The notes below the pieces were generated by a model. That model had not been told where the DNA came from and did not search any database. It saw only the letters and a program-made list of their open reading frames with translations. Positions 1 to 59,313 of a DNA stretch of 59,313 bases are shown piece after piece. The DNA comes from a virus. A program made the position numbers and the translations under genes. Each line of letters opens with the position of its first letter. The first letter of the stretch is position 1. The DNA lies in IMG/VR virus record IMGVR_UViG_3300037327_000208, positions 1 to 59,313 of that record. The stretch is one strand, 5' to 3'.

Positions 1-234
1 TCAAGTGGTCAATGAGCGAACATGTTGTTCAATAAACGCCCGATATTTTATTTCTAAATTATGTGCGGAATGACAGATTAATTGTGGCTCTTCCTTTATA
101 TGTTCATCCTGAGTACCTATTTTTCTTTGTCGGGCAAAAGAAAGCTTTATTTGGTCAGCAAGGTCACAACATTTTTTATGTTTTTTGCCACTGCCGCAAG
201 GGCATGTTTCGTTTCTTCCAATTTTCATATTCAT
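1..234 (-). CDS. SEC-C metal-binding motif protein (77 aa)
   Basis: The protein begins with a SEC-C motif, [13 protein letters not shown] at residues 11-23, the zinc-binding motif first seen at the C-terminus of SecA. After it comes about 50 residues of charged, unremarkable sequence. Small proteins with an N-terminal SEC-C motif are common in bacteria and phages and have no single function. The gene sits just upstream of the window edge, in the same direction as the gpA-like gene and about 40 bp beyond that gene's stop, so the two may share a transcript. The start ATG at 234 is preceded by an A-rich, weakly purine-rich stretch. The fold is clear but the function is unknown. Confidence 0.75.
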
Positions 235-271
235 CCTAATTTTTAAGTTTTAAATTGTACCGTACAGTTAT

Positions 272-1729
272 TTACACAAGTCCAAGAAAACCACCTGATG
301 AAGGTTGCTCATTCGCGTCGTCCCGCGCGAGTGAGCAACCTTCATCAGGTGGTGACGGTTTTAAGATCCAGAGTTTGCGTTTGATAGGGACGAAATTATT
401 TCCAACTTTGAACCCTGTAATTTTGGGAGGTAAGGATTCTCCATAACGACCTGTGCGGAAGACTAGTTCACCAGTTTCATAATCTATGTCGCTTTCAGGT
501 AGGTCATACTCAAGGTGAATAGGGCGCTCTAGGCGAGTTTTATTGATACCACCCATGAGCAGGACGTAAGCAGCCCAATCGGATGCATCGGCGACTTTAC
601 GACAAGCTTCTAGTTCTTGATTATCTTGTGCTTCTGCTCGACGAAGTTGACGCCATAGCGTGACACTTGGCCCTCCGATAAACTGAAACTGACGAATACC
701 ATTTAGGTTTGCCCAGGCTGTTATCCGCTGGGCTGATGATTTAGCTTCATTACCGTATGAGTCAGTTTTGATAAACTCACCGTCAATATTTTTAGCGACA
801 TACTTAGCTATATATCCAGCCGCATCACCTTTAGTTGGATCAATAGGCACACACTTATATCGGTGCTTTTCAGCACCTGCCTCTTCGCCATTTTCCAGCA
901 TTGCATAGTGTTGAATAATCTCTCTAGATTGCCCTCGGTGTTCTGGGGACGTAAATAGCAATAAATGCCAATGTGGTGTTGCATCATGATGAGGCTCACT
1001 AACACGTATGCCGTATATTTTTATTTGTTCCCTTTCTAGCTTTGCACGAATACGAGCCCATACATTGCAGAGGTAGTCGTTTGCTTGTTTTGAGGTTGTG
1101 TTGTCGTATTTAGAATTTTTAATTCCAGTGGTGCTGTGTGAGTGCATTTTTGAAGGTGTAGTGATGGTATAAAAATCACCTAAATCACCATTGAATTTTG
1201 CTACTTCTTCAAAGCCTCTTATACGAGTCATCATTTCACATCTACGAATTGTTGGATTGGACACATTGGTCTTTGCGACTTCAGCAAGGGAAAATGTTTG
1301 GCCGTCTTCGTTTTCAGTAAATGTGTTTTCGAGATACTCCTGAGATTGTTCTTTATGCCAAATCCAATTGTCGCGTGCAGCGTCACTGCAATAGATACCT
1401 TTGGATTTGTTAATAATGCCAGTCATACGTCTGACTTGCTCTATCGCTCTGGTTGAAGCTATACGTATACGCTTAAGCCAATAGTCTTCGCAGCAAAGTT
1501 TATTGAGGTTTACATTAATGTCTGTTGTTTTTGGTGGGCCGAGTCTGTAGCGATACATTAGCTGATTAGCCAGCTTATGGGCTAGTCGCTCAGGAAATGT
1601 GCGTCTAAATCGAGCATATATTTTCGATTTCTCCTCTGTAAAGAGATCATGGTTTTGACTATCTACTAGATTGAGGTCGTTAATTTGTGTGTGTTTTTCT
1701 ATATCTAGTAAGAACAAATTAGCTTGCAC
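272..1729 (-). CDS. P2 gpA-type rolling-circle replication endonuclease, 5'-truncated
   Basis: This 485-aa protein matches the core of phage P2 gpA, the endonuclease that nicks the origin and covalently joins the DNA end to start rolling-circle replication. The family landmarks are present in order: SNPTIRR and a following GDLGDFYTIT block, the HUH-like segment EPHHDATPHWHLLLF (about residues 245-259), and the paired catalytic tyrosines in GYIAKY (Tyr306 and Tyr310). P2 gpA has about 760 residues, so this copy is short at both ends. The only available start is GTG at 1727-1729, yet the frame stays open upstream to a stop at 2038-2040 and still reads like gpA. No ATG, GTG or TTG lies in that stretch. 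I infer that the 5' end was lost at the att junction and the gene is probably inactive. The last 28 or so residues come from an inserted palindrome. Confidence 0.85.
   Translation of the reverse strand: MQANLFLLDIEKHTQINDLNLVDSQNHDLFTEEKSKIYARFRRTFPERLAHKLANQLMYRYRLGPPKTTDINVNLNKLCCEDYWLKRIRIASTRAIEQVRRMTGIINKSKGIYCSDAARDNWIWHKEQSQEYLENTFTENEDGQTFSLAEVAKTNVSNPTIRRCEMMTRIRGFEEVAKFNGDLGDFYTITTPSKMHSHSTTGIKNSKYDNTTSKQANDYLCNVWARIRAKLEREQIKIYGIRVSEPHHDATPHWHLLLFTSPEHRGQSREIIQHYAMLENGEEAGAEKHRYKCVPIDPTKGDAAGYIAKYVAKNIDGEFIKTDSYGNEAKSSAQRITAWANLNGIRQFQFIGGPSVTLWRQLRRAEAQDNQELEACRKVADASDWAAYVLLMGGINKTRLERPIHLEYDLPESDIDYETGELVFRTGRYGESLPPKITGFKVGNNFVPIKRKLWILKPSPPDEGCSLARDDANEQPSSGGFLGLV
290..353. 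repeat. 29-bp near-perfect inverted repeat in the gpA 3' end
   Basis: Positions 290-318 and 325-353 pair over 29 bp around a 6-nt loop. Only two positions are not Watson-Crick (312/331 and 318/325), and both would be G-U pairs if the plus strand were transcribed. The repeat supplies the last codons of the gpA-like gene and leads into its stop. It looks like an inserted palindromic unit such as a REP- or MITE-like element, or a strong terminator hairpin. No second copy occurs in the window. Confidence 0.8.
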
Positions 1730-1982
1730 ATAATCTGTTCGATTATTTATTCTTACGTATTCGTGAGCAACTTCATTACATACAGGTAAGTGGTTATCGA
1801 AGAATTTGGCGCGGAATTTATGACATTCTTTTGTACCAATGCCTTGAGTAATTCTGTCGGAATAGGTGACAGTCTCGCGACATTCATTGCCATATTTAAG
1901 ACATTCCGAGGACTTATTAGGACTTTTATAGACCCATAGATGTGAAAGTGGATTGTGGCTGAAAGCCTTGGTAGGAAGGGGG

Positions 1983-2014
1983 TTTAACGGTCTAGACTGG
2001 TCTAGACCGTTAAA
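1983..2014. terminator. 15-bp perfect inverted repeat beside the left att copy
   Basis: Arms at 1983-1997 and 2000-2014 are perfectly complementary with a 2-bp spacer, and A/T runs flank both sides. It lies 5 bp from the ssrA-derived att copy. Read leftward it resembles a terminator that would replace the natural ssrA terminator after integration. A protein-binding palindrome is the alternative. Confidence 0.5.
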
Positions 2015-2019
2015 AGTTT

Positions 2020-2036
2020 TGGTGGAGCTGGCGGGA
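2020..2036. other. att copy (ssrA 3' end, 17 bp), left end of island
   Basis: The 17 bases are identical to the last 17 nt of the ssrA gene, including the CCA end, on the same strand as in the intact gene. The match stops where the other two copies continue for 28 bp. This marks the left boundary of the P4-like island and the right boundary of the older element. Confidence 0.8.
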
Positions 2037-2093
2037 ACTTAACTAAATACTTATAGCACTGAAATTTATATATAAAGTATTTAAAAATAAAAT

Positions 2094-2118
2094 TTGTCCC
2101 ACTACTTGTCCCACTAAA
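2094..2118. other. Putative integrase arm-type sites, left end
   Basis: Two direct copies of TGTCCCACTA lie at 2095-2104 and 2107-2118, the second extended by AA. The same word occurs near the island's right end (18371-18383), along with the variant TGTACCACTAAAA. Repeats shared by both ends beside an integrase gene are what arm-type binding sites look like. Binding itself is inferred. The rest of the 390-bp stretch from 2037 to 2425 is AT-rich and holds no gene that I can see. Confidence 0.55.
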
Positions 2119-2425
2119 ATAAAAAGTCATTAGGTTTACACTGCGTTTATAAATCTTCAGTTAACATCTTCATAAAAGTGGCGCAAAACTTATTTAACTT
2201 TGTTCTGACCTTAATACTTATTCTATTGTTACCTTCAAAATGCAATTGAGAATGGGCTGCGAGTCTTGCTAGACGATGGGCAGCTATTTTTCAACGAATT
2301 TGGTTAAAGAAACCGACGTTTCGGATTGTTATAGCCTTTGCAGCATTCACTCGCTAAGATAACTTATTGGAAAATTCATTTGTAAAAGATAACATGCAGT
2401 TAGTGCTTAGATTTCTTAGGTTCAA

Positions 2426-4897
2426 ATGGAACTGAAGTTAGAAAAAAGGAACTGGATCTTGCCGCTAATTAATAAAAAAGCATTAAGCGAAACAGACATT
2501 ATCACCAAATACATCATGCCAGCGATACAGAGTGCTGGTTGGGATGTGATGAAACAAATTCGCCAAGAAGTTAAACTACGTGACGGTAAGGTTATTGTAC
2601 GTGGCCCTGTAGGCATGCGTACAACGGTTAAGTCGGCTGACATTGTGCTTTACCATAAACCTAATATGCCCTTGGCCGTTATTGAAGCTAAGGCTAATAA
2701 ACACGAAATAGGCAAGGGCATGCAGCAAGGGCTAGATTATGCTCGCTTGCTTGAAGTGCCATTTATCTTTGCATCTAATGGAGACGGTTTTATTTTCCAT
2801 GACAAAACCAATCCTGCTCAACTTGAATCACACATCCAACTATCTGATTTTCCGACGCCAGTACAGCTATGGCAAAAATACTGTGCTTATCGTGGTTTTA
2901 AAGACGCACAACTACCACTAATTACCCAAGACTATCATGATGATGGCAGCGGCAAAGCGCCACGTTACTATCAATTACAAGCAGTAAACAAAACCATCGA
3001 AGCTGTATCTCAAGGCAAAAACCGTATGTTGTTGGTTATGGCGACCGGTACTGGTAAAACCTATACCGCCTTTCAAATTATTTGGCGTCTATGGAAGGCA
3101 CGCCAGAAAAAGCGCATTTTGTTTTTAGCTGATAGAAATATATTAGTGGACCAAACCCGCATTAACGACTTTCAACCTTTTGGTCAAGCAATGACTAAAG
3201 TAAAAGGCCGCAAAGTTGATCCCGCTTATGAAATTCACTTGGCATTGTACCAAGCATTAACAGGTCCAGAAGAAAGCCAAAAAGCGTTTAAACAAGTCGA
3301 TAAAGACTTCTTTGACTTAATCATTATTGACGAGTGCCATCGAGGCAGTGCCGCAGACGATAGCGCCTGGCGTGAGATACTTGAATACTTTAGCTCAGCT
3401 ACGCAAATAGGGCTAACCGCCACGCCTAAAGAAACGGAAGAAGTATCAAACATAGATTACTTCGGCGAACCGACTTATACCTATTCATTAAAAGAAGGTA
3501 TCGAAGACGGTTTCTTAGCACCTTACAAAGTGGTACGTGTAGATCTTGATATTGATGCCCAAGGTTGGCGACCAGAAAACGGTCAAGTAGACGATAACGG
3601 CGAACTCATTGAAGACCGTATCTACAATATAAAGGACTTTGACCGCACCATAGTCATTAACAACCGCACAGAACTAGTTGCACAAACCATTACCAGCTAT
3701 TTGCAACGTACCGACCCAATGGCTAAAACCATCGTCTTTTGTAATGACATTGACCATGCAGACCGTATGCGCCGTGCGTTAGTAAACCTAAACCCAGAAC
3801 AAGTCGCTAAAAACGAAAAGTACGTGATGAAAATCACCGGCGATGATGAAATAGGCAAAGCCCAGTTAGACAACTTTATCAATCCCAAAAAAGCCTATCC
3901 GGTTATTGCGACAACTTCAGAGTTAATGTCTACAGGAGTAGATGCTAAAACCTGTAAATTAGTCGTGCTTGATCAAAACATACAGTCGATGACCAAGTTT
4001 AAACAAATCATCGGTCGTGGTACTCGCATCGATGAAAAGTTTGGCAAACTATGGTTTACCATTCTTGATTTCAAAAAGGCGACTGAACTGTTTGCAGACG
4101 AACGTTTTGACGGTGTGCCTGAAAAAATCATGGTCACAAAACCAGATGACATTATCGAAGATGAAGACGGTAGTTTTATTGACGAGTTAACGGGCATCGA
4201 TATTGATAACGATGCCGATACACCTGACGGTATTACTGAACCTGAAGAAGGTTACGATACCGGCACTGGCGAAGGCTTAGGTGAAATTGATTGTGACTGG
4301 GGAGACGATGAAGAAGAAAAACGCTTTATTAAATTCAGAGTTTCCGGTGTCAATGTTAAAAAAATGGCAGAGCGTGTTCAATATTACGATAGTGATGGAA
4401 AACTTGTTACCGAATCATTTAAAGACTACACCCGCAAAACCATTCAAAAGCAGTTTACCTCGCTTGATGACTTTACACGAAAGTGGAACGCCGCCGAGCG
4501 TAAACAAACCATTATTGATGAACTAGCCAACCAAGGTGTTATTTGGCAAGCACTAGAAGAAGACATAAGCAAAGACATCGACCCGTTCGACCTTATTTGT
4601 CATGTGGCCTTCGACCAACCACCATTAACGCGACAAGAGCGTGTTAAGAACGTTAAAAAACGTAACTACTTTACTAAGTACTCAGAAAAGGCACAAACAG
4701 TACTAAACGCTTTGCTCGATAAATATGCCGATGCAGGTGTAACAGAAATTGAAAGTATTCATGTGCTTAAAGTCCAACCGTTTAATCAAATGGGCAAGCC
4801 AATGGAGATAGCAAAGCAAGCCTTTGGTAACAGAAGTGGATATGATCAAGCCATTACCGACTTAGAAACCGAGTTGTATTCTAACAAGGTGGGTTAA
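2426..4897 (+). CDS. hsdR: Type I restriction enzyme, R (endonuclease/translocase) subunit
   Basis: This is an 823-aa HsdR of EcoEI type, the subunit that translocates DNA with ATP and cuts it far from the recognition site. An N-terminal PD-(D/E)XK nuclease is visible at about residues 70-110 (ADIVLYH, then VIEAKA). The helicase follows: Walker A GTGTGKT near residue 207, the DECH box near 300, GLTATPKE near 330, and the C-terminal motif QIIGRGTR near 530. An acidic linker follows, then a C-terminal domain that should bind the methylase complex. It opens an operon: its stop overlaps the next ATG by one base. The start at 2426 is the first in-frame ATG and has only a weak ribosome site. Confidence 0.95.
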
Positions 4898-5364
4898 TGA
4901 CACCATCACAAGCTAGAAATGCCATTAAACGCAGCTTAAAAGTGTTAATCGATCCCAAAATATCCAAAGCGGATAAAACCACTATATGGCAATATTTTGA
5001 AAACAGCTGTGCTTATTGTGGCTTTGGGTTAAACCCTAATGAGCATAAAGCACATATTGACCATGTTATACCTGAATCAGAGGGAGGCAGTAACCGCCTT
5101 TGTAATCTTATTCTATCGTGCTCAACATGTAATGGTGATGAAAAGCGTGACATGCCTTGGCAAGACTTCTTAGCCACTAAATATGATGTTAAATCTAAAA
5201 AATATAAACAACGATACGACAAAATAACGGCATGGTTCGAGCTACAACAAGGCTCACCAACAATAACAAACGAACAACAAGCACAGTTAAAAAGTGCTTT
5301 TGATGAAATAAATGCTAGCTACTCAAAAGTAGTGGAGCAAATTAAACAAACAAATTCAAAATAG
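4897..5364 (+). CDS. HNH endonuclease embedded in the hsd operon
   Basis: This 155-aa protein carries a compact HNH nuclease. Zinc-binding pairs C38-x2-C41 and C75-x2-C78 flank the catalytic segment H53-I-D-H56-V-I-P and the later N70-L. The C-terminal third is helical and charged. HNH domains cut DNA with a metal ion and occur in restriction enzymes, homing nucleases and toxins. The gene overlaps the hsdR stop by one base (TAATG) and ends 8 bp before hsdM, so it is almost certainly translated with them. An HNH gene between hsdR and hsdM is not the standard type I layout. It may add a second nuclease activity or be a fixed passenger. Confidence 0.85.
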   Translation: MTPSQARNAIKRSLKVLIDPKISKADKTTIWQYFENSCAYCGFGLNPNEHKAHIDHVIPESEGGSNRLCNLILSCSTCNGDEKRDMPWQDFLATKYDVKSKKYKQRYDKITAWFELQQGSPTITNEQQAQLKSAFDEINASYSKVVEQIKQTNSK

Positions 5365-5372
5365 AGAAGTCG

Positions 5373-6839
5373 ATGTCAGTCAGTTCAGTGATCAAATCAA
5401 TCCAAGATATTATGCGTAAAGATGCCGGTGTAGACGGTGATGCTCAAAGACTAGGGCAAATGTCTTGGTTACTTTTCCTAAAAATATTTGATGCACAAGA
5501 AGAAGCCTTAGAGTTTGAACAAACCAACTACCAATGCCCATTACCTGAGCAATACTTATGGCGCAACTGGGCTGCTGATAACGAAGGTATAACAGGTGAC
5601 GAATTACTTGAGTTCGTTAACGACCAGTTATTTACCGACCTTAAAAACCTAACGGCACCCATTAATTTAAACCCACGTGGTTATGTAGTACGCGAAGCCT
5701 TTAGTGATGCCTTTAACTACATGAAAAACGGCACGCTCCTGCGCCAAGTCATTAACAAGCTCAACGAAATTGACTTTACCGACTCAGAAGAGCGCCACTT
5801 GTTTGGTGATTTATACGAGCAAATACTAAAAGACTTACAAAGCGCAGGCAACGCTGGCGAATTTTATACGCCGCGTGCCGTTACTCGTTTTATGGTTAAC
5901 CGTATTGACCCTAAATTGGGCGAAAGTATTATGGACCCTGCCTGTGGTACAGGGGGCTTTTTAGCGTGTTCATTCGACCATGTAAAAGACAATTACGTGA
6001 AAACAGCGGCAGACCACCAAACCCTACAAAAGCAAATTCACGGTGTTGAGAAAAAACAATTACCGCATTTGTTATGTACCACTAATATGTTGTTGCATGG
6101 CATTGAAGTACCCGTACAAGTTAAGCACGGAAATACCTTAAACAAACCCCTTTCAAGTTGGGATGACGAGTTAGACGTTATTATCACCAACCCTCCATTT
6201 GGTGGCACAGAAGAAGACGGTATTGAAAAGAATTTCCCAACCGAATATCGCACCCGTGAAACGGCTGATTTGTTCTTACAACTTATTATTGAAATACTTA
6301 AAAAAGACGGCCGTGCGGCAGTCGTATTACCTGACGGCACATTATTTGGTGAGGGTGTTAAAACCAAAATCAAAAAGCTATTAACCGAAGAATGTAACTT
6401 ACACACTATTGTGCGTTTACCTAATGGTGTATTTGCACCGTATACCAGTATTAAAACTAACATACTGTTTTTCACTAAGGGCAAACCAACCGAAAAAGTA
6501 TGGTACTACGAGCATCCGTACCCAGCGGGCGTTAAAAGCTACAACAAAACCAAACCAATGAAGTTTGAAGAGTTTCAAACAGAAATCGACTGGTGGGGCA
6601 ATGAAGGTGACGGCTTTGCTTCACGAGTAGAGAACGAACAAGCATGGCAAGTAAGCATTGACGATATTATTGGGCGTAACTTTAATCTTGATATTAAAAA
6701 TCCGCATGTAGGTGAGATCATCAGTCATGATCCGCAAGAACTATTAACTGATTACGCTAAACAGCAAAACGATATTCAAGTATTACGTGATCAACTTAAA
6801 GGTATTTTGTCTGCTGCACTTGTTAGTGATGGTAAATAA
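5373..6839 (+). CDS. hsdM: Type I restriction enzyme, M (adenine methylase) subunit
   Basis: The 488-aa HsdM transfers a methyl group from S-adenosylmethionine to adenine N6 within the HsdS-defined site, and with HsdS it also forms the platform for HsdR. The N-terminal helical domain contains LRKD-like IMRKDAGVDGDAQRLGQMSWLLFLK. The SAM-binding motif DPACGTGGF is near residue 188 and the catalytic NPPF near residue 273. The length is normal for the family. The gene follows the HNH gene after 8 bp and runs 2 bp before hsdS. It shares with the gene at 8697 a short AAG/AGG-TCGATG start context. Confidence 0.96.
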   Translation: MSVSSVIKSIQDIMRKDAGVDGDAQRLGQMSWLLFLKIFDAQEEALEFEQTNYQCPLPEQYLWRNWAADNEGITGDELLEFVNDQLFTDLKNLTAPINLNPRGYVVREAFSDAFNYMKNGTLLRQVINKLNEIDFTDSEERHLFGDLYEQILKDLQSAGNAGEFYTPRAVTRFMVNRIDPKLGESIMDPACGTGGFLACSFDHVKDNYVKTAADHQTLQKQIHGVEKKQLPHLLCTTNMLLHGIEVPVQVKHGNTLNKPLSSWDDELDVIITNPPFGGTEEDGIEKNFPTEYRTRETADLFLQLIIEILKKDGRAAVVLPDGTLFGEGVKTKIKKLLTEECNLHTIVRLPNGVFAPYTSIKTNILFFTKGKPTEKVWYYEHPYPAGVKSYNKTKPMKFEEFQTEIDWWGNEGDGFASRVENEQAWQVSIDDIIGRNFNLDIKNPHVGEIISHDPQELLTDYAKQQNDIQVLRDQLKGILSAALVSDGK

Positions 6840-6841
6840 TA

Positions 6842-8692
6842 ATGACAGATATAAATAACCTAATTACTGACAATATTGATGTTTGGACAAGTGCCATTAA
6901 AAAGCGGAACTCTCAAGGGCGTGGATCAAGTAAAAAGACTGAATTACCGGGTATCAAAAAGCTTCGTGAATTAATTTTAGAACTTGCTGTGCGTGGTAAG
7001 TTAGTACCACAAAACTCAGATGATGAACCGGCTAGTGTTTTGCTTGAAAAAATAATAGAAGAAAAAGCACAAGTTCTCACTGATAAAAAAATTAGAAAGC
7101 AAAAGCCATTGCCTGCTATTACTGATAAAGATAAACCATTTGAAGTACCTAAAAACTGGGAGTGGCTTAGATTAGGTAACGCAGGTGTTGGCTCAACAGG
7201 AAAAACCCCTAGTACAAGAAATGCGGAATACTTTGGTGGTAATATCCAATTCATTGGTCCGGGGAATATAACCCCCTTAGGTCAGTTACTTAAAGCAGAT
7301 AAATTTTTAACAGAGTTAGGTGTAGAACAAAGCTCTACCGCTTTAGCTGGTGACTTATTGATGGTCTGTATTGGAGGGTCAATCGGGAAAAACACTATTG
7401 CTGAAGAACGCATTGCTTTTAATCAACAAATAAATGTAATGCAACCAATTGAATTGTTATCTAAATTTTTGAAGCATACTGTTTCAACGCATACTTTTTA
7501 TATGTCCGTTTTAGAGGCATCTACAGGGTCAGCAACACCAATAATTAATAGAAGTAAATGGGAAGAGTTATTGATTCCTGTTGCACCACTAGCAGAACAA
7601 CACCGCATCGTCGCGAAAGTCGATGAATTGATGGCTTTGTGTGACGAGCTAGAGCAACAAACTGAGCAAAGTTTTAGCGCCCACCAAACCTTAGTTGAAG
7701 TATTGCTTGGCTCTTTATTTAACAACGCTGAAGGCTCTCTTACCGCTAGTGACAATACAGAAGCTTTGGCCGCCATGGATGGTGGAAATGAAGGAAATGA
7801 AGGAGCCTTCACTAATAAAGAAGGCTTCCAAACAAGTTGGCAACGTATCGCCAAACACTTCGATGTACTGTTCACCAACGAACACAGCATAGAACAACTA
7901 AAACAAACCATCTTACAGCTAGCCGTCATGGGCAAACTCGTCCCACAAGACCCAAGCGACGAACCCGCAAGCGTATTACTTGAAAAAATCGCCGAAGAAA
8001 AAGCCCAATTCATTACTAATAAAAGACAAAAACAAAAGCCACTTCCAGCAATAACTGATGAAGAAAAATCGTTTGATCTGCCTAATGGTTGGGAGTGGGG
8101 GAGAGTTGGTGACCTTCTCTCGTTGAAAAATGGTTACGCTTTTAAAAGTAAGCATTTTGTTGAAAATAAAAGTGAATACATTTTAGCAACTCCAGGAAAT
8201 TTTTATGAAGAAGGCGGCTTTCGACATCGAGGAGAAAAAACTAAATATTATGACGGCCCAATTTATTCAGAATTTGTATTTGAACCAGGTGATTTAATCA
8301 TACCAATGACCGAACAAGCCGCAGGCCTTTTAGGAAGCGCAGCATTTGTACCAAAAGACCAAAATAAATATTTGCATAACCAACGGTTAGGAAAATTATC
8401 ACCATATAGCAATTTTACTAATTTAGAGTTTATTTATTTATTTTTTAATAGCTCCTTTTTAAGAGAAGAATTAGCTAGAACGTGTACCGGCATGAAAGTT
8501 CGGCATACATCACCCGATCGGATTCTAACAGTACTAATTCCAGTAATGTCACCCAAAGAACAGGTAAGAATTGTCGCTAAAGTCTATGAACTAATGGCCT
8601 TGTGTGAGCAACTTAAAGCCCGTCTAGTTGATAGCCAAACTACTCAACTCCACCTTGCCGATGCCGTTGTAGAAGAAGCCTTAACTAGGTAG
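6842..8692 (+). CDS. hsdS: Type I restriction enzyme, S (specificity) subunit
   Basis: This 616-aa protein has the two-fold repeated HsdS design. Two target-recognition domains (about residues 100-255 and 390-580) are each preceded by a related conserved helix. The helices share the words LAV-GKLVPQ and DEPASVLLEKI and start near residues 45 and 355. The copies end in matching RIVAKV-ELMALC segments. The domains read the two halves of a bipartite DNA site and the helices set the spacing. The length is above the usual 400-450 residues because the protein has an N-terminal extension and a long central linker. It completes the methylase with the HsdM encoded just upstream. Confidence 0.95.
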   Translation: MTDINNLITDNIDVWTSAIKKRNSQGRGSSKKTELPGIKKLRELILELAVRGKLVPQNSDDEPASVLLEKIIEEKAQVLTDKKIRKQKPLPAITDKDKPFEVPKNWEWLRLGNAGVGSTGKTPSTRNAEYFGGNIQFIGPGNITPLGQLLKADKFLTELGVEQSSTALAGDLLMVCIGGSIGKNTIAEERIAFNQQINVMQPIELLSKFLKHTVSTHTFYMSVLEASTGSATPIINRSKWEELLIPVAPLAEQHRIVAKVDELMALCDELEQQTEQSFSAHQTLVEVLLGSLFNNAEGSLTASDNTEALAAMDGGNEGNEGAFTNKEGFQTSWQRIAKHFDVLFTNEHSIEQLKQTILQLAVMGKLVPQDPSDEPASVLLEKIAEEKAQFITNKRQKQKPLPAITDEEKSFDLPNGWEWGRVGDLLSLKNGYAFKSKHFVENKSEYILATPGNFYEEGGFRHRGEKTKYYDGPIYSEFVFEPGDLIIPMTEQAAGLLGSAAFVPKDQNKYLHNQRLGKLSPYSNFTNLEFIYLFFNSSFLREELARTCTGMKVRHTSPDRILTVLIPVMSPKEQVRIVAKVYELMALCEQLKARLVDSQTTQLHLADAVVEEALTR

Positions 8693-8696
8693 GTCG

Positions 8697-9080
8697 ATGT
8701 TAATATCTGAAGCTTTTGAAGCCTACGGTGCGACGTTGAATAACATCCAATGGTCTATTTCTGCTTTCAATGATCAAGGCGAATTAGTCGTGAGTCTATG
8801 GGAACATTATTTTGAAAGACGTGTTAAGGGATCTTTAACTTACGTAGATAAAGTTACTCGTTGGTCTGGTAATGGTAATGCTGCTTTTAGAAAACACTTA
8901 CCGTTAGCTTGTGAAGAAGGTCGATTAGTACGTGCCGTGATAGCTAAAAGTGCTAACCCTAATGTGATTGATGCCGGCGGCGCAGGGGCAAATTTAGGTA
9001 ATGCTTTTTCAATCAAAAAAGACTGGGTTGGCAAAGTTATACGTTGGGATGGTGATAACTTTGAGATAGAGTTCAAGTAA
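8697..9080 (+). CDS. Unknown protein encoded directly after hsdS
   Basis: I do not recognise this 127-aa protein. It is soluble, has no signal peptide or membrane segment, and mixes short beta-like segments with aromatic residues (NNIQWSISAF, VVSLWEHYF, KVIRWDGDNFEIEF). It begins 4 bp after the hsdS stop with a good GGTAGG ribosome site, so it belongs to the restriction operon. An accessory or anti-nuclease role would fit the position, but nothing in the sequence shows it. Confidence 0.75.
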   Translation: MLISEAFEAYGATLNNIQWSISAFNDQGELVVSLWEHYFERRVKGSLTYVDKVTRWSGNGNAAFRKHLPLACEEGRLVRAVIAKSANPNVIDAGGAGANLGNAFSIKKDWVGKVIRWDGDNFEIEFK

Positions 9081-9103
9081 TTTAATCACATAAGGAATAA
9101 GTA

Positions 9104-9196
9104 ATGACAGTTTACGAACAGCATAAAGTTTGCCTCAACGAAACTCAAACTATAGAACCTCCTTTAACCAATGAAATGTCAGAGCAGAGTTTATGA
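9104..9196 (+). CDS. Possible 30-aa peptide gene
   Basis: A short frame starts with ATG after a clear AAGGAATAAG ribosome site and ends in an ATGA overlap with another short frame (9193-9318). The second short frame in turn overlaps the start of the HEPN-like gene. This is either a small leader peptide or the shifted 5' part of a longer gene. Support is limited to the ribosome site and the coupling. Confidence 0.3.
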   Translation: MTVYEQHKVCLNETQTIEPPLTNEMSEQSL

Positions 9197-9290
9197 AAGC
9201 AAAAGTCTTCCGACCTGGCATCGATAAGCTGTCCGAAATGACGGCAACGCTACACCCACTAGTTACTACTATCCTGAATATAACCCTGAT

Positions 9291-9959
9291 ATGCAACTAC
9301 TCGGACTTAGTCAACTGATTGAAACCTTAATGCAAAAGAGTTCAGCAAATAGTACAGATATTCAATTAGCTGTTCATACTGGAGGATATTTAGGGCCTCG
9401 TGGAGACAACGAATATCCTGATGATTGCGATTCTTCCAACTATTTTAATGCTTTCATGTCTAGTTCAATAGCCGCCGCATTAGCACAGTTTTTAGAAAGT
9501 TTGATTAAGAATGAAACCTTGGTTATTAAAGCAAGGAGGGCAGACAAGGCTAAAATTTTAGAACACATCAGAACTAAGAATATTTCCAATAATAATGGTT
9601 TTTGGGATGTTAGCAAATATTGGTGTACTGACTCAAATAGGATAGAAAATGGCATAGCGACTGGCACCATCCAACTATTTGATGCATTAAACTTAGGTCT
9701 TCAGCTACCCAATAACTTTGATAATTACATTAAAATATTATTTTTTTACCGAAACTACGTAATGCACAACGGTGTGGAGTGGGAAAAATCACATCGTGAT
9801 AAATTTAAGCAAAGAATTGCGAAAAGCGACTGCAAAGGGTTTGGTTGGTCGCAATCGGATAGCGTAGATAAAGTTTGCTATTTAAAAGATGACTATGTGA
9901 AGGAATTACTGGTTTTTTGTAAAGATTTATGTAAGTTGTTTGATCTGAATCAAATTTAA
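9291..9959 (+). CDS. HEPN-like protein downstream of the restriction operon
   Basis: This 222-aa helical protein carries the R-x4-H signature of HEPN domains, R154-N-Y-V-M-H159, in the context FFYRNYVMHNG. HEPN domains are usually metal-independent RNases in toxins and defence systems, for example the PrrC and RloC anticodon nucleases. PrrC is encoded inside a type I restriction locus and is unleashed when that enzyme is blocked. The gene follows hsdS and the 127-aa gene in the same direction. No ribosome site precedes ATG 9291, and the frame is open for about 16 codons upstream, so the true start may lie further back or have been lost to a frameshift. The HEPN assignment rests on the motif and helical content only. 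Confidence 0.65.
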   Translation: MQLLGLSQLIETLMQKSSANSTDIQLAVHTGGYLGPRGDNEYPDDCDSSNYFNAFMSSSIAAALAQFLESLIKNETLVIKARRADKAKILEHIRTKNISNNNGFWDVSKYWCTDSNRIENGIATGTIQLFDALNLGLQLPNNFDNYIKILFFYRNYVMHNGVEWEKSHRDKFKQRIAKSDCKGFGWSQSDSVDKVCYLKDDYVKELLVFCKDLCKLFDLNQI

Positions 9960-10142
9960 ACATAAAACTGGACACTAGTATCTGCGCGCAATTGGTTAAG
10001 TTCGATGTGAATTTCTCTCGGCTAGATGTGATAAGAGGTACCTGCTAAGATCATGGTTTAATTAGGTTATGATTATGCTCTAAAGTTTACATATAAATAA
10101 TAACCGAAGTAACGGGGTGTAATTTTATAAGTCAGACGCTGT

Positions 10143-10388
10143 TTAACGTAATCCTAAAGTTATAAATGACATTAGGCGCTGCCTGATAGTAGGTTTTAGT
10201 GTTGGCAATGATTTCTTGGTAAATCTAATGCCACTCAAATCAGTTCGGGTGGCATCATCAACCTTGGTTTGCTCGTAGATTCGACCACCATTAGCAGTTC
10301 GTTTTACTTTATCTTCTTGAGTAGCCATTGCATTGATTAAAGGATTTGAATTTGATGTAATATTAGTGTCTACAGAAGGTTTGTTCAA
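10143..10388 (-). CDS. Possible small protein (81 aa), unknown
   Basis: This is a leftward frame rich in Thr, Asn and Lys with no recognisable domain. It has a plausible ATG but lies in a gene-poor stretch full of repeats. I list it because nothing overlaps it. It could be a chance frame or a gene remnant. Confidence 0.3.
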   Translation of the reverse strand: MNKPSVDTNITSNSNPLINAMATQEDKVKRTANGGRIYEQTKVDDATRTDLSGIRFTKKSLPTLKPTIRQRLMSFITLGLR

Positions 10389-10420
10389 TTGCTAAATGAA
10401 TCTCGTTGTAATCTCGTTAT

Positions 10421-10727
10421 CTTCATGGACTTTGTTTAATCATCGACTACTTACTATCGATTACCTGCACTGGCTTTGTTTGACAGTTTAACCTTGCCCT
10501 GTTCTTGCCCCCTTCTAAGAAGTTTGTACGTTTGCCAACGTTATCCTAATGTCACCCTCAACAAGGGGGTTGTTGTGAAGTGCAATGGCATTGTTTACAT
10601 GGGTTTGGTTTATACAACAATTTCAATGTTAAGTTTTATTAAGTTCACATGGGCTTTGTCTATCTACCAATACATCGAACTGTGATTTCAATGTAAGGTT
10701 TTGTGAGGTCCACATGGGGTTTGTATT
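10421..10727. repeat. Five spaced direct repeats around CACATGGGCTTTGTTTA
   Basis: Related 18-21 bp words occur at 10421-10438, 10466-10483, 10594-10614, 10643-10662 and 10708-10727, all in the same orientation. The last two also share about 20 bp upstream (TTTCAATGT followed by a G/T-rich run). They sit in the middle of the 1.1 kb stretch from 9960 to 11129 that lacks convincing genes. In P4-like elements such a position can hold the replication origin or regulatory RNA sites. The function here is unknown. Confidence 0.55.
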
Positions 10728-10775
10728 GGCATCACCCCAATACTAGGTAATTTTAAACCCGAATTTTCACCAAAT

Positions 10776-10973
10776 TTATATTGGAGGTAGTGAACATTTT
10801 ATGTGTTTTTGATGGGCGTTAAGTTGGTTCGTAATCCAATATTTACAATCTTGATGTCTATTATGTCGAACGGTTACTAAGTGCCAATACCCGTCAGTGG
10901 GGCTTACTTCAATTGAACTGATTTTTGCCACTAAATTGTCACTCTTACTCCCAGCTAAAAGGGCAAGTATCAA
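10776..10973 (-). pseudogene. Short frame, possibly a gene remnant
   Basis: The 65-aa frame has only a TTG start, and protein-like sequence continues about ten codons further upstream to a stop. The composition is protein-like (one run of aliphatic residues, several Trp, His and Cys). I see no domain. A decayed gene is the likeliest reading. Confidence 0.25.
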
Positions 10974-11129
10974 CCTATTGCGGTCGTTAGCAATACTGAA
11001 ATTGTGAAGGTGTATTTAATCCATTTTCACTGGTGCAAGATACTTCTATTTTTGCTTATTTCAGATATTTCCAGACATTTCAACAAACCTGACGCCGCAG
11101 TTATTAATAAAAAAAGTAAGTAATAAAAA

Positions 11130-11897
11130 TCACCCACACTGTCTTCCTTCTAGCATTTTGATGGTCCTATCTCTGAGTGTATTACCGGACGATGAATCAT
11201 TATTTGTGGAGCAGTCGAACTTCACTTCTTTTATACTGCACCCCCCTTCAATTGATTTAACATCTCTGTTTTCATCACTTATGGATAAGTATTTATCAGT
11301 GTCATCAAGCGTGTATTTACCATAGAGATTATCTTTATGAGTTTTGGTAAAATACAATACAAGTTTATTAGTGGCTCCGGGTATCAAGCTTGGGTATGTT
11401 CGAGCTTCACCCTTGTAAATCTGAGTTGTTGAATTTAAGGTTAAATCACAGGTATATAAGACCTCTTTAAGGACAGATTTACCCAAGTTTTTAAGCTTAC
11501 TAGAAAACTTGATGGCGTTAATTTTAAGTGTTTGAGCGAGAATAGTATATTCGTTACCTAATTGGTCACCGAGTATATTAACAGGCGTATATTGCAGGCC
11601 AATGTGTTCAACCTTTTCTAGCCGTTTTTTGCGTTCATTTGAATATAATGCCTGCTTTTTTCCAAGAGCGTCATAACCTGCTCTACCATCTCTATATTTT
11701 GTTAAATGGACATCGTCAGGAGTACAGTCAGGTGAATACTTTTTAGCTAGATACCAACACTCTCTATTATTATCATCATCATCATCGCATTGCTCCCATG
11801 CAGATTGCCACTTCTCATCACAAGATTTGAAAAAATCCAATGCATAGACTTTAGATGAAACAGCGATTAGACATATAAACATCCATTTTTTATTCAT
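11130..11897 (-). CDS. Exported cysteine-containing protein of unknown function
   Basis: The 255-aa product starts with a classical signal peptide: a KK pair, a hydrophobic core WMFICLIAV, and a cleavage site after VYA at about residue 19. The mature part has a run of aspartates near residues 38-42 and several cysteines that could form disulfides in the periplasm. The middle region (KLKNLGKS to CDLTLNS) resembles a beta-rich domain. No family comes to mind. A strong GGAGGGAGAG ribosome site lies just before ATG 11897. The gene stands alone in the island, as a cargo or lysogenic-conversion gene would. Confidence 0.75.
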   Translation of the reverse strand: MNKKWMFICLIAVSSKVYALDFFKSCDEKWQSAWEQCDDDDDNNRECWYLAKKYSPDCTPDDVHLTKYRDGRAGYDALGKKQALYSNERKKRLEKVEHIGLQYTPVNILGDQLGNEYTILAQTLKINAIKFSSKLKNLGKSVLKEVLYTCDLTLNSTTQIYKGEARTYPSLIPGATNKLVLYFTKTHKDNLYGKYTLDDTDKYLSISDENRDVKSIEGGCSIKEVKFDCSTNNDSSSGNTLRDRTIKMLEGRQCG

Positions 11898-12177
11898 TGC
11901 TCTCCCTCCTTGTTAAAAATGTGAAAACGAATCACTGCGTTTTAGTATCCTCTTGAGCTCCGTTTTTCGCTCATAGTTGTTTGTCAGGTTAGGTTGAAAC
12001 CTATCAATTTAGACTATCAAATTAAATGTAAACTACTACAGACTATCCAAATCAACACCTATTGTTTATGTTTGTCGAAAAATAAACAAATTTGTTCTGA
12101 TAAAGACTGATGAATTTTTAGTGTATCATATTCTCCAACGTAATTTTGTAGGTCAAGCTTCTATGGGCAACCAAAAA

Positions 12178-12438
12178 TCATTTCATCTTCAAACTTTCTA
12201 CTTGCGAAGCTCCAAAGAGAAAACGAATCGCACCTACACCTAGCACATGACCTTTAACCCATTCTATTTCAACTGCGATATATAGGTCACTATCAGGTGT
12301 ATTTGTTTTTTTATAGCGACTACAATACACACACATTTTTTTAATAAATGGTGTGTTTTTTGCGATTGAGATCAACCTCTGTAATTCTTTTTCCATGTTC
12401 GTCCAGTAAGCTACATAACTAATGTTAATAGAGCACAA
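12178..12438 (-). CDS. Degenerate MNT-type nucleotidyltransferase domain
   Basis: The 86-aa product aligns by eye with the minimal nucleotidyltransferase signature G-S-x10-D-x-D. It reads C-S-R-Y-K-K-T-N-T-P-D-S-D, so the spacing and the two aspartates survive but the glycine is now cysteine. The usual R-A-R-G and I-D-L segments have also drifted. A second start at the internal Met15 (MEKELQRL) looks more natural for this family. MNT proteins are typically antitoxins that modify HEPN toxins. The protein stops right after the motif region, so it is probably a worn or truncated copy. Confidence 0.5.
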   Translation of the reverse strand: MCSINISYVAYWTNMEKELQRLISIAKNTPFIKKMCVYCSRYKKTNTPDSDLYIAVEIEWVKGHVLGVGAIRFLFGASQVESLKMK

Positions 12439-12736
12439 AGAATAAATTCAACTCTTCATGTTTCGACCCTAATTACAAATTTTGAATGCGTAACACCTTT
12501 AAATAAACGGTAACCATAAATGGCATATAGCCACCGAAGAGTGGAAGTTCCTTAGGAGGAACTTTAGTAGCAAACAAAATACTTATAAAATTCTGAGTGC
12601 TAGTGACGGGTTTGTTGGATTACCTGCCGTTGACATCAAAAATCTAAAGATATACAAATTACTTGAACGGCTGGTTTTCGCTCATTGCAGTCACTCGCGT
12701 ATTTTATCAAAACATTTTAATTAGGCTAAAGTGGGC

Positions 12737-12994
12737 TTAAATGGATCGACTTCTACTTGAGTTCATGGACACCCGTTTCTTACCTTCTTGCGTAACTGGG
12801 CCAGTGCTAGCGCCGCCATGGAACTTACAGCGCCCATTTCCCCAACTTGTGCCGTCATTCTTGCAGGGAGCGCCAGAGCGTGTTTTAGCTTCGCACTTCA
12901 TATCACGGCAAAACTCAGGGTAGGGAATTTCATTTCGGTACCAAGCCTTCAAGGCTTTGACTTGTTTGGCTCTCAATATTGGGTCTGCTGTCAT
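12737..12994 (-). CDS. HGG-x-STGP motif protein
   Basis: This 85-aa protein belongs to a phage and island family recognised by C-x-A-K-T-R-S-G-x-P-C followed by G-R-C-K-F-H-G-G-A-S-T-G-P and a basic tail. The two cysteine pairs and the histidine probably bind zinc. It often sits next to replication or terminase genes. Its molecular role is not established. Here it is the last gene of the leftward replication block, beginning 32 bp after the TubC-like gene. Confidence 0.75.
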   Translation of the reverse strand: MTADPILRAKQVKALKAWYRNEIPYPEFCRDMKCEAKTRSGAPCKNDGTSWGNGRCKFHGGASTGPVTQEGKKRVSMNSSRSRSI

Positions 12995-13026
12995 TGGTGT
13001 TTACCTAAGTTTTTGGAATCAGCTAT

Positions 13027-13335
13027 CTATTTAATATTAATCTCAGTTAGGCGGCTTCCCCATCTTATTCGTTGGGCATGGATCGCTTCATTTGTTGTTT
13101 TACTAACAGGATCTAGGCACGTTAATTTTTTGCCGTCTATGATGAGACCTAGCACTGTCATTTTTGGCTTTAAAGTTGTGATGATTTTGAGTTTCCATGC
13201 CACCAGTAAGTCTTTTAATTCCGGTGTTAACTGCGTCTGTTTATCGCCTTTACCATATATAATTAATTTGCCATCGCGTGCTGCTAACGTTAAGCCTTGT
13301 TTGTTAACTAACTCAATAACAAGCCGGGCATTCAT
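13027..13335 (-). CDS. TubC N-terminal docking domain-like small protein
   Basis: The first 55 residues follow the TubC-N pattern seen in short proteins of P4-like elements: a helix (ARLVIELVNKQG), a hairpin (LAARDGKLIIYG), and LTPELKDLLVAWK, in which the LTPEL-x-x-L-L motif is diagnostic. In polyketide systems this fold docks enzymes together. In mobile elements it is encoded beside the primase/helicase, and its partner is unknown. The ATG overlaps the stop of the DUF3631 ATPase gene (ATGA), so translation is coupled. The C-terminal half is unassigned. Confidence 0.7.
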   Translation of the reverse strand: MNARLVIELVNKQGLTLAARDGKLIIYGKGDKQTQLTPELKDLLVAWKLKIITTLKPKMTVLGLIIDGKKLTCLDPVSKTTNEAIHAQRIRWGSRLTEINIK

Positions 13336-14804
13336 ATTGCTTCACTCCAAGTGCCGGGAGCGTCGTCATCCATAGTTTTATCCGTCACACCGTCACACCC
13401 TATATTTTTAGAAGGCTGAGACGTTTTATCATCCGTCACACTAGATAATGATGTGACGGATTTAAAATCTTTGAAAGCCACGTTTTTACTGACTTGTGAC
13501 GGTGTGACGGATAGAAAAGAGGGGGTTAGGTATCGCGCAAATGAATCACTAAAATCATCAACTGAATATCCTTTTTTTGTGACTGCTCCAATGCGTTTTG
13601 TTCCCGGCTTAATACCAAAACCGCTTAATTGCTTTGAAAGTTGACGAGCGGTTAACGATTTTCCGCGATTGTAAGTTAGCCAGGGTCCGTCTTCTATGTT
13701 GAGTAATGCTTCAAGCAGGTCACTGGTAAATATTTGTTTAACTTGTTTTTCTTCAAATATGGTTTGAATATCAGTTAATAACTCTTGGGCAACACTCATA
13801 CTATTATCAACACGGGTTAACTCTAATGCAGCGTTTCTTGCTAATTCCGGCCAACGTCCGCCTGCACATTCAGCTATTATTAAAAGTGGCTCCCAATTAT
13901 CAGCATCTCGGTTTTGTAGCTGCTCTGGCAGTTCTGGCTCAAGTCCTCTGACTTTCTCACCAATATCATTTGTCCACCTAGCTAAGTGCTGTTGAATAAT
14001 GGCAAATTCTGATTTCCCCTTTTTCATCCGATCTGTTTGTTCGTGTGGGCCTTTACGTCTAAGTCTTAAATCTATTGAGCGGCTTTCTATTGTTCCCGCT
14101 CGTTTACCTATTCCAGCGATAGCCTTGGCGCCCCATACGCTAAATAATTTAGGCTCGTTATCATCACCATCGCATCGAATAGTATGTGCGCTTCCTTTGG
14201 TATGTCCTGCATTGATGATGCCCCTGATAGCCTCGTTATCATCTGCAAAGCTGTCAGCTTCATCTATTAGTAATGTTGGTTGCCATTTCTCAATAGATCT
14301 AAACAAAGCGGCGGATGTTATATTGCTGGTTGTAAGTGACTGGAATGCTAAGGCACCAATAAAACTAAGCAAAGTTGATTTACCACAATTTTTTTCCGGT
14401 GCCGTAATATTGGCAATGGGTAAGCACTCGACATAATCAATTAACCAGGTAAGCGTTATCCAAAGGGAGACTGCCGTCCTTGTTGTCTGGTCACAAATAA
14501 CATGACGCTTGCATGCTGCCTCAATTCGGTTTAACAGTTGCTCCCCGTCTACCTCCTCATGGTACATATCTACTCTAGGAAAAATAACGCTATCGTCAGC
14601 TTCATCCTTTTTGGTTAATTCTTTTCTGGTTTTGTAAATTAATGTATCGAGTGTCTTAACTTGAACATTTAGCTGCTTGGCGGCTTTTGTTCTCTGCCTG
14701 TCATAGTCTAAGGTTTCGAGCGCTGCCAAATATGCGATCGCTTGATTGTCATTCATATCAGTTAACAAACCGGCTGTTGTGGCTTTTTCAATAGGGTTAG
14801 TCAT
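13332..14804 (-). CDS. DUF3631 ATPase (replication helicase-like)
   Basis: This 490-aa protein has a P-loop ATPase core. Walker A is APEKNCGKST (about residues 135-144) and Walker B is LLIDEAD (178-184), followed by an AAA-like region with the conserved IESRSIDLRLRRK. It matches the DUF3631 family of mobile-element replication proteins, often fused to or next to a Toprim primase. The C-terminal region (about 345-430) resembles the DUF3631 winged-helix tail. The gene overlaps the Toprim gene by one base, so the two together probably do the work of P4 alpha protein, priming and unwinding DNA. The last 60 residues are Ser/Asp-rich and look disordered. Confidence 0.88.
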   Translation of the reverse strand: MTNPIEKATTAGLLTDMNDNQAIAYLAALETLDYDRQRTKAAKQLNVQVKTLDTLIYKTRKELTKKDEADDSVIFPRVDMYHEEVDGEQLLNRIEAACKRHVICDQTTRTAVSLWITLTWLIDYVECLPIANITAPEKNCGKSTLLSFIGALAFQSLTTSNITSAALFRSIEKWQPTLLIDEADSFADDNEAIRGIINAGHTKGSAHTIRCDGDDNEPKLFSVWGAKAIAGIGKRAGTIESRSIDLRLRRKGPHEQTDRMKKGKSEFAIIQQHLARWTNDIGEKVRGLEPELPEQLQNRDADNWEPLLIIAECAGGRWPELARNAALELTRVDNSMSVAQELLTDIQTIFEEKQVKQIFTSDLLEALLNIEDGPWLTYNRGKSLTARQLSKQLSGFGIKPGTKRIGAVTKKGYSVDDFSDSFARYLTPSFLSVTPSQVSKNVAFKDFKSVTSLSSVTDDKTSQPSKNIGCDGVTDKTMDDDAPGTWSEAI

Positions 14805-15682
14805 TATGCGACCGCCTTATTGTTTATGCTCAGGAAGTAGTCGTTCCAGTCGCTTAAGCCAATCTTTTTTTCTTCTAGGGTAAAAGGTGGAAAACTCACT
14901 TTTGAGCCTGTTTTGTGCGCCGCTTCAATGGCTTTAGATTTACCGGGGTTAATACCTTTAGTTTGCTCTGTCATCCAATCGTCATCACCAGCAATAACAA
15001 TCTCATTATCAGGCCACTTTTTTATAACCGCTTTGGCAACGGGCAATAGGTTACCTGCGTTCATCGCTGCTATAACCGGTTGGCCTGTCATATGATGAAC
15101 ACTTGCTGCAGTTGCGTAACCCTCACAAATATAAATTCTATCGTTTAGAAGGCGACCATTTAATCCTATTAGACATCCTGTACCTGTTATCTGACCTCCT
15201 TTTAAAAACAACTTTGTTCCGTTAGGGGCAATGCGTTGAAGATTCGCTAGTTCATTTGATGCGATGTTATAAAGTGGCACCAATAACCATTTACCAGACA
15301 GTCTGAGACCTTCTACTTGCTCAATACCTTTATTTGTTAGATAAGGGTGAACAACCACTTGTTGAGCCTTCTGGTATTGTGTCTTAGCCTCCTTGGCTGC
15401 TTGCCTCTGATTCAATAGTTTCTGTTGTTTGCTACGCTCTATTGCGTCTTTAATTAATTGCCTATCATCCAAACTTCTCTGGTGGCCTTCTGGTTTCCAA
15501 ATCTCAGTTACACCTGTTAACCAGTCGCCCATGACTAGTAAGTCACCATATGACACATACCAGCCATTCTTACTTTTGGGTTTTGCTGTTGTGGCGACTC
15601 GATGAATTTGTTCGTCTTCTACTAAACAATCCACCAGCAGGCCAAATTGAATAGAGGCGTTAAGTTTTTTTTGATAATTCAT
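14804..15682 (-). CDS. Toprim-domain primase-like protein
   Basis: The 292-aa protein contains a Toprim fold, with the catalytic glutamate in YICEGYATAAS (E187) and the metal-binding DDD at 233-235. The N-terminal third (WYVSYGDLLVMGDWLTG) matches the region preceding Toprim in P4-like primases. No zinc-binding domain of DnaG type is visible. Together with the DUF3631 ATPase encoded downstream it would form the island's replication initiator. Its start codon overlaps the AlpA gene's end, as expected of a compact operon. Confidence 0.85.
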   Translation of the reverse strand: MNYQKKLNASIQFGLLVDCLVEDEQIHRVATTAKPKSKNGWYVSYGDLLVMGDWLTGVTEIWKPEGHQRSLDDRQLIKDAIERSKQQKLLNQRQAAKEAKTQYQKAQQVVVHPYLTNKGIEQVEGLRLSGKWLLVPLYNIASNELANLQRIAPNGTKLFLKGGQITGTGCLIGLNGRLLNDRIYICEGYATAASVHHMTGQPVIAAMNAGNLLPVAKAVIKKWPDNEIVIAGDDDWMTEQTKGINPGKSKAIEAAHKTGSKVSFPPFTLEEKKIGLSDWNDYFLSINNKAVA

Positions 15683-15969
15683 GTTGTCACCCCACGAACT
15701 AGATGCTTGAGTAGTTCGTTCGCAGAAGTCTCACGATTTTTTATTAGCGCTTTAACTATCAGACGGATTTCATCATCTGATTTGCCTATCGATCTAGCTG
15801 CTAATACTGTTTGGACTTCATGAGAAATAAAGCCGACAGCCCTAGCGCCCAGTGATATAGGTGGTGGGAATATTCCTTTTCTGGTTTGTTCGAATAAACT
15901 TGTGTTTGATAGGCCTGCTAAGTTGCAAGCCTCTGGTTTACGAATTACTTTTAAATTGATGTAGTGCAT
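15679..15969 (-). CDS. AlpA-family transcriptional regulator
   Basis: This 96-aa protein starts with the AlpA/excisionase-type winged helix: a recognition segment LSNTSLFEQTRKGIFPPPISLGARAVGF, where GIFP-P-I-LG-R is typical of the family. AlpA regulators of P4-like elements activate excision and integrase expression and switch on the replication block. It is the first gene of the leftward replication operon, with about 130 bp of AT-rich sequence upstream that could hold the promoter. Confidence 0.8.
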   Translation of the reverse strand: MHYINLKVIRKPEACNLAGLSNTSLFEQTRKGIFPPPISLGARAVGFISHEVQTVLAARSIGKSDDEIRLIVKALIKNRETSANELLKHLVRGVTT

Positions 15970-16102
15970 ATCAGTTTCGCTTTGTTGGTTAATAACTGAT
16001 ATCGAATTTTAGAGATATTTAAATCAGGAGATACAGAAAAAAAATTCTTTTTATTTCGGCAAGTTTTAGAGTGCCTGGATCGTTTGAGTCTTTTTAAGTA
16101 AT

Positions 16103-16990
16103 TTAAATGTCTTCCCAATAAGCTGGATGAAAAAAATTAGTTTCAAAAATCCTATGGAAAAACGTTAATCTAGTATCTCGATATTTTTTTTCTGATACCG
16201 AATTTGAGTAAATTGAATCAACGATTGTTGAGTCAGCAATTTTTATATTCTTAATTTTTTGCCAAATAAACAGATCTTGTAAGGCGAAAACTTCATAACT
16301 GGTAATTTTATTAATTTCAGCTTCTTTAGCTATTAGTTCATATTTCCATTCAGGCTCTTCCGTTTCTAATTCTTTTCTCCAAACAGGAAGCTTTGCTTTA
16401 AGCCTTTCAACAATTTCAGTGTCCGTCAATTTTTTTAAATCGAAACTTAAATGGATTTTTTCAGCATATCCTTCTGTGGCTCTTTTATCTGGGGGTGTAT
16501 ATCTAATACTATCTATAGAAAAGTCGAGGAATTGTGACCACTTTGAAATGTTAACTTCCAGACAAGAGTCAATAGTTGCCTCACATCCGTTTTCTAATCT
16601 TATTTTATCATCGATAGATTCCGTTAAACTCAGTAAATCGCCTGCATTTATTAGCCGGAAAACATTATCTGAATCAGTGTGTATTTCTTCTTGTAGAGGA
16701 AATTCTGAAAAATAACATTCAACTTTTTCGAAACCTTTATTATGATCTGATTCCTCTAAATATCTATGTGTAAGGGCTCGGTGATTTAAGATACTCGGAC
16801 TGCCTTTTAATACTGGTTCCATATGAAATTTGCTGCGAAGCCCATTTGGGTTATTTAGTATTTCTCTGTAGTTTCTTCGGCGATAATAAAACTCTTCCAT
16901 TAGGTTTTTATCATCAAGTTCTTTAAATGACTGATAGTTGGTGACATCAAACCAACTAGGAATTTCTTTTATTCTTTTGACCATTTGCAT
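16103..16990 (-). CDS. DUF6387 family protein
   Basis: The 295-aa product begins with KRIKEIPSWFDVTNYQSFK, the hallmark opening of DUF6387 proteins found next to integrases in proteobacterial islands. The remainder is soluble and mostly helical with no catalytic motif I can name. It lies between the integrase and AlpA genes in the same orientation, with independent-looking spacing of about 100 bp on each side. The function is unknown. Its constant place beside integrases suggests a role in island maintenance or defence. Confidence 0.7.
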   Translation of the reverse strand: MQMVKRIKEIPSWFDVTNYQSFKELDDKNLMEEFYYRRRNYREILNNPNGLRSKFHMEPVLKGSPSILNHRALTHRYLEESDHNKGFEKVECYFSEFPLQEEIHTDSDNVFRLINAGDLLSLTESIDDKIRLENGCEATIDSCLEVNISKWSQFLDFSIDSIRYTPPDKRATEGYAEKIHLSFDLKKLTDTEIVERLKAKLPVWRKELETEEPEWKYELIAKEAEINKITSYEVFALQDLFIWQKIKNIKIADSTIVDSIYSNSVSEKKYRDTRLTFFHRIFETNFFHPAYWEDI

Positions 16991-17085
16991 CCCTTTTTAC
17001 AAACTCCCTAATAAATCACCAATTCAGGCCAGTAGTGTTCTGGCGATTCGGGAGCTACCCTAAACTTAGTAAGCTAGTTAAGTAT

Positions 17086-18339
17086 TTATTGGTTAACGAC
17101 TCTCAAAGCCTTTCTCGCATTTGCCAAACTCATATTGCCGGTTGCTGCACTTTCAATATGTTCAGACCACCAGCACATTAATGTTCTGCGGCGCTCTAGG
17201 TACTCGGCTCGATTATAAGCGCGTCTAACTTCATTCTTGTCTACATGGGCTAGAGCGCTTTCAATCACATCAGGATCGAAGCCTCTTTCGTTTAATGTGG
17301 TACTGGCTAATGCTCTTAATCCATGTGCGACTAATTGCTTATCAAATCCCATGCGTTTTAGCGCCATATTGGCGGTAGAACTATTTGCATGTGATCGGGG
17401 ATCACGATCGGCAGGAAAAACATATTCTCTATGACCGCTAATTGGTTTAATGAAATCTAACAGTTTTAATGTTTGCTCGGTTAGTGGGACAAGATGATCC
17501 CCATTACCTTTTTTCTTCATATTATCTGCAGGTATTGACCAAAGCTGTTTTTCAAAGTCTATATCTTGCCATTTCGCTGTTGCTGCTTCACTTGGTCTAA
17601 CCATTGTGTGTAATTGCCATTCAATTAAACAGCGCGTCACTATTTTTATACTGGCTATGTTTAATGTTTGCATCAACCTGGGTAGTTCTTCAGGTTTCAA
17701 TGTGGGCAGATGTGTTTTAGTAGGTGTTAAGAATGCCGCATGCATTTTTGAAAGCGGATTAAGGCTAATCACTCCGGTATTAACTGCAAAGTCCATAACC
17801 TCGTTAATACGCTGGCATAGACGCTTAACTTGCTCTGAGTGTCCTTTAGCTTGAACAGGCTTCAACACTTCAATTACTTCTGATGCAGTCAATTCACTAA
17901 TAGGGCGCTTACCAACAGCAGGTATAATGTGCATGTTAATAGAGCGTTTAATTTTACTTGCGTGATCTTTACTAACCTTGGTTGCTTTTACTTCAATCCA
18001 ATCATTCATTATTTTAGTGAACGTATTTGCATTGGCTGCAGTTGCAACACGCTTGGTCTTTTCCTTAAATGCCCGAGGGTCAATCTCGTTGGCTAATAAT
18101 TCATGTGCTTTAGAACGCCTACCTCTTGCCTGAGCTAATGTCACCGTTGGATAAATACCAAAGCTCATATCAACACGCTTATCTGAATAAGGGAGTTTGT
18201 AACGAAAAACCCAATCTTTTGTACCACCAAAACGAACACGTAGAGATAATCCCTTGCCGTCTGTAAGCGTATAATTTTTGTCTTTAGGTTTTGCTCTTGA
18301 TATCTGTGAGTCTGTAAGTGGTTTGGCTATTTTAGGCAT
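17086..18339 (-). CDS. P4-type tyrosine integrase of the island
   Basis: This 417-aa site-specific recombinase has the usual three parts: an N-terminal DUF4102 arm-binding domain (LTDGKGLSLRV and GKYP-like GIYPTVTLAQAR), a SAM-like core-binding domain, and the catalytic domain. Catalytic residues visible are R248 (HTMVRPSEA), H339-x-x-R342 (AHGLRALAST), H365 and the nucleophile in AYNRAEY (Y375). The length is normal and the gene looks intact. It would recombine the att copies at 2020 and 18502 to excise the island. The ATG faces the right att site, where arm-like repeats overlap its promoter region and may let the integrase repress itself. Confidence 0.93.
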   Translation of the reverse strand: MPKIAKPLTDSQISRAKPKDKNYTLTDGKGLSLRVRFGGTKDWVFRYKLPYSDKRVDMSFGIYPTVTLAQARGRRSKAHELLANEIDPRAFKEKTKRVATAANANTFTKIMNDWIEVKATKVSKDHASKIKRSINMHIIPAVGKRPISELTASEVIEVLKPVQAKGHSEQVKRLCQRINEVMDFAVNTGVISLNPLSKMHAAFLTPTKTHLPTLKPEELPRLMQTLNIASIKIVTRCLIEWQLHTMVRPSEAATAKWQDIDFEKQLWSIPADNMKKKGNGDHLVPLTEQTLKLLDFIKPISGHREYVFPADRDPRSHANSSTANMALKRMGFDKQLVAHGLRALASTTLNERGFDPDVIESALAHVDKNEVRRAYNRAEYLERRRTLMCWWSEHIESAATGNMSLANARKALRVVNQ

Positions 18340-18340
18340 T

Positions 18341-18395
18341 TTAGTGGTACAAATAATTGATCAGTAAGTTTGTCCCACTAAATGTACCACTAAAA
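18341..18395. other. Putative integrase arm-type sites, right end
   Basis: Three related words lie just upstream of the integrase start: an inverted TTAGTGGTACA at 18341-18351, TGTCCCACTAAAT at 18371-18383 and TGTACCACTAAAA at 18383-18395. The same word is repeated at the left end (2095-2118). The placement fits arm binding and autoregulation of int. Confidence 0.55.
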
Positions 18396-18435
18396 ACCAG
18401 ACTGTCAACGAACGTTATTGAACGTTAGGCAATAA

Positions 18436-18479
18436 AAAACCCCGTTAAAGGCACTGAAATCAGGCTTTAACGGGGTTTT
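18436..18479. terminator. Bidirectional rho-independent terminator beside the middle att
   Basis: Arms at 18436-18450 and 18465-18479 form a 15-bp perfect stem (AAAACCCCGTTAAAG and its complement) with a 14-nt loop. A tract on one side and T tract on the other suit both directions. It would end transcription leaving the island integrase side or arriving from an ssrA-like end at 18502. Confidence 0.85.
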
Positions 18480-18501
18480 CGTCTATCTTCGAGTCTTTAT
18501 T

Positions 18502-18529
18502 TGGTGGAGCTGGCGGGACTCGAACCCGC
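18502..18529. other. att copy (28 bp), island/prophage junction
   Basis: These 28 bp match the ssrA 3' end at 57563-57590 exactly, covering the CCA end, the acceptor strand and most of the T arm. They form the left att of the prophage and the right att of the island. The bases beyond the match (GCC-ACC) differ from ssrA, so no second complete tmRNA exists here. Confidence 0.9.
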
Positions 18530-18576
18530 CACCTAATTTTAATAAATTACTGTTTTTTAATGAGATTATTTTTTAT

Positions 18577-19782
18577 TTATACTTTGCGTGTTGTGTGGGT
18601 GTTAATTTGTTCAGATTCTTTCTGATATGACTCTATAAACTTACCGTAGTGATTAAATAGCATCTCAGGTGATGCGTGACCCATCCAGTTCGCTAACTGC
18701 CAAATATTTACACCTGCTGATATGTGCATTGTGGCGAATGTATGCCTTGCCTGGTACGGGTATCGATACTGCACTTGCGCCTCTTTTAATATTCTGGTCC
18801 ATCTGTGCTTTCTAAAAGAATCTGGATTGATCCGGTTAAGTTCCCCATCGAGGACTCTAACCACCGTCTTGTAATTCTTGGAAAATACAAACTCACTCAT
18901 GAGATACGATTTAGGCATTTGATCTTGCAAAGCTTCTAACGCTAGATCATTTATCGGGATCGCACGTTTACCGGCTTTGCTTTTGGTTCCCTTTTCAATA
19001 CCATGAACAATTGCTGATCTAACGTTGATCACACGATTCGTAAAATCCACATCAGCCCATCTAAGTGCCGACCATTCCGAACTTCTCATGCCGGTATTAA
19101 ATAATAACTTCACTATGTTTAATTCATCAGCTCTGCAGTGATCATAAATCTTAGATACTTCATCTGGCGCAAAGGGCTTAATATCTTCATGCTCGTTCTG
19201 CAAGCTTACTTTGTTATTTTTTGCCACATAGTTTGATAGGCTTATACCATCTACAGGATTGACCGGTACTAAACCATCAGTGACCGCTTCTGCAAGTGCC
19301 GATCGTAAATAACTAAACTTGTTTCTAAGCGTCTTTGGTGAGTTACCAGACTCTTTTATAAATTGCTTTAAACGGGCAGGGGTTAGCAACTTAACTGGCA
19401 AATCATGCAGCTCAGACAATGCCAGTTTGATTTTGCGGTACCCCTCCAAAGTAGAAGGGGATAATCCGCGTTTGATTGACGATTGCTGATAATCGTCTAG
19501 GTAATCAGCAATCGTCTTATTTTCATTTACTGCATGGCCAAGCACTTTAAGTTTTGAACTGTTAGGAAAAAAATTTGCATACTTAAAAGTTTCTCGTTCA
19601 ATCTGACCTTTAATTTCACCTAATAAGTTTGATGCGTAATTAATATTTTTTTTGTTACCAGGTAAAGATATGTTCTCCCTGCAATACATACCTTTGTAAG
19701 TGAAGGCGATTTGTATTGATTCGCCGCTTTTATTCTCCCTTACGCTTACGCCGCGCGGGAGCTTCCCCCGTTCCTTACCCAT
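18577..19782 (-). CDS. int: Prophage tyrosine integrase
   Basis: The 401-aa recombinase has an N-terminal arm-binding domain of DUF3596 type (GVSVRENKSGESIQIAFTYKG), a core-binding domain (about 90-180) and a catalytic domain. Catalytic residues are R233 in TGMRSSEW, R346 in YQARHTFAT (tyrosine replaces the usual histidine three residues before), H369 in MGHASPEM and nucleophile Y379 in FNHYGKF. Its 3' end is 47 bp from the left att site. The start region overlaps the small xis-like gene, so excision and integration functions are made from one leftward transcript. Confidence 0.93.
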   Translation of the reverse strand: MGKERGKLPRGVSVRENKSGESIQIAFTYKGMYCRENISLPGNKKNINYASNLLGEIKGQIERETFKYANFFPNSSKLKVLGHAVNENKTIADYLDDYQQSSIKRGLSPSTLEGYRKIKLALSELHDLPVKLLTPARLKQFIKESGNSPKTLRNKFSYLRSALAEAVTDGLVPVNPVDGISLSNYVAKNNKVSLQNEHEDIKPFAPDEVSKIYDHCRADELNIVKLLFNTGMRSSEWSALRWADVDFTNRVINVRSAIVHGIEKGTKSKAGKRAIPINDLALEALQDQMPKSYLMSEFVFSKNYKTVVRVLDGELNRINPDSFRKHRWTRILKEAQVQYRYPYQARHTFATMHISAGVNIWQLANWMGHASPEMLFNHYGKFIESYQKESEQINTHTTRKV

Positions 19783-19940
19783 TTCTCAACCCCTTCAAGA
19801 TCAATCCAACGTGACTTACTACCCTTTACTTTATGCCATTGTTGACCTTCTGCCCACACTCCATTGTCAATACGCTTAGTTACAGAAGTTTCTGTCTCGC
19901 CAAATTCAGCGCAATATGCCTTTATAGTTCTGACGTTCAT
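19746..19940 (-). CDS. xis: Excisionase-like DNA-binding protein
   Basis: This 64-aa basic protein resembles small winged-helix excisionases: VRTIKAYCAEFGETETSVTKRIDNGVW as the helix-turn-helix, then a wing with GSKSRWIDLEGVEKW. Its position directly before int, with a 37-bp overlap, is the standard place for xis. It would bend the att DNA and direct int toward excision. Motif and position agree, but the sequence is too short for certainty. Confidence 0.75.
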   Translation of the reverse strand: MNVRTIKAYCAEFGETETSVTKRIDNGVWAEGQQWHKVKGSKSRWIDLEGVEKWVRNGGSSRAA

Positions 19941-20143
19941 ACGGCCTCCAAATCTTCTTCGTCTGACTCGTAAAAATCAGCTTTTATCGATGTTACTTTC
20001 AACTGAACCTGCAGTTCTTTGCCTTCAAGCAGCACACGGCCTAGTGAAACCCAATTATCTTGGTGGTTACCTTCGATCATTTCTGCAATCAAGCTATCAA
20101 TATTATCTACTGCAAGCTCTGCCACTTCACGAGCGCCGCTCAT
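19937..20143 (-). CDS. Small acidic phage protein, unknown
   Basis: The 68-aa product is acidic (ending ESDEEDLEAV) and lacks recognisable motifs. It overlaps both neighbours by 4 bp (ATGA), which supports its being translated. The role in the leftward early operon is unknown. Confidence 0.65.
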   Translation of the reverse strand: MSGAREVAELAVDNIDSLIAEMIEGNHQDNWVSLGRVLLEGKELQVQLKVTSIKADFYESDEEDLEAV

Positions 20144-20592
20144 GCTGCTAACTCCTCAAAAGCGCCATACTTCTCAAACAAGTCGTAAGCTTGGGCTTCA
20201 CTAAAATCATGGCCAGTCGGTGATGCTATCCAACCAAACCCGCATAGGTGAGACTGGTTGAAGCCGCGTAATATTTTTTGATGCTCGGTGTTTAAGCGTT
20301 CTATCAATTCAGATTGCAGGTAAGGCTTATCGGATATTACAATTTTTGATTTTGTGTAGTTCTGACTGCCGTTAATACCAAACGCTGCCATGTAGATTGA
20401 CCAGTTGAAGCGCGTCAAAGTTAGTGTTTCATGTATTGCGCTGCTTACCTGAACTTCTTCACCTGTCAACTTTGAAAGCCTGCACAAACCGCCCTGGTTG
20501 TTTACATTGATGATGCAATATTTGGCCAGCGTGTTTTTGGTTCGTATTGCCGAGACACGATTAGGGTTGTATTTTTTATTCCGCGTCTTCAT
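20140..20592 (-). CDS. Early phage protein, unknown (150 aa)
   Basis: I do not recognise this soluble 150-aa protein. Its basic N-terminus (KTRNKKYNPNRVSAIR) could contact nucleic acid. It overlaps the downstream 68-aa gene by 4 bp and the small frame upstream by 17 bp, so it is part of the tightly packed leftward operon. Confidence 0.7.
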   Translation of the reverse strand: MKTRNKKYNPNRVSAIRTKNTLAKYCIINVNNQGGLCRLSKLTGEEVQVSSAIHETLTLTRFNWSIYMAAFGINGSQNYTKSKIVISDKPYLQSELIERLNTEHQKILRGFNQSHLCGFGWIASPTGHDFSEAQAYDLFEKYGAFEELAA

Positions 20593-20671
20593 GTTTATAT
20601 TTCACTCCTAGAACGTGAATATTTATAATTAATTCGAGCACTTGCGTTTGCCTTGGTGTCAGTTTAATCAT
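20576..20671 (-). CDS. Possible 31-aa peptide with HTH-like sequence
   Basis: A short frame from ATG 20671 reads MIKLTPRQTQVLELIINIHV, similar to the first helices of regulators that begin LTPRQ-x-VL. It would overlap the neighbours on both sides in the usual operon manner. It is too short to call with confidence. Confidence 0.4.
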   Translation of the reverse strand: MIKLTPRQTQVLELIINIHVLGVKYKHEDAE

Positions 20672-20897
20672 TGAAAACGTCCTCACCTTTAGCGTGTCTG
20701 TGTCTAAGTAAAATGACACTTATTCCGCGATGCTTTAAAATTGCTAAGATTGCAGACTCTTTACAATCAAAATGTAACGCTAGTTGCTTCATGCGATAAC
20801 CTTGAATGACAACAAGTGTTTTTATTTCGTTTATCTTGCTATCCCAATAAACTTTCTTTTGTCGGATAACTTTGTTTGGACTATTTGTAATTGTCAT
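20664..20897 (-). CDS. Small basic phage protein with possible HTH
   Basis: This 77-aa, strongly basic protein contains a segment YRMKQLALHFDCKESAILAIL that fits a helix-turn-helix (a KQLA-x-x-F turn). It overlaps the Dam gene by 4 bp. A DNA-binding regulatory role is possible but not shown. Confidence 0.6.
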   Translation of the reverse strand: MTITNSPNKVIRQKKVYWDSKINEIKTLVVIQGYRMKQLALHFDCKESAILAILKHRGISVILLRHRHAKGEDVFND

Positions 20898-21439
20898 GCT
20901 GCTAATACCTCAGTGGAACCTAAACTCAACAACTCATTTCTATCGATTAAACGAATAAAACAAGGCATTGATGAAGGTCGGAAAATTACGAACATTGAGC
21001 CCTTAGTATTTCCATTCACTTTTTTACCAGTTACAGGATGATAAAAACTAAGTCGGCCACCTGTCACAACTCTGATTTCTGATATTGAATGTAATGGCAA
21101 CCATTGAGCGTCAAGGGTGGCGGGTACCAGCATTACAGTTGTTACACCTTTTGCTTTTTGCTCAATGGCTTTATTCATAAATTTCTGAATATATCCTCTG
21201 CCGTAGGGCGGGTTTACCCATACGCTTTTTATTTCTGACCAGTTAAATTTTAGTTCCCAATCCACCGTTAAAGCGTTTTGCTCTTTAGTTAAGTAATTGG
21301 GTACCAGATGGTTTTTATCGCTAGCCGCAGCATCTAACCCAAAGTTAAATTCTTTATTCATGGCGTTAAATACAACAGGGTCAGTACCCCAACTATTTTT
21401 CATATCATCGTCTAAATCTGAACTTACTAAGTCGCTCAT
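20894..21439 (-). CDS. Phage N6-adenine DNA methyltransferase (Dam family)
   Basis: The 181-aa protein matches the phage Dam family. Its start, WGTDPVVFNAMNKEFNFGLDAAAS, is typical, and the catalytic N76-P-P-Y79-G follows a hydrophobic strand. The SAM site is in the FGLDAAAS region. It should methylate adenine in GATC-like sites, protecting phage DNA or marking it for replication and packaging. Protection against the type I enzyme next door is possible only if the target sites coincide. It lies in the leftward recombination operon with 4-bp overlaps on both sides. Confidence 0.9.
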   Translation of the reverse strand: MSDLVSSDLDDDMKNSWGTDPVVFNAMNKEFNFGLDAAASDKNHLVPNYLTKEQNALTVDWELKFNWSEIKSVWVNPPYGRGYIQKFMNKAIEQKAKGVTTVMLVPATLDAQWLPLHSISEIRVVTGGRLSFYHPVTGKKVNGNTKGSMFVIFRPSSMPCFIRLIDRNELLSLGSTEVLAA

Positions 21440-21696
21440 GCTTTATCCTTACTGATGTTATCAATCACATCACTTTCAAGCTTGCGATACGCTTTATTCA
21501 TTGCTTTTACGCCACGCTCAAAACCTTGCTGGCTAATTCCGTTGGTCGTGTAAGCTAAAGCTGCCGGGTAGTTAAGAATTAAATGCTCAGTAATTGCATT
21601 CACTAAGCCCTCACTCTTAATCCTGGTTGCAGCCAAGACGGAATTAATCGTCTTAGCTGTTTCCATGCCTTGTATTAATGTGATTGAAGGGTTCAT
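21436..21696 (-). CDS. Early phage protein, unknown (86 aa)
   Basis: This small, helical, soluble protein has no motif that I recognise. It overlaps the Dam start by 4 bp and adjoins the next gene with no gap, so it is almost certainly translated. Confidence 0.65.
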   Translation of the reverse strand: MNPSITLIQGMETAKTINSVLAATRIKSEGLVNAITEHLILNYPAALAYTTNGISQQGFERGVKAMNKAYRKLESDVIDNISKDKA

Positions 21697-22002
21697 CTAA
21701 GCCGCAAAATCACGTTTATTTTCTCTGGCCTGCGCTTCTTTCATGCTTTTAAGCTTCGCCACATCTACAGAAAGATTGTTTTTAAAGTCTTCGAGATAAC
21801 TATTGTCTCGTTTAACCTTTGCTTCAAGCCAAGCAACACCAGCATCAATATTGGTGGGAAAACTACCAAGAAATGTGTTTTTCCCATAAATAGATAACCA
21901 CGTTTGGAATTTATCCCTATTATTCCTTACACCAGGCAAAAGGTTGTCGGAAGGTGCTAAAACTCTTGGCCTCAAGTTTGCGATTGTGATTTTATTAGCC
22001 AT
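21697..22002 (-). CDS. Early phage protein, unknown (101 aa)
   Basis: This is a basic 101-aa protein. Its middle part (FQTWLSIYGKNTFLGSFPTNIDAGVAW) resembles an AP2/ERF-like or similar small DNA-binding fold with a K-x-x-x-L-G-x-F pattern, but the match is weak. It abuts the 86-aa gene and overlaps the exonuclease stop by one base. Confidence 0.65.
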   Translation of the reverse strand: MANKITIANLRPRVLAPSDNLLPGVRNNRDKFQTWLSIYGKNTFLGSFPTNIDAGVAWLEAKVKRDNSYLEDFKNNLSVDVAKLKSMKEAQARENKRDFAA

Positions 22003-23816
22003 TACGCAGCCTCACCACTTGCATACTGACGAGCCATTGCTAGAGCATGTTTCTTGGGCTCTATTATTATTTTTGTTTCTTTTTGCCCCGCTAGATAACC
22101 GGCTGCGAAAGCGGCTTCAATTAACGATGGCAAACGGCCAAAAACACTCTTAGTTAAACCGTTAGCGGTGTTAGGAGTAGACGCAGGAGCAACAGGAGTA
22201 TCTACAGACTCACTGGTTGTATGGTTGTTGCCAGTGCGTTGGGTTAAGCGTTCGTCACTGATACCTCTTTCGTATGCGCCCTCAGATTGCCTTCTGGCTT
22301 CTAACTGTTCAGCATCCTTGGTTGCTTGAGCATCTAAAAAATACGCCTCTATTTCATCAGACGATTTTTTGGCTCTTGCATTTCTTAAACTGGCTTCTTC
22401 GTCAAGTTTGGATTTTTCAGCCGCAGCCTTAGCAACATTTTCAGCATTAACCTTAGCTTGTTCAGCCGCAGCTTTAGCAGTTGCCTTGGCTTCTTCTTCA
22501 ATGCGTATCTGTTCACGTTGGGCATCCAAGCGAATCTGCTCTGCTTCTTTGTGTTCAGCTATGCGAGTTTTAACCATGGCTTGAAAATCATCGTTAGCTT
22601 TGAATGCAATGTCGCGCCAATCAGAAAACAAAAACTTAAACTCTTTGAAACTTTGCATAAACGATGCGTTTTCATTGACGATGTAAAGTTGTTCACCAAG
22701 TAATATTTTTATTTTTGAAACAGCTGTGTCTGCGGCATCCTGCAATGAATCAATAGTTTTTTTACCTTTCATTGCATTGATGATTGTAGTATTTACGCTT
22801 TTTTCGTCTACAGGAGGGTTAACACCAATTTGTGTGAAAAATTTATAATTATCGCTAACCTTTGTGGTTGCTTTAACAGCTATTGATTCGCGCAATTCTT
22901 CCTTACGCGATTTAACAAGCTTTGATTCGCGTAATCTTGATTGGCGAAGTTGCTCTTTTATTTCACGTAAGCTGTTAACGAATGCGCTAATGTCGGCAGA
23001 TTCACTTAGCGCCAACTCACAAGCATTATCACAAGCAGCTTCGCCGCGGCTAAACGTTTTTTGTCTTGCTTCTGCATCAGCAAAGTCTTGATCCGTCTGT
23101 GGCGTACCATTACTTCTTTCTATTAGTGCAAGTGCTTTAAGGTGGAAATCATCCAGGTTAGACTTTAACGCCATACCATTCATCTGGTACTTAATAGCCG
23201 GTAAGTCGCTTATTACTTCTGCTACAACCTTTTCAGCCTTAGCCTGTGGCTCATGGGTTTCTAAATCGATAGCGAACTGCGCCCAGCCTGCGATTAATTG
23301 CTCACGTCGCTCAGGTATGGAGTAGTAATACATATCAGCCCAATTTTCGTCAGTGCCATCACTGGTAACAAACAAAACTTTATCTGCGCCTGAGACTAAT
23401 AATTGATGCTCCAATTGCCAATAATAATGTGGTTCAAGTTTGTTATTTCTGACGTTTTCAGCAAGCACTTTGTTGTACAGCTTGTGTTCAAAAAGAACAT
23501 CACCAAACAATGACATACCATCAAATGAAGCAAGAAACATTGAATCTTCCAGCACACCAACTACTACTACAAAATCTTCATCTGCCACATGTTCTGCGAT
23601 AGGTCTTGCCATTTCCTCGGTAGCATGACCTTTATCAAAAAGTGACTGAGTAAAATCATTCACATCAGTCGTCCAGCCTTTTTTATGATCAAGCAACTGT
23701 GTGCGGCTAATGTTTTTATGTACGCCAAACATGGCCGATGCTTCTGAGGCGTTTTGATGATCCAAACGAAATAAAAGCCATTCTTTTGTGCCTGGAATAA
23801 GTTTTAACTTTTTCAT
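22002..23816 (-). CDS. YqaJ-type phage exonuclease with long coiled-coil tail
   Basis: Residues 1-200 form a lambda-exonuclease/YqaJ nuclease. The opening GTKEWLLFRLDHQNASEA is typical, and the PD-(D/E)XK residues are D99, E110 and K112 in SFDG and FEHK. The enzyme resects duplex ends to give single strands for the RecT partner encoded immediately downstream (4-bp overlap). The length, 604 aa, is far above the 200-350 aa of a simple nuclease. The extra part has a helical middle domain and, at about 410-510, an Ala/Glu/Lys-rich coiled coil. The coil may multimerise the enzyme or hold the annealing protein. Confidence 0.87.
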   Translation of the reverse strand: MKKLKLIPGTKEWLLFRLDHQNASEASAMFGVHKNISRTQLLDHKKGWTTDVNDFTQSLFDKGHATEEMARPIAEHVADEDFVVVVGVLEDSMFLASFDGMSLFGDVLFEHKLYNKVLAENVRNNKLEPHYYWQLEHQLLVSGADKVLFVTSDGTDENWADMYYYSIPERREQLIAGWAQFAIDLETHEPQAKAEKVVAEVISDLPAIKYQMNGMALKSNLDDFHLKALALIERSNGTPQTDQDFADAEARQKTFSRGEAACDNACELALSESADISAFVNSLREIKEQLRQSRLRESKLVKSRKEELRESIAVKATTKVSDNYKFFTQIGVNPPVDEKSVNTTIINAMKGKKTIDSLQDAADTAVSKIKILLGEQLYIVNENASFMQSFKEFKFLFSDWRDIAFKANDDFQAMVKTRIAEHKEAEQIRLDAQREQIRIEEEAKATAKAAAEQAKVNAENVAKAAAEKSKLDEEASLRNARAKKSSDEIEAYFLDAQATKDAEQLEARRQSEGAYERGISDERLTQRTGNNHTTSESVDTPVAPASTPNTANGLTKSVFGRLPSLIEAAFAAGYLAGQKETKIIIEPKKHALAMARQYASGEAA

Positions 23817-24691
23817 GCTGCTTTTTCCTTATTTAATTCCATAATTTGTTTTTTAAAATAATCAGATAACGGGGCGTATTTTTCTTCCAACATATCGATT
23901 AAATCAACAGGGTCTTTGCCAGCGTTAATTGAATTTGCCCACTTATTTGCTTTTTGATTAAGTTCATCTTGAGTGAAGTCAGGCTTGTCAGCTTTGGCGG
24001 GTGCTTCACCTTCGCTTGACTCTCTTATTGGATTGACAACCTTTTCAACCGGCGCTTTTTCTGGCTCAAGTTCGTCAGAAGAATAAACACCCATAATTAC
24101 CGCAGGCGCATACAAACGAGCCCAATATTTAAGTGCCAGATAACCGCTTTGCTGTTTCGGGTTGGTTTTCCATAAAGCTGAATTTTTCGTGGTTACATCG
24201 GCAGGGTATAAACGCTCACCCCATTGAATTTTATCTTCGCCAGAAAGTATTGCGCCAACACTAACCCAACATGTTTTATCAATGGTATTACCCATATTGA
24301 CATTGACACCCGACTGAATTTTTTCTGCCGAGCCATTACCTTTAACTTCCCAGTTACCGCCATATTCATAGTGAAAGCGGCCATTGATAGCTTTAGATGA
24401 TGATATAACCGCATTAACTAGTTGCGCTTCATAGCCAAGCGTTCCGCTAACTACGTGCGTCTTTTGGGCTACTGCAAAAGGGTTCATTCTCCATTGTGCT
24501 GCTTGCATAATAATTGCCATGCAATCCGCTGGATTACCTTGTAGATGCTTTGGAACAGTCGCCTGACCGTTTGCCATTAGATTAGCTAACGTGTTCATTG
24601 ACTCCATAGCTCTATAATCTAGGATCATGTCTGTTGTGGAAACATGGGCAACGTTAGTGCCAGGTTGATTGTTTTCTGCTGAATTGCTCAC
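23813..24691 (-). CDS. RecT-family single-strand annealing protein
   Basis: The 292-aa protein follows RecT closely: LANLMANGQATVPKHLQGNPADCMAI, then QAAQWRMNPFAVAQKTHVVSGTLGYEAQLVNAVI. It anneals complementary single strands made by the exonuclease and drives phage recombination. The translation start is GTG at 24691, chosen because GAGGTG lies nine bases upstream and because the codon overlaps the stop of the 43-aa frame before it (GTGA). The C-terminal 80 residues are charged and probably flexible. Confidence 0.92.
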   Translation of the reverse strand: MSNSAENNQPGTNVAHVSTTDMILDYRAMESMNTLANLMANGQATVPKHLQGNPADCMAIIMQAAQWRMNPFAVAQKTHVVSGTLGYEAQLVNAVISSSKAINGRFHYEYGGNWEVKGNGSAEKIQSGVNVNMGNTIDKTCWVSVGAILSGEDKIQWGERLYPADVTTKNSALWKTNPKQQSGYLALKYWARLYAPAVIMGVYSSDELEPEKAPVEKVVNPIRESSEGEAPAKADKPDFTQDELNQKANKWANSINAGKDPVDLIDMLEEKYAPLSDYFKKQIMELNKEKAA

Positions 24692-24819
24692 AACGTCACC
24701 TCACTTTTGGAAAATGTTAAAACCCATCCAGAGGGTCGACCCTGGACAACTAACTGCAAACCCAAACGCCTTAATATGCGTTTAGCCTGCTGCGCTTTGT
24801 GTAGCTTTTTGAATGTCAT
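24688..24819 (-). CDS. Small basic phage peptide (43 aa)
   Basis: A leftward frame from ATG 24819 encodes a basic peptide (KKLHKAQQAKRILRRLGLQ, then VVQGRPSGWVL). Its stop overlaps the RecT GTG, which supports translation and coupling. The function is unknown. Confidence 0.5.
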   Translation of the reverse strand: MTFKKLHKAQQAKRILRRLGLQLVVQGRPSGWVLTFSKSEVTL

Positions 24820-24905
24820 TCTTTTAAACTCCGTACTGTTGTCTACTAACCTCTGCGTCTAAACTTCGGTTAGTAGGTGGTTGAGCCCTTTAACTAGGGC
24901 TGTTT

Positions 24906-25130
24906 TTAAGCTGCTTCTGAAACACACAACATGCTGTAAATTAAATCTAGCGTTGCTTGGTCAGGTATTAGCTGAATGATTTGCTCCGCTGTTAGCTGCT
25001 CGAAAACATGGTGCAAGTTGACACCCTCCAGCTTTGCTGAAACTTTCCCGCTATTGACTGTCAAACCTTCAATACTGCGGCACTCAATAGCAAAATCGCT
25101 ATAAGTACCTTCTGTGTTTCTAATTGCCAT
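24906..25130 (-). CDS. Small early phage protein (74 aa), unknown
   Basis: The product is acidic and helical in its second half (FEQLTAEQIIQLIPDQATLDLIYSML). It overlaps the next gene upstream by one base. No family is recognised. A hairpin-like run with CTAACC and GGTTAG arms lies in the intergenic stretch just downstream of its stop. Confidence 0.6.
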   Translation of the reverse strand: MAIRNTEGTYSDFAIECRSIEGLTVNSGKVSAKLEGVNLHHVFEQLTAEQIIQLIPDQATLDLIYSMLCVSEAA

Positions 25131-25519
25131 TATTGACTCCCTACATTCGCTGCTTCTTCTGTTGCCCAGGTATTTGCCAGCGCCTCAATTGCTAACGTTA
25201 TGACTGCTCGACGAAGTGGAATAACGTCAAACTCGTTTTTAGTCGTCATTAGCTGATAGTGCATAGCCTCGATATTTTTGCCATCAAACGTCGCGTCAAC
25301 AATGTCCTGCTGATCTAAACAGTTGACCCTACTAGTTGGGTAAACAAGCTGGTAAAACCCGCCAGTCGTAAGCGCATTGGTTATTTCAGAGCGGAAAAAC
25401 TCGAAGTTTTGTAAATCACTGTTTTCTGGCTCAGTTGTACTGACTAACTCAACGCTAGTGCCAAAAATAGCGCTAAAACTTGAGTTTAGAATTTGATTTG
25501 ATTTGATTGCTGCGTTCAT
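25130..25519 (-). CDS. Early phage protein (129 aa), unknown
   Basis: This is a soluble protein with no motif I can name. It lies 2 bp after the antirepressor gene and overlaps the 74-aa gene by one base, so it belongs to the transcript that starts at the promoter near 26.3 kb. Confidence 0.65.
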   Translation of the reverse strand: MNAAIKSNQILNSSFSAIFGTSVELVSTTEPENSDLQNFEFFRSEITNALTTGGFYQLVYPTSRVNCLDQQDIVDATFDGKNIEAMHYQLMTTKNEFDVIPLRRAVITLAIEALANTWATEEAANVGSQ

Positions 25520-25521
25520 AA

Positions 25522-26277
25522 TTAAGCTACCTTGCTGAAAAATTTGTTTTGAAAGTACATCTGGCCCTTTGCTGTAATAAGCGTTTTAAACCAAAGTTGA
25601 ATTTCACCGTTCTGATCTTTGCGAGTTTTCTCTTGAAGTTTGAATAAACCTTGATCAACGTACTTCTGGTAAGGTCTATTTCTTTGACTAAAACTATCCA
25701 TCACATAACTTCCTTCACGAAGCATGGCGAAAAGCTTGTTTTGTCCTGTGCCAACTGATTTGGCAAAGTCTCTGATACAAACGCTATTGATTGAATCGTT
25801 AACCGCTTCGGCAAACGCTATTTTGGGTTGTGCGGCTTCAAGCTTTTCTGCCAAGTCAGCAGCTAAACGTAATGACTCAGCAAAACTCTTAGGCATATTC
25901 TGTTGTGATTGGTAGGTGCCAGTCTTACGAATAGAAGGAAGGACTTCACCAACCACCCAATCTTCAAACTTTTCAGCCTCTGGCATTTTCGAACGCATGA
26001 TTAAACGGTAAACGTCACGTTCTGGAATTATTTGATATTGAGTTACGGATTGATTGTGAGAATAACCAGCTGCTCTACATGCCTTGTAATCACTGGATAC
26101 TAGCAATTCGCTACCACCTATAAGTTTAACGTTCTTACAATGGTCTTGAATCGCTTCTGACGTATTTGCATAACCAAGTAGATCAGCAACATCCTTTGCA
26201 ATAAACATTGGCTCACCGTTTTGATCAATTACTCGGACTTCACTTGATTTGAATTTGAAAGGAATTACGTTGCTCAT
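25522..26277 (-). CDS. Phage antirepressor, BRO-N plus KilAC domains
   Basis: This 251-aa protein joins a BRO-N domain (about residues 10-115: VRVIDQNGEPMFIAKDVADLLGYANTS and IPERDVYRLIMRSKMPEAE) to a C-terminal KilAC DNA-binding domain (ending TAKGQMYFQNKF). Such antirepressors inactivate the CI-type repressor or turn on lytic genes. It is the first gene of the leftward operon that also makes RecT, exonuclease and Dam. Its promoter carries the same 21-bp sequence as the cro promoter, so CI would silence it in the lysogen. Confidence 0.87.
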   Translation of the reverse strand: MSNVIPFKFKSSEVRVIDQNGEPMFIAKDVADLLGYANTSEAIQDHCKNVKLIGGSELLVSSDYKACRAAGYSHNQSVTQYQIIPERDVYRLIMRSKMPEAEKFEDWVVGEVLPSIRKTGTYQSQQNMPKSFAESLRLAADLAEKLEAAQPKIAFAEAVNDSINSVCIRDFAKSVGTGQNKLFAMLREGSYVMDSFSQRNRPYQKYVDQGLFKLQEKTRKDQNGEIQLWFKTLITAKGQMYFQNKFFSKVA

Positions 26278-26293
26278 TTAATTGCTCATTTAA

Positions 26294-26342
26294 GTAAAGT
26301 GCAGACTTACATTAAATATACATTACGCCTTAGTTGTGTCAA
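26294..26342 (-). promoter_or_regulatory. Leftward antirepressor promoter with CI operator copy
   Basis: On the minus strand TTGACA (26342-26337) and TATATT (26320-26315) are 16 bp apart, a near-consensus sigma-70 promoter. The 21 bp directly after the -10 (26294-26314, core GTAAAGTGCAGACTTAC) are identical to 27842-27862 at the cro promoter. A repressor bound there would cover the transcription start. Confidence 0.75.
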
Positions 26343-26376
26343 GTATAGATTTACAATTATTTTTAATAGGCACAAA

Positions 26377-26399
26377 AAACCCGCTCGATTGGCGGGTTT
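26377..26399. terminator. Rho-independent terminator
   Basis: AAACCCGC (26377-26384) and GCGGGTTT (26392-26399) form an 8-bp stem with a 7-nt loop and flanking A and T runs. It separates the cI operon coming from the right from the antirepressor promoter. Confidence 0.85.
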
Positions 26400-26493
26400 C
26401 TATTTTTATTTGCAGATTGTTTTGTTTTTCTTACTGAGACAAATACAATTTCTTGCGACTAAGTAAAGATGTGAATAATAAGAAAATGTGGCC

Positions 26494-26967
26494 TTAACCT
26501 TTGTTTTTAGAACTATTGTAAATCATATATTTAGCAGTCAGCGCATTTGTGACAACGATACTAAGCAAAGCATGAATGATCGCCCAAGATGCTAGAATTC
26601 CAGCGCATGCTGCAAAAACTAAAAAAAGATAAGCTGGTTGTTGTGATATCCCACCTGCAACAAAAAAGATAATAGCTAACAAAATATGTATAACAGTACT
26701 AATTACACTTAAGGTACTACCAACATTAAAGGCACTTTGAGCTTTATTTAAATCTGCTTGGTGTGGGTTTTTATTACCAGTGTTACTGGTAATTGATTCA
26801 TTCTTAGATGAAAAATTTGTATCAATCACCCACGTTTTACCTACTATTTTTCCAACATAAGTACCGTCTCGGATCATTTCTATCACCTTGCTTTCTTCCA
26901 TATTATTGGCTTTAGCAAACGACTCGGCAGTAATCAATCCTTCTGTAGATTTAATGTTTTCTGACAT
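26494..26967 (-). CDS. Membrane protein with N-terminal HTH, co-transcribed with cI
   Basis: This 157-aa protein begins with an excisionase/MerR-like helix-turn-helix (LITAESFAKANNMEESKVIEMIRDGTY, then a GKTWVID wing). After a polar linker come two hydrophobic segments at about residues 83-110 and 117-145. I place the start at ATG 26967, where AAAAGGAATAAC lies directly before, rather than at the longer frame that overlaps cI. It begins 11 bp after the cI stop and ends before a terminator, so it is expressed in the lysogen. Superinfection exclusion is a reasonable guess. The combination could also mean a membrane-tethered regulator. Confidence 0.75.
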   Translation of the reverse strand: MSENIKSTEGLITAESFAKANNMEESKVIEMIRDGTYVGKIVGKTWVIDTNFSSKNESITSNTGNKNPHQADLNKAQSAFNVGSTLSVISTVIHILLAIIFFVAGGISQQPAYLFLVFAACAGILASWAIIHALLSIVVTNALTAKYMIYNSSKNKG

Positions 26968-26978
26968 TGTTATTCCTT

Positions 26979-27785
26979 TTAATTCCAAATGCTTGACGAC
27001 CAAAACACACGGCCAATAATATTCACAAGCTCACGATTACCTAATTTTAAAATTTCGTCTGGATGCTCTGATCCATTAAAACTATTAATTCTCAACCCTC
27101 CACCTGGCAACATATATAAACGCTTAATACGCAATAAACCATCATGGTTAATTGCATAGGTCTTTCCGTCAACTACGCGTTTATCGCCTAGGTTAACACC
27201 AACAACATCACCGTCAAGCAGACGAGGCTCCATACTATTCCCTGAAATTTTTACGCAAGCTGCATTAGATGGATCTACTCCGCAATTTCTTAGAGTTGAT
27301 TTGCTAAACCTTAATTTAGGTCCATGATTTTCTTGAGTCAATTCCGAGCCTGCTCCTGCTGCTAATTCTACATCCATAAAAAATGGTAGTTCCACTTCAT
27401 CATCGTCTAGTGGTGTAGAGCTATCCCAAGAATCAATATGACCGAGATTGAGGCCTACTGGAATGTCTTGCCTTAAATTTTTTCTAATTACCTGCAATGA
27501 ACTATTAGTTTTACCAGCTCTAAGTTCAGAACTTGTCGTTCCTTTTCTTTCTGTAAATTCTGCACCAAAAACTTTATCCGGTATCGGTCTGTCAAGATAC
27601 GCGCTGATTTTTCTAAAATGCCTTTTATCAACTTTTCCATATTTACTCCAGTCTCCAACAGCTTGACGAGTCACGTCACACAAGTCAGCAAGGTGAGACT
27701 TCTTTTTGCTTTTGTCTGAGAAGCCTTCAGTAAGCCATTTTGCAATGGCTTTTTCTTCTTCTGTGGGGGATTTTATTCTATTCAT
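26979..27785 (-). CDS. cI: CI-type repressor with S24 autopeptidase domain
   Basis: The 268-aa repressor has an N-terminal helix-turn-helix (LADLCDVTRQAVGDWSKYG, residues 32-50) and a C-terminal LexA-like peptidase. The catalytic serine is S184 in SGNSMEPRL and the lysine is K221 in LLRIKRLY. The self-cleavage bond is probably an Ala-Gly at 143-144 or 145-146 (LAAGAGS). RecA filaments formed on DNA damage would trigger cleavage and induction. It diverges from cro across about 100 bp with the 21-bp operator. A second operator copy lies at the antirepressor promoter. Confidence 0.93.
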   Translation of the reverse strand: MNRIKSPTEEEKAIAKWLTEGFSDKSKKKSHLADLCDVTRQAVGDWSKYGKVDKRHFRKISAYLDRPIPDKVFGAEFTERKGTTSSELRAGKTNSSLQVIRKNLRQDIPVGLNLGHIDSWDSSTPLDDDEVELPFFMDVELAAGAGSELTQENHGPKLRFSKSTLRNCGVDPSNAACVKISGNSMEPRLLDGDVVGVNLGDKRVVDGKTYAINHDGLLRIKRLYMLPGGGLRINSFNGSEHPDEILKLGNRELVNIIGRVFWSSSIWN

Positions 27786-27832
27786 AATCGCAATTATGCT
27801 TTGAACTTAAATCAAATAAAACCAATCCCCAC

Positions 27833-27862
27833 TTGACATATGTAAAGTGCAGACTTACATTA
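27833..27862 (+). promoter_or_regulatory. Rightward (cro) promoter with CI operator
   Basis: TTGACA at 27833-27838 and TACATT at 27856-27861 are separated by exactly 17 bp. The 21-bp operator (27842-27862, core GTAAAGTGCAGACTTAC) fills the spacer and -10. The same 21 bases recur at 26294-26314. Transcription would start near 27868, just before the cro ribosome site. Confidence 0.8.
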
Positions 27863-27891
27863 CTATGTATAAAACACACCGGAGCGGTTTT

Positions 27892-28080
27892 GTGAAACCA
27901 AAAATAAATAAAAACAGAGTTGCAAAACACTTTGGTATATCTAGGCAAGCTGTGGGTCAGTGGTTTGAAGGTGAGATTCCACCAAAAAGAGTAATAGAGC
28001 TTGAAAAGATAACTGGAATACCTCGCCACGAACTCCGCCCAGACATTTACCCACCTGAAGAATACAAAAAAGCCAGCTAA
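27892..28080 (+). CDS. cro: Cro-type repressor
   Basis: The protein is a small Cro: INKNRVAKHFGISRQAVGQWFEGEIPPKRVIELEKITG, with the helix-turn-helix AKHFGISRQAVGQWF. It represses early transcription and blocks cI expression during lytic growth. I chose GTG 27892 because GGAG lies five to eight bases upstream and because earlier starts (GTG 27847, ATG 27865) fall inside the promoter and operator. From there the protein has 62 residues, the usual Cro size. Confidence 0.87.
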   Translation: MKPKINKNRVAKHFGISRQAVGQWFEGEIPPKRVIELEKITGIPRHELRPDIYPPEEYKKAS

Positions 28081-28093
28081 TAGGGATTTATCT

Positions 28094-28282
28094 ATGTATG
28101 CAAATGAACGTTTAATCAAAAAACATGAAGTAAAGGTACGTTTTGACGACGACATAAACGAGATGCTTGACGCTATTGTAAAAAGCACTGGAGGACAAAA
28201 AGCAGTTGTAGTACGTGACATATTTTTGCGCGGCCTCAACGTAGTAAACGTAAATCATGTTACTGACAATATAGAAGCATGA
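28094..28282 (+). CDS. Ribbon-helix-helix DNA-binding protein
   Basis: This 62-aa protein has the ribbon-helix-helix layout: a basic beta strand KHEVKVRF, then two helices DDDINEMLDAIVKSTGG and KAVVVRDIFLRGL. It occupies the position of cII in lambda-like phages, directly after cro. It is probably a transcription regulator of the early rightward operon. Whether it activates lysogeny like CII cannot be told. Confidence 0.7.
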   Translation: MYANERLIKKHEVKVRFDDDINEMLDAIVKSTGGQKAVVVRDIFLRGLNVVNVNHVTDNIEA

Positions 28283-28337
28283 TAACAACTGGAAGTCCTG
28301 AGAATTGGGCTTTCACATCACTTTAGAGGCCCTTTGA

Positions 28338-28511
28338 ATGACCCTAATAGACCTGAGCGATCAGGAAATGCAGTTAGTACAGAAGTTCGCAAAACAGAGA
28401 AATATAACGATTAACCAGGCAGCACAGATTATTTTTGATGCAGGTAAAGAACGAGTATTAGAACTTGCGTCACCCACCACTGCAATTGTAAGAAAAATGA
28501 AGGCCGCTTAA
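28338..28511 (+). CDS. Small ribbon-helix-helix-like protein (57 aa)
   Basis: A 57-aa frame, from ATG 28338 to TAA 28509-28511, encodes LSDQEMQLVQKFAKQRNITINQAAQIIFDAG, which resembles ribbon-helix-helix regulators. A short CCGC/GCGG terminator-like hairpin overlaps its stop codon. The reading frame does not overlap any other gene. Confidence 0.6.
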   Translation: MTLIDLSDQEMQLVQKFAKQRNITINQAAQIIFDAGKERVLELASPTTAIVRKMKAA

Positions 28512-28573
28512 TTGCGGTTTTCAGGTGCTCCACACGCAACTCTATGTAGATGCGTTAAACGTTCGAGATAACA

Positions 28574-28650
28574 GGGACTCGGCAAAAGGCAAAGGTGAAG
28601 TCTTTAAGGGTCGGGAGTAACCCAGCCGAAGATCCAACTACCGGAGTTAC
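28574..28650 (+). ncRNA. Candidate structured RNA, three-way junction
   Basis: The stretch between two small genes (28512-28674) folds by eye. An outer stem pairs GGA (28575-28577) with UCC (28633-28635) and UCGGC (28579-28583) with GCCGA (28625-28629). It encloses two hairpins, AAAG/CUUU (28591-28605) and GGGU/ACCC (28608-28623). A small hairpin AACU/AGUU follows with an ACCGG loop, and ACCGG occurs again right after it. The fold, the absence of a gene and the phage setting suggest a regulatory RNA or leader. The minus strand could be the transcribed one, as in C4-type antisense RNAs. Confidence 0.4.
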
Positions 28651-28674
28651 CGGGCAGTTAACAACGAGGTAATT

Positions 28675-28977
28675 ATGTCAGAACAAGAAATAGAAAAAGA
28701 GATTCAAGCCAAGGGTTTAAATGCTCCACGTTTAACGCCCAGCTCAATCGACTCAGTAATAGCTAGCAAGGCGTTTCATGTGTTTGGTGATACGTGTCTA
28801 ACAGTTTGCTGTTTAACCCTCGAAAACGGTTTCACGGTCACTGGTGAGAGTGCCTGTGCTAGTCCAGAGAATTTTAACTCTGAAATCGGTGAAAAAATAG
28901 CATTTAACAACGCGCGTGAAAAAATATGGATGTTGGAAGGGTATTTATTAAAGCATTTGCTTTTCACGTCTATATAA
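28675..28977 (+). CDS. Phage N4 gp49 / Sf6 gp66 family protein
   Basis: This 100-aa protein matches the family at both ends: IEKEIQAKGLNAPRLTP near the start and FTVTGESACASPENFNSEIGEKIAFNNAREKIWMLEGYLL near the end. The family is widespread in phages and its function is unknown. Accessory replication or host takeover is sometimes proposed. It opens with a clear ribosome site (GAGGTAATT). Confidence 0.87.
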   Translation: MSEQEIEKEIQAKGLNAPRLTPSSIDSVIASKAFHVFGDTCLTVCCLTLENGFTVTGESACASPENFNSEIGEKIAFNNAREKIWMLEGYLLKHLLFTSI

Positions 28978-28993
28978 ATTCAATTCAATAAAA

Positions 28994-29027
28994 AGGCTCC
29001 ATCAATGCGCGACAACGCTAGGAGCCT
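28994..29027 (+). promoter_or_regulatory. Hairpin before the 29048 gene
   Basis: AGGCTCC (28994-29000) pairs with GGAGCCT (29021-29027), and inside it GCG (29007-29009) can pair with CGC (29016-29018). No T run follows, so it is probably a leader structure or a mRNA stability element, not a terminator. Confidence 0.4.
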
Positions 29028-29047
29028 CATTACTAAACGAGGTAAGT

Positions 29048-29242
29048 ATGAGCAAATTAGAAAGAAAAATCAACATTCAAATATTTGGTAAAGGCATTCA
29101 GCTATCAACAGCAAACGGCTACAACACAACGTCTATGACACGTAAAGACCTGCAAGTGTTAATAAGTGACGCGTTAGTTGCTGAACGTGTGCTGGGCGAT
29201 GCTGAGAGAGCTAGAAAAACAGTATTACGGGCGGTGAGCTAA
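29048..29242 (+). CDS. Small phage protein (64 aa), unknown
   Basis: This is a mostly polar protein with a helical C-terminal half (DLQVLISDALVAERVLGDAERARKTVL). It overlaps the start of the O-like gene by one base, which supports translation. It is not recognised. Confidence 0.6.
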   Translation: MSKLERKINIQIFGKGIQLSTANGYNTTSMTRKDLQVLISDALVAERVLGDAERARKTVLRAVS

Positions 29243-30174
29243 TGAGTCGCCCCAATTTAAAAGTAATTAGTTCAAGCCAAGGAGTCGAGCCTATGAAAAA
29301 AGCTAATGGGTTCGTTCTACAGCATCAAAGTATTGACAGCCAATCGTGGAGCGATGATCCGTACTGCATGTTAGTCGTTCAGTTTTTAATCAGGAAAGCC
29401 AGTTACAAACCACATGCCATAAAATACGGTAGTCATGACATAGATTTAGATGTCGGTGAGTATGCTACAACAGGCCTAAAACTAGCTAAGAGTAGCGCAG
29501 TTTACGGACTGTACAAATCATCCAAGAACCCTGATGAAGCCGCTAAAAGCGCCATTAAGACGGTATTAAAGACACTTGAAATTGATGGCTTCCTTGCCAA
29601 GCGAATAATTGGCAAAGGTAAGGACCAATGCACAGTCATTACTATCAAAAATTGGGCTAAATTCCAGTCTAAAAAAGCATCGGTTTTAAAACCGATTGTA
29701 GAACCGTTAGCTAAACCGCAACAAAAACCGATTCAAACCCACGCCAGTTGCGACTATCAGAGCGATGCTAAACCGATAGCAAAACCGATAGCAGAACCGA
29801 TGGCTAACCCTAATAACAACAAGGGATATAAACAACAAGAAAGAATAGTACCTAACGGTACTTGTCAAAACCCTGACGAGTTTTCACCTGTAAAATCTCA
29901 AAATATTCCATATCAAGAAATTGTAAATCTATTTGGTGAACATTTCCCATCGTTGCCACAACCAAAAAAATTAAGTTCTGCCAGACGCGCATCAATCAAA
30001 GCTAGACACGTTAATGATTTGAAAAGCAGTGTTGAGAATTGGGGGAAGTATTTCAATTACATCAACACAAGCTGCTCTTGGATGATATCAGGAAGTTACA
30101 ACATCACTTTTGATTATTTGATAAAGCAGGCTAACTTTTTGAACATTTGGGAGGGTGCTAAAAATGACCGTTAA
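29242..30174 (+). CDS. O-like replication initiation protein
   Basis: The 310-aa protein has an N-terminal winged-helix region (SQSWSDDPYCMLVVQFLIRKASYKP through TVLKTLEIDGFLAKR and an FTVITIKNW-like strand) typical of phage replisome organisers. A low-complexity linker with repeated KPI-x-(E/K)P units follows at about residues 150-190, then a C-terminal domain that should load the DnaB helicase. The linker is encoded by tandem 12-bp DNA repeats, as in lambda O, where the origin lies within the gene. The DnaB-like gene follows with an overlap. Confidence 0.8.
   Translation: MSRPNLKVISSSQGVEPMKKANGFVLQHQSIDSQSWSDDPYCMLVVQFLIRKASYKPHAIKYGSHDIDLDVGEYATTGLKLAKSSAVYGLYKSSKNPDEAAKSAIKTVLKTLEIDGFLAKRIIGKGKDQCTVITIKNWAKFQSKKASVLKPIVEPLAKPQQKPIQTHASCDYQSDAKPIAKPIAEPMANPNNNKGYKQQERIVPNGTCQNPDEFSPVKSQNIPYQEIVNLFGEHFPSLPQPKKLSSARRASIKARHVNDLKSSVENWGKYFNYINTSCSWMISGSYNITFDYLIKQANFLNIWEGAKNDR
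29681..29804. other. Putative phage replication origin: 12-bp iterons
   Basis: Four tandem 12-mers lie at 29688-29735 and three more at 29769-29804, with consensus (A/T)(A/G)AACCGATAGC. A perfect 14-bp palindrome CGGTTTTAAAACCG (29681-29694) sits at the left edge. An AT-rich stretch follows downstream. The arrangement inside the O-like gene mirrors lambda ori. Confidence 0.65.
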
Positions 30175-31621
30175 TCACCCACAAATAATTGAAAAATTAA
30201 AAGTGCCTCCACATTCAATCGAGGCTGAACAAAGTGTTTTGGGCTCAATTCTAATCAAAGAGGAATGTTTTGATGAAGTTAGTGATTTTGTAACCGCCAA
30301 CAACTTCTACAACCGTTCTCACGCAATGATATTTGAAAACATGAGCGAAATGATTTCTAAAAACATTCGTATTGATTTGATTACGCTGTCTGATTACCTG
30401 GAAGACAAATTCCTGTTAGAAAAATGCGGAGGTATGGCGTACATAGGTCAACTGGCTAAGAACACACCAAGCACAGCTAACGCCGCTGAATATGCAAAAA
30501 TTGTTGAGAGTCGCAGTACAGTTAGAAACTTAATTAGCGCTTCATACACAATTAGTGATGCGTGTTATAACGCAGAGGGAAGAACAACCGACGAGTTATT
30601 ATTAATCGCTGAGAGTGAGTTAACAGCGGTGTCAGAAGGCACCAGAAGCGCACAGCAAGACACCACAATTAAATCAGGTGTTTATAAATTCTTAGATAAG
30701 TTTGAAATTGCACTACAGGCCAAAGGATTAACCGGTATATCAAGTGGCCTGGCTGATTTAGATAAAAAAACAGGCGGCTTTCAAAACTCTGATTTAATTG
30801 TTATTGCTGCAAGGCCATCCATGGGTAAAACAACATTAGCCCTCAATTTTGCAAATCATGCCGCCAAATCAGGCAAGAAAGTTATGTTTTTTAGTTTAGA
30901 AATGCCAAAGGACCAACTAGTTCTTAAAATGGCTAGTGAATCGGGCCGTATTCCTATCCAAGCACTCCGATCACCTGCTAACGAATACGATAGGGAGGGC
31001 AATGAAGTTCAGGGCGTAGGTATGAATCAGGAGTACCACACAAACCTAACTAATTTCATTGGTAATTTGAATGAATCTAAAATGGTACTGGATATTGACG
31101 ACAGAGGCGGCATTAACCTGGTTGATATGAAAACAGCTCTAAAACGTTTTCAGCGTAAATATGGAAAAGTTGATGAAGTGTTTGTAGATTATTTGCAAAT
31201 AATGACCGGTCCAAAATCAGAAAATAAAACGCAAACAGTGACCGAAATCAGCAACGGCCTTAAACGCATAGCCAAAGAATTTGATTGTCCCGTAATTGCA
31301 TTGTCACAGTTAAATAGGTCGCTTGAATCAAGAACTAATAAGCGACCAACAAACGCAGATTTAAGAGAATCGGGTGCCATTGAGCAAGATGCCGACGTAA
31401 TTTTATTTGTGTACAGAGATGAAGTTTATAACGAGCAGACAACCGACAAGGGTTTGGCTGAAATAATCATAGGAAAGCAACGAAACGGACCGCTCGGAAC
31501 TGTTGGAACAATATTTCAAGGGGAGTTTAGTTCATTCAAAAATCTAACAGGTAGAGAGCTAACATCTCACGTTCAAGCAGAAACCAAACGATATGAGAAA
31601 AAGAAGGGGCTTGAACTATGA
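30164..31621 (+). CDS. DnaB-type replicative helicase
   Basis: This 485-aa protein is a phage DnaB. The N-terminal domain PPHSIEAEQSVLGSILI is followed by the RecA-like ATPase with Walker A ARPSMGKTTLA at about residue 220 and the conserved FVDYLQIM, SQLNRSLE and RESGAIEQDADV motifs. It unwinds the replication fork 5'-3'. I place the start at ATG 30164, eight bases after GGGAGGG, instead of at the upstream GTG. That ATG overlaps the end of the O-like gene, so the loader and helicase are made together. Confidence 0.93.
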   Translation: MTVNHPQIIEKLKVPPHSIEAEQSVLGSILIKEECFDEVSDFVTANNFYNRSHAMIFENMSEMISKNIRIDLITLSDYLEDKFLLEKCGGMAYIGQLAKNTPSTANAAEYAKIVESRSTVRNLISASYTISDACYNAEGRTTDELLLIAESELTAVSEGTRSAQQDTTIKSGVYKFLDKFEIALQAKGLTGISSGLADLDKKTGGFQNSDLIVIAARPSMGKTTLALNFANHAAKSGKKVMFFSLEMPKDQLVLKMASESGRIPIQALRSPANEYDREGNEVQGVGMNQEYHTNLTNFIGNLNESKMVLDIDDRGGINLVDMKTALKRFQRKYGKVDEVFVDYLQIMTGPKSENKTQTVTEISNGLKRIAKEFDCPVIALSQLNRSLESRTNKRPTNADLRESGAIEQDADVILFVYRDEVYNEQTTDKGLAEIIIGKQRNGPLGTVGTIFQGEFSSFKNLTGRELTSHVQAETKRYEKKKGLEL

Positions 31622-31770
31622 AAACTAACCTACTCACTAACGCCCAAGCAGCCCTGTACAAAAAAATAGAAATGTCAGAGTTAGAGGCAGCTAAGAAAAA
31701 AGCGCAGGCTCAGAGAATGAAAGCCGAGGACGCACAGGACCGTAAGAAATTGAGAGGGGATGCAGCATGA
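31618..31770 (+). CDS. Small Lys/Ala-rich phage protein (50 aa)
   Basis: A 50-aa frame is coupled by ATGA overlaps to the helicase gene before it and to the next gene after it. The C-terminal two thirds is a charged helix (EAAKKKAQAQRMKAEDAQ). It is not recognised. Confidence 0.6.
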   Translation: MKTNLLTNAQAALYKKIEMSELEAAKKKAQAQRMKAEDAQDRKKLRGDAA

Positions 31771-32186
31771 ACGGCAAATTTAGAATAGTTAATAGCCGTG
31801 ACTCTCTTGAGCTTCTAATCAAAGAGGTTCGAGATACTTGGGAGTTTCAAAAATGGCTGATGGTCCAGGTATCAACTGAAAAGCAACGCAGTCAATTACA
31901 AAATAATTCTATGCACCTTTGGTTTGAATGGGTAGCTAAAGAGTTAAATGATCGCGGTATAGATATGCGGGTGCTACTCAAAAGCAAGCCGACAATAGAT
32001 TGGTACGCATCGAGCGTGAAATCTCACGTATGGAGGCCAACGCAGCAGGCCATAGCTGATAAATCATCAACTGCCGACTTATCTACAGTCGAATGCCTAC
32101 AAACCCATGAAGAATTAAACCGGTGGTTTGGTAATTCTTTTGGTTTCCACGTTCCCTGGCCGAATATTAGGAGCAAAACAGCATGA
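31767..32186 (+). CDS. NinB-like phage recombination protein
   Basis: This 139-aa protein has the EKQRSQLQNNSMHLWFEWVAKELNDRG and VWRPTQQAI-x-x-KSSTADL segments shared by a common phage family related to NinB/Orf. Those proteins help load recombinase on single-stranded DNA. Its place after the helicase in a nin-like cluster of small genes supports this. The exact family name is inferred from pattern and context. Confidence 0.6.
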   Translation: MNGKFRIVNSRDSLELLIKEVRDTWEFQKWLMVQVSTEKQRSQLQNNSMHLWFEWVAKELNDRGIDMRVLLKSKPTIDWYASSVKSHVWRPTQQAIADKSSTADLSTVECLQTHEELNRWFGNSFGFHVPWPNIRSKTA

Positions 32187-32347
32187 TTTATTTAATCTTA
32201 TTAATAATTTACATAATCATAGGCGTTGGCACATGGAACGCATTAAGGGCACTTACTATTTTATCCGGTTTATCTGAAGTCAAACACATGAGGATTGTTA
32301 CCGTTTGCCTTTGGCCCGTAGCTTTGATTTATATGGCGAGCAGCTAA
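32183..32347 (+). CDS. Small membrane protein (54 aa)
   Basis: The frame encodes two hydrophobic stretches, YLILLIIYIIIGVGTW and IVTVCLWPVALIYMA, so the product should span the membrane twice. ATGA-type overlaps link it to both neighbours. No family is recognised. Confidence 0.6.
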   Translation: MIYLILLIIYIIIGVGTWNALRALTILSGLSEVKHMRIVTVCLWPVALIYMASS

Positions 32348-32685
32348 TGATCCAAAATATAGATCAGAAGACAAAACGCGAACTTATTGAAATTGTGAAG
32401 ATTCAGCAAGAAGAATATATAAGCATAAAAGCTGATTATGAAAATTCAAAAGCAACAATTGAGAGTTTATTAGATTTATACATTCCGAAAGTTGATCCAC
32501 TTTATCTGCCAATTGGGTTCCGTTATCAGCCATTTGCTTCAGGTGAAGTAGTTGAAATAAAAGCACCACCACAGCCACTAGTCCCAATGTATCTACCTAT
32601 TAGTCGTATTGAGCTTATGTTCCCTATATTTTGTGTCTGTTGCGCCGCTATTGGTTGTGTATTTGCTTTTTTGGTAAATGTTTAA
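32347..32685 (+). CDS. Tail-anchored phage protein (112 aa), unknown
   Basis: I use ATG 32347, which overlaps the preceding stop (TAATG), rather than the longer frame inside the previous gene. The N-terminal half is a helix rich in Lys and Glu (KTKRELIEIVKIQQEEYISIK), followed by a Pro-rich part. A single C-terminal hydrophobic helix (MFPIFCVCCAAIGCVFAFLV) suggests a tail anchor. Confidence 0.6.
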   Translation: MIQNIDQKTKRELIEIVKIQQEEYISIKADYENSKATIESLLDLYIPKVDPLYLPIGFRYQPFASGEVVEIKAPPQPLVPMYLPISRIELMFPIFCVCCAAIGCVFAFLVNV

Positions 32686-32828
32686 TGGCTAAATCTAATA
32701 TTGTTATAAAAATAAAACTTAAAAAGTGGGCTAAACCTCTAGCCTACATATGTGTGATTTTTCATATTTACATACCAGATTGGTTTTTTATTATTGAGTA
32801 CGGAGATAATAAAAATGACCAACTCTAA
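32685..32828 (+). CDS. Small basic membrane-like protein (47 aa)
   Basis: The short frame starts at an overlap with the previous stop and encodes a basic N-terminus followed by a hydrophobic segment (LAYICVIFHIYIPDWFFII). It runs 14 bp into the NinG gene. It may serve mainly to couple translation. Confidence 0.45.
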   Translation: MAKSNIVIKIKLKKWAKPLAYICVIFHIYIPDWFFIIEYGDNKNDQL

Positions 32829-33396
32829 GCGCAGATGTACTAAATGCAAAACATACGAGCCAATTGAGAATGGCATTACCACCCCATTGGGTTTTTTCTG
32901 CTCTCACTTATGCAAATTAAATTACGTTATCGATTCGGGTAATAAATCAAAGATTCAAGATGTAGCTAAAAAGCTAACAAAATCTCGTGCAAAGACAAAA
33001 AAAGAGTCACTAAAAACAGTTGCTAATTACAAGTCAGAACTCCAAGTTATATTCAATAAATGGATAAGACTCACTGATAAAAACCAACCCTGCATTAGTT
33101 GCCAGAGGCATCACACAGGACAGTATCACGCTGGGCATTATCGCAGTCGCGGAAGTTGCCCAGAGTTGCGCTATGAGCCGGATAATTGTTTCAAACAGTG
33201 CGCCCCATGTAACAACCATCTGTCGGGCAATCTAATTAACTACCGAATCAATCTGATTAATAAAATTGGGCTGAACCGGGTTGAGTGGATAGAAGGCCCG
33301 CACGACCCCAAGAAATACACTATTGATGATTTGAAAGAATTGAAAGCGGTTTATAAGGCCAAGATTAAGCAACTTGAACAGGAACTAGCAGCATGA
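32815..33396 (+). CDS. ninG: NinG recombination protein (Rap)
   Basis: The 193-aa protein matches lambda NinG: a zinc-binding N-terminus (RCTKCKTYEPI and FCSHLCKLNY), then the HNH-like core CISCQRHHTGQYHAGHYRSRG with CPELRYEPDNCFKQCAPCNNHLSGN. Rap is a structure-specific nuclease that cuts recombination branches in Red-type pathways. It should act with the RecT/exonuclease pair of this phage. The start is ATG 32815 after GGAGATAAT. Confidence 0.92.
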   Translation: MTNSKRRCTKCKTYEPIENGITTPLGFFCSHLCKLNYVIDSGNKSKIQDVAKKLTKSRAKTKKESLKTVANYKSELQVIFNKWIRLTDKNQPCISCQRHHTGQYHAGHYRSRGSCPELRYEPDNCFKQCAPCNNHLSGNLINYRINLINKIGLNRVEWIEGPHDPKKYTIDDLKELKAVYKAKIKQLEQELAA

Positions 33397-33512
33397 GGTT
33401 CACTTTAAACATCATATTTATCATTCTCTGTATTTACACGAGTCATTGTATGTGGATGACAAGAGCTACCGCATACACCACTTTTTTCAGAATTATGAGT
33501 AAATCAGCATGA
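33393..33512 (+). CDS. Small hydrophobic peptide (39 aa)
   Basis: A 39-aa frame overlaps NinG and the next gene by 4 bp each. It encodes one hydrophobic helix (LNIIFIILCIYT). Support is the coupling only. Confidence 0.4.
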   Translation: MRFTLNIIFIILCIYTSHCMWMTRATAYTTFFRIMSKSA

Positions 33513-33682
33513 CCGCAAAGTGGCCAGAAGACGGGACCATTGACAATCATTTGCTGGCAGGGGAGCCAATTCACTGCACAAGATGTAAGTCATTTAATTT
33601 GGTGAAACGCGGAGTTGAAAAAGGTAATAAGAGATATGAGTGTAAAAAATGCCTATTAAAGTTTGTTGATAAGGGGTTATAA
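33509..33682 (+). CDS. Zinc-ribbon phage protein (57 aa)
   Basis: Two C-x2-C pairs, CTRCKSFN and CKKCLLKF, form a compact zinc ribbon similar to the N-terminus of transposase/InsA-like or NinX-type proteins. It overlaps the preceding frame by 4 bp and lies 3 bp before the Q gene. Nucleic acid binding is likely. Confidence 0.65.
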   Translation: MTAKWPEDGTIDNHLLAGEPIHCTRCKSFNLVKRGVEKGNKRYECKKCLLKFVDKGL

Positions 33683-33685
33683 ATA

Positions 33686-34258
33686 ATGATGTCAATAGAA
33701 CGTTTATACAGCCGTGAATGTCCCAAATCACAATCAGGTGAAGCCACAAGCCATGGACTTAACCCAATGACGCCAGCAGACATACTGAACATATTGGCTC
33801 AAGTACAGCATTATGAGCCCGTTGGTAATGCAGTGTTAGAAGCTAAAATTCAGCTAAACAACACATCACGCGCAAAGCTGTTAGGTTCAATCAACAAAGA
33901 CTTTATTGTGAATCAGAATATAGATGCTGATTTATCCGCTATGCTTGCTTATCACGTAGTAAGAGAGGTATGTGATACTTGTATATGCCCGAAGTGTAAA
34001 GGCAACGGCTCAGTACTATACAAGAAAGAAAGCCGTTTAGTTGAGTGTAAAAACTGCACTGGTCTAGGGCGTATCATTTACACCACTAAAAAACTGTACC
34101 TAGAAATCAATAAAAACCTATCAAATAAAATGACTTTTCAGCAGTTTACCTATTGTTACTATGATAAATACATGAGCGCTGTAGATAAATTACATGTTGC
34201 AGAATCAACAGCTAAAACGTTTGCTCATGACATAATGGATAGGTTAGCTGCTGCTTAG
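33686..34258 (+). CDS. Late antiterminator Q-like protein
   Basis: The 190-aa protein ends the early rightward operon, where lambda-like phages encode Q. It has a central zinc finger of the type found in Q proteins, CPKCKGNGSV with CKNCTGLGRI, and a helical C-terminus ending HDIMDRLAAA. It should let RNA polymerase read through terminators at the start of the late operon. Two terminators (34354 and 34502) lie just downstream. Start at 33686 or at the second Met is equally possible. Confidence 0.77.
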   Translation: MMSIERLYSRECPKSQSGEATSHGLNPMTPADILNILAQVQHYEPVGNAVLEAKIQLNNTSRAKLLGSINKDFIVNQNIDADLSAMLAYHVVREVCDTCICPKCKGNGSVLYKKESRLVECKNCTGLGRIIYTTKKLYLEINKNLSNKMTFQQFTYCYYDKYMSAVDKLHVAESTAKTFAHDIMDRLAAA

Positions 34259-34353
34259 TTAAAGTGTTTAACTAATGCGGTACTGATTGACTAATAAATC
34301 TACATGCTCTATTATCCTATGACACTAAGAGTTTAGACTCTGATTGTTGATAA

Positions 34354-34375
34354 GCCGCTTAATTGCGGTTTTTTT
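34354..34375 (+). terminator. Short terminator after Q (CCGC-TTAATT-GCGG type)
   Basis: CCGC (34355-34358) and GCGG (34365-34368) pair around TTAATT and are followed by seven T. The same unit recurs at 28503, 41095, 44119 and 47518. Confidence 0.65.
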
Positions 34376-34501
34376 ACGTCCAAATTTAGCAATCTTATAA
34401 CCTGACGATGCACAGGGTTGTTATCTTACTGAGTGCAAAAGTTTGGTGTGGCATACCATTAGCAGACTAAATTAGCCGAAATGAAACATGTATTTCCCTT
34501 T

Positions 34502-34526
34502 GCCTCGCTATACGCGGGGCTTTTTT
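34502..34526 (+). terminator. Rho-independent terminator before the late genes
   Basis: GCCTCGC and GCGGGGC form a 7-bp stem (one G-U) with a TATAC loop followed by six T. It sits 14 bp before the endolysin ATG, so late expression should need read-through. Confidence 0.75.
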
Positions 34527-34539
34527 ATGCGAGATTAAT

Positions 34540-34899
34540 ATGCGATTAACTAAAAACTTTGATAGCTCAGAGTTCGCGTGTAATTGCGGCTGTAAATTAA
34601 ATAACATTAGTCGCGAATTAGTCACAATGCTACAAGAGGCGCGTGACATAGTTGGATCAGGGCTAAGCATCACATCAGGCACACGCTGCCCTAGTCATAA
34701 CAAGCGAGAGGGTGGTTTAGCATCTAGCGCCCATCTCACAGGTCACGCTGCTGACATAGTAGTCGCCAACGGCCATCAAAGACACGTCATTTTATCATCT
34801 CTGTATCAAGTAGGGTTTAGGCGCATAGGCATAGCAAACGGATTCATTCACGTTGATATTGACCCAAAAAAACCATCACCGACCACGTGGAAATATTAG
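34540..34899 (+). CDS. Endolysin, M15-type peptidase
   Basis: The 119-aa protein is a compact peptidase M15_3. It opens with LTKNFDSSEFACNCGC, followed by ITSGTRCPSHNK, the zinc ligands H65-x6-D72 in SSAHLTGHAADI, and H104-V-D in FIHVDI. It cleaves peptide cross-links in peptidoglycan for lysis. There is no signal peptide, so the holins next door must let it out. It heads the lysis cassette. Confidence 0.9.
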   Translation: MRLTKNFDSSEFACNCGCKLNNISRELVTMLQEARDIVGSGLSITSGTRCPSHNKREGGLASSAHLTGHAADIVVANGHQRHVILSSLYQVGFRRIGIANGFIHVDIDPKKPSPTTWKY

Positions 34900-35295
34900 A
34901 TGAACGCATTCGCATTTATATCAAACATATTCAGACCCGCAGTTGATCTAATTGATGCAATACACACAAGCGATGAAGAAAAACTAAAAATCAACAATCA
35001 GCTCGTATTGATAGAAAACGAACTACATTCTAAATTTATCGCATACGAAACACAATTACTCGAGTCAAGAACGTCAATCATTAACAGTGAGGCACAGGGC
35101 GAGAGCTGGATACAAAGAAACTGGCGGCCCATCACTATGCTGACATTTTTAGCTTTAGTCGTGTTTGACAGCTTTGACTTGTTAGCGTTCAGATTAGCTG
35201 ATGAAGCCTGGACACTATTACAACTTGGGTTGGGCGGTTACGTAGCCGGAAGAAGTGCCGAGAAACTAATTAAACATACTAAGTTTTCAAAGTGA
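34900..35295 (+). CDS. Holin of GTA 3TM type
   Basis: This 131-aa protein starts with an amphipathic half and ends in hydrophobic helices with RNWRPITMLTFLALVV and LLQLGLGGYVAGRSAEK. The (W-I-Q-R)-N-W-R-P pattern followed by G-G-Y-x-x-G-R-S is diagnostic of the 3-TM holin family. It makes the membrane lesion that releases the endolysin. It follows the endolysin without a gap. Confidence 0.85.
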   Translation: MNAFAFISNIFRPAVDLIDAIHTSDEEKLKINNQLVLIENELHSKFIAYETQLLESRTSIINSEAQGESWIQRNWRPITMLTFLALVVFDSFDLLAFRLADEAWTLLQLGLGGYVAGRSAEKLIKHTKFSK

Positions 35296-35516
35296 CTGAT
35301 AAGTCAGCCATTGCTAGCTATTCAGTGAACGGCTCTACAGCACTAATTGGATTTGTCACAGTAGAGTTATTAGCGATAACAATCGGTATCATCATGTGTT
35401 TAGCAACATACGCCACAACATATTATTTTCAGAAACTAAGAAATAAGCGTGAGAAAGAGCTTCACATACTTCAAGTCGACGCACTAAAGCGAGGCTCTAT
35501 TAATGATAAAGATTAA
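35292..35516 (+). CDS. HP1-type small holin
   Basis: The 74-aa protein begins at GTG 35292 with a 4-bp overlap to the previous gene. It has a short N-terminus, one strong membrane helix (VTVELLAITIGIIMCLATYATTYYF) and a charged tail with KLRNKREKEL. This matches class II/HP1 family holins. Two holin-like genes in a row suggest a holin/antiholin pair. Confidence 0.7.
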   Translation: MTDKSAIASYSVNGSTALIGFVTVELLAITIGIIMCLATYATTYYFQKLRNKREKELHILQVDALKRGSINDKD

Positions 35517-35679
35517 GTCAAACGGACCAACAAGCAAAGGCATTACAGTACATCAAGATGGTGTTGAGCTATCAGGAATAACAAGAATAGTGATCGACCC
35601 CATTAAACCTAATACCTTAATCACTGCAACACTCACATTGATAGTAGATCAATTAGACATTGAAGCTGATGCCGATTAG
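35503..35679 (+). CDS. Small phage protein (58 aa), unknown
   Basis: A 58-aa frame overlapping the holin end encodes a beta-rich sequence (GITVHQDGVELSGITRIVIDPIKP). Similar short proteins occur next to lysis or terminase genes. The function is unknown. Confidence 0.6.
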   Translation: MIKIKSNGPTSKGITVHQDGVELSGITRIVIDPIKPNTLITATLTLIVDQLDIEADAD

Positions 35680-36034
35680 ACCCGGTAAGGCGTGCAGAGT
35701 AACAACATGTCCAAGTATAGTTAATGATCGTAAGTATCAAGGCTATTGTGACTCACACAAAGATAAGGCTGGATGGTTCGCCAATGAAAGGATTAAAGGT
35801 AATAGACATCAACGCGGCTATGGTAATCAGTGGGACAAAATCAGAGCAGTTATCATCGAGCGTGATAAGGGCATATGTCAAGAGTGCCTAAGGAATAGAA
35901 TAATTAAATCAGGCTCTCAGGTAGACCACATTAAGCCTAAGTATCAAGGCGGCACAGATAATCATAACAACTTAGAAGTGTTGTGTATGGCTCACCACAG
36001 CGATAAGACGGCAAGGGAAAGAGTAAAACAATGA
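35669..36034 (+). CDS. HNH endonuclease of the packaging module
   Basis: The 121-aa protein has a typical phage HNH: a leading RGYGNQWDKIR, a C-x2-C pair (CQEC), the catalytic VDHIKP, H-N-N, and a closing HHSDKTARE. In HK97-like phages such an HNH protein works with the terminase to cut cos sites. I set the start at ATG 35669. The frame open from 35660 (TTG) lies inside the previous gene. Confidence 0.88.
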   Translation: MPIRPGKACRVTTCPSIVNDRKYQGYCDSHKDKAGWFANERIKGNRHQRGYGNQWDKIRAVIIERDKGICQECLRNRIIKSGSQVDHIKPKYQGGTDNHNNLEVLCMAHHSDKTARERVKQ

Positions 36035-36195
36035 AGCTTATAGTAAATAATGATCACATCCAACAAGAAGGAGAAGTGCTTATTAGTGCTGTATTTAATT
36101 TTATAGAGAAAGAAAAGCACAACATGTCACAACTTGAAATAGATGGCTTTGATCTTATGGTTGAGCTTTCTATTAAAGCGATTGCAGCAACCTAA
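36031..36195 (+). CDS. Small phage protein (54 aa), unknown
   Basis: A 54-aa acidic frame overlaps the HNH stop by 4 bp (ATGA) and ends 6 bp before the next gene. It is not recognised. Confidence 0.55.
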   Translation: MKLIVNNDHIQQEGEVLISAVFNFIEKEKHNMSQLEIDGFDLMVELSIKAIAAT

Positions 36196-36201
36196 AACAA
36201 T

Positions 36202-37020
36202 ATGCCTACTAACCCCGCCCATTCTGAGTGTAAAGAATGTGGGAAATGGTTTGTAGGCAAAAGAAAATTGCAATTATATTGCTCAAGAAAGTGCAATAAC
36301 AACGCATATGTCAAACTGTTAAGAGAGAAGCGAAAAGAAAACCCAAGCTACGGTAAGAAGTCAAAGTCAGCTAAATGCAAGCAATGTCAAAAAACATTCA
36401 ATCACAATCAAACTAAAGAGCTTAAATTCTGCAGTAGAGAATGTTCAGGCATATTTACGAGAGTTGAAAGTCAACCGCCATTCACTAACGTTTACTTTAA
36501 TAATTGTGGGATATGCAACTCAGTACATTGCACAAAATCTCCATGCAAGAAAGCCTGCACTAAATGCGCTGATAAATACTCTAAGAAATATAAAAAGTTA
36601 GTTCTCAGCAACAGAACAGTAAAGACATGCCCAAAGTGCAGTTGTAATTATTCGCCACTTCCAGGATATCGCAAATTTAAATGCTGCAGCAGTCAATGCT
36701 CATCTAAAATGATGATTGACTCAACTAGAAGAAGAAAAATACTAAGGGATAAGAGGATTAAAAACAGCCTCAACCTTGAGATTTTCAACCCTTTCGAAGT
36801 ATTCAATAGAGATAAGTGGAAGTGCCAGTGCTGCAGCAAGAAGTTAAAGCAGGATGACAGAGGCAAAATGATTGATAAAGCTCCAGAGTTAGATCACATC
36901 ATCCCGCTAAGTAAGGGTGGAGAACACAACAGGCGCAACACACAGCTACTTTGTAGAAAGTGTAATGGTGCTAAAAGCAATAATGGGTATGAAGGCGAAC
37001 AGATGCTACTGGTTGGATGA
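36202..37020 (+). CDS. Multi-zinc-finger HNH endonuclease, possible homing enzyme
   Basis: The 272-aa protein consists of about five cysteine-paired modules (CKECGKW..YCSRKC, CKQCQKTF..FCSREC, CGICNSVHC, CPKCSCNY..CCSSQC). An HNH nuclease closes the protein: CQCC, the catalytic LDHIIPLSKGG, and LLCRKCN. It has more than the usual zinc modules, and no obvious packaging partner role. Its position between the packaging HNH and the terminase, and its Lys- and Cys-rich composition unlike its neighbours, suggest a selfish homing endonuclease. Confidence 0.8.
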   Translation: MPTNPAHSECKECGKWFVGKRKLQLYCSRKCNNNAYVKLLREKRKENPSYGKKSKSAKCKQCQKTFNHNQTKELKFCSRECSGIFTRVESQPPFTNVYFNNCGICNSVHCTKSPCKKACTKCADKYSKKYKKLVLSNRTVKTCPKCSCNYSPLPGYRKFKCCSSQCSSKMMIDSTRRRKILRDKRIKNSLNLEIFNPFEVFNRDKWKCQCCSKKLKQDDRGKMIDKAPELDHIIPLSKGGEHNRRNTQLLCRKCNGAKSNNGYEGEQMLLVG

Positions 37021-37118
37021 GGGAGGGGCACCCTTTTTCTCTACAGCCTAACCACACAGGACCGTCGCCAAAGGTTTTCTTACACCTCCGCAAGTTATAA
37101 ACTTTTTTAGGAACACCA

Positions 37119-37589
37119 ATGCCAACACCTAAGCCGACCCCTACAGTGTTAAAACTGATAAAAGGGAACCCTGGCAAGCGTGCGTTAAACAAACACGAAC
37201 CTAAGCCGCAGAGAGGCATACCAAAATGCCCAGCACACTTAGACGCTAAAGCAAAAACGGCATGGAAAAATCTTTGCCATTCATTAGATAAAATGGGCGT
37301 ATTAACTCTCGCGGATAGTTACGCGTTAGAAATACTTTGTAGTATTTACGCACGCATTAGAGATCTACAGAAAGCAATCAGGGTTCACGGTGGAACCACT
37401 TATGTAACAGTGAATAACACAGGCGATGAGATGCACAAATCGCGCCCAGAAGTTTCACAACTTGAGAAAGCTGAAAGTTTGTTTCGGGGTTACATAACGG
37501 AATTTGGACTAACACCAAGCGCCAGGACAAAAGTTGAAACCACAGACAAGCAAGACAAGGATGATCCTCTCGCTAAATACGGCCTTTAA
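37119..37589 (+). CDS. Terminase small subunit, P27 family
   Basis: The 156-aa protein matches the P27 family: PTPTVLKLIKGNPGKRALNK, the conserved PKCPAHLD, and a helical middle ending YITEFGLTPSARTKV. It recognises phage DNA at cos and recruits the large subunit. The ATG follows AGGAAC, and the stop overlaps the next start. The 98 bp between the zinc-finger HNH gene and this one hold no clear feature except a possible cos region. Confidence 0.92.
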   Translation: MPTPKPTPTVLKLIKGNPGKRALNKHEPKPQRGIPKCPAHLDAKAKTAWKNLCHSLDKMGVLTLADSYALEILCSIYARIRDLQKAIRVHGGTTYVTVNNTGDEMHKSRPEVSQLEKAESLFRGYITEFGLTPSARTKVETTDKQDKDDPLAKYGL

Positions 37590-39229
37590 TGGCAACCCTT
37601 ACATCGTCGGTACAATTTGCGGTTGATGTATTGTCAGGTGACGTTGTTTCATGCAAACAAGTTAAGCAATCTTGCCAAAGATTTATTGATGATCTTGATG
37701 CTGGTGTTTGGATATTTGATCAAGCCAAAGCCACAAGGATTTTAGAGTTCTATCCTGATTTTATCCGGCATGTAAAAGGGAAGTTGGCCGGACAACCATA
37801 CGAATTATCAGATTGGGAAGGTTTCATTCTGATAAACCTCTTTGGGTTTGTTGATAAGCATGGATTGAGAAGGTTTAGAACCGCTTATATTGAAGTGGCG
37901 CGTAAAAATTCAAAGAGTACATTTTGTTCTGGTATCGGTTTATATATGACCGCACTAGATAACGAAGGCGGGGCGGAAGTTTACAGCGCCGCGACAACGA
38001 AAGACCAAGCAAGAATAGTGTTTGGTGATGCCAGAACAATGATCACTAAGTCAGGGCCGTTAAAGCGCTTGTTTGGTTATCACAGATTAAATATTCATCA
38101 CTTAAAATCAGCTAGTAAGTTTGAGCCGCTCAGTGCAGATGCCAACACACTTGATGGATTGAACATTCATTGCGGCATAGTGGATGAAATCCATGCACAC
38201 AAAAGCCGTGAAGTATGGGACGTGCTAGAAACAGGAACAGGCGCAAGAGAACAACCACTAATACTTGCCATCACTACTGCAGGCTTTAATAAGCAGGGTA
38301 TCGGGTATGAGCAAAGAGAATATATTACAAAAGTGTTATCTGGCATCGTTTCTGATGATACTTACTTTGGTATTATTTTTACACTTGATGAAGGCGATGA
38401 TCCTTTTGACGAGGAAAATTGGATCAAGGCAAACCCAAACCTCGGGCGCTCCAAAAAAATAGATGATATGCGCCGCCTCGCAAAGAAAGCGAGAGAGATA
38501 CCGGCGGCACTTAATAACTTTCTAACTAAACATTTAAACATCTGGGTCAATGCTGCAGTTGCATGGCTTGATATGCTCAAGTGGGAAAAGCTACCAGAAC
38601 GCGCAGACATTGAGCATTTAAAAACATTACCTTGTTATATTGGTATGGACCTAGCAAACAAGTTAGATGTTGCGGCAGTAGTGGCCGCATTTCCAGACGG
38701 TGAAAATATACACTTCCTTTGTAAATTCTATTTGCCAGAAAACACGATTTACACCAAGGCGCGAACCATTGGCAACATGTACGACACTTGGAGCAAACAA
38801 GGTTACTTGACTCTGACTGACGGTGACATTATTGATCACGAAGTAATCGAGGCTGACATCAGACAGATGCTTACAGACTTTGACGTAAGGGCGGTAGGTT
38901 TCGATCCTTGGGGTTCAACTCAAATGTCAATTAGATTGTCACAAGATGGCGCACCAATGGTTGAAATACCCCAAACTGTTAAAAACTTATCTGAATCGAT
39001 GAAAGAAATAGAAGCCAAAGTTATCAGCGGCACTTTGCACAAAGATAAAAACCCAATGATGGATTGGATGGCCTCAAACATCGTTGTGAAACTGGATAAA
39101 AACGAAAACTATTTTCCTAACAAAGAGCATCACGACAACAAAATAGACGGGATGGTTGCGTTATTTATGGCTATGAATCGAATACTCACCCAAACAATTA
39201 AAATTGAACCGAGCATTAGAAGATTATGA
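37589..39229 (+). CDS. Terminase large subunit, HK97-type
   Basis: This 546-aa packaging motor has an N-terminal ATPase. A Walker A-like RKNSKST lies near residue 105 and Walker B GIVDEIH near 198. The C-terminal RNase H-like nuclease uses acidic residues in YIGMDLANKLD (about 352), VGFDPWGS (about 440) and DNKIDGM (about 518). It pumps DNA into proheads and cuts it. It overlaps the small subunit by one base and the portal gene by 4 bp. Confidence 0.94.
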   Translation: MATLTSSVQFAVDVLSGDVVSCKQVKQSCQRFIDDLDAGVWIFDQAKATRILEFYPDFIRHVKGKLAGQPYELSDWEGFILINLFGFVDKHGLRRFRTAYIEVARKNSKSTFCSGIGLYMTALDNEGGAEVYSAATTKDQARIVFGDARTMITKSGPLKRLFGYHRLNIHHLKSASKFEPLSADANTLDGLNIHCGIVDEIHAHKSREVWDVLETGTGAREQPLILAITTAGFNKQGIGYEQREYITKVLSGIVSDDTYFGIIFTLDEGDDPFDEENWIKANPNLGRSKKIDDMRRLAKKAREIPAALNNFLTKHLNIWVNAAVAWLDMLKWEKLPERADIEHLKTLPCYIGMDLANKLDVAAVVAAFPDGENIHFLCKFYLPENTIYTKARTIGNMYDTWSKQGYLTLTDGDIIDHEVIEADIRQMLTDFDVRAVGFDPWGSTQMSIRLSQDGAPMVEIPQTVKNLSESMKEIEAKVISGTLHKDKNPMMDWMASNIVVKLDKNENYFPNKEHHDNKIDGMVALFMAMNRILTQTIKIEPSIRRL

Positions 39230-40443
39230 ATTTAATTAGATCGCTCTTTGGGCGAAAGAATGCGGATTTAATAGATACACCTGAAAAATTAGCAGGCGTT
39301 CTAGGTAATTGGTATGACAGTGACGCAGGCGTATCTATTACACCCGCCAATGCACTACAAATCACCACCGTATATCAATGCGTTAAAGTTATAGCTGAAT
39401 CTGTTGGAATGCTGCCATTATCAGTAATGGTCGAGACTCAGGCAGGCAAAGAGAAAGCATTTAAACATCCAGCTCATAGATTGCTTTCAATAGCGCCAAA
39501 CGACTACCAGACAGCACAAGAGTGGAAAGAAATGGTAGCTGCTCACCTATGTTTGAGAGGTAATCATTACAGTTACATCAACCGGGTTAATGGTAAAGTT
39601 TTAGAATTGCTACCGCTAAACCCCACTTGTGTTGTCCCTAAACTTAATAATGATTATACAGTCGAGTACAGAGTAACGTTCGCTAACGGCAAGACCGAAG
39701 TATTGACACAATCTGACGTGCTGCATATCAAACAATTTTCTATCGACGGCGTTAACGGCGTATGCCCAATTTCACAGGCTAGACATTCACTAGGTTTAGC
39801 CAGAGCCACCGAACAACATGGTTCATCGTTATTCAAGAACGGCTCGAATCCTTTTGGTGGTTTCAAAACGAATGAGAAACTAACTGACGAGCAATACAAG
39901 CGATTAAAAGATTCTGTTTCAGATTATCAAGGTTCTTCCAATTCATTCAAACCTTTAATTTTAGAAGGTGGGCTTGATTGGGTACAAGTATCAATAACAC
40001 CAGAGAGCGCGCAGTTTTTAGAAACTAGAAAATATCAGCGCTCAGAAATAGCGGGTGTTTTTAGAGTGCCACCACATATGATTGGTGACTTAGAGAAAGC
40101 AACGTTCTCAAACATTGAAAGCCAAGGCTTAGAATTTGTCACTCATTCACTTATGCCGTATTTAACACGCATTGAAAACCGCGTGAGGCTCTCATTATTC
40201 AACGATAAAGATCAGTTAACACACTTTGCAAAGTTCAATGTAAACGCTCTACTGCGTGGTGATATGAAAGCCAGAGCTGAGTTTTATACAAAGATGCTGC
40301 AAAACGGCGCGATGTCACCGAATGAAATTAGAGAAAAAGAGGATATGAACCCAAGAGAGGGCGGCGATATTTTCTTAACCCCATTAAACATGGCTATAAA
40401 CGGCAAGCCATTAGGAGAAAGCACAGATGATAACGAAGCATAA
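39226..40443 (+). CDS. Portal protein, HK97 family
   Basis: The 405-aa protein has the family's opening (SLFGRKNADLI), the conserved YQCVKVIAESVGMLPLSVM, and IAGVFRVPPHMIGDLEKATFSNIE. It forms the dodecameric ring through which DNA enters the head. The length is normal. Its end overlaps the protease gene by 17 bp, as is common in this module. Confidence 0.94.
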   Translation: MNLIRSLFGRKNADLIDTPEKLAGVLGNWYDSDAGVSITPANALQITTVYQCVKVIAESVGMLPLSVMVETQAGKEKAFKHPAHRLLSIAPNDYQTAQEWKEMVAAHLCLRGNHYSYINRVNGKVLELLPLNPTCVVPKLNNDYTVEYRVTFANGKTEVLTQSDVLHIKQFSIDGVNGVCPISQARHSLGLARATEQHGSSLFKNGSNPFGGFKTNEKLTDEQYKRLKDSVSDYQGSSNSFKPLILEGGLDWVQVSITPESAQFLETRKYQRSEIAGVFRVPPHMIGDLEKATFSNIESQGLEFVTHSLMPYLTRIENRVRLSLFNDKDQLTHFAKFNVNALLRGDMKARAEFYTKMLQNGAMSPNEIREKEDMNPREGGDIFLTPLNMAINGKPLGESTDDNEA

Positions 40444-41071
40444 ATTACAAACAAATTTCAAAGTTAAGTCTGTTTCTGACAATGGCGAGTTTGAGGGCTA
40501 TGGATCAGTATTTGGCGTTAAAGACTCATACAGCGACATAGTAGTAAAGGGAGCTTTTCAAAAGTCACTTGATAAATGGAAAGAGAAAGGTTCTCTGCCT
40601 GCTTTGCTTTGGATGCACAAGATGGATGAACCAATCGGAATTTACACAGAAATGAGCGAGGACGAGAACGGGCTTTTGTTGAAAGGCCGTCTGCTTATTG
40701 ATGATGATCCATTAGCCAAACGCGCACATGCACACATGAAGGCCGGATCACTTACTGGTTTATCAATTGGTTACTCTCTCAATGATTATGATTACGACAG
40801 CGAAAAAGACGCATTTATATTAAAAGATATCGATTTGTGGGAAGTGTCAGTGGTTACATTTCCTGCAAATGAATTAGCAAGAATTTCGGACGTTAAAACA
40901 ACCCTTAAAACGGGTGAAATTCCTAAGCCTTCCTTGGTCGAGGGATGCCTGCGCGATGTAGGTTTTACACGTTCACAATCAAAAGCTTTCATGGCTAATG
41001 GTTTTAAGGCTCTGCGTGATGCAGAAGGCGACACAGAAAAGGCTTTGATGGCCTTAAAAAACATTATCTGA
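40427..41071 (+). CDS. Prohead protease, HK97 family
   Basis: This 214-aa serine protease has the family's GYGSVFGVKDSYSDIVVKGAF, the catalytic His in LLWMHKMDEPIG and the catalytic Ser in LTGLSIGY. It cleaves the delta domain of the capsid protein during maturation. The C-terminus (KPSLVEGCLRDVGFTRSQSKAFMANG) is a typical processed tail. Confidence 0.93.
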   Translation: MITKHKLQTNFKVKSVSDNGEFEGYGSVFGVKDSYSDIVVKGAFQKSLDKWKEKGSLPALLWMHKMDEPIGIYTEMSEDENGLLLKGRLLIDDDPLAKRAHAHMKAGSLTGLSIGYSLNDYDYDSEKDAFILKDIDLWEVSVVTFPANELARISDVKTTLKTGEIPKPSLVEGCLRDVGFTRSQSKAFMANGFKALRDAEGDTEKALMALKNII

Positions 41072-41094
41072 AGCACAACTTAAACACTAATCAT

Positions 41095-41129
41095 GCCGCT
41101 TAATTGCGGTTTTTTGCATTTTACAGGAA
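41095..41129 (+). terminator. Short terminator plus ribosome site ahead of capsid gene
   Basis: CCGC (41096-41099), a TTAATT loop and GCGG (41106-41109) are followed by six T, then GCATTTTACAGGA, whose end is the capsid ribosome site. A closely similar unit precedes the tail tube (44119) and tail (47518) genes. Confidence 0.6.
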
Positions 41130-41136
41130 TTTAAAA

Positions 41137-42327
41137 ATGGCTATTGAATTACAAGACATTGAACAGGTTGCTAAAGAACTTGGCGCTAAATTTGACGAGT
41201 TCAAAACAACCAACGATAAGCGCGTTGATGGTATCGAAGCTGAAAAATCAGCCTTAGCGGGTAAAGTTGAATCTCTTAATGAAAAATTGTCCGAGCTTGA
41301 AGCGGTCAAGAAAGATTTAGAGACGTTGCAGAAGCAACAAAACCGCCCTGGCTCAACTAGCAAAGAGCAAGACGAATACAAGAAAGGTTTCTTAGCGTTT
41401 ATGCGTAAAGGTGACTCGAGCCAAATTGATACTAAGTCTATCAATACCGGCTCTGGATCAGAAGGTGGCTTTGCTGTACCGGAAGAACTAGATCGCACCA
41501 TCTTGGAATTAGAGCGTGACATGTCACCAATGCGCCAAGTATGTAGTCAAATCACAGTATCAACACCAGACTACAAGAAGCTTGTAAATCTTGGTGGTGC
41601 TGCATCTGGTTGGGTAGGTGAAGAAGCGGCAAGACCTGCGACTGGCACTCCTACTTTGGCGCAAATTGTTGCGTTTATGGGTGAAATTTACGCTAACCCT
41701 GCTGCTACACAAACCTCGCTTGATGATATTTTCTTTAATACTGAAGCGTGGATTGCTGGCGAAGTCGCCCAAGAATTTGCAGAGCAAGAAGGTTCAGCAT
41801 TCTTATTGGGTAACGGCACCAATAAGCCTAAGGGAATTTTAGCTTATGCGTTATCAGCTCAAGCAGATGCCGCAAGAACGTTTGGCCAATTGCAAAAAAT
41901 AACAACTGGTGGTGTTAGCTCGGTAACGGGTGACGAATTGATTACGTTGATCCACTCACTAAAGAAAGCCTACAGAACGGGCGCATCTTTTATGATGAAC
42001 AACATATCAGTTTCAAAAGTTCGTATGCTTAAAGATAATGAAGGAAACTATTTATGGCGTGCAGGTATCGAAGCTGGTGTTCCGTCAACTTTGCTAGGCT
42101 ATGGCATTTCTGAAAACGAAGATATGGCAGACTTAGCCGCCAATGCTAACGGTATTATGTTTGGTAACTTTAGCCGAGGCTATACTATTGTTGATCGTAC
42201 AGGAACCCGCATATTGCGCGACCCTTACACTAGCAAGCCTAACGTTCAGTTTTATACTACTCGTAGAACTGGCGGCATGTTGACAGACAGCAATGCTATT
42301 AAAGTGCTAACACAAGCAGCATCTTAA
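41137..42327 (+). CDS. Major capsid protein, HK97 fold
   Basis: I start this 396-aa protein at ATG 41137 (MAIELQDIEQV), not at the upstream frame that runs through the terminator. The first 100 or so residues form the coiled-coil delta domain that scaffolds assembly and is cleaved by the protease. The rest follows the HK97 gp5 pattern (GSGSEGGFAVPEELDRTI, VNLGGAASGWVGEE, AEQEGSAFLLGNGTNKPKGIL, FYTTRRTGG). Expression is probably boosted by a strong ribosome site. Confidence 0.95.
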   Translation: MAIELQDIEQVAKELGAKFDEFKTTNDKRVDGIEAEKSALAGKVESLNEKLSELEAVKKDLETLQKQQNRPGSTSKEQDEYKKGFLAFMRKGDSSQIDTKSINTGSGSEGGFAVPEELDRTILELERDMSPMRQVCSQITVSTPDYKKLVNLGGAASGWVGEEAARPATGTPTLAQIVAFMGEIYANPAATQTSLDDIFFNTEAWIAGEVAQEFAEQEGSAFLLGNGTNKPKGILAYALSAQADAARTFGQLQKITTGGVSSVTGDELITLIHSLKKAYRTGASFMMNNISVSKVRMLKDNEGNYLWRAGIEAGVPSTLLGYGISENEDMADLAANANGIMFGNFSRGYTIVDRTGTRILRDPYTSKPNVQFYTTRRTGGMLTDSNAIKVLTQAAS

Positions 42328-42340
42328 TATAAAATAGGAG

Positions 42341-42362
42341 AGGGGCTTAACGGCCCTTTTTT
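42341..42362 (+). terminator. Terminator after the capsid gene
   Basis: GGGC and GCCC pair around a TTAACG loop and are followed by six T. It would reduce expression of the connector genes relative to capsid. Confidence 0.7.
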
Positions 42363-42368
42363 ATCATT

Positions 42369-42551
42369 ATGAAAGCAATTAAGAATTTCAATTATTACGT
42401 TGATGGCAATCAATCAACTTTAATAAATGTAGGCGACGAAGTGCCAGAAGTCGCGGTTAAGTTCGCACTAAACAACGGGTTTTTGGATAAATCATCCTCA
42501 CCACCTCTGAATAAATCAAAAAGTGCAGCCCCAAGGAATAAGACAAAGTGA
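42369..42551 (+). CDS. Small head-region protein (60 aa), unknown
   Basis: A 60-aa protein with KNFNYYVDGNQSTLINVGDEVPEVAVKFALNNGFL resembles the small SH3-like or Rho-termination-like proteins found after capsid genes. The tail is Lys- and Ser-rich. It overlaps the next gene by 4 bp. Confidence 0.65.
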   Translation: MKAIKNFNYYVDGNQSTLINVGDEVPEVAVKFALNNGFLDKSSSPPLNKSKSAAPRNKTK

Positions 42552-42898
42552 TCACAGTCGCGGAGTGCAAAGAGCAATGCAGTATAGAATTAGATGTTGT
42601 TGACTTTGACGCTTTGTTTACTCGCACTATTCCAGTTGTAGTGGCGGTGGTTAAAAATGCGATTAATAGACCGTTGTATCAGTCTCAGGATTCACTTGCA
42701 GCAGCGGTTGATGCGTTGGATGTTGGCGACACGTCACTAAATAAGGCAATTGTTGTGACTGAGGATTTACGCCACGCTATGCTTATGTTGATAGCTCATT
42801 TGTTTGAAAACAGAGAGGCGACATCAACTATGACGGTTAAATCTGTACCAATGGCGTTCGACTACCTCGTTGGGCCTTATAGGTGCATCAACATATGA
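42548..42898 (+). CDS. Head-tail connector, gp6-like
   Basis: This 116-aa helical protein, which starts at GTG 42548, matches the HK97 gp6-like connector family: an N-terminal TVAECKEQCSIE, a middle AVVKNAINRPL, and LRHAMLMLIAHLFENRE. It forms the ring below the portal. It overlaps the following gene. Confidence 0.82.
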   Translation: MITVAECKEQCSIELDVVDFDALFTRTIPVVVAVVKNAINRPLYQSQDSLAAAVDALDVGDTSLNKAIVVTEDLRHAMLMLIAHLFENREATSTMTVKSVPMAFDYLVGPYRCINI

Positions 42899-43215
42899 TA
42901 CGCGCTGGAAAGCTTCGTCAATTACTGAAATTCAAAGTTAAATCAGAAACTAAAAACGACTTTGGTGAAACAATAGAGGTTTTAAATACTTCTTTTACGA
43001 GTAAAGCCGAGGTTTTAGAATCTCGCTCAAGTAACAGTATTGTATCAGATGGTACAGAACTGCAAAAAACTACGTCGTTTGGTCTGCGGTTTAACAGCAA
43101 AATAGTAGAAACATTATTCATTGAATACAAGAACGATATATACGAAATACAAACCGTTGAAAATGTTAACGGTTTAGATCGTGAATTAATAATTGACGCC
43201 ATCAAATATGTATAA
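42895..43215 (+). CDS. Head closure protein
   Basis: The 106-aa protein begins with MIRAGKLRQLLKFKVKSE and has the beta-barrel pattern of phage head closure/head-tail adaptor proteins (FGETIEVLNTSFTSKAEVLE). I choose ATG 42895, in a 4-bp overlap with the previous stop, over the slightly longer frame. It seals the connector once the head is full. Confidence 0.8.
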   Translation: MIRAGKLRQLLKFKVKSETKNDFGETIEVLNTSFTSKAEVLESRSSNSIVSDGTELQKTTSFGLRFNSKIVETLFIEYKNDIYEIQTVENVNGLDRELIIDAIKYV

Positions 43216-43732
43216 AACTGACGGATTAAACGGTTTAGAGAAAGCATTAGCTCAGTTGGGCAAGCAAGCAGGATTTGCAGCGCTCACGGGAGCATTGAGG
43301 GACGCATCAAGGCCAATCATTAAGTCAACACGCGCAGCAGCACCAAGAAAGACAGGCAACCTTAGACGGGGGATTATTGCAGAGGTTTTTAAGGGTAAAG
43401 GCAAGCGTGAAAATGTGGCAACCCTACACATAGGGTTTAGTATAAAACGTAAAAACTCAGCGTTTTACGGCAGTTTTTTAGAAAAAGGTGTTAAGTCTCA
43501 TAGGATCCCTGGCAGCAAGTCGGGACGAGGCAGGAACAAGCGAGATAACAAAGCAAAGGTATCATTTGGGGGTAAGGTTTATTCAAACGTTATGCACCCA
43601 GGTATCAGGGCAAAACCAATGTTATTGCCAGGCTTTGAAGCTGGTTATAAGCAATCAATCCCAATTTTTGTAAAGCGTTTACGCGAGCGCATAATTTTAC
43701 AGGCTATAAAGAAATATGGAAAAGGCTCTTAA
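43208..43732 (+). CDS. HK97 gp10-like tail terminator/neck protein
   Basis: The 174-aa protein contains GLNGLEKALAQLGKQAGF, TRAAAPRKTGNLRRGI and KGVKSHRIPG, the usual pattern of HK97 gp10 family neck proteins. The RAAAPRKTGNLRRG segment is diagnostic. It is strongly basic. The start ATG 43208 overlaps the previous gene by 8 bp. Confidence 0.87.
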   Translation: MYKTDGLNGLEKALAQLGKQAGFAALTGALRDASRPIIKSTRAAAPRKTGNLRRGIIAEVFKGKGKRENVATLHIGFSIKRKNSAFYGSFLEKGVKSHRIPGSKSGRGRNKRDNKAKVSFGGKVYSNVMHPGIRAKPMLLPGFEAGYKQSIPIFVKRLRERIILQAIKKYGKGS

Positions 43733-44093
43733 TTCTATTTTATCTAATGACGAGCATATAAGTTCTCTTGTCAGCGGCAGAATATCGATAATGAAGCGTG
43801 ATGAATCTTTCCCTGCGATTACGTTTGAAAAGACGGGGCGAACACAAGAAAGAGATACAACAGGCCGACCAATTGGTGTTATTCAAAGTTCCATGCAGAT
43901 TATATCGATTGCCAAAACGTATAAAGAAGCTAAAACAATATCAGATTTGATAGCAGCAAAGCTTGAAGGTTTGAACGGCAACAACTTTGGTATAAAAATA
44001 TTACTAACGGTTCAAAATGATGAATCATCAAATCAGCTTTTAGAGCCTGATATAACAGAAATAACGTTAGATTATACGTTTTACCACAACTAA
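43716..44093 (+). CDS. DUF3168 tail-completion protein
   Basis: The 125-aa protein has the DUF3168 pattern: an opening helix, SGRISIMKRDESFPAITFEK, and a long helix KTYKEAKTISDLIAAKLEGL. Related proteins form the ring that ends the tail tube (lambda U-like). It overlaps the gp10-like gene by 17 bp. Confidence 0.82.
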   Translation: MEKALNSILSNDEHISSLVSGRISIMKRDESFPAITFEKTGRTQERDTTGRPIGVIQSSMQIISIAKTYKEAKTISDLIAAKLEGLNGNNFGIKILLTVQNDESSNQLLEPDITEITLDYTFYHN

Positions 44094-44118
44094 ACCCGAT
44101 TAAATAAACCACTAAATA

Positions 44119-44139
44119 GCCGCTTAGTTGCGGTTTTTT
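44119..44139 (+). terminator. Short terminator ahead of tail tube gene
   Basis: CCGC (44120-44123) and GCGG (44130-44133) are followed by six T and then the tail tube ribosome site, with the loop TTAGTT. It is another copy of the recurring unit. Confidence 0.6.
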
Positions 44140-44160
44140 GCACTTTATAGGATAAAAAAA

Positions 44161-44580
44161 ATGGCTACAACAATTATAGCAGGCTCCAAACTTGAATTTT
44201 CCATTGACTCAGGCAGCACATACATTGAAATCATAGGCATTCAAGAAATGCCAGAGTTCAAAGAAGAATCAGGTGAGCGTGAAACGACAACTGTACGCGA
44301 CACGATCAAAAAATTCGAGCCAGAAATGGATTCACCTACTGAACAAGCTTTGACTGCATTCTATGAAAAGACAGATGCAGACCAATTAACTTTCAGAACA
44401 CTAGCAAGAGCAAAAGGGTCGTGCCAAATAAAAGTCACATATGCAGACGGTGATTCGCTTGAGATGCCCGTATCCCTAAAAAATTACGGTATATCAAGTG
44501 GAGATGCACCTAGCACTAAAATGTGGAGTTGTGTTATCCGAAGAACTGGCCCTATTGATTTCACAGAAACGACTAGCTAA
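44161..44580 (+). CDS. Tail tube protein
   Basis: The 139-aa protein opens with MATTIIAGSKLEFSIDSG and has the beta-sandwich pattern of siphophage tube proteins, with a central helix and a last strand TKMWSCVIRRTG. It polymerises into the tail tube around the tape measure. The start is ATG 44161. The frame upstream runs back through the terminator. It abuts the chaperone gene. Confidence 0.82.
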   Translation: MATTIIAGSKLEFSIDSGSTYIEIIGIQEMPEFKEESGERETTTVRDTIKKFEPEMDSPTEQALTAFYEKTDADQLTFRTLARAKGSCQIKVTYADGDSLEMPVSLKNYGISSGDAPSTKMWSCVIRRTGPIDFTETTS

Positions 44581-44924
44581 TGGATTTTCTAAACAAATTA
44601 CAGGCTAAACGAAACGAAGTTAAAACAATTATGGTTAAGCTTGATGATTTGGGTGTGGAGGTGGAAATTATTCCACCTTTCTTATCTCAGCGTATCGCGT
44701 TGATCCAGAATGAGAGTGCCACTGATAAGAAAAATTATTCTTTTTTGGTTGTAGCGAATTGCTTGTCTGAAAACGGTGTCAGACAAATTGATATTCTCGG
44801 TTACGAAGAAATTGCGCAAGGCTTAGACGTATTGACAGAAACCGACTTGCTAAAGCTTTTTTTAGAGTGCGAAAAAATATCGAAAACAACGATAAAAGAC
44901 GTTGAGGACGCGAAAAAAAACTAA
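44580..44924 (+). CDS. Tail assembly chaperone, G-like
   Basis: The 114-aa protein precedes the tape measure gene and corresponds to lambda gpG. It ends in Asp-Ala-Lys-Lys-Asn encoded by the A-run slippery site. Most ribosomes make this short form. A fraction shifts -1 to make a longer protein ending at 45091. It is helical and acidic (KTTIKDVEDAKK), as these chaperones are. Confidence 0.82.
   Translation: MDFLNKLQAKRNEVKTIMVKLDDLGVEVEIIPPFLSQRIALIQNESATDKKNYSFLVVANCLSENGVRQIDILGYEEIAQGLDVLTETDLLKLFLECEKISKTTIKDVEDAKKN
44915..44921 (+). other. -1 programmed frameshift site A-AAA-AAC
   Basis: The heptamer A-AAA-AAC is in the correct zero-frame phase, just before the G-like stop at 44922-44924. 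The -1 frame then reads LTSAEGMMFVF with no stop until 45089. This is the standard lambda G/GT arrangement. Confidence 0.85.
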
Positions 44925-45091
44925 CCAGCGCTGAAGGTATGATGTTTGTGTTTCGTTTGGCGCGAGACTTAGGTAAAACGGTGGGCGAACTATCCAGCAT
45001 GACTAGCGAGGAGTTCACATACTGGATGGCCTTCTACGACTACGAGAATAAACAAGCATCTGAGCAAATTAGGAAGAATAAAAAGAAATGA
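44921..45091 (+). CDS. T-like extension made by -1 frameshift
   Basis: The second part of the tail chaperone has 56 codons in the -1 frame (LTSAEGMMFVFRLARDLGKT, then MTSEEFTYWMAFYDYENKQ). It is reached only by slipping at 44915-44921, giving a fusion of 170 aa. The fusion binds the tape measure during tail assembly. Its end overlaps the tape measure ATG by 4 bp. The sequence has no start of its own. Confidence 0.85.
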   Translation, partial: LTSAEGMMFVFRLARDLGKTVGELSSMTSEEFTYWMAFYDYENKQASEQIRKNKKK

Positions 45092-47496
45092 GCAAAACTG
45101 TATTAGCTGAACTAGTCACAAAAATGACTGTTGAATCTTCACAATTCAAAAGAGAGTTAGAAAGGACAACTGCCAAGACTACAAAATTTTCAACAAGTCA
45201 AAAGCAAGCGGCTAATGAGTCAAAGAGACTAGCCTCTAGTCAAAGAAGAACTACGGCTAGTACTGGCGCAATGTCTGGCGCATTTAGCAGAGCTGCAAAC
45301 TCAGCAGCAACATTGACTGGCCCAATGGGTGGCATATCAAGCAGACTAAGCACAGTGGCAACTGGTATGGCTACAGTTGGGATCGCTGGTGTTGCGCTTG
45401 GTGCTGGGATAGGTGCGCTGGCGTTCGGAGTCATTGCATCAGTTAGTGCCTTTTCAACACTAGAGCAAGGATTGTTAAGAACCGAGGCGTTGTTTAAGTC
45501 AACTGGCGGTGCATCCGGTAAAACAACAGAAGAACTTGAAGAATTAACCAGAAGCGTGGCTCTTTCTACATTGGCCAGTGTTGAAGGTGTTCGCCAAGCG
45601 GTCAACGTACTACAAACCTTTAAGTCTATTCAAGGTGTGACGTTCGAGAGAACAATAAAACTATCACAAGATTTGGCGGCGGTGATGGGCTCTGATATAA
45701 AATCTAGCGCCTTACAACTTGGTAAAGCTTTAGAAGATCCTATTACCGGCTTAACAGCATTAAAACGTTCTGGTGTTTCTTTTTCAGAATCACAAAAAGA
45801 AGTGATTAAGAGCCTAGTTGAAACAGGCCAAGTCGCAGCAGCCCAAACCATGATACTGAACACACTTGAAGCTCAAGTGGGTGGTGCAGGATCAGCAGAA
45901 GCTGGAGGACTAGCAGGCGCAACAGATACGCTATCTCAGCGCTGGCAAGAACTGCTTGAAAGGTTTGGTGAAACATCAGGCATAGGTGATGCAGTCACTT
46001 ACACGTTGAACCGAATTTCAGCAGGAATGAACATAGCGAACGAAGCGGCGCTTGGGGCCCAATCTAATACTGAAAAACTTTCATCATTGTTCAAAGAGTT
46101 TGGGGTAATTCAGGGCAGAATTGATAGTGGTAAAAAAGTATCTCAAGTAGCTAAAGACAGGCTTAATCAAATAAAGGCAGAGATTAAAGCTATAAATGAT
46201 AAGACTATTGCTGAGTCTGAGATATTTAAGACTGGGGCACTTGCGAGAAAAAAAGATGCTGACGAATTAGCCGCGTCATTGCTAGCAAAAAACAATGCTA
46301 CTGGTTTGAAAACGCTGTCATTGTTAGAGAGTCAGATGGCTGATGAAAACCAGCTTGTTTATTTACAGTTGGAGAAAAGATTAGCCGCAATTCAAGGACT
46401 TGTTTTATCAGAAGAAGAAATAAGAAAGCGCGGATTCGATAATATAAAGGATCTACAGGATTATAATATTGGCCTTGTCAATGAACAGGCTCAAGCAGAA
46501 TTTGAAGCGATAACCGAAAAAAACAATAAAATAATTCAAGCTGAAAAAGATAAAAACTTAGCAATTAAAGCGCTTTCATCTAAAGCGTTCACTTCTTTAC
46601 AAAACGATCTAGCCGTAGAGAATAATCCAGCAGAGTTAGCACGACAGCAAATGCAGGCAAGACTTGAGATTATACGTGAGTACTACGGACTAGAAAACGC
46701 AGAGGCAGCAAAAGCTACACAAGCGGGTATTGCAGCAGTAGAAAGTTATAAGCAAGCGATCAGTAGCAATGATTTGCTTGGGACATTATCTGATTCACTA
46801 AGTGGTTTGCAAGATCAGATAAGCGGCACGTTAGGACAGATGGCTTTAGGCATGACTGATAGCGAAGAAGCAGCCAAGGCATTAGGCAGAACAATCGTCA
46901 CTCAGTTGACAGGATCAATGATTAATTATGGTATCGAGCAAGTAATAGCCTACGCAACAGGAACCGCAGCAGCCACAGCAGCAGAAGCGGCTAAAACCCT
47001 TGCTGTAACGGGTGGAATTGCAGCGCAAACAGTAGCAGCTACCGGAGCCACCGCAGTATTAACAGGCGCAGGCGTTGCATCGGGCGCATCAATAGCGGTA
47101 GCAATGGCACCAGCAGCGGCGGCAACTTCAATTGCCACAGCAGGCGCGGCACCAGCAGTAGCGGCACCCATAGCACTTGGCACAATCGGCGCAATTATAG
47201 CGGCAATAGTTGGAAGCGTGGCAATCGCAGGCGCGAGGGAAAAGGGCGGACCAGTATCGGGCGGTAAAACTTACTTGGTCGGTGAGAAAGGGCCGGAGTT
47301 ATTTACACCTGGAGCAACAGGGCAAATTACTAGTAACGACAAAATGAACAAATTTAGCGGCAATAGCCAGCCTATACAAGCCAACATGAACATCACAATA
47401 AACGGTAACGCCAATGATGATGTTATTGCCCAATTAGACAGGCAGCGTAAAAGGTTTGGGCGAATGGTTCAGCAAGTAATTAACACACCTTACTAA
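45088..47496 (+). CDS. Tail tape measure protein
   Basis: This 802-aa protein has a helical Ser/Thr/Lys-rich N-terminus, Gly/Ala-rich hydrophobic stretches (about 75-125 and 620-715), the tape-measure core with GGVSSRLSTV-like and ALQLGKALEDPITGLTALKRSGVSFS segments, and a C-terminus with GPELFTPGATGQI. It sets tail length (at about 0.15 nm per residue roughly 120 nm) and may enter the cell with the DNA. The start overlaps the chaperone end. Confidence 0.93.
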   Translation: MSKTVLAELVTKMTVESSQFKRELERTTAKTTKFSTSQKQAANESKRLASSQRRTTASTGAMSGAFSRAANSAATLTGPMGGISSRLSTVATGMATVGIAGVALGAGIGALAFGVIASVSAFSTLEQGLLRTEALFKSTGGASGKTTEELEELTRSVALSTLASVEGVRQAVNVLQTFKSIQGVTFERTIKLSQDLAAVMGSDIKSSALQLGKALEDPITGLTALKRSGVSFSESQKEVIKSLVETGQVAAAQTMILNTLEAQVGGAGSAEAGGLAGATDTLSQRWQELLERFGETSGIGDAVTYTLNRISAGMNIANEAALGAQSNTEKLSSLFKEFGVIQGRIDSGKKVSQVAKDRLNQIKAEIKAINDKTIAESEIFKTGALARKKDADELAASLLAKNNATGLKTLSLLESQMADENQLVYLQLEKRLAAIQGLVLSEEEIRKRGFDNIKDLQDYNIGLVNEQAQAEFEAITEKNNKIIQAEKDKNLAIKALSSKAFTSLQNDLAVENNPAELARQQMQARLEIIREYYGLENAEAAKATQAGIAAVESYKQAISSNDLLGTLSDSLSGLQDQISGTLGQMALGMTDSEEAAKALGRTIVTQLTGSMINYGIEQVIAYATGTAAATAAEAAKTLAVTGGIAAQTVAATGATAVLTGAGVASGASIAVAMAPAAAATSIATAGAAPAVAAPIALGTIGAIIAAIVGSVAIAGAREKGGPVSGGKTYLVGEKGPELFTPGATGQITSNDKMNKFSGNSQPIQANMNITINGNANDDVIAQLDRQRKRFGRMVQQVINTPY

Positions 47497-47517
47497 GTAA
47501 GATCCAACTCAAATAAA

Positions 47518-47538
47518 GCCGCTTAATTGCGGTTTTTT
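47518..47538 (+). terminator. Short terminator after the tape measure gene
   Basis: CCGC (47519-47522) and GCGG (47529-47532) with a TTAATT loop are followed by six T and a TAGGA ribosome site. It is a further copy of the recurring unit. Confidence 0.6.
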
Positions 47539-47556
47539 GCATTCTAGGATAATCAA

Positions 47557-48147
47557 TTGACTTTTAGACTCACAGATTTTGCCAGCGTATCAATTACACA
47601 AGTGTTAGACATTCGCACGACTGGCAATAGGTATAAGCGTTCGCGTGTGGAAGGTAATAAAAAACCGTACTGGATGATTGAATTAACTACATCACCGTTG
47701 CCATATGCACAGGGTATGGCGGCCGCAGCTTATCTTGACTCGTTAAAGGGTAGTCTCGAGATAATACAGTTGCCCGTTCCTTTACCCAACTTAGTCAACC
47801 GATCAGGTTTAACCAATACTAGCGCCGATGATGCAGGCGACAAAGTAGCTAGTATTAATGGTTTTAGCAATAATTTGAATAATGCTGTGCTAGCCGGTGA
47901 CTTTATACAGTTTACTAATCACCAGAAGGTTTATCGAATTGTGAATAACGCAGCATCGAATGGATCTGGAAAGCTTAGCGCAACCATTACACCAGAGCTA
48001 TTTAAATCTACTACGTTAAACGAGCAGGTAAAATACGGTGATGCGGTACTTTTTCAGTGTTGCCTAGATGATTACGTGTCGATGGACGTTAGCGCAAATG
48101 ACAGTAAGTTTGTGGTGTTCAATATCACTTTGGTAGAACAAGGATGA
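47557..48147 (+). CDS. Distal tail protein (unassigned family)
   Basis: The 196-aa protein begins at TTG 47557, the only start with a ribosome site (TAGGA eight bases upstream). It is beta-rich with a long loop (NRSGLTNTSADDAGDKVASIN), as in distal tail or minor tail proteins. Position after the tape measure and 4-bp overlap with the next gene fit lambda M/L-type genes. I do not assign a specific family. Confidence 0.65.
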   Translation: MTFRLTDFASVSITQVLDIRTTGNRYKRSRVEGNKKPYWMIELTTSPLPYAQGMAAAAYLDSLKGSLEIIQLPVPLPNLVNRSGLTNTSADDAGDKVASINGFSNNLNNAVLAGDFIQFTNHQKVYRIVNNAASNGSGKLSATITPELFKSTTLNEQVKYGDAVLFQCCLDDYVSMDVSANDSKFVVFNITLVEQG

Positions 48148-48755
48148 TTGCCGTAACAGCAGCACAAAGAGCCAGGTTAAAAGAGCATGTTCGTCTCACT
48201 ACGCTATGCAAATTTAAAATTAGTACAACGTGGTATTACCTTACAAATGACGACATAGAAACAGTTTACGAAGGCCGTACATATTTACCTGGCTATTTAC
48301 TAGATGTTGATGACATTGAAATTAACAGTACACCTAAGGTAGAAGATTCAGACATCATTATTGACGGCAATGATTCAGTGTTTATCGGATTATTCCTGTC
48401 CCAAAATTGGATGAACAACCCCTTACAGCTAATCCAGTTATATATAGACAAAAACGGCGGTTTAATACGTTCAGAAATAGCCTACGACGGGCTTTTATCT
48501 GATGTATCTATCAGCACGTCAGACTCTTACGAAATCACTCTAACCGTGTCAAGCATTTGGAAGGACTTTGAAAAACAGGCTGGTATCAAGACAAACAGCA
48601 CATCACAGAACATTCACCACCCAAGTGACACAGGTTTCGAGCACACCGCTAAGGCCACCAAGTCCGTCCCGTGGGGAAAGGATGGGAACGGAAGAAGCTC
48701 TTTAGGAACAACAGAAATAGATTTCGGGCGCTTCGATGCGCCAAGGGAGCGTTAA
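48144..48755 (+). CDS. Tail hub-type protein, DUF2163-like
   Basis: This 203-aa protein has VRLTTLCKFKISTTWYYLTNDD and YDGLLSDVSIS-x-x-DSYEITLTVSS. The pattern is shared by DUF2163/baseplate hub proteins just before the tip attachment protein. It probably joins the tube end to the tip. The gene abuts the tip gene. Confidence 0.65.
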   Translation: MIAVTAAQRARLKEHVRLTTLCKFKISTTWYYLTNDDIETVYEGRTYLPGYLLDVDDIEINSTPKVEDSDIIIDGNDSVFIGLFLSQNWMNNPLQLIQLYIDKNGGLIRSEIAYDGLLSDVSISTSDSYEITLTVSSIWKDFEKQAGIKTNSTSQNIHHPSDTGFEHTAKATKSVPWGKDGNGRSSLGTTEIDFGRFDAPRER

Positions 48756-51700
48756 ATGGGTAATCCTTTTAAATTATTTTTTGGCTTTGCTTTTGGATGG
48801 TTAGTTCCAGAGTTGCCAAAACAAGAAATCGGTATTGATGTAACTAAAGCTAACACTGATGCAAATGTACCAGTTCTATATGGTCGTGGATATGGCGCTG
48901 GTTTGCTGGTATATCAGGCAACCAATGATGCTGATAGTGACGATATAAAAAATGACTTATTGCATCAAGTTATCGTATGGGGTGAGGGGCAATGCGGGGG
49001 CATAACTACAAACTTTGTAGACGATGAAGAATCATCATCATCACGCTTTACGTTGCCAGGTGGCCGTGTATACCACGCAAGAAATTTTACAAACGGCATT
49101 GCCAATTTTAATGACCCACTGTTTACGGCATCTGGTAAGCGATCTACAGACACTTTTAATGGCAAATTAGTTTCATACGTGCGTTGTGAAATGGTGCCTG
49201 ATGTTTGGCAAGGACAACCCGATCACAAGGCAGAGTGGACAGGGCGCTTAATATCAACTCCTTCCGGCGGTGCACTTACTGCATCAGAGAACCCTTCTAG
49301 CCAGCTATACGATTTACTAAAATCTGACGTGTACGGAAAGGGACTATTAACATCAAAATTAAGTGTTAGTAGTTTTCAAACAGCTAAAAATTATTGTGAC
49401 ACAAACGTTGAAAAATTCCCTGGCAGCGGAACCAGTCGTAAATTATTCACAAGCAATGTCAGATTAGATACTAGCAACACTGTGCTTGATAACGTCAACA
49501 CGCTACTTAGATCAATGCGAGGGTTTCTATTCCACAGCGATGGAAAGCTAAAGTTATTGATTGAAAAAGATGATGCTCCCGTTGACTTCTCACTAGACGA
49601 AAATGAAAAAGGGTTTATACAATGGGGAGACATAAGCAACTCCAGCAAGTCTAATCGATATAACCGCGTAATTTGTCGCTATACGGATCCCGATTCTGGT
49701 TGGACGAAGCAAGAGGCTATTTATCCTGAGCCCGGTAGCGAACGAGAAGCAGAATTACTAGCAGAAGATAACGGCGTTATACTCGAAAAATCTATTACGC
49801 TTGATACTTGTATTTATTACAACGAAGCGCATAAACACGCATCAACTATTTTAGAAGTGAGTAGGCAGCAATTAAGAACATCAATTATATGGGGTCCAGA
49901 GGCCAGCATTTTAGAGGTCGGCGATATTTTACCCGCATATAGATTATCAACAGGCTGGGCCGGCAAATTATTCAGAATTGAAAGCGTTGAAAAATCACTA
50001 AGCACAGGTGAAGTATCACTTAGACTTAGAGAGCACCAACCGTACATTTACGACGATCAAAACACAGGCGATAAACCTGAGCTACCTGACACGACGATCA
50101 CCTATGACAGACCAGCAACACCAACAAACTTATCTGTAAGTGACGTGTATAACGATTTCTCCCAAGTTGTTATTACATGGGATAGCAGTACAACCGATCA
50201 TCAAATAGTGATTACTGGTTCTGATAATAATCAACTTGTAAACTCACAAATAAGCGGTAAAAGCTTTTCAATTAATCAGTTTAAAATTGATACTTATTCA
50301 CTTCGATTATTTGCATTGGGAGGTCTAGGGCGGCGTTCTTTGGCTGCCATACTTTCATTTGATATAACTATTCGCGCAACTGACACAAACTCGCCTGTTA
50401 TTATTGTAACACCAGGTGAAATACTTGTTACGCCGCCTAAACCTTTGGCATTAATCGATATTTACGAAGGTGTTTATACAACAAATTCAAATTTAGACCC
50501 TAACTCTGATCCGCTATCATCATTTATAGCGCTGGCCGATGGCAGAAGCTTAAACATTCCTAGTCCAGCAGATGGCCAGACGTATTACCTTTGGTATCGA
50601 TTAAAAACCATTCAAGGGCTAGGCGTTTGGTTAATGATAGAAGTGACTGGGCATGGCTTAAATGAAACTAATTTTTCTAACGAGTTGCAACTTAAAATAG
50701 AAAAAGATCGCAAATCGATAGAAGAACTCGAACTCGATATACCCAATGTAGTAGCAGACCGCAAAGCACTCAGAAGTTTTCAACTTGATGTACCCAACAT
50801 ACAAGACAACATAAACAAAACTAATTTAGAGCTGATAAACTTAGCTAGCGGTAAGTTCAATCTTGAAAAAGAATACAGTGAGCGTCTAGCTAACAACGAC
50901 CGATTGATAGACGCATCTGTTTACATAGACCAAGACACGGGTGTAATAATAAATCGCGCGTTTGCTTTTACTGAAAAATCTTTTTCACAAGCAGAAATAC
51001 TGATAGACGGTGTTAATGCAAAAATTGATTTAGAAGTAGAAAAGGTAGAAGTATTAGATAAAAAAATTATCGCTTCGGATGCGGCTATTGTGCTACAAGC
51101 GGGTGAAATAAATCAACGCGCTACTTATTCAGAACTCAGCACAGAAATTGCAGGCGCGTTGGCTTCGCTTACACCTGTCTACTCATGGCAGTTTAACAAT
51201 GATAAAGAAAATTATTCTGGTGTCACGCATGATACGCGGGGCTACGTGTCTTGTACTGCAAGTTCGCCTGCTGTTGCACCCGATGTAGAGTACACATCAG
51301 AAGAATACCCCACGTTTAAAATGCTGGTCCGACTCAGGGAAGGCGGTACTTGGAACGGCTCAGTACAAAGCAATCTTGGAGCAACCCCTGTACCTGAGCC
51401 TAGTGCTGAGGATGTGTGGGAAGTACGAACAGTAAAAAGCACTGACACAGGCACAGTGACATCACTAGAATTTGATTTGGGCGATGTAGACATCGACTAC
51501 ATTGAAGTCGCCAAGCAGGGCGCGAATGACATTGCTTTAGAAGATTTAGTGGGCCGTGTCACAGTTGCAGAAAGTACCCTAAGTGCCATAGATGGTGAGT
51601 ACATCACCAGCATCATTACCACTTGGTACGATATGGGCGCGGTCATCAACTCTGATGTTGCTTTTCAGATTGACTCGTTTGACTCAAAAGCAGGTATCAC

Positions 51701-54700
51701 AGCTACTTTACAAGAGCTGGATACTGAGGGAACTATTGCAAAAGCCAGCTCTGCACAGCTATGGGTTGATGCAGCAAGCGAAACCATAACGGCAGCTATA
51801 TCTTCGTTCAACCAAGAGCAGGGCATTACCAGCGTCACCCAAGAATTAAATGCGGTACGTGGTTCGATAACAAATCAAGCATTGGCTATTGGCGGCTTGG
51901 GTAAGGAGTACACGGTATTTGGGTTGGCGCTTGTAGACCAAGAATACTACATGCACTTAATCCGAAATGACTTGGAGACAGGTGATGCCGTTATTGCGTT
52001 GGCTAACAGCGAAACGCGGGCGTATATAGACGATGAAAACACCGCTATTGCAGAGCGAACAACTGCGCTGATAGCTATTGGGGGTGAAAAATCACAGGCT
52101 TCAATTGATATACTAGAGCAATCAAGAGCCAATGATAAGTTGGCGCAAACGATACTCAATACTAGTTTGAAGTCTAGTATTGAACTCGAAGGCACGCTTA
52201 GAGAATCGTCGATTGACTCTATCAGCACTACTATTTCTGATGATAAAAAAGCACAAGCGGTTATCAGTGACAACTTACGTTCTAGCATTGAAGAGGAAGG
52301 TGAGTTGCGTACCGCTTCTATTGAATCAGTTAGTGGCACTATTGCTACTAAAGAAGCAGCGCAAGCTACTATTAATGACACGTTAACATCCAGTATAGAA
52401 CTGGAAGGCGAAACTAGATTGGCTTCTATTAAGACAGTCAACGAAACCATTGTTAATCAAGAAGCTGCGCAAGCAACAGTCAGTAATAACCTTTTATCGG
52501 TAATTACTAGGAACGGTAAAACTGGCTCAGATCTAGAATTAGCCCAACTCGACCAAGAGTATTTCGCGCACTTAATTAGAAATGATTTGAACACAGGTGA
52601 TGCGGTCATTGCTTTGGCTAACTCGCGGCTTAGAACGTATGTAGATGATGAAAACACATCATACGCAGAAGAAGTCACAGAGCTTATGGCTCGAAGCGGT
52701 CAAAAATCGCAAGCATCAGTGGACATACTTACCCAAGCTATTTCAAATGAAACATTTGCTAGGGCGTTAGAGCTTAAAACGTATAAAGCCGAAGTTGTTA
52801 CAGATTTAGAAACAGTAACCGCCAGTGCAAAAGAATTTACGTTAGCCACAGTGGGGTATTGCGTTGTAAACGGTAAGGTTAATGGGGACATTAACAAAGG
52901 CCAATGCGATATTTCAGGTGGTGAGTGGCGACAGTTACCGTTATCCGAAGCAATGGATAAAGTACAAGTTACTATCACTAATGCAGATGGTACTACTACT
53001 ACAGCTAACTCTGGCACGTATTTCCAAGTACTACAAAATGCTTTGGGCACTTTAGAAGCCAACGCTTTTTTAGGTGTCAATGTTGATGGAGAAGTAACAG
53101 GTGTTACTGCTAGTGATGGTACGCCTTTAGGCAGCACATTAACGCTACGCGGTGACAGTATTAAATTGGTGGCTGCGGATATTAATGCTGCGCCATTTGT
53201 AGAGTACGATGCTGTTAATAACCACGCTATTATTAGAGGTCAGTTAATCCTTGGTGACGGTAAAGTTATCAACAACAATGAGGATATTAAAGCCGAAGAT
53301 GGCGACACTATCTTTGAGATTTATAGATACAGTCCTGATGGCACTTCTGATTTCAACTCTGACCTTAGACTAACAGATTACTTTAGACAAACAGCCGTAG
53401 TAACCAATGGTAATGCTGCGAATTGGAGTGATTCAGTAAGAATACGAATTGACGGTTATTCCCCAGTCAAAGGCGTAGATTATGATGACGGTATAAACGG
53501 AAACAATGTAATAGTTCAGTACAACTCAGAAAACGTCAGCACGGGTTGGACAGTACATTATGTAGGTGGTCATAAATGGATCCGTACTTCCGTCGATGAT
53601 GGTAATGGCAATTTTACAGCAGGTAATGCTGCCAAGTTTATTCCAGAAGAAGGTGTCGAATACACCGTTAAAGACGGTGTAAGTAGCTATCTCCACATTA
53701 AGTATTCAGATGATAATGAAACTTTTACGGCTGATAACGGAGAAACACTAGGTATATATATAGGTACTTATGTTGACAATACATTAAAAGACTCTGATGT
53801 CTTTAGTAGATACAAGTTCCGTAAATATATTGGGGATAAGGGGGACACTCCTGTAGTTGGCTCTGATTTTTATGTACAAGACGGTTCATTTAAAAGCTTT
53901 GTGTTTAAAACGTCTGCTAGTAAACCTTCATCGCCTACAGGCGGCTCTTTTAATGGCTCTGATGAAACGTCACCGTCAGGCTGGCGTGACGATCCTTACT
54001 TCACAGAAGGCCAGATAACTTGGGTAAGTTCTGCGCTCTACACACATACAAATAATGACGATGAAGATACGTGGTCAAATGCAGGATGGTCTACGCCTGC
54101 TGAATACAGCAAAAAAGGTGAGGATAATTTACAGTACAAAATACGAGTCAAAAACGGAACAGTATTAAAAAATGGTGTGGGTTCGATAGAGCTTAGAGCA
54201 TCTGCAATATCTGGCAGTCTCCAAGGGGATTTAACCGAAGGTGACATTCGTTTGTTCAACGCCGATACCAACCAAGATTTCCAGTTTACTGAATATTTCA
54301 GTGCTAATGGTGCAGGCACGTCTACGGCTGTTGATGGTTTTTTAAATGTCGTATTAAAGAGTGCGAGTACGGGATACATCTACGACTCAGTAACACTGAC
54401 TAATGTGCTTGATGGCCATAACCCTGTTCGGGGCGAGGACTACTACGTTCAAGATGGTTCATTTAGGAGCTTTATTTTTAAAACGGCTGCATCAATTCCA
54501 ACGGGTGATGACTTAGCTACAGGGGGTTCTTTTAACGGCACTACTGAAACATCGCCTACAGGCTGGAAAGACAACCCATACTTTACAGAAAATCAGACTA
54601 CTTGGGTTAGCTCTACATTTTATGTACACACGAATAATAAAGATGAAGATACATGGTCAAATACTGGATGGTCTGCCCCCGCTGAATACAGCAAGAAGGG

Positions 54701-55862
54701 TGAAGCGGGTAGAAGTGTTGCTACCATTGAAAAAGATGGGGAGCAGGTCACTATATCGTACGATGACGGCTCTCCTGATGATACGTTCACTGTTGAAAAT
54801 GGCACTTCTCCTACCCCATTAAGCGTGACAAGTGTTGTAAAAAATGGACTAAACACTACTGTCACCTTATCTGATGATGCGGGCAGTTCTTTTATAATAA
54901 CTGATGGGGGGGCAGGCCGAGGAATAGATACAGTAACTAAAAATGGTGAAACTGTAACGGTTACTTTTGATGATGATAGCCCTAACCAAACTTTCACTGT
55001 TATTGATGGTGCTTCGGGTTCTGGCTGGTACACCATAGTTGGAAATGAAGGTTTGTTTCCTGCTGATTCAGTGGCGACTCAAGAATTTAAAGATAAAACG
55101 GGTCGGCCACCTATTCAAGATGACCATTTAACTTACGTCAACGATGATAACTCAGTCAGTAGTGTCAAACGATTTACGGGTAGCGGATGGTCGGCACCTA
55201 CGCTTGTTATCAATGGTGACTTGCTTACGAAAGGTACGGTCAGTGCTGACAGAATTGTCGCTAATACAGAGATAGAAGCGCCTACTATTACGGGTGGTAA
55301 GTTACAAACTTCATCTGAGGATGAAGATTTTAGAACGATTGTACACGATGACGGCACTTACGCTTTATGGATAGGTGAAGGCGCTAAAACAGATGCTAAC
55401 TCTACATTCCATATCAAGAAAAATGGCGAGGGTTTTATTAAAGGCGAGTTTTTCCAAGGACAAATAAGTAGAGAAAGATCTAAGGTCGACACTAACGGAA
55501 AATCTGCCACGGCTACCGGACATAAAAGCGCAGGACGTACCGTAGAAGTAACAGGTAGTTTTCTGTATGCAATGTCTTTTTACTCAGGCACCAAGAAACA
55601 ACCTTTAAGCGTAACTTTTAGGTTTAAGAGAGGGACTACAGTCATCGAGTCTGGTACTTTTCCTGTTCAATTATTCCAAGAAGAAGAAGACCGCAATTTT
55701 AATGGGCAGTATTCTTTGAATTTAGGCATAACTACTTTTGATGAGAATACTGTAGACGGGGAAACCTACGCATACACGTTTGAGATAACTACAAACCTTC
55801 CATATGATCCATCTCAAACCCTAAGAACTTCGGTAAAGACCTACGAAAACTTAATCGGGTAA
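48756..55862 (+). CDS. Tip attachment (J-like) host specificity protein, 2368 aa
   Basis: The first 500 or so residues follow lambda J (KQEIGIDVTKANTDANVPVLYGRGYGAG, VIWGEGQCGG). Then come FN3-like and jelly-roll regions, a coiled coil near 640-780, and two internal duplications. One is a block with DQEY(Y/F)-x-HLIRNDL-TGDAVIALANS (starts near residues 1057 and 1266). The other is a block with YVQDGSF(K/R)SF through GW(S/T)-x-PAEYSKKGE (near 1705 and 1895). Short SSIE-x-EG-x-x-R-x-(A/S)SI units repeat in between. These parts should form the trimeric shaft and receptor-binding tip. The C-terminus reads IYASP-like strands. Confidence 0.92.
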   Translation: MGNPFKLFFGFAFGWLVPELPKQEIGIDVTKANTDANVPVLYGRGYGAGLLVYQATNDADSDDIKNDLLHQVIVWGEGQCGGITTNFVDDEESSSSRFTLPGGRVYHARNFTNGIANFNDPLFTASGKRSTDTFNGKLVSYVRCEMVPDVWQGQPDHKAEWTGRLISTPSGGALTASENPSSQLYDLLKSDVYGKGLLTSKLSVSSFQTAKNYCDTNVEKFPGSGTSRKLFTSNVRLDTSNTVLDNVNTLLRSMRGFLFHSDGKLKLLIEKDDAPVDFSLDENEKGFIQWGDISNSSKSNRYNRVICRYTDPDSGWTKQEAIYPEPGSEREAELLAEDNGVILEKSITLDTCIYYNEAHKHASTILEVSRQQLRTSIIWGPEASILEVGDILPAYRLSTGWAGKLFRIESVEKSLSTGEVSLRLREHQPYIYDDQNTGDKPELPDTTITYDRPATPTNLSVSDVYNDFSQVVITWDSSTTDHQIVITGSDNNQLVNSQISGKSFSINQFKIDTYSLRLFALGGLGRRSLAAILSFDITIRATDTNSPVIIVTPGEILVTPPKPLALIDIYEGVYTTNSNLDPNSDPLSSFIALADGRSLNIPSPADGQTYYLWYRLKTIQGLGVWLMIEVTGHGLNETNFSNELQLKIEKDRKSIEELELDIPNVVADRKALRSFQLDVPNIQDNINKTNLELINLASGKFNLEKEYSERLANNDRLIDASVYIDQDTGVIINRAFAFTEKSFSQAEILIDGVNAKIDLEVEKVEVLDKKIIASDAAIVLQAGEINQRATYSELSTEIAGALASLTPVYSWQFNNDKENYSGVTHDTRGYVSCTASSPAVAPDVEYTSEEYPTFKMLVRLREGGTWNGSVQSNLGATPVPEPSAEDVWEVRTVKSTDTGTVTSLEFDLGDVDIDYIEVAKQGANDIALEDLVGRVTVAESTLSAIDGEYITSIITTWYDMGAVINSDVAFQIDSFDSKAGITATLQELDTEGTIAKASSAQLWVDAASETITAAISSFNQEQGITSVTQELNAVRGSITNQALAIGGLGKEYTVFGLALVDQEYYMHLIRNDLETGDAVIALANSETRAYIDDENTAIAERTTALIAIGGEKSQASIDILEQSRANDKLAQTILNTSLKSSIELEGTLRESSIDSISTTISDDKKAQAVISDNLRSSIEEEGELRTASIESVSGTIATKEAAQATINDTLTSSIELEGETRLASIKTVNETIVNQEAAQATVSNNLLSVITRNGKTGSDLELAQLDQEYFAHLIRNDLNTGDAVIALANSRLRTYVDDENTSYAEEVTELMARSGQKSQASVDILTQAISNETFARALELKTYKAEVVTDLETVTASAKEFTLATVGYCVVNGKVNGDINKGQCDISGGEWRQLPLSEAMDKVQVTITNADGTTTTANSGTYFQVLQNALGTLEANAFLGVNVDGEVTGVTASDGTPLGSTLTLRGDSIKLVAADINAAPFVEYDAVNNHAIIRGQLILGDGKVINNNEDIKAEDGDTIFEIYRYSPDGTSDFNSDLRLTDYFRQTAVVTNGNAANWSDSVRIRIDGYSPVKGVDYDDGINGNNVIVQYNSENVSTGWTVHYVGGHKWIRTSVDDGNGNFTAGNAAKFIPEEGVEYTVKDGVSSYLHIKYSDDNETFTADNGETLGIYIGTYVDNTLKDSDVFSRYKFRKYIGDKGDTPVVGSDFYVQDGSFKSFVFKTSASKPSSPTGGSFNGSDETSPSGWRDDPYFTEGQITWVSSALYTHTNNDDEDTWSNAGWSTPAEYSKKGEDNLQYKIRVKNGTVLKNGVGSIELRASAISGSLQGDLTEGDIRLFNADTNQDFQFTEYFSANGAGTSTAVDGFLNVVLKSASTGYIYDSVTLTNVLDGHNPVRGEDYYVQDGSFRSFIFKTAASIPTGDDLATGGSFNGTTETSPTGWKDNPYFTENQTTWVSSTFYVHTNNKDEDTWSNTGWSAPAEYSKKGEAGRSVATIEKDGEQVTISYDDGSPDDTFTVENGTSPTPLSVTSVVKNGLNTTVTLSDDAGSSFIITDGGAGRGIDTVTKNGETVTVTFDDDSPNQTFTVIDGASGSGWYTIVGNEGLFPADSVATQEFKDKTGRPPIQDDHLTYVNDDNSVSSVKRFTGSGWSAPTLVINGDLLTKGTVSADRIVANTEIEAPTITGGKLQTSSEDEDFRTIVHDDGTYALWIGEGAKTDANSTFHIKKNGEGFIKGEFFQGQISRERSKVDTNGKSATATGHKSAGRTVEVTGSFLYAMSFYSGTKKQPLSVTFRFKRGTTVIESGTFPVQLFQEEEDRNFNGQYSLNLGITTFDENTVDGETYAYTFEITTNLPYDPSQTLRTSVKTYENLIG

Positions 55863-55892
55863 TAATTTTAATAACACAAGAGGAATACAAAT

Positions 55893-56843
55893 ATGAGTTG
55901 GTTGAGCTTTAACGTCACCATCGACAACGCAGGTAGAGTCACACGTAACAGTGGCGACCCCATAGCTAACGTATTAGAAGGGCAGGCGTTGATTATAAGT
56001 GGAAACTTATATCAAATACTCACCACATCTTCTGAGGATTTTACTATTGAAGGCTGGTCGGGTACTACGACAGCAGATGCAGTAATATTACCAACAGTGG
56101 GTGATGTGGTATCTGCTGCTAGAAAGCTGACAGAAGTATCGATTTTTGCCAATAACTTGTACGGACAGCTTGTGGGACTGGCAACGGGTACAGGTACTAA
56201 GACATTGACGGGCGCAGATGGTGTTGACCATCAAATTAAAACATTTCCGCAGCTCAAGTTAGATACCGCTACTTCGTTTAATGAGTTCGGTTTAGGTACT
56301 CCTAACGCACGTTTGTCAACTGACTTAAATCTTGAAAATGTTGGAAGCACAGTAAGATTTACCACCGCAACAGCAAATACACCTACGAACTTTGGGACTT
56401 GTTACGTAGGTGGCTATAATAATACTAACACCACTCAATTAGTGGTTTCAACAAGCCAGAGGCAAGCATTTTTTAGGAATAAAACTAACGGTACTTGGAA
56501 CACATGGCAAGAGCTATTTCATACTGAAAACACTAACTTTAATGTGTTTGGTGGTGTAGCACAAGGTGACATACTCGCTTCAGGAGAAGCAGTATCGACT
56601 ACTGAAGCTCGTTTTTACTTGCCAATCAATTCTAAAACCACACCACAATCAATAACGGTTAATTCTACATTTGACATTGCTCATGGATCTTCGATAGAAG
56701 TGGTTGCTGTCACTCCTACATTAATGAGCCTTTCAGGTGGCAAAATAGCGGTGCTAAAGGTTGAGACTTCAGGATTAACAGAAGACGATCAATATAACTT
56801 GAGAGCAAGATTCGCAGATTCAAAAATAACGGTGAACTTCTAA
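55893..56843 (+). CDS. Tail fibre with pyocin knob domain
   Basis: The 316-aa protein has an N-terminal attachment region (GLATGTGTKTLTGADGVDHQIK), then a pyocin-knob domain (FNEFGLGTPNARLSTDLN, FFRNKTNGTWNTWQELFHTEN), and a C-terminal beta domain. Knob domains sit on phage and pyocin fibres and often bind sugars. A good ribosome site (GAGGAATAC) precedes ATG 55893. It overlaps the next gene by one base. Confidence 0.85.
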   Translation: MSWLSFNVTIDNAGRVTRNSGDPIANVLEGQALIISGNLYQILTTSSEDFTIEGWSGTTTADAVILPTVGDVVSAARKLTEVSIFANNLYGQLVGLATGTGTKTLTGADGVDHQIKTFPQLKLDTATSFNEFGLGTPNARLSTDLNLENVGSTVRFTTATANTPTNFGTCYVGGYNNTNTTQLVVSTSQRQAFFRNKTNGTWNTWQELFHTENTNFNVFGGVAQGDILASGEAVSTTEARFYLPINSKTTPQSITVNSTFDIAHGSSIEVVAVTPTLMSLSGGKIAVLKVETSGLTEDDQYNLRARFADSKITVNF

Positions 56844-57430
56844 TGACTACTATATACAAACAGATTGACGCAGAAACAATACAGTTCTTTACTACTAACG
56901 AAGATGGCTCTGTCACTAATGGTCCAATTGTTAAGGGTAGAACTCGCACAAGACAAGTGCAAATTGGCACTGAGCAAGTGGAGTCAGGTAGTGAGCAAGT
57001 TGAGAACGGTACTGACGATAAAGGTAACGTAATATTTGAAACGGTAATCACGTACATAACTGAGCCTGTATTTGAAACTGAAACTTACAGCCCTTGGGAC
57101 GAGTTGATGCTAACGGAGCCAACGATTGAGCCTATCCCGCAGTCAGTTCTTGATGCAGAACTAGTCGAAGCATTTAAACGCTCAAGACAGACCGCCATTG
57201 CTAACGCTGTTGTGACTACAGAAGCGGGGAATCAATACGATGCAGATGAGACTAGTGTAATCAGACTGGGCGGGGCAATCACTAGATACGCAGGTAAAGC
57301 AGGGACTACAAAAGTATTTTGGTCGCTTGCTGATACAGCTACAGGGTTTATGTCCGAAGTGACGCTAGCGGATTTGAAAGAAGCTCACGCGTTAGCGGTG
57401 GATAACATCACCGCAGTTTGGGGTAGCTAG
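56843..57430 (+). CDS. DUF4376 tail fibre-associated protein
   Basis: The 195-aa protein ends in a DUF4376 domain (about residues 115-190: RQTAIANAVVTTEAGNQYDADET, GKAGTTKVFWSLADT, VTLADLKEAHALA). DUF4376 proteins lie next to fibre genes and are thought to be fibre chaperones or tips. The N-terminus contains small near-repeats (QIGTEQVESGSEQVENGT). It is the last phage gene before the att site. Confidence 0.8.
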   Translation: MTTIYKQIDAETIQFFTTNEDGSVTNGPIVKGRTRTRQVQIGTEQVESGSEQVENGTDDKGNVIFETVITYITEPVFETETYSPWDELMLTEPTIEPIPQSVLDAELVEAFKRSRQTAIANAVVTTEAGNQYDADETSVIRLGGAITRYAGKAGTTKVFWSLADTATGFMSEVTLADLKEAHALAVDNITAVWGS

Positions 57431-57562
57431 TAATAACAGTAAAATTATAAGTTATTATCTCGCGTGCGAATTAGGTGTGAATTGTAAGGGGTTTCAGGGG
57501 GTGGTGAGGGGGTGGTACTTACCCCAAACCCCGTATTTAGTGGGGTCTGAGGGGTACTTAAG
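57431..57562. other. Prophage right-end noncoding region
   Basis: The 132 bp between the last phage gene and ssrA are G/C-rich in purine/pyrimidine tracts. A hairpin is visible at 57520-57556 (TACCCC, AA, ACCCC, loop, GGGGT, CTGA, GGGGTA). It could be a terminator for ssrA carried by the phage, although it lacks a T run. No other feature is seen. Confidence 0.45.
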
Positions 57563-57590
57563 TGGTGGAGCTGGCGGGACTCGAACCCGC
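57563..57590. other. att copy within ssrA, right end of prophage
   Basis: These 28 bp are the 3' end of the functional tmRNA gene and repeat exactly at 18502-18529. Integration here leaves ssrA intact. Confidence 0.9.
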
Positions 57591-57920
57591 GTCCAGAACA
57601 CGTCAACTGTCGGTACTACATGCTTATTTTGTCTTTTATTTAACTACGTGGAACTCCGACAAACAGGATTTCGTTGCAGCTGGCCTAATACTATTTCGCG
57701 GTTCACCCTTAGACAAGGTTCCCTCGCTATCCTGCTGGGATGACCTTCCGAACCTCTACTAGCAGAAAAAGTATGAGTGGAAGGGCACTGCCGGTTATTA
57801 AGCGGCTAGTGCGTAGTTTTCGTCGTTTGCGACTATTTAAATGCGGCTTTTATAGAGGCAAACCGCTCCTCTGCATGCACCTAAAGCGTCTAGAGTCCTG
57901 TCGAATCCAGAATCAGCCCC
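57563..57920 (-). ncRNA. ssrA: tmRNA (transfer-messenger RNA)
   Basis: The minus strand encodes a complete tmRNA of about 358 nt. The 5' end is GGGGCTGATTCTGGATTCGA, and the 3' end is a T arm (GCGGGTTCGAGTCCCGC), acceptor strand and encoded CCA. The tag reading frame follows the resume site GTCGCAAACGAC and encodes ANDENYALAA and tandem stops TAA-TAA, identical to the E. coli tag. It rescues stalled ribosomes with SmpB. The 3' end is the attachment site used by all mobile elements in this window. Confidence 0.97.
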
Positions 57921-57951
57921 AAGGCGTTGGTTGCAAACTCCCAACGAACGT

Positions 57952-57979
57952 ATTCTAGCATAAGCTGGTTGGCCGTGAA
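57952..57979 (-). promoter_or_regulatory. Putative ssrA promoter
   Basis: TTCACG (57979-57974) and TAGAAT (57957-57952) on the minus strand are 16 bp apart. They lie 32 bp upstream of the mature tmRNA 5' end, leaving a short leader to be trimmed by RNase P. Confidence 0.6.
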
Positions 57980-58074
57980 TACATTGTTTATGAAAATGTT
58001 GTCACAAACCTTGTGTGTGTTGTGTCTAACCCAGTATATTGCTTACAAATTACGCATAACTAGCAGACTCTGAT

Positions 58075-59313
58075 ATGACATCTTCAATTTTCGGCGCATT
58101 GACATTGCCCAACGGTCAAATAATAAAAAATCGTTTGGTTAAAGCAGCAATGGAAGAAAACTTAGCAACCTTTGAACATTTACCAGGAGAGCAGCTTAAG
58201 CGCCTTTATAAGTCTTGGGCTGATGGCGGTGTTGGGTTGATTATTACTGGCAATGTAATGGTTGATCATCTAGCTATGACGGGTCCAGCTGGAGTGGTGT
58301 TAGAGCAGGATACAGATTTAACTGCGTTCATTGACTTGGCAAAGTTGTCAAAAACCAACAACACAAAAGTGTGGATGCAAATCAATCATCCTGGACGCCA
58401 AGTATTTAAGAAAATGGGGGGTAAGGTTTTGTCTGCTTCTGATGTGGCGTTGAAAATGGGTAAACATTCGGCGATGTTTTGTAAACCTAAAGCAATGAGT
58501 GAGTCCGAAATCCAAGATGTTATTCAACGATTTACTATCACTTCGATTCGAGCCGAACAAGCGGGCTTTGATGGAGTCGAAATACACGCCGCTCATGGTT
58601 ATTTGCTGGCACAATTTTTATCTCCTTTGACGAATAAAAGAGATGATAAATGGGGAGGCAATCTTGAAAACCGCGCTCGTTTATTGACGGATATAGTTAA
58701 ATCGGTAAAAGCGGCATGTGGTCGTAGTTTTGCTGTTGCAGTTAAGCTTAATTCAGCAGACTTTCAACGTGGTGGTTTTGATGTAGATGATGCGGAGCTA
58801 GTAGTAAAAATGCTTGGTGAGTTGAACATTGATTTAGTCGAGTTATCTGGTGGTAGTTATGAAGCACCAGCTATGCAGGGCCGCTCTGCAGATAACAGAA
58901 CGTTAGCCAGAGAAGCCTATTTTTTAGAGTTCGCTCGTAAAATCGCTAAAAATGTATCTGTACCTATCATGACTACAGGGGGGGTAAGTCGCTATGCTGT
59001 TGCTGAAAAAGTGATTGATAGTGGTGTGAAATTAGTGGGAATGGCTAGTGCCTTGGCTTTAACGCCAGATTTACCCAATCAATGGCAAAATAACTCAGCA
59101 GCGTCTAGTCACACACCTACAGTCAACTGGAAAGATAAAACCTTAAGTGGCTTAGCTACGATGGCATTGGTTAAACAACAGCTACGTAGGGTGGCAGTGG
59201 GTAAATCGCCTAAATTAACTGCGTCGCCACTGTGGGCATTAATTACCGATCAAGTTCGTGGTATAAAATTAACTAAGCGTTATAAAAAATACCATAAAGA
59301 CGAAATCTTATGA
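58075..59313 (+). CDS. Old Yellow Enzyme family NADH:flavin oxidoreductase
   Basis: The 412-aa protein is an FMN-dependent TIM-barrel reductase of the OYE family. It shows the family landmarks NHPGRQ (near 102), EIHAAHGYLLAQFLSPLTN (near 170) with W-GG-LENRARL, an active-site Arg in AVKLNSADF, and GG-x-S near the end for FMN phosphate. The enzymes reduce activated alkenes with NAD(P)H. It is a chromosomal gene, transcribed away from ssrA. The stop codon is the last three bases of the window. Confidence 0.93.
   Translation: MTSSIFGALTLPNGQIIKNRLVKAAMEENLATFEHLPGEQLKRLYKSWADGGVGLIITGNVMVDHLAMTGPAGVVLEQDTDLTAFIDLAKLSKTNNTKVWMQINHPGRQVFKKMGGKVLSASDVALKMGKHSAMFCKPKAMSESEIQDVIQRFTITSIRAEQAGFDGVEIHAAHGYLLAQFLSPLTNKRDDKWGGNLENRARLLTDIVKSVKAACGRSFAVAVKLNSADFQRGGFDVDDAELVVKMLGELNIDLVELSGGSYEAPAMQGRSADNRTLAREAYFLEFARKIAKNVSVPIMTTGGVSRYAVAEKVIDSGVKLVGMASALALTPDLPNQWQNNSAASSHTPTVNWKDKTLSGLATMALVKQQLRRVAVGKSPKLTASPLWALITDQVRGIKLTKRYKKYHKDEIL

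Follow-up and report, generated by a model that had tools for sequence, protein, structure and literature searches.

Matching putative CI operators at the cro and ant promoters of a lambda-organised prophage

An annotated antirepressor gene (ant) at the head of a prophage operon raises the question of what controls it, and whether its product acts back on the repressor of the same prophage. In the window, by which we mean the whole 59,313-bp stretch of viral DNA analysed here, the original prediction was that the CI repressor, bound to one 21-bp sequence at two promoters, shuts off both the cro and the ant operons and that the antirepressor reopens both by positive feedback. We conclude that this is, very probably, the immunity region of a lambda-organised prophage, in which CI represses a rightward promoter (PR) and a leftward one (PL) through matching sites, ant expression being a consequence of induction. 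Closure of both operons by CI probably holds, given the palindromes, the co-variation of sites with repressors and the cleavable type of CI, but the loop is left unsupported.

RESULTS

A repeated palindrome at two predicted promoters

A scan of the whole record found GTAAAGTGCAGACTTACATTA in exact copies at 26294-26314 and 27842-27862, with no further match at up to three mismatches in the 59,313 bp. The repeat had 0 matches in 100 dinucleotide shuffles, so that none is expected by chance. Scanning IMG/VR with the exact operator returned no additional copy. The original prediction that the same 21 bp lies at both promoters is thus confirmed, and the promoter elements and the position of the repeat relative to them are as it described (Table 1). 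Promoter-like matches were no commoner than in shuffled sequence (6 found, 6.5 expected), and PR and PL are therefore predictions supported by their placement.

The functional unit is probably the 19-bp palindrome TGTAAAGTGCAGACTTACA (TGTAA-N9-TTACA) inside the repeat. A palindrome scan gave one strong and one weak site, 44 bp apart, at the left promoter (OL1 and OL2) and a single strong site at the right promoter (OR); no OR2- or OR3-like second or third site was detected between cI and cro at up to six mismatches. OL2, the third-best match to the palindrome in the window, is a weaker copy that the original prediction had overlooked.

Table 1. Positions of the predicted elements and genes of the immunity region and left arm
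Feature	Position	Strand	Basis
OR, putative operator TGTAAAGTGCAGACTTACA in spacer and -10 of the cro promoter	27841..27859		perfect TGTAA-N9-TTACA; sole strong site between cI and cro
OL1, same putative operator, 1/19 mismatch, just 3' of the left-promoter -10	26293..26311		shares the exact 21-bp repeat (26294-26314) with OR
OL2, degenerate putative operator, TGTCAAGTATAGATTTACA (TGTAAATCTATACTTGACA on the - strand)	26337..26355		4/19 mismatches; overlaps the left-promoter -35
Predicted PR (cro promoter), TTGACA-17-TACATT	27833..27861	+	promoter scan; 21-bp repeat covers spacer and -10
Predicted PL (left/ant operon promoter), TTGACA-16-TATATT	26315..26342	-	promoter scan; 21-bp repeat abuts -10
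cI repressor, 268 aa, N-terminal lambda-repressor-like HTH and C-terminal S24	26979..27785	-	Pfam S24 2.6e-20; profile and Foldseek matches
cro-like repressor, YdaS/P22 Cro-type HTH, GTG start	27892..28080	+	Pfam YdaS 3.2e-13, P22_Cro 6.4e-8
Predicted membrane protein gene, 158 aa, 3' of cI, rex-like position	26494..26970	-	gene calls, annotation searches
Terminator-like hairpin separating the cI unit from PL, with a T-tract on each strand	26377..26399		+ strand, terminator scan; - strand T-run, read directly
ant, Bro-N and KilAC, annotated antirepressor, left operon gene 1	25522..26277	-	Pfam Bro-N 8.9e-25, ANT 3.7e-27; phrog_130
RecT-like annealing protein, left operon	23813..24691	-	domain/phrog searches
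YqaJ/RecE-like exonuclease, left operon	22002..23816	-	domain/phrog searches
Tyrosine integrase, far end of left arm	18577..19782	-	domain/phrog searches
Immunity cassette exchanged as a unit in L083/L084/L089	26275..28497		homology to relatives returns at 26274 (ant codon 2) and at about 28498

Organisation of the locus

The overall order is int...recE-recT-ant <- OL <- cI <- OR -> cro, with cI and cro divergent; the cI transcript may be leaderless. From PL, the presumed left operon runs through ant, two small genes, RecT, the YqaJ/RecE exonuclease and more small genes to the integrase, and in the rightward direction the Cro-like HTH gene is followed by a small conserved gene and replication genes. 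Right of cro, at 28094-28282, a small phrog_4113 protein is encoded that is kept in three relatives (L003, L085 and L086) despite their differing repressors. The membrane protein encoded between cI and the left promoter is a candidate for superinfection exclusion. At the start of ant, a 12-bp tandem duplication (26270-26293) creates an in-frame mini-ORF, ATG-AGC-AAT-TAA, just before the ant ATG.

Other elements lie further out. At the right end, past the tail genes, is a tmRNA gene (57563-57920, minus strand; tag ANDENYALAA), and on the left side of the phage integrase is another integrase gene (17086-18339, minus strand); these may be two tandem elements with ssrA as attachment site. Left of the phage is an island (272-15969) that, from its translations as read, includes AlpA-like, toprim/primase-like and helicase-like genes next to the second integrase, together with a replication-protein-like gene and type I restriction-modification genes (2426-8692), and that resembles a satellite or defence island. 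The best match of a host-flank gene in plasmid records was 65% identity, to Pseudoalteromonas.

Features of the CI repressor

CI has the Ala-Gly, Ser, Lys and fold of S24 autocleaving repressors, with the residues at A143-G144, S184 and K221. Among 19 relatives, Gly144 and Ser184 never vary and Lys221 hardly does, and the S184-K221 spacing of 37 equals that of S119-K156 in LexA. An AlphaFold model shows an N-terminal domain of five helices, with residues 40-49 as the recognition helix, and a C-terminal S24 domain that resembles lambda CI, 186 CI, LexA and UmuD' (Foldseek). Profile searches matched the HTH domains of the P22 C2, 434 and lambda repressors; the N-terminus alone as query returned no relatives. 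With this fold and these residues, RecA-dependent self-cleavage of CI is likely. The original prediction had singled out S184, rightly in that Ser184 is the S24 catalytic serine; its 'cleavable S184A control' was mistaken, as S184A would be non-cleavable. The recognition helices of Cro and CI both read RQAVGxW, which suggests that the two proteins may read the same operators.

Exchange of the immunity cassette in relatives

Relatives with different repressors were retrieved by searching with Ant. One of them, L084, shares 99.96% identity with the window across 6.75 kb, from ant codon 2 leftward; beyond that codon it carries its own operators and a 218-aa repressor with an unrelated N-terminus and a C-terminus that is 48% identical. 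In L089, a third member of the L083/L084 type, homology to the window returns at about 28498, giving an exchanged cassette of about 2.2 kb. This cassette contains both operator regions, cI and cro and excludes the body of ant. The swap at ant codon 2 is the most interesting detail of the arrangement. The duplication that forms the mini-ORF coincides with the recombination junction of L084.

Other relatives differ more widely. In L085 (3605-4746), where the ant/recombination context is the same, the repressor is a 128-aa protein without S24 and the next gene encodes a kinase that is weakly HipA-like; the Ant of L085 is 72% identical to that of the window. L086 has a different S24 repressor with a different HTH. 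The left operon of L095 starts with another gene, and RecT precedes ant.

Operators co-vary with repressors

Each of five repressor types has its own dyad, and each dyad is present at both the cro and the left-operon promoter: the palindrome described above in the window, RCAAG-N5-CTTGY in L083/L084, TGTACCT-N3-AGGTACA in L085, TWAGGA-N2-TCCTAWT in L086 and AGTAGR-N4-YCTACT in L095. An ungapped comparison of segments lacked the power to pick up palindromic sites (41/100 shuffles for L086; for L098 it gave no shared segment, at 89/100), and a dyad search without a preset motif was therefore used on the five types, with L098 left out. In the resulting 5 x 5 table the cognate OR/OL pair has the highest score along both its row and its column, tied in the case of L083. 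The cognate score was reached by 1, 7, 0, 0 and 1 of 200 shuffles for the window, L083/L084, L085, L086 and L095, respectively, the L095 operator region having been chosen after inspection.

Over the 9-14 kb around each relative, the L083, L085, L086 and L095 motifs are confined to these two places, a scan that shows exclusivity and not discovery, since the consensus strings were written from seen sites. In all four of these relatives OL holds two motif copies. The number of operators at OR varies from one to four among relatives, with three or four in L083 and L086. Looking for paired sites in related prophages, the check that the original prediction had proposed, thus turned up different cognate pairs at both promoters.

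Paired operators among CI relatives

We also took the 1.5 kb downstream of cI in 32 non-redundant loci with CI relatives and compared each locus with 12 shuffles. The OR dyad recurs there above all 12 shuffles in 18 of the loci, against 2.5 expected, and no more than in shuffles in the other 14. A relative of Ant lies on this downstream side in only 2 of 80 CI loci. Paired sites that mostly occur without ant there indicate that paired operators belong to the repressor architecture and not to antirepressors. In most other genomes found with Ant that have an identifiable S24 repressor, cI is opposite in direction to ant, and these were not taken as cases of the arrangement. An Ant search in 369 genomes of one class, that of Veronia, gave no useful relatives.

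DISCUSSION

A proposed switch

The arrangement is a standard lambda OL/OR and is not special to antirepressors. We propose that CI dimers would bind the strong OR within the cro promoter, together with OL1 (strongly) and OL2 (weakly) at the left promoter, and that bound CI would block RNA polymerase at both. In the lysogen, cro and the replication genes would be silent rightward, as would the ant-RecT-RecE-(int) operon leftward. Upon DNA damage, RecA-assisted self-cleavage of CI, at A143-G144 and with S184 and K221, would release both promoters together; Cro probably occupies the same sites. Because ant comes first in the PL operon, Ant would be made only after release of CI, as a result of induction, as an early infection function or as a factor acting in trans on other repressors. 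Control of ant by LexA, of the Gifsy, 186 or N15 type, found no support: the window contains no CTGT-N8-ACAG box, a consensus that is enterobacterial only.

Possible roles of Ant

Could the 21-bp repeat be chance, or a recent duplication without a regulatory role? Just two exact copies exist, with none elsewhere in IMG/VR, as such an origin would have it. Against it stand the chance expectation of zero, the palindromic form, the position at both predicted promoters and the equivalent but different pairs in relatives, and we regard it as highly improbable. With CI control of ant as the preferred reading, what Ant itself does has several possible answers. Ant has Bro-N and ANT/KilAC domains (Pfam) that place it in the Bro-N/KilAC (P1 Ant-like) family, P1 Ant being of the KilAC type, and its 'antirepressor' label derives solely from this homology. 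The family is annotated as antirepressor, a point in favour of a loop in which CI represses ant, Ant inactivates its own CI and release becomes self-reinforcing. Moreover, P1 Ant1/Ant2 work as antirepressor (PMC8546580), and the repressors that P22 Ant inactivates include several besides its own C2 (PMC3121763). Yet the CI that accompanies a near-identical Ant has an unrelated N-terminus and only 48% identity at the C-terminus, and the repressor next to a 72%-identical Ant is a 128-aa protein lacking S24, which argues that Ant is neither matched to, nor co-inherited with, its CI. Moreover, CI itself is probably cleavable, so Ant would be unneeded for SOS induction, and P22 induction does not require P22 Ant. 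FsoA of Fels-1, which is likewise encoded in a left operon and CI-controlled, has no apparent role in the induction of its own phage (PMC3121763). We disfavour positive feedback and judge the loop unlikely.

The Fels-1 case also bears on action in trans, in which Ant would act on the repressors of co-resident prophages once its own CI is lost: the Gifsy-2 repressor is inactivated by FsoA, whose own expression is controlled by a cleavable CI-like repressor (PMC3121763). Conservation of Ant irrespective of the local immunity type agrees with this reading, but FsoA is small and of no demonstrated kinship to Bro-N/KilAC, and we hold such crosstalk to be rather doubtful. An early PL-operon function directed at the host or at DNA, like lambda kil and not an antirepressor at all, is a distinct possibility, if still short of an even chance. 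Phi11 Gp07 shares both domains and, when over-expressed, stops E. coli cells from dividing by way of KilA-C (PMC5944126), although over-expression toxicity is weak evidence. The Ant structure model (pLDDT 75, pTM 0.41) weakly matches the DNA-binding Ski/Dachshund and DdrC folds, but none of the fold matches is significant (best E 0.078).

Only tentatively, therefore, do we suggest that Ant may be a broad-range or immunity-independent module, plugged into any immunity cassette by recombination at its start codon. If so, a phage would release an agent against the repressors of other phages upon loss of CI, whatever its own immunity type. The relatives amount to a natural experiment, with the ant and recombination operon in common and repressors and operator pairs that differ correspondingly. 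They allow testing whether a Bro-N/KilAC 'antirepressor', a very common annotation, hits its own repressor, others or none.

Comparison with known systems

Lambda OL/OR is like the window in its matching palindromic sites at the cro and left-operon promoters, with cI between them and a CI of the cleavable type, in a left operon with recombination genes and int, and in a gene in the rex position next to cI. As in lambda, the immunity region exchanges as a cassette of repressor and both operators (L083/L084/L089 versus the window). Unlike lambda, with three sites at OR, the window shows one strong OR site, a number that varies in relatives and hence is not treated as essential; its OL1 is 3' of the -10, its left operon begins with ant and the sites are TGTAA-N9-TTACA.

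Salmonella Fels-1 FsoR/FsoA likewise has a left-operon antirepressor gene controlled by a cleavable CI-like repressor, whereas FsoA is a small GftA/GfoA-type protein, not Bro-N/KilAC, and its known target is the Gifsy-2 repressor (PMC3121763). In the E. coli Qin prophage, a lambda-like repressor has operators at the dicC and dicB promoters (dicA/dicC/dicBp) and is itself the target of an antirepressor, Rem, but DicA is without a cleavage site and rem lies outside the repressed operon (PMC10448788). Phage P1, with C1 and Ant1/Ant2, shares a phage antirepressor called Ant; in contrast, P1 Ant synthesis is under c4 RNA, and the C1 operators are asymmetric and dispersed over 22 sites (PMC8546580). 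The CI proteins of phi80, Aaphi23 and HK225 are about 38% identical to that of the window over about 90% of its length, but a different N-terminal specificity is expected. The OL/OR layout is already known from lambda, and the window adds another prophage lineage to it.
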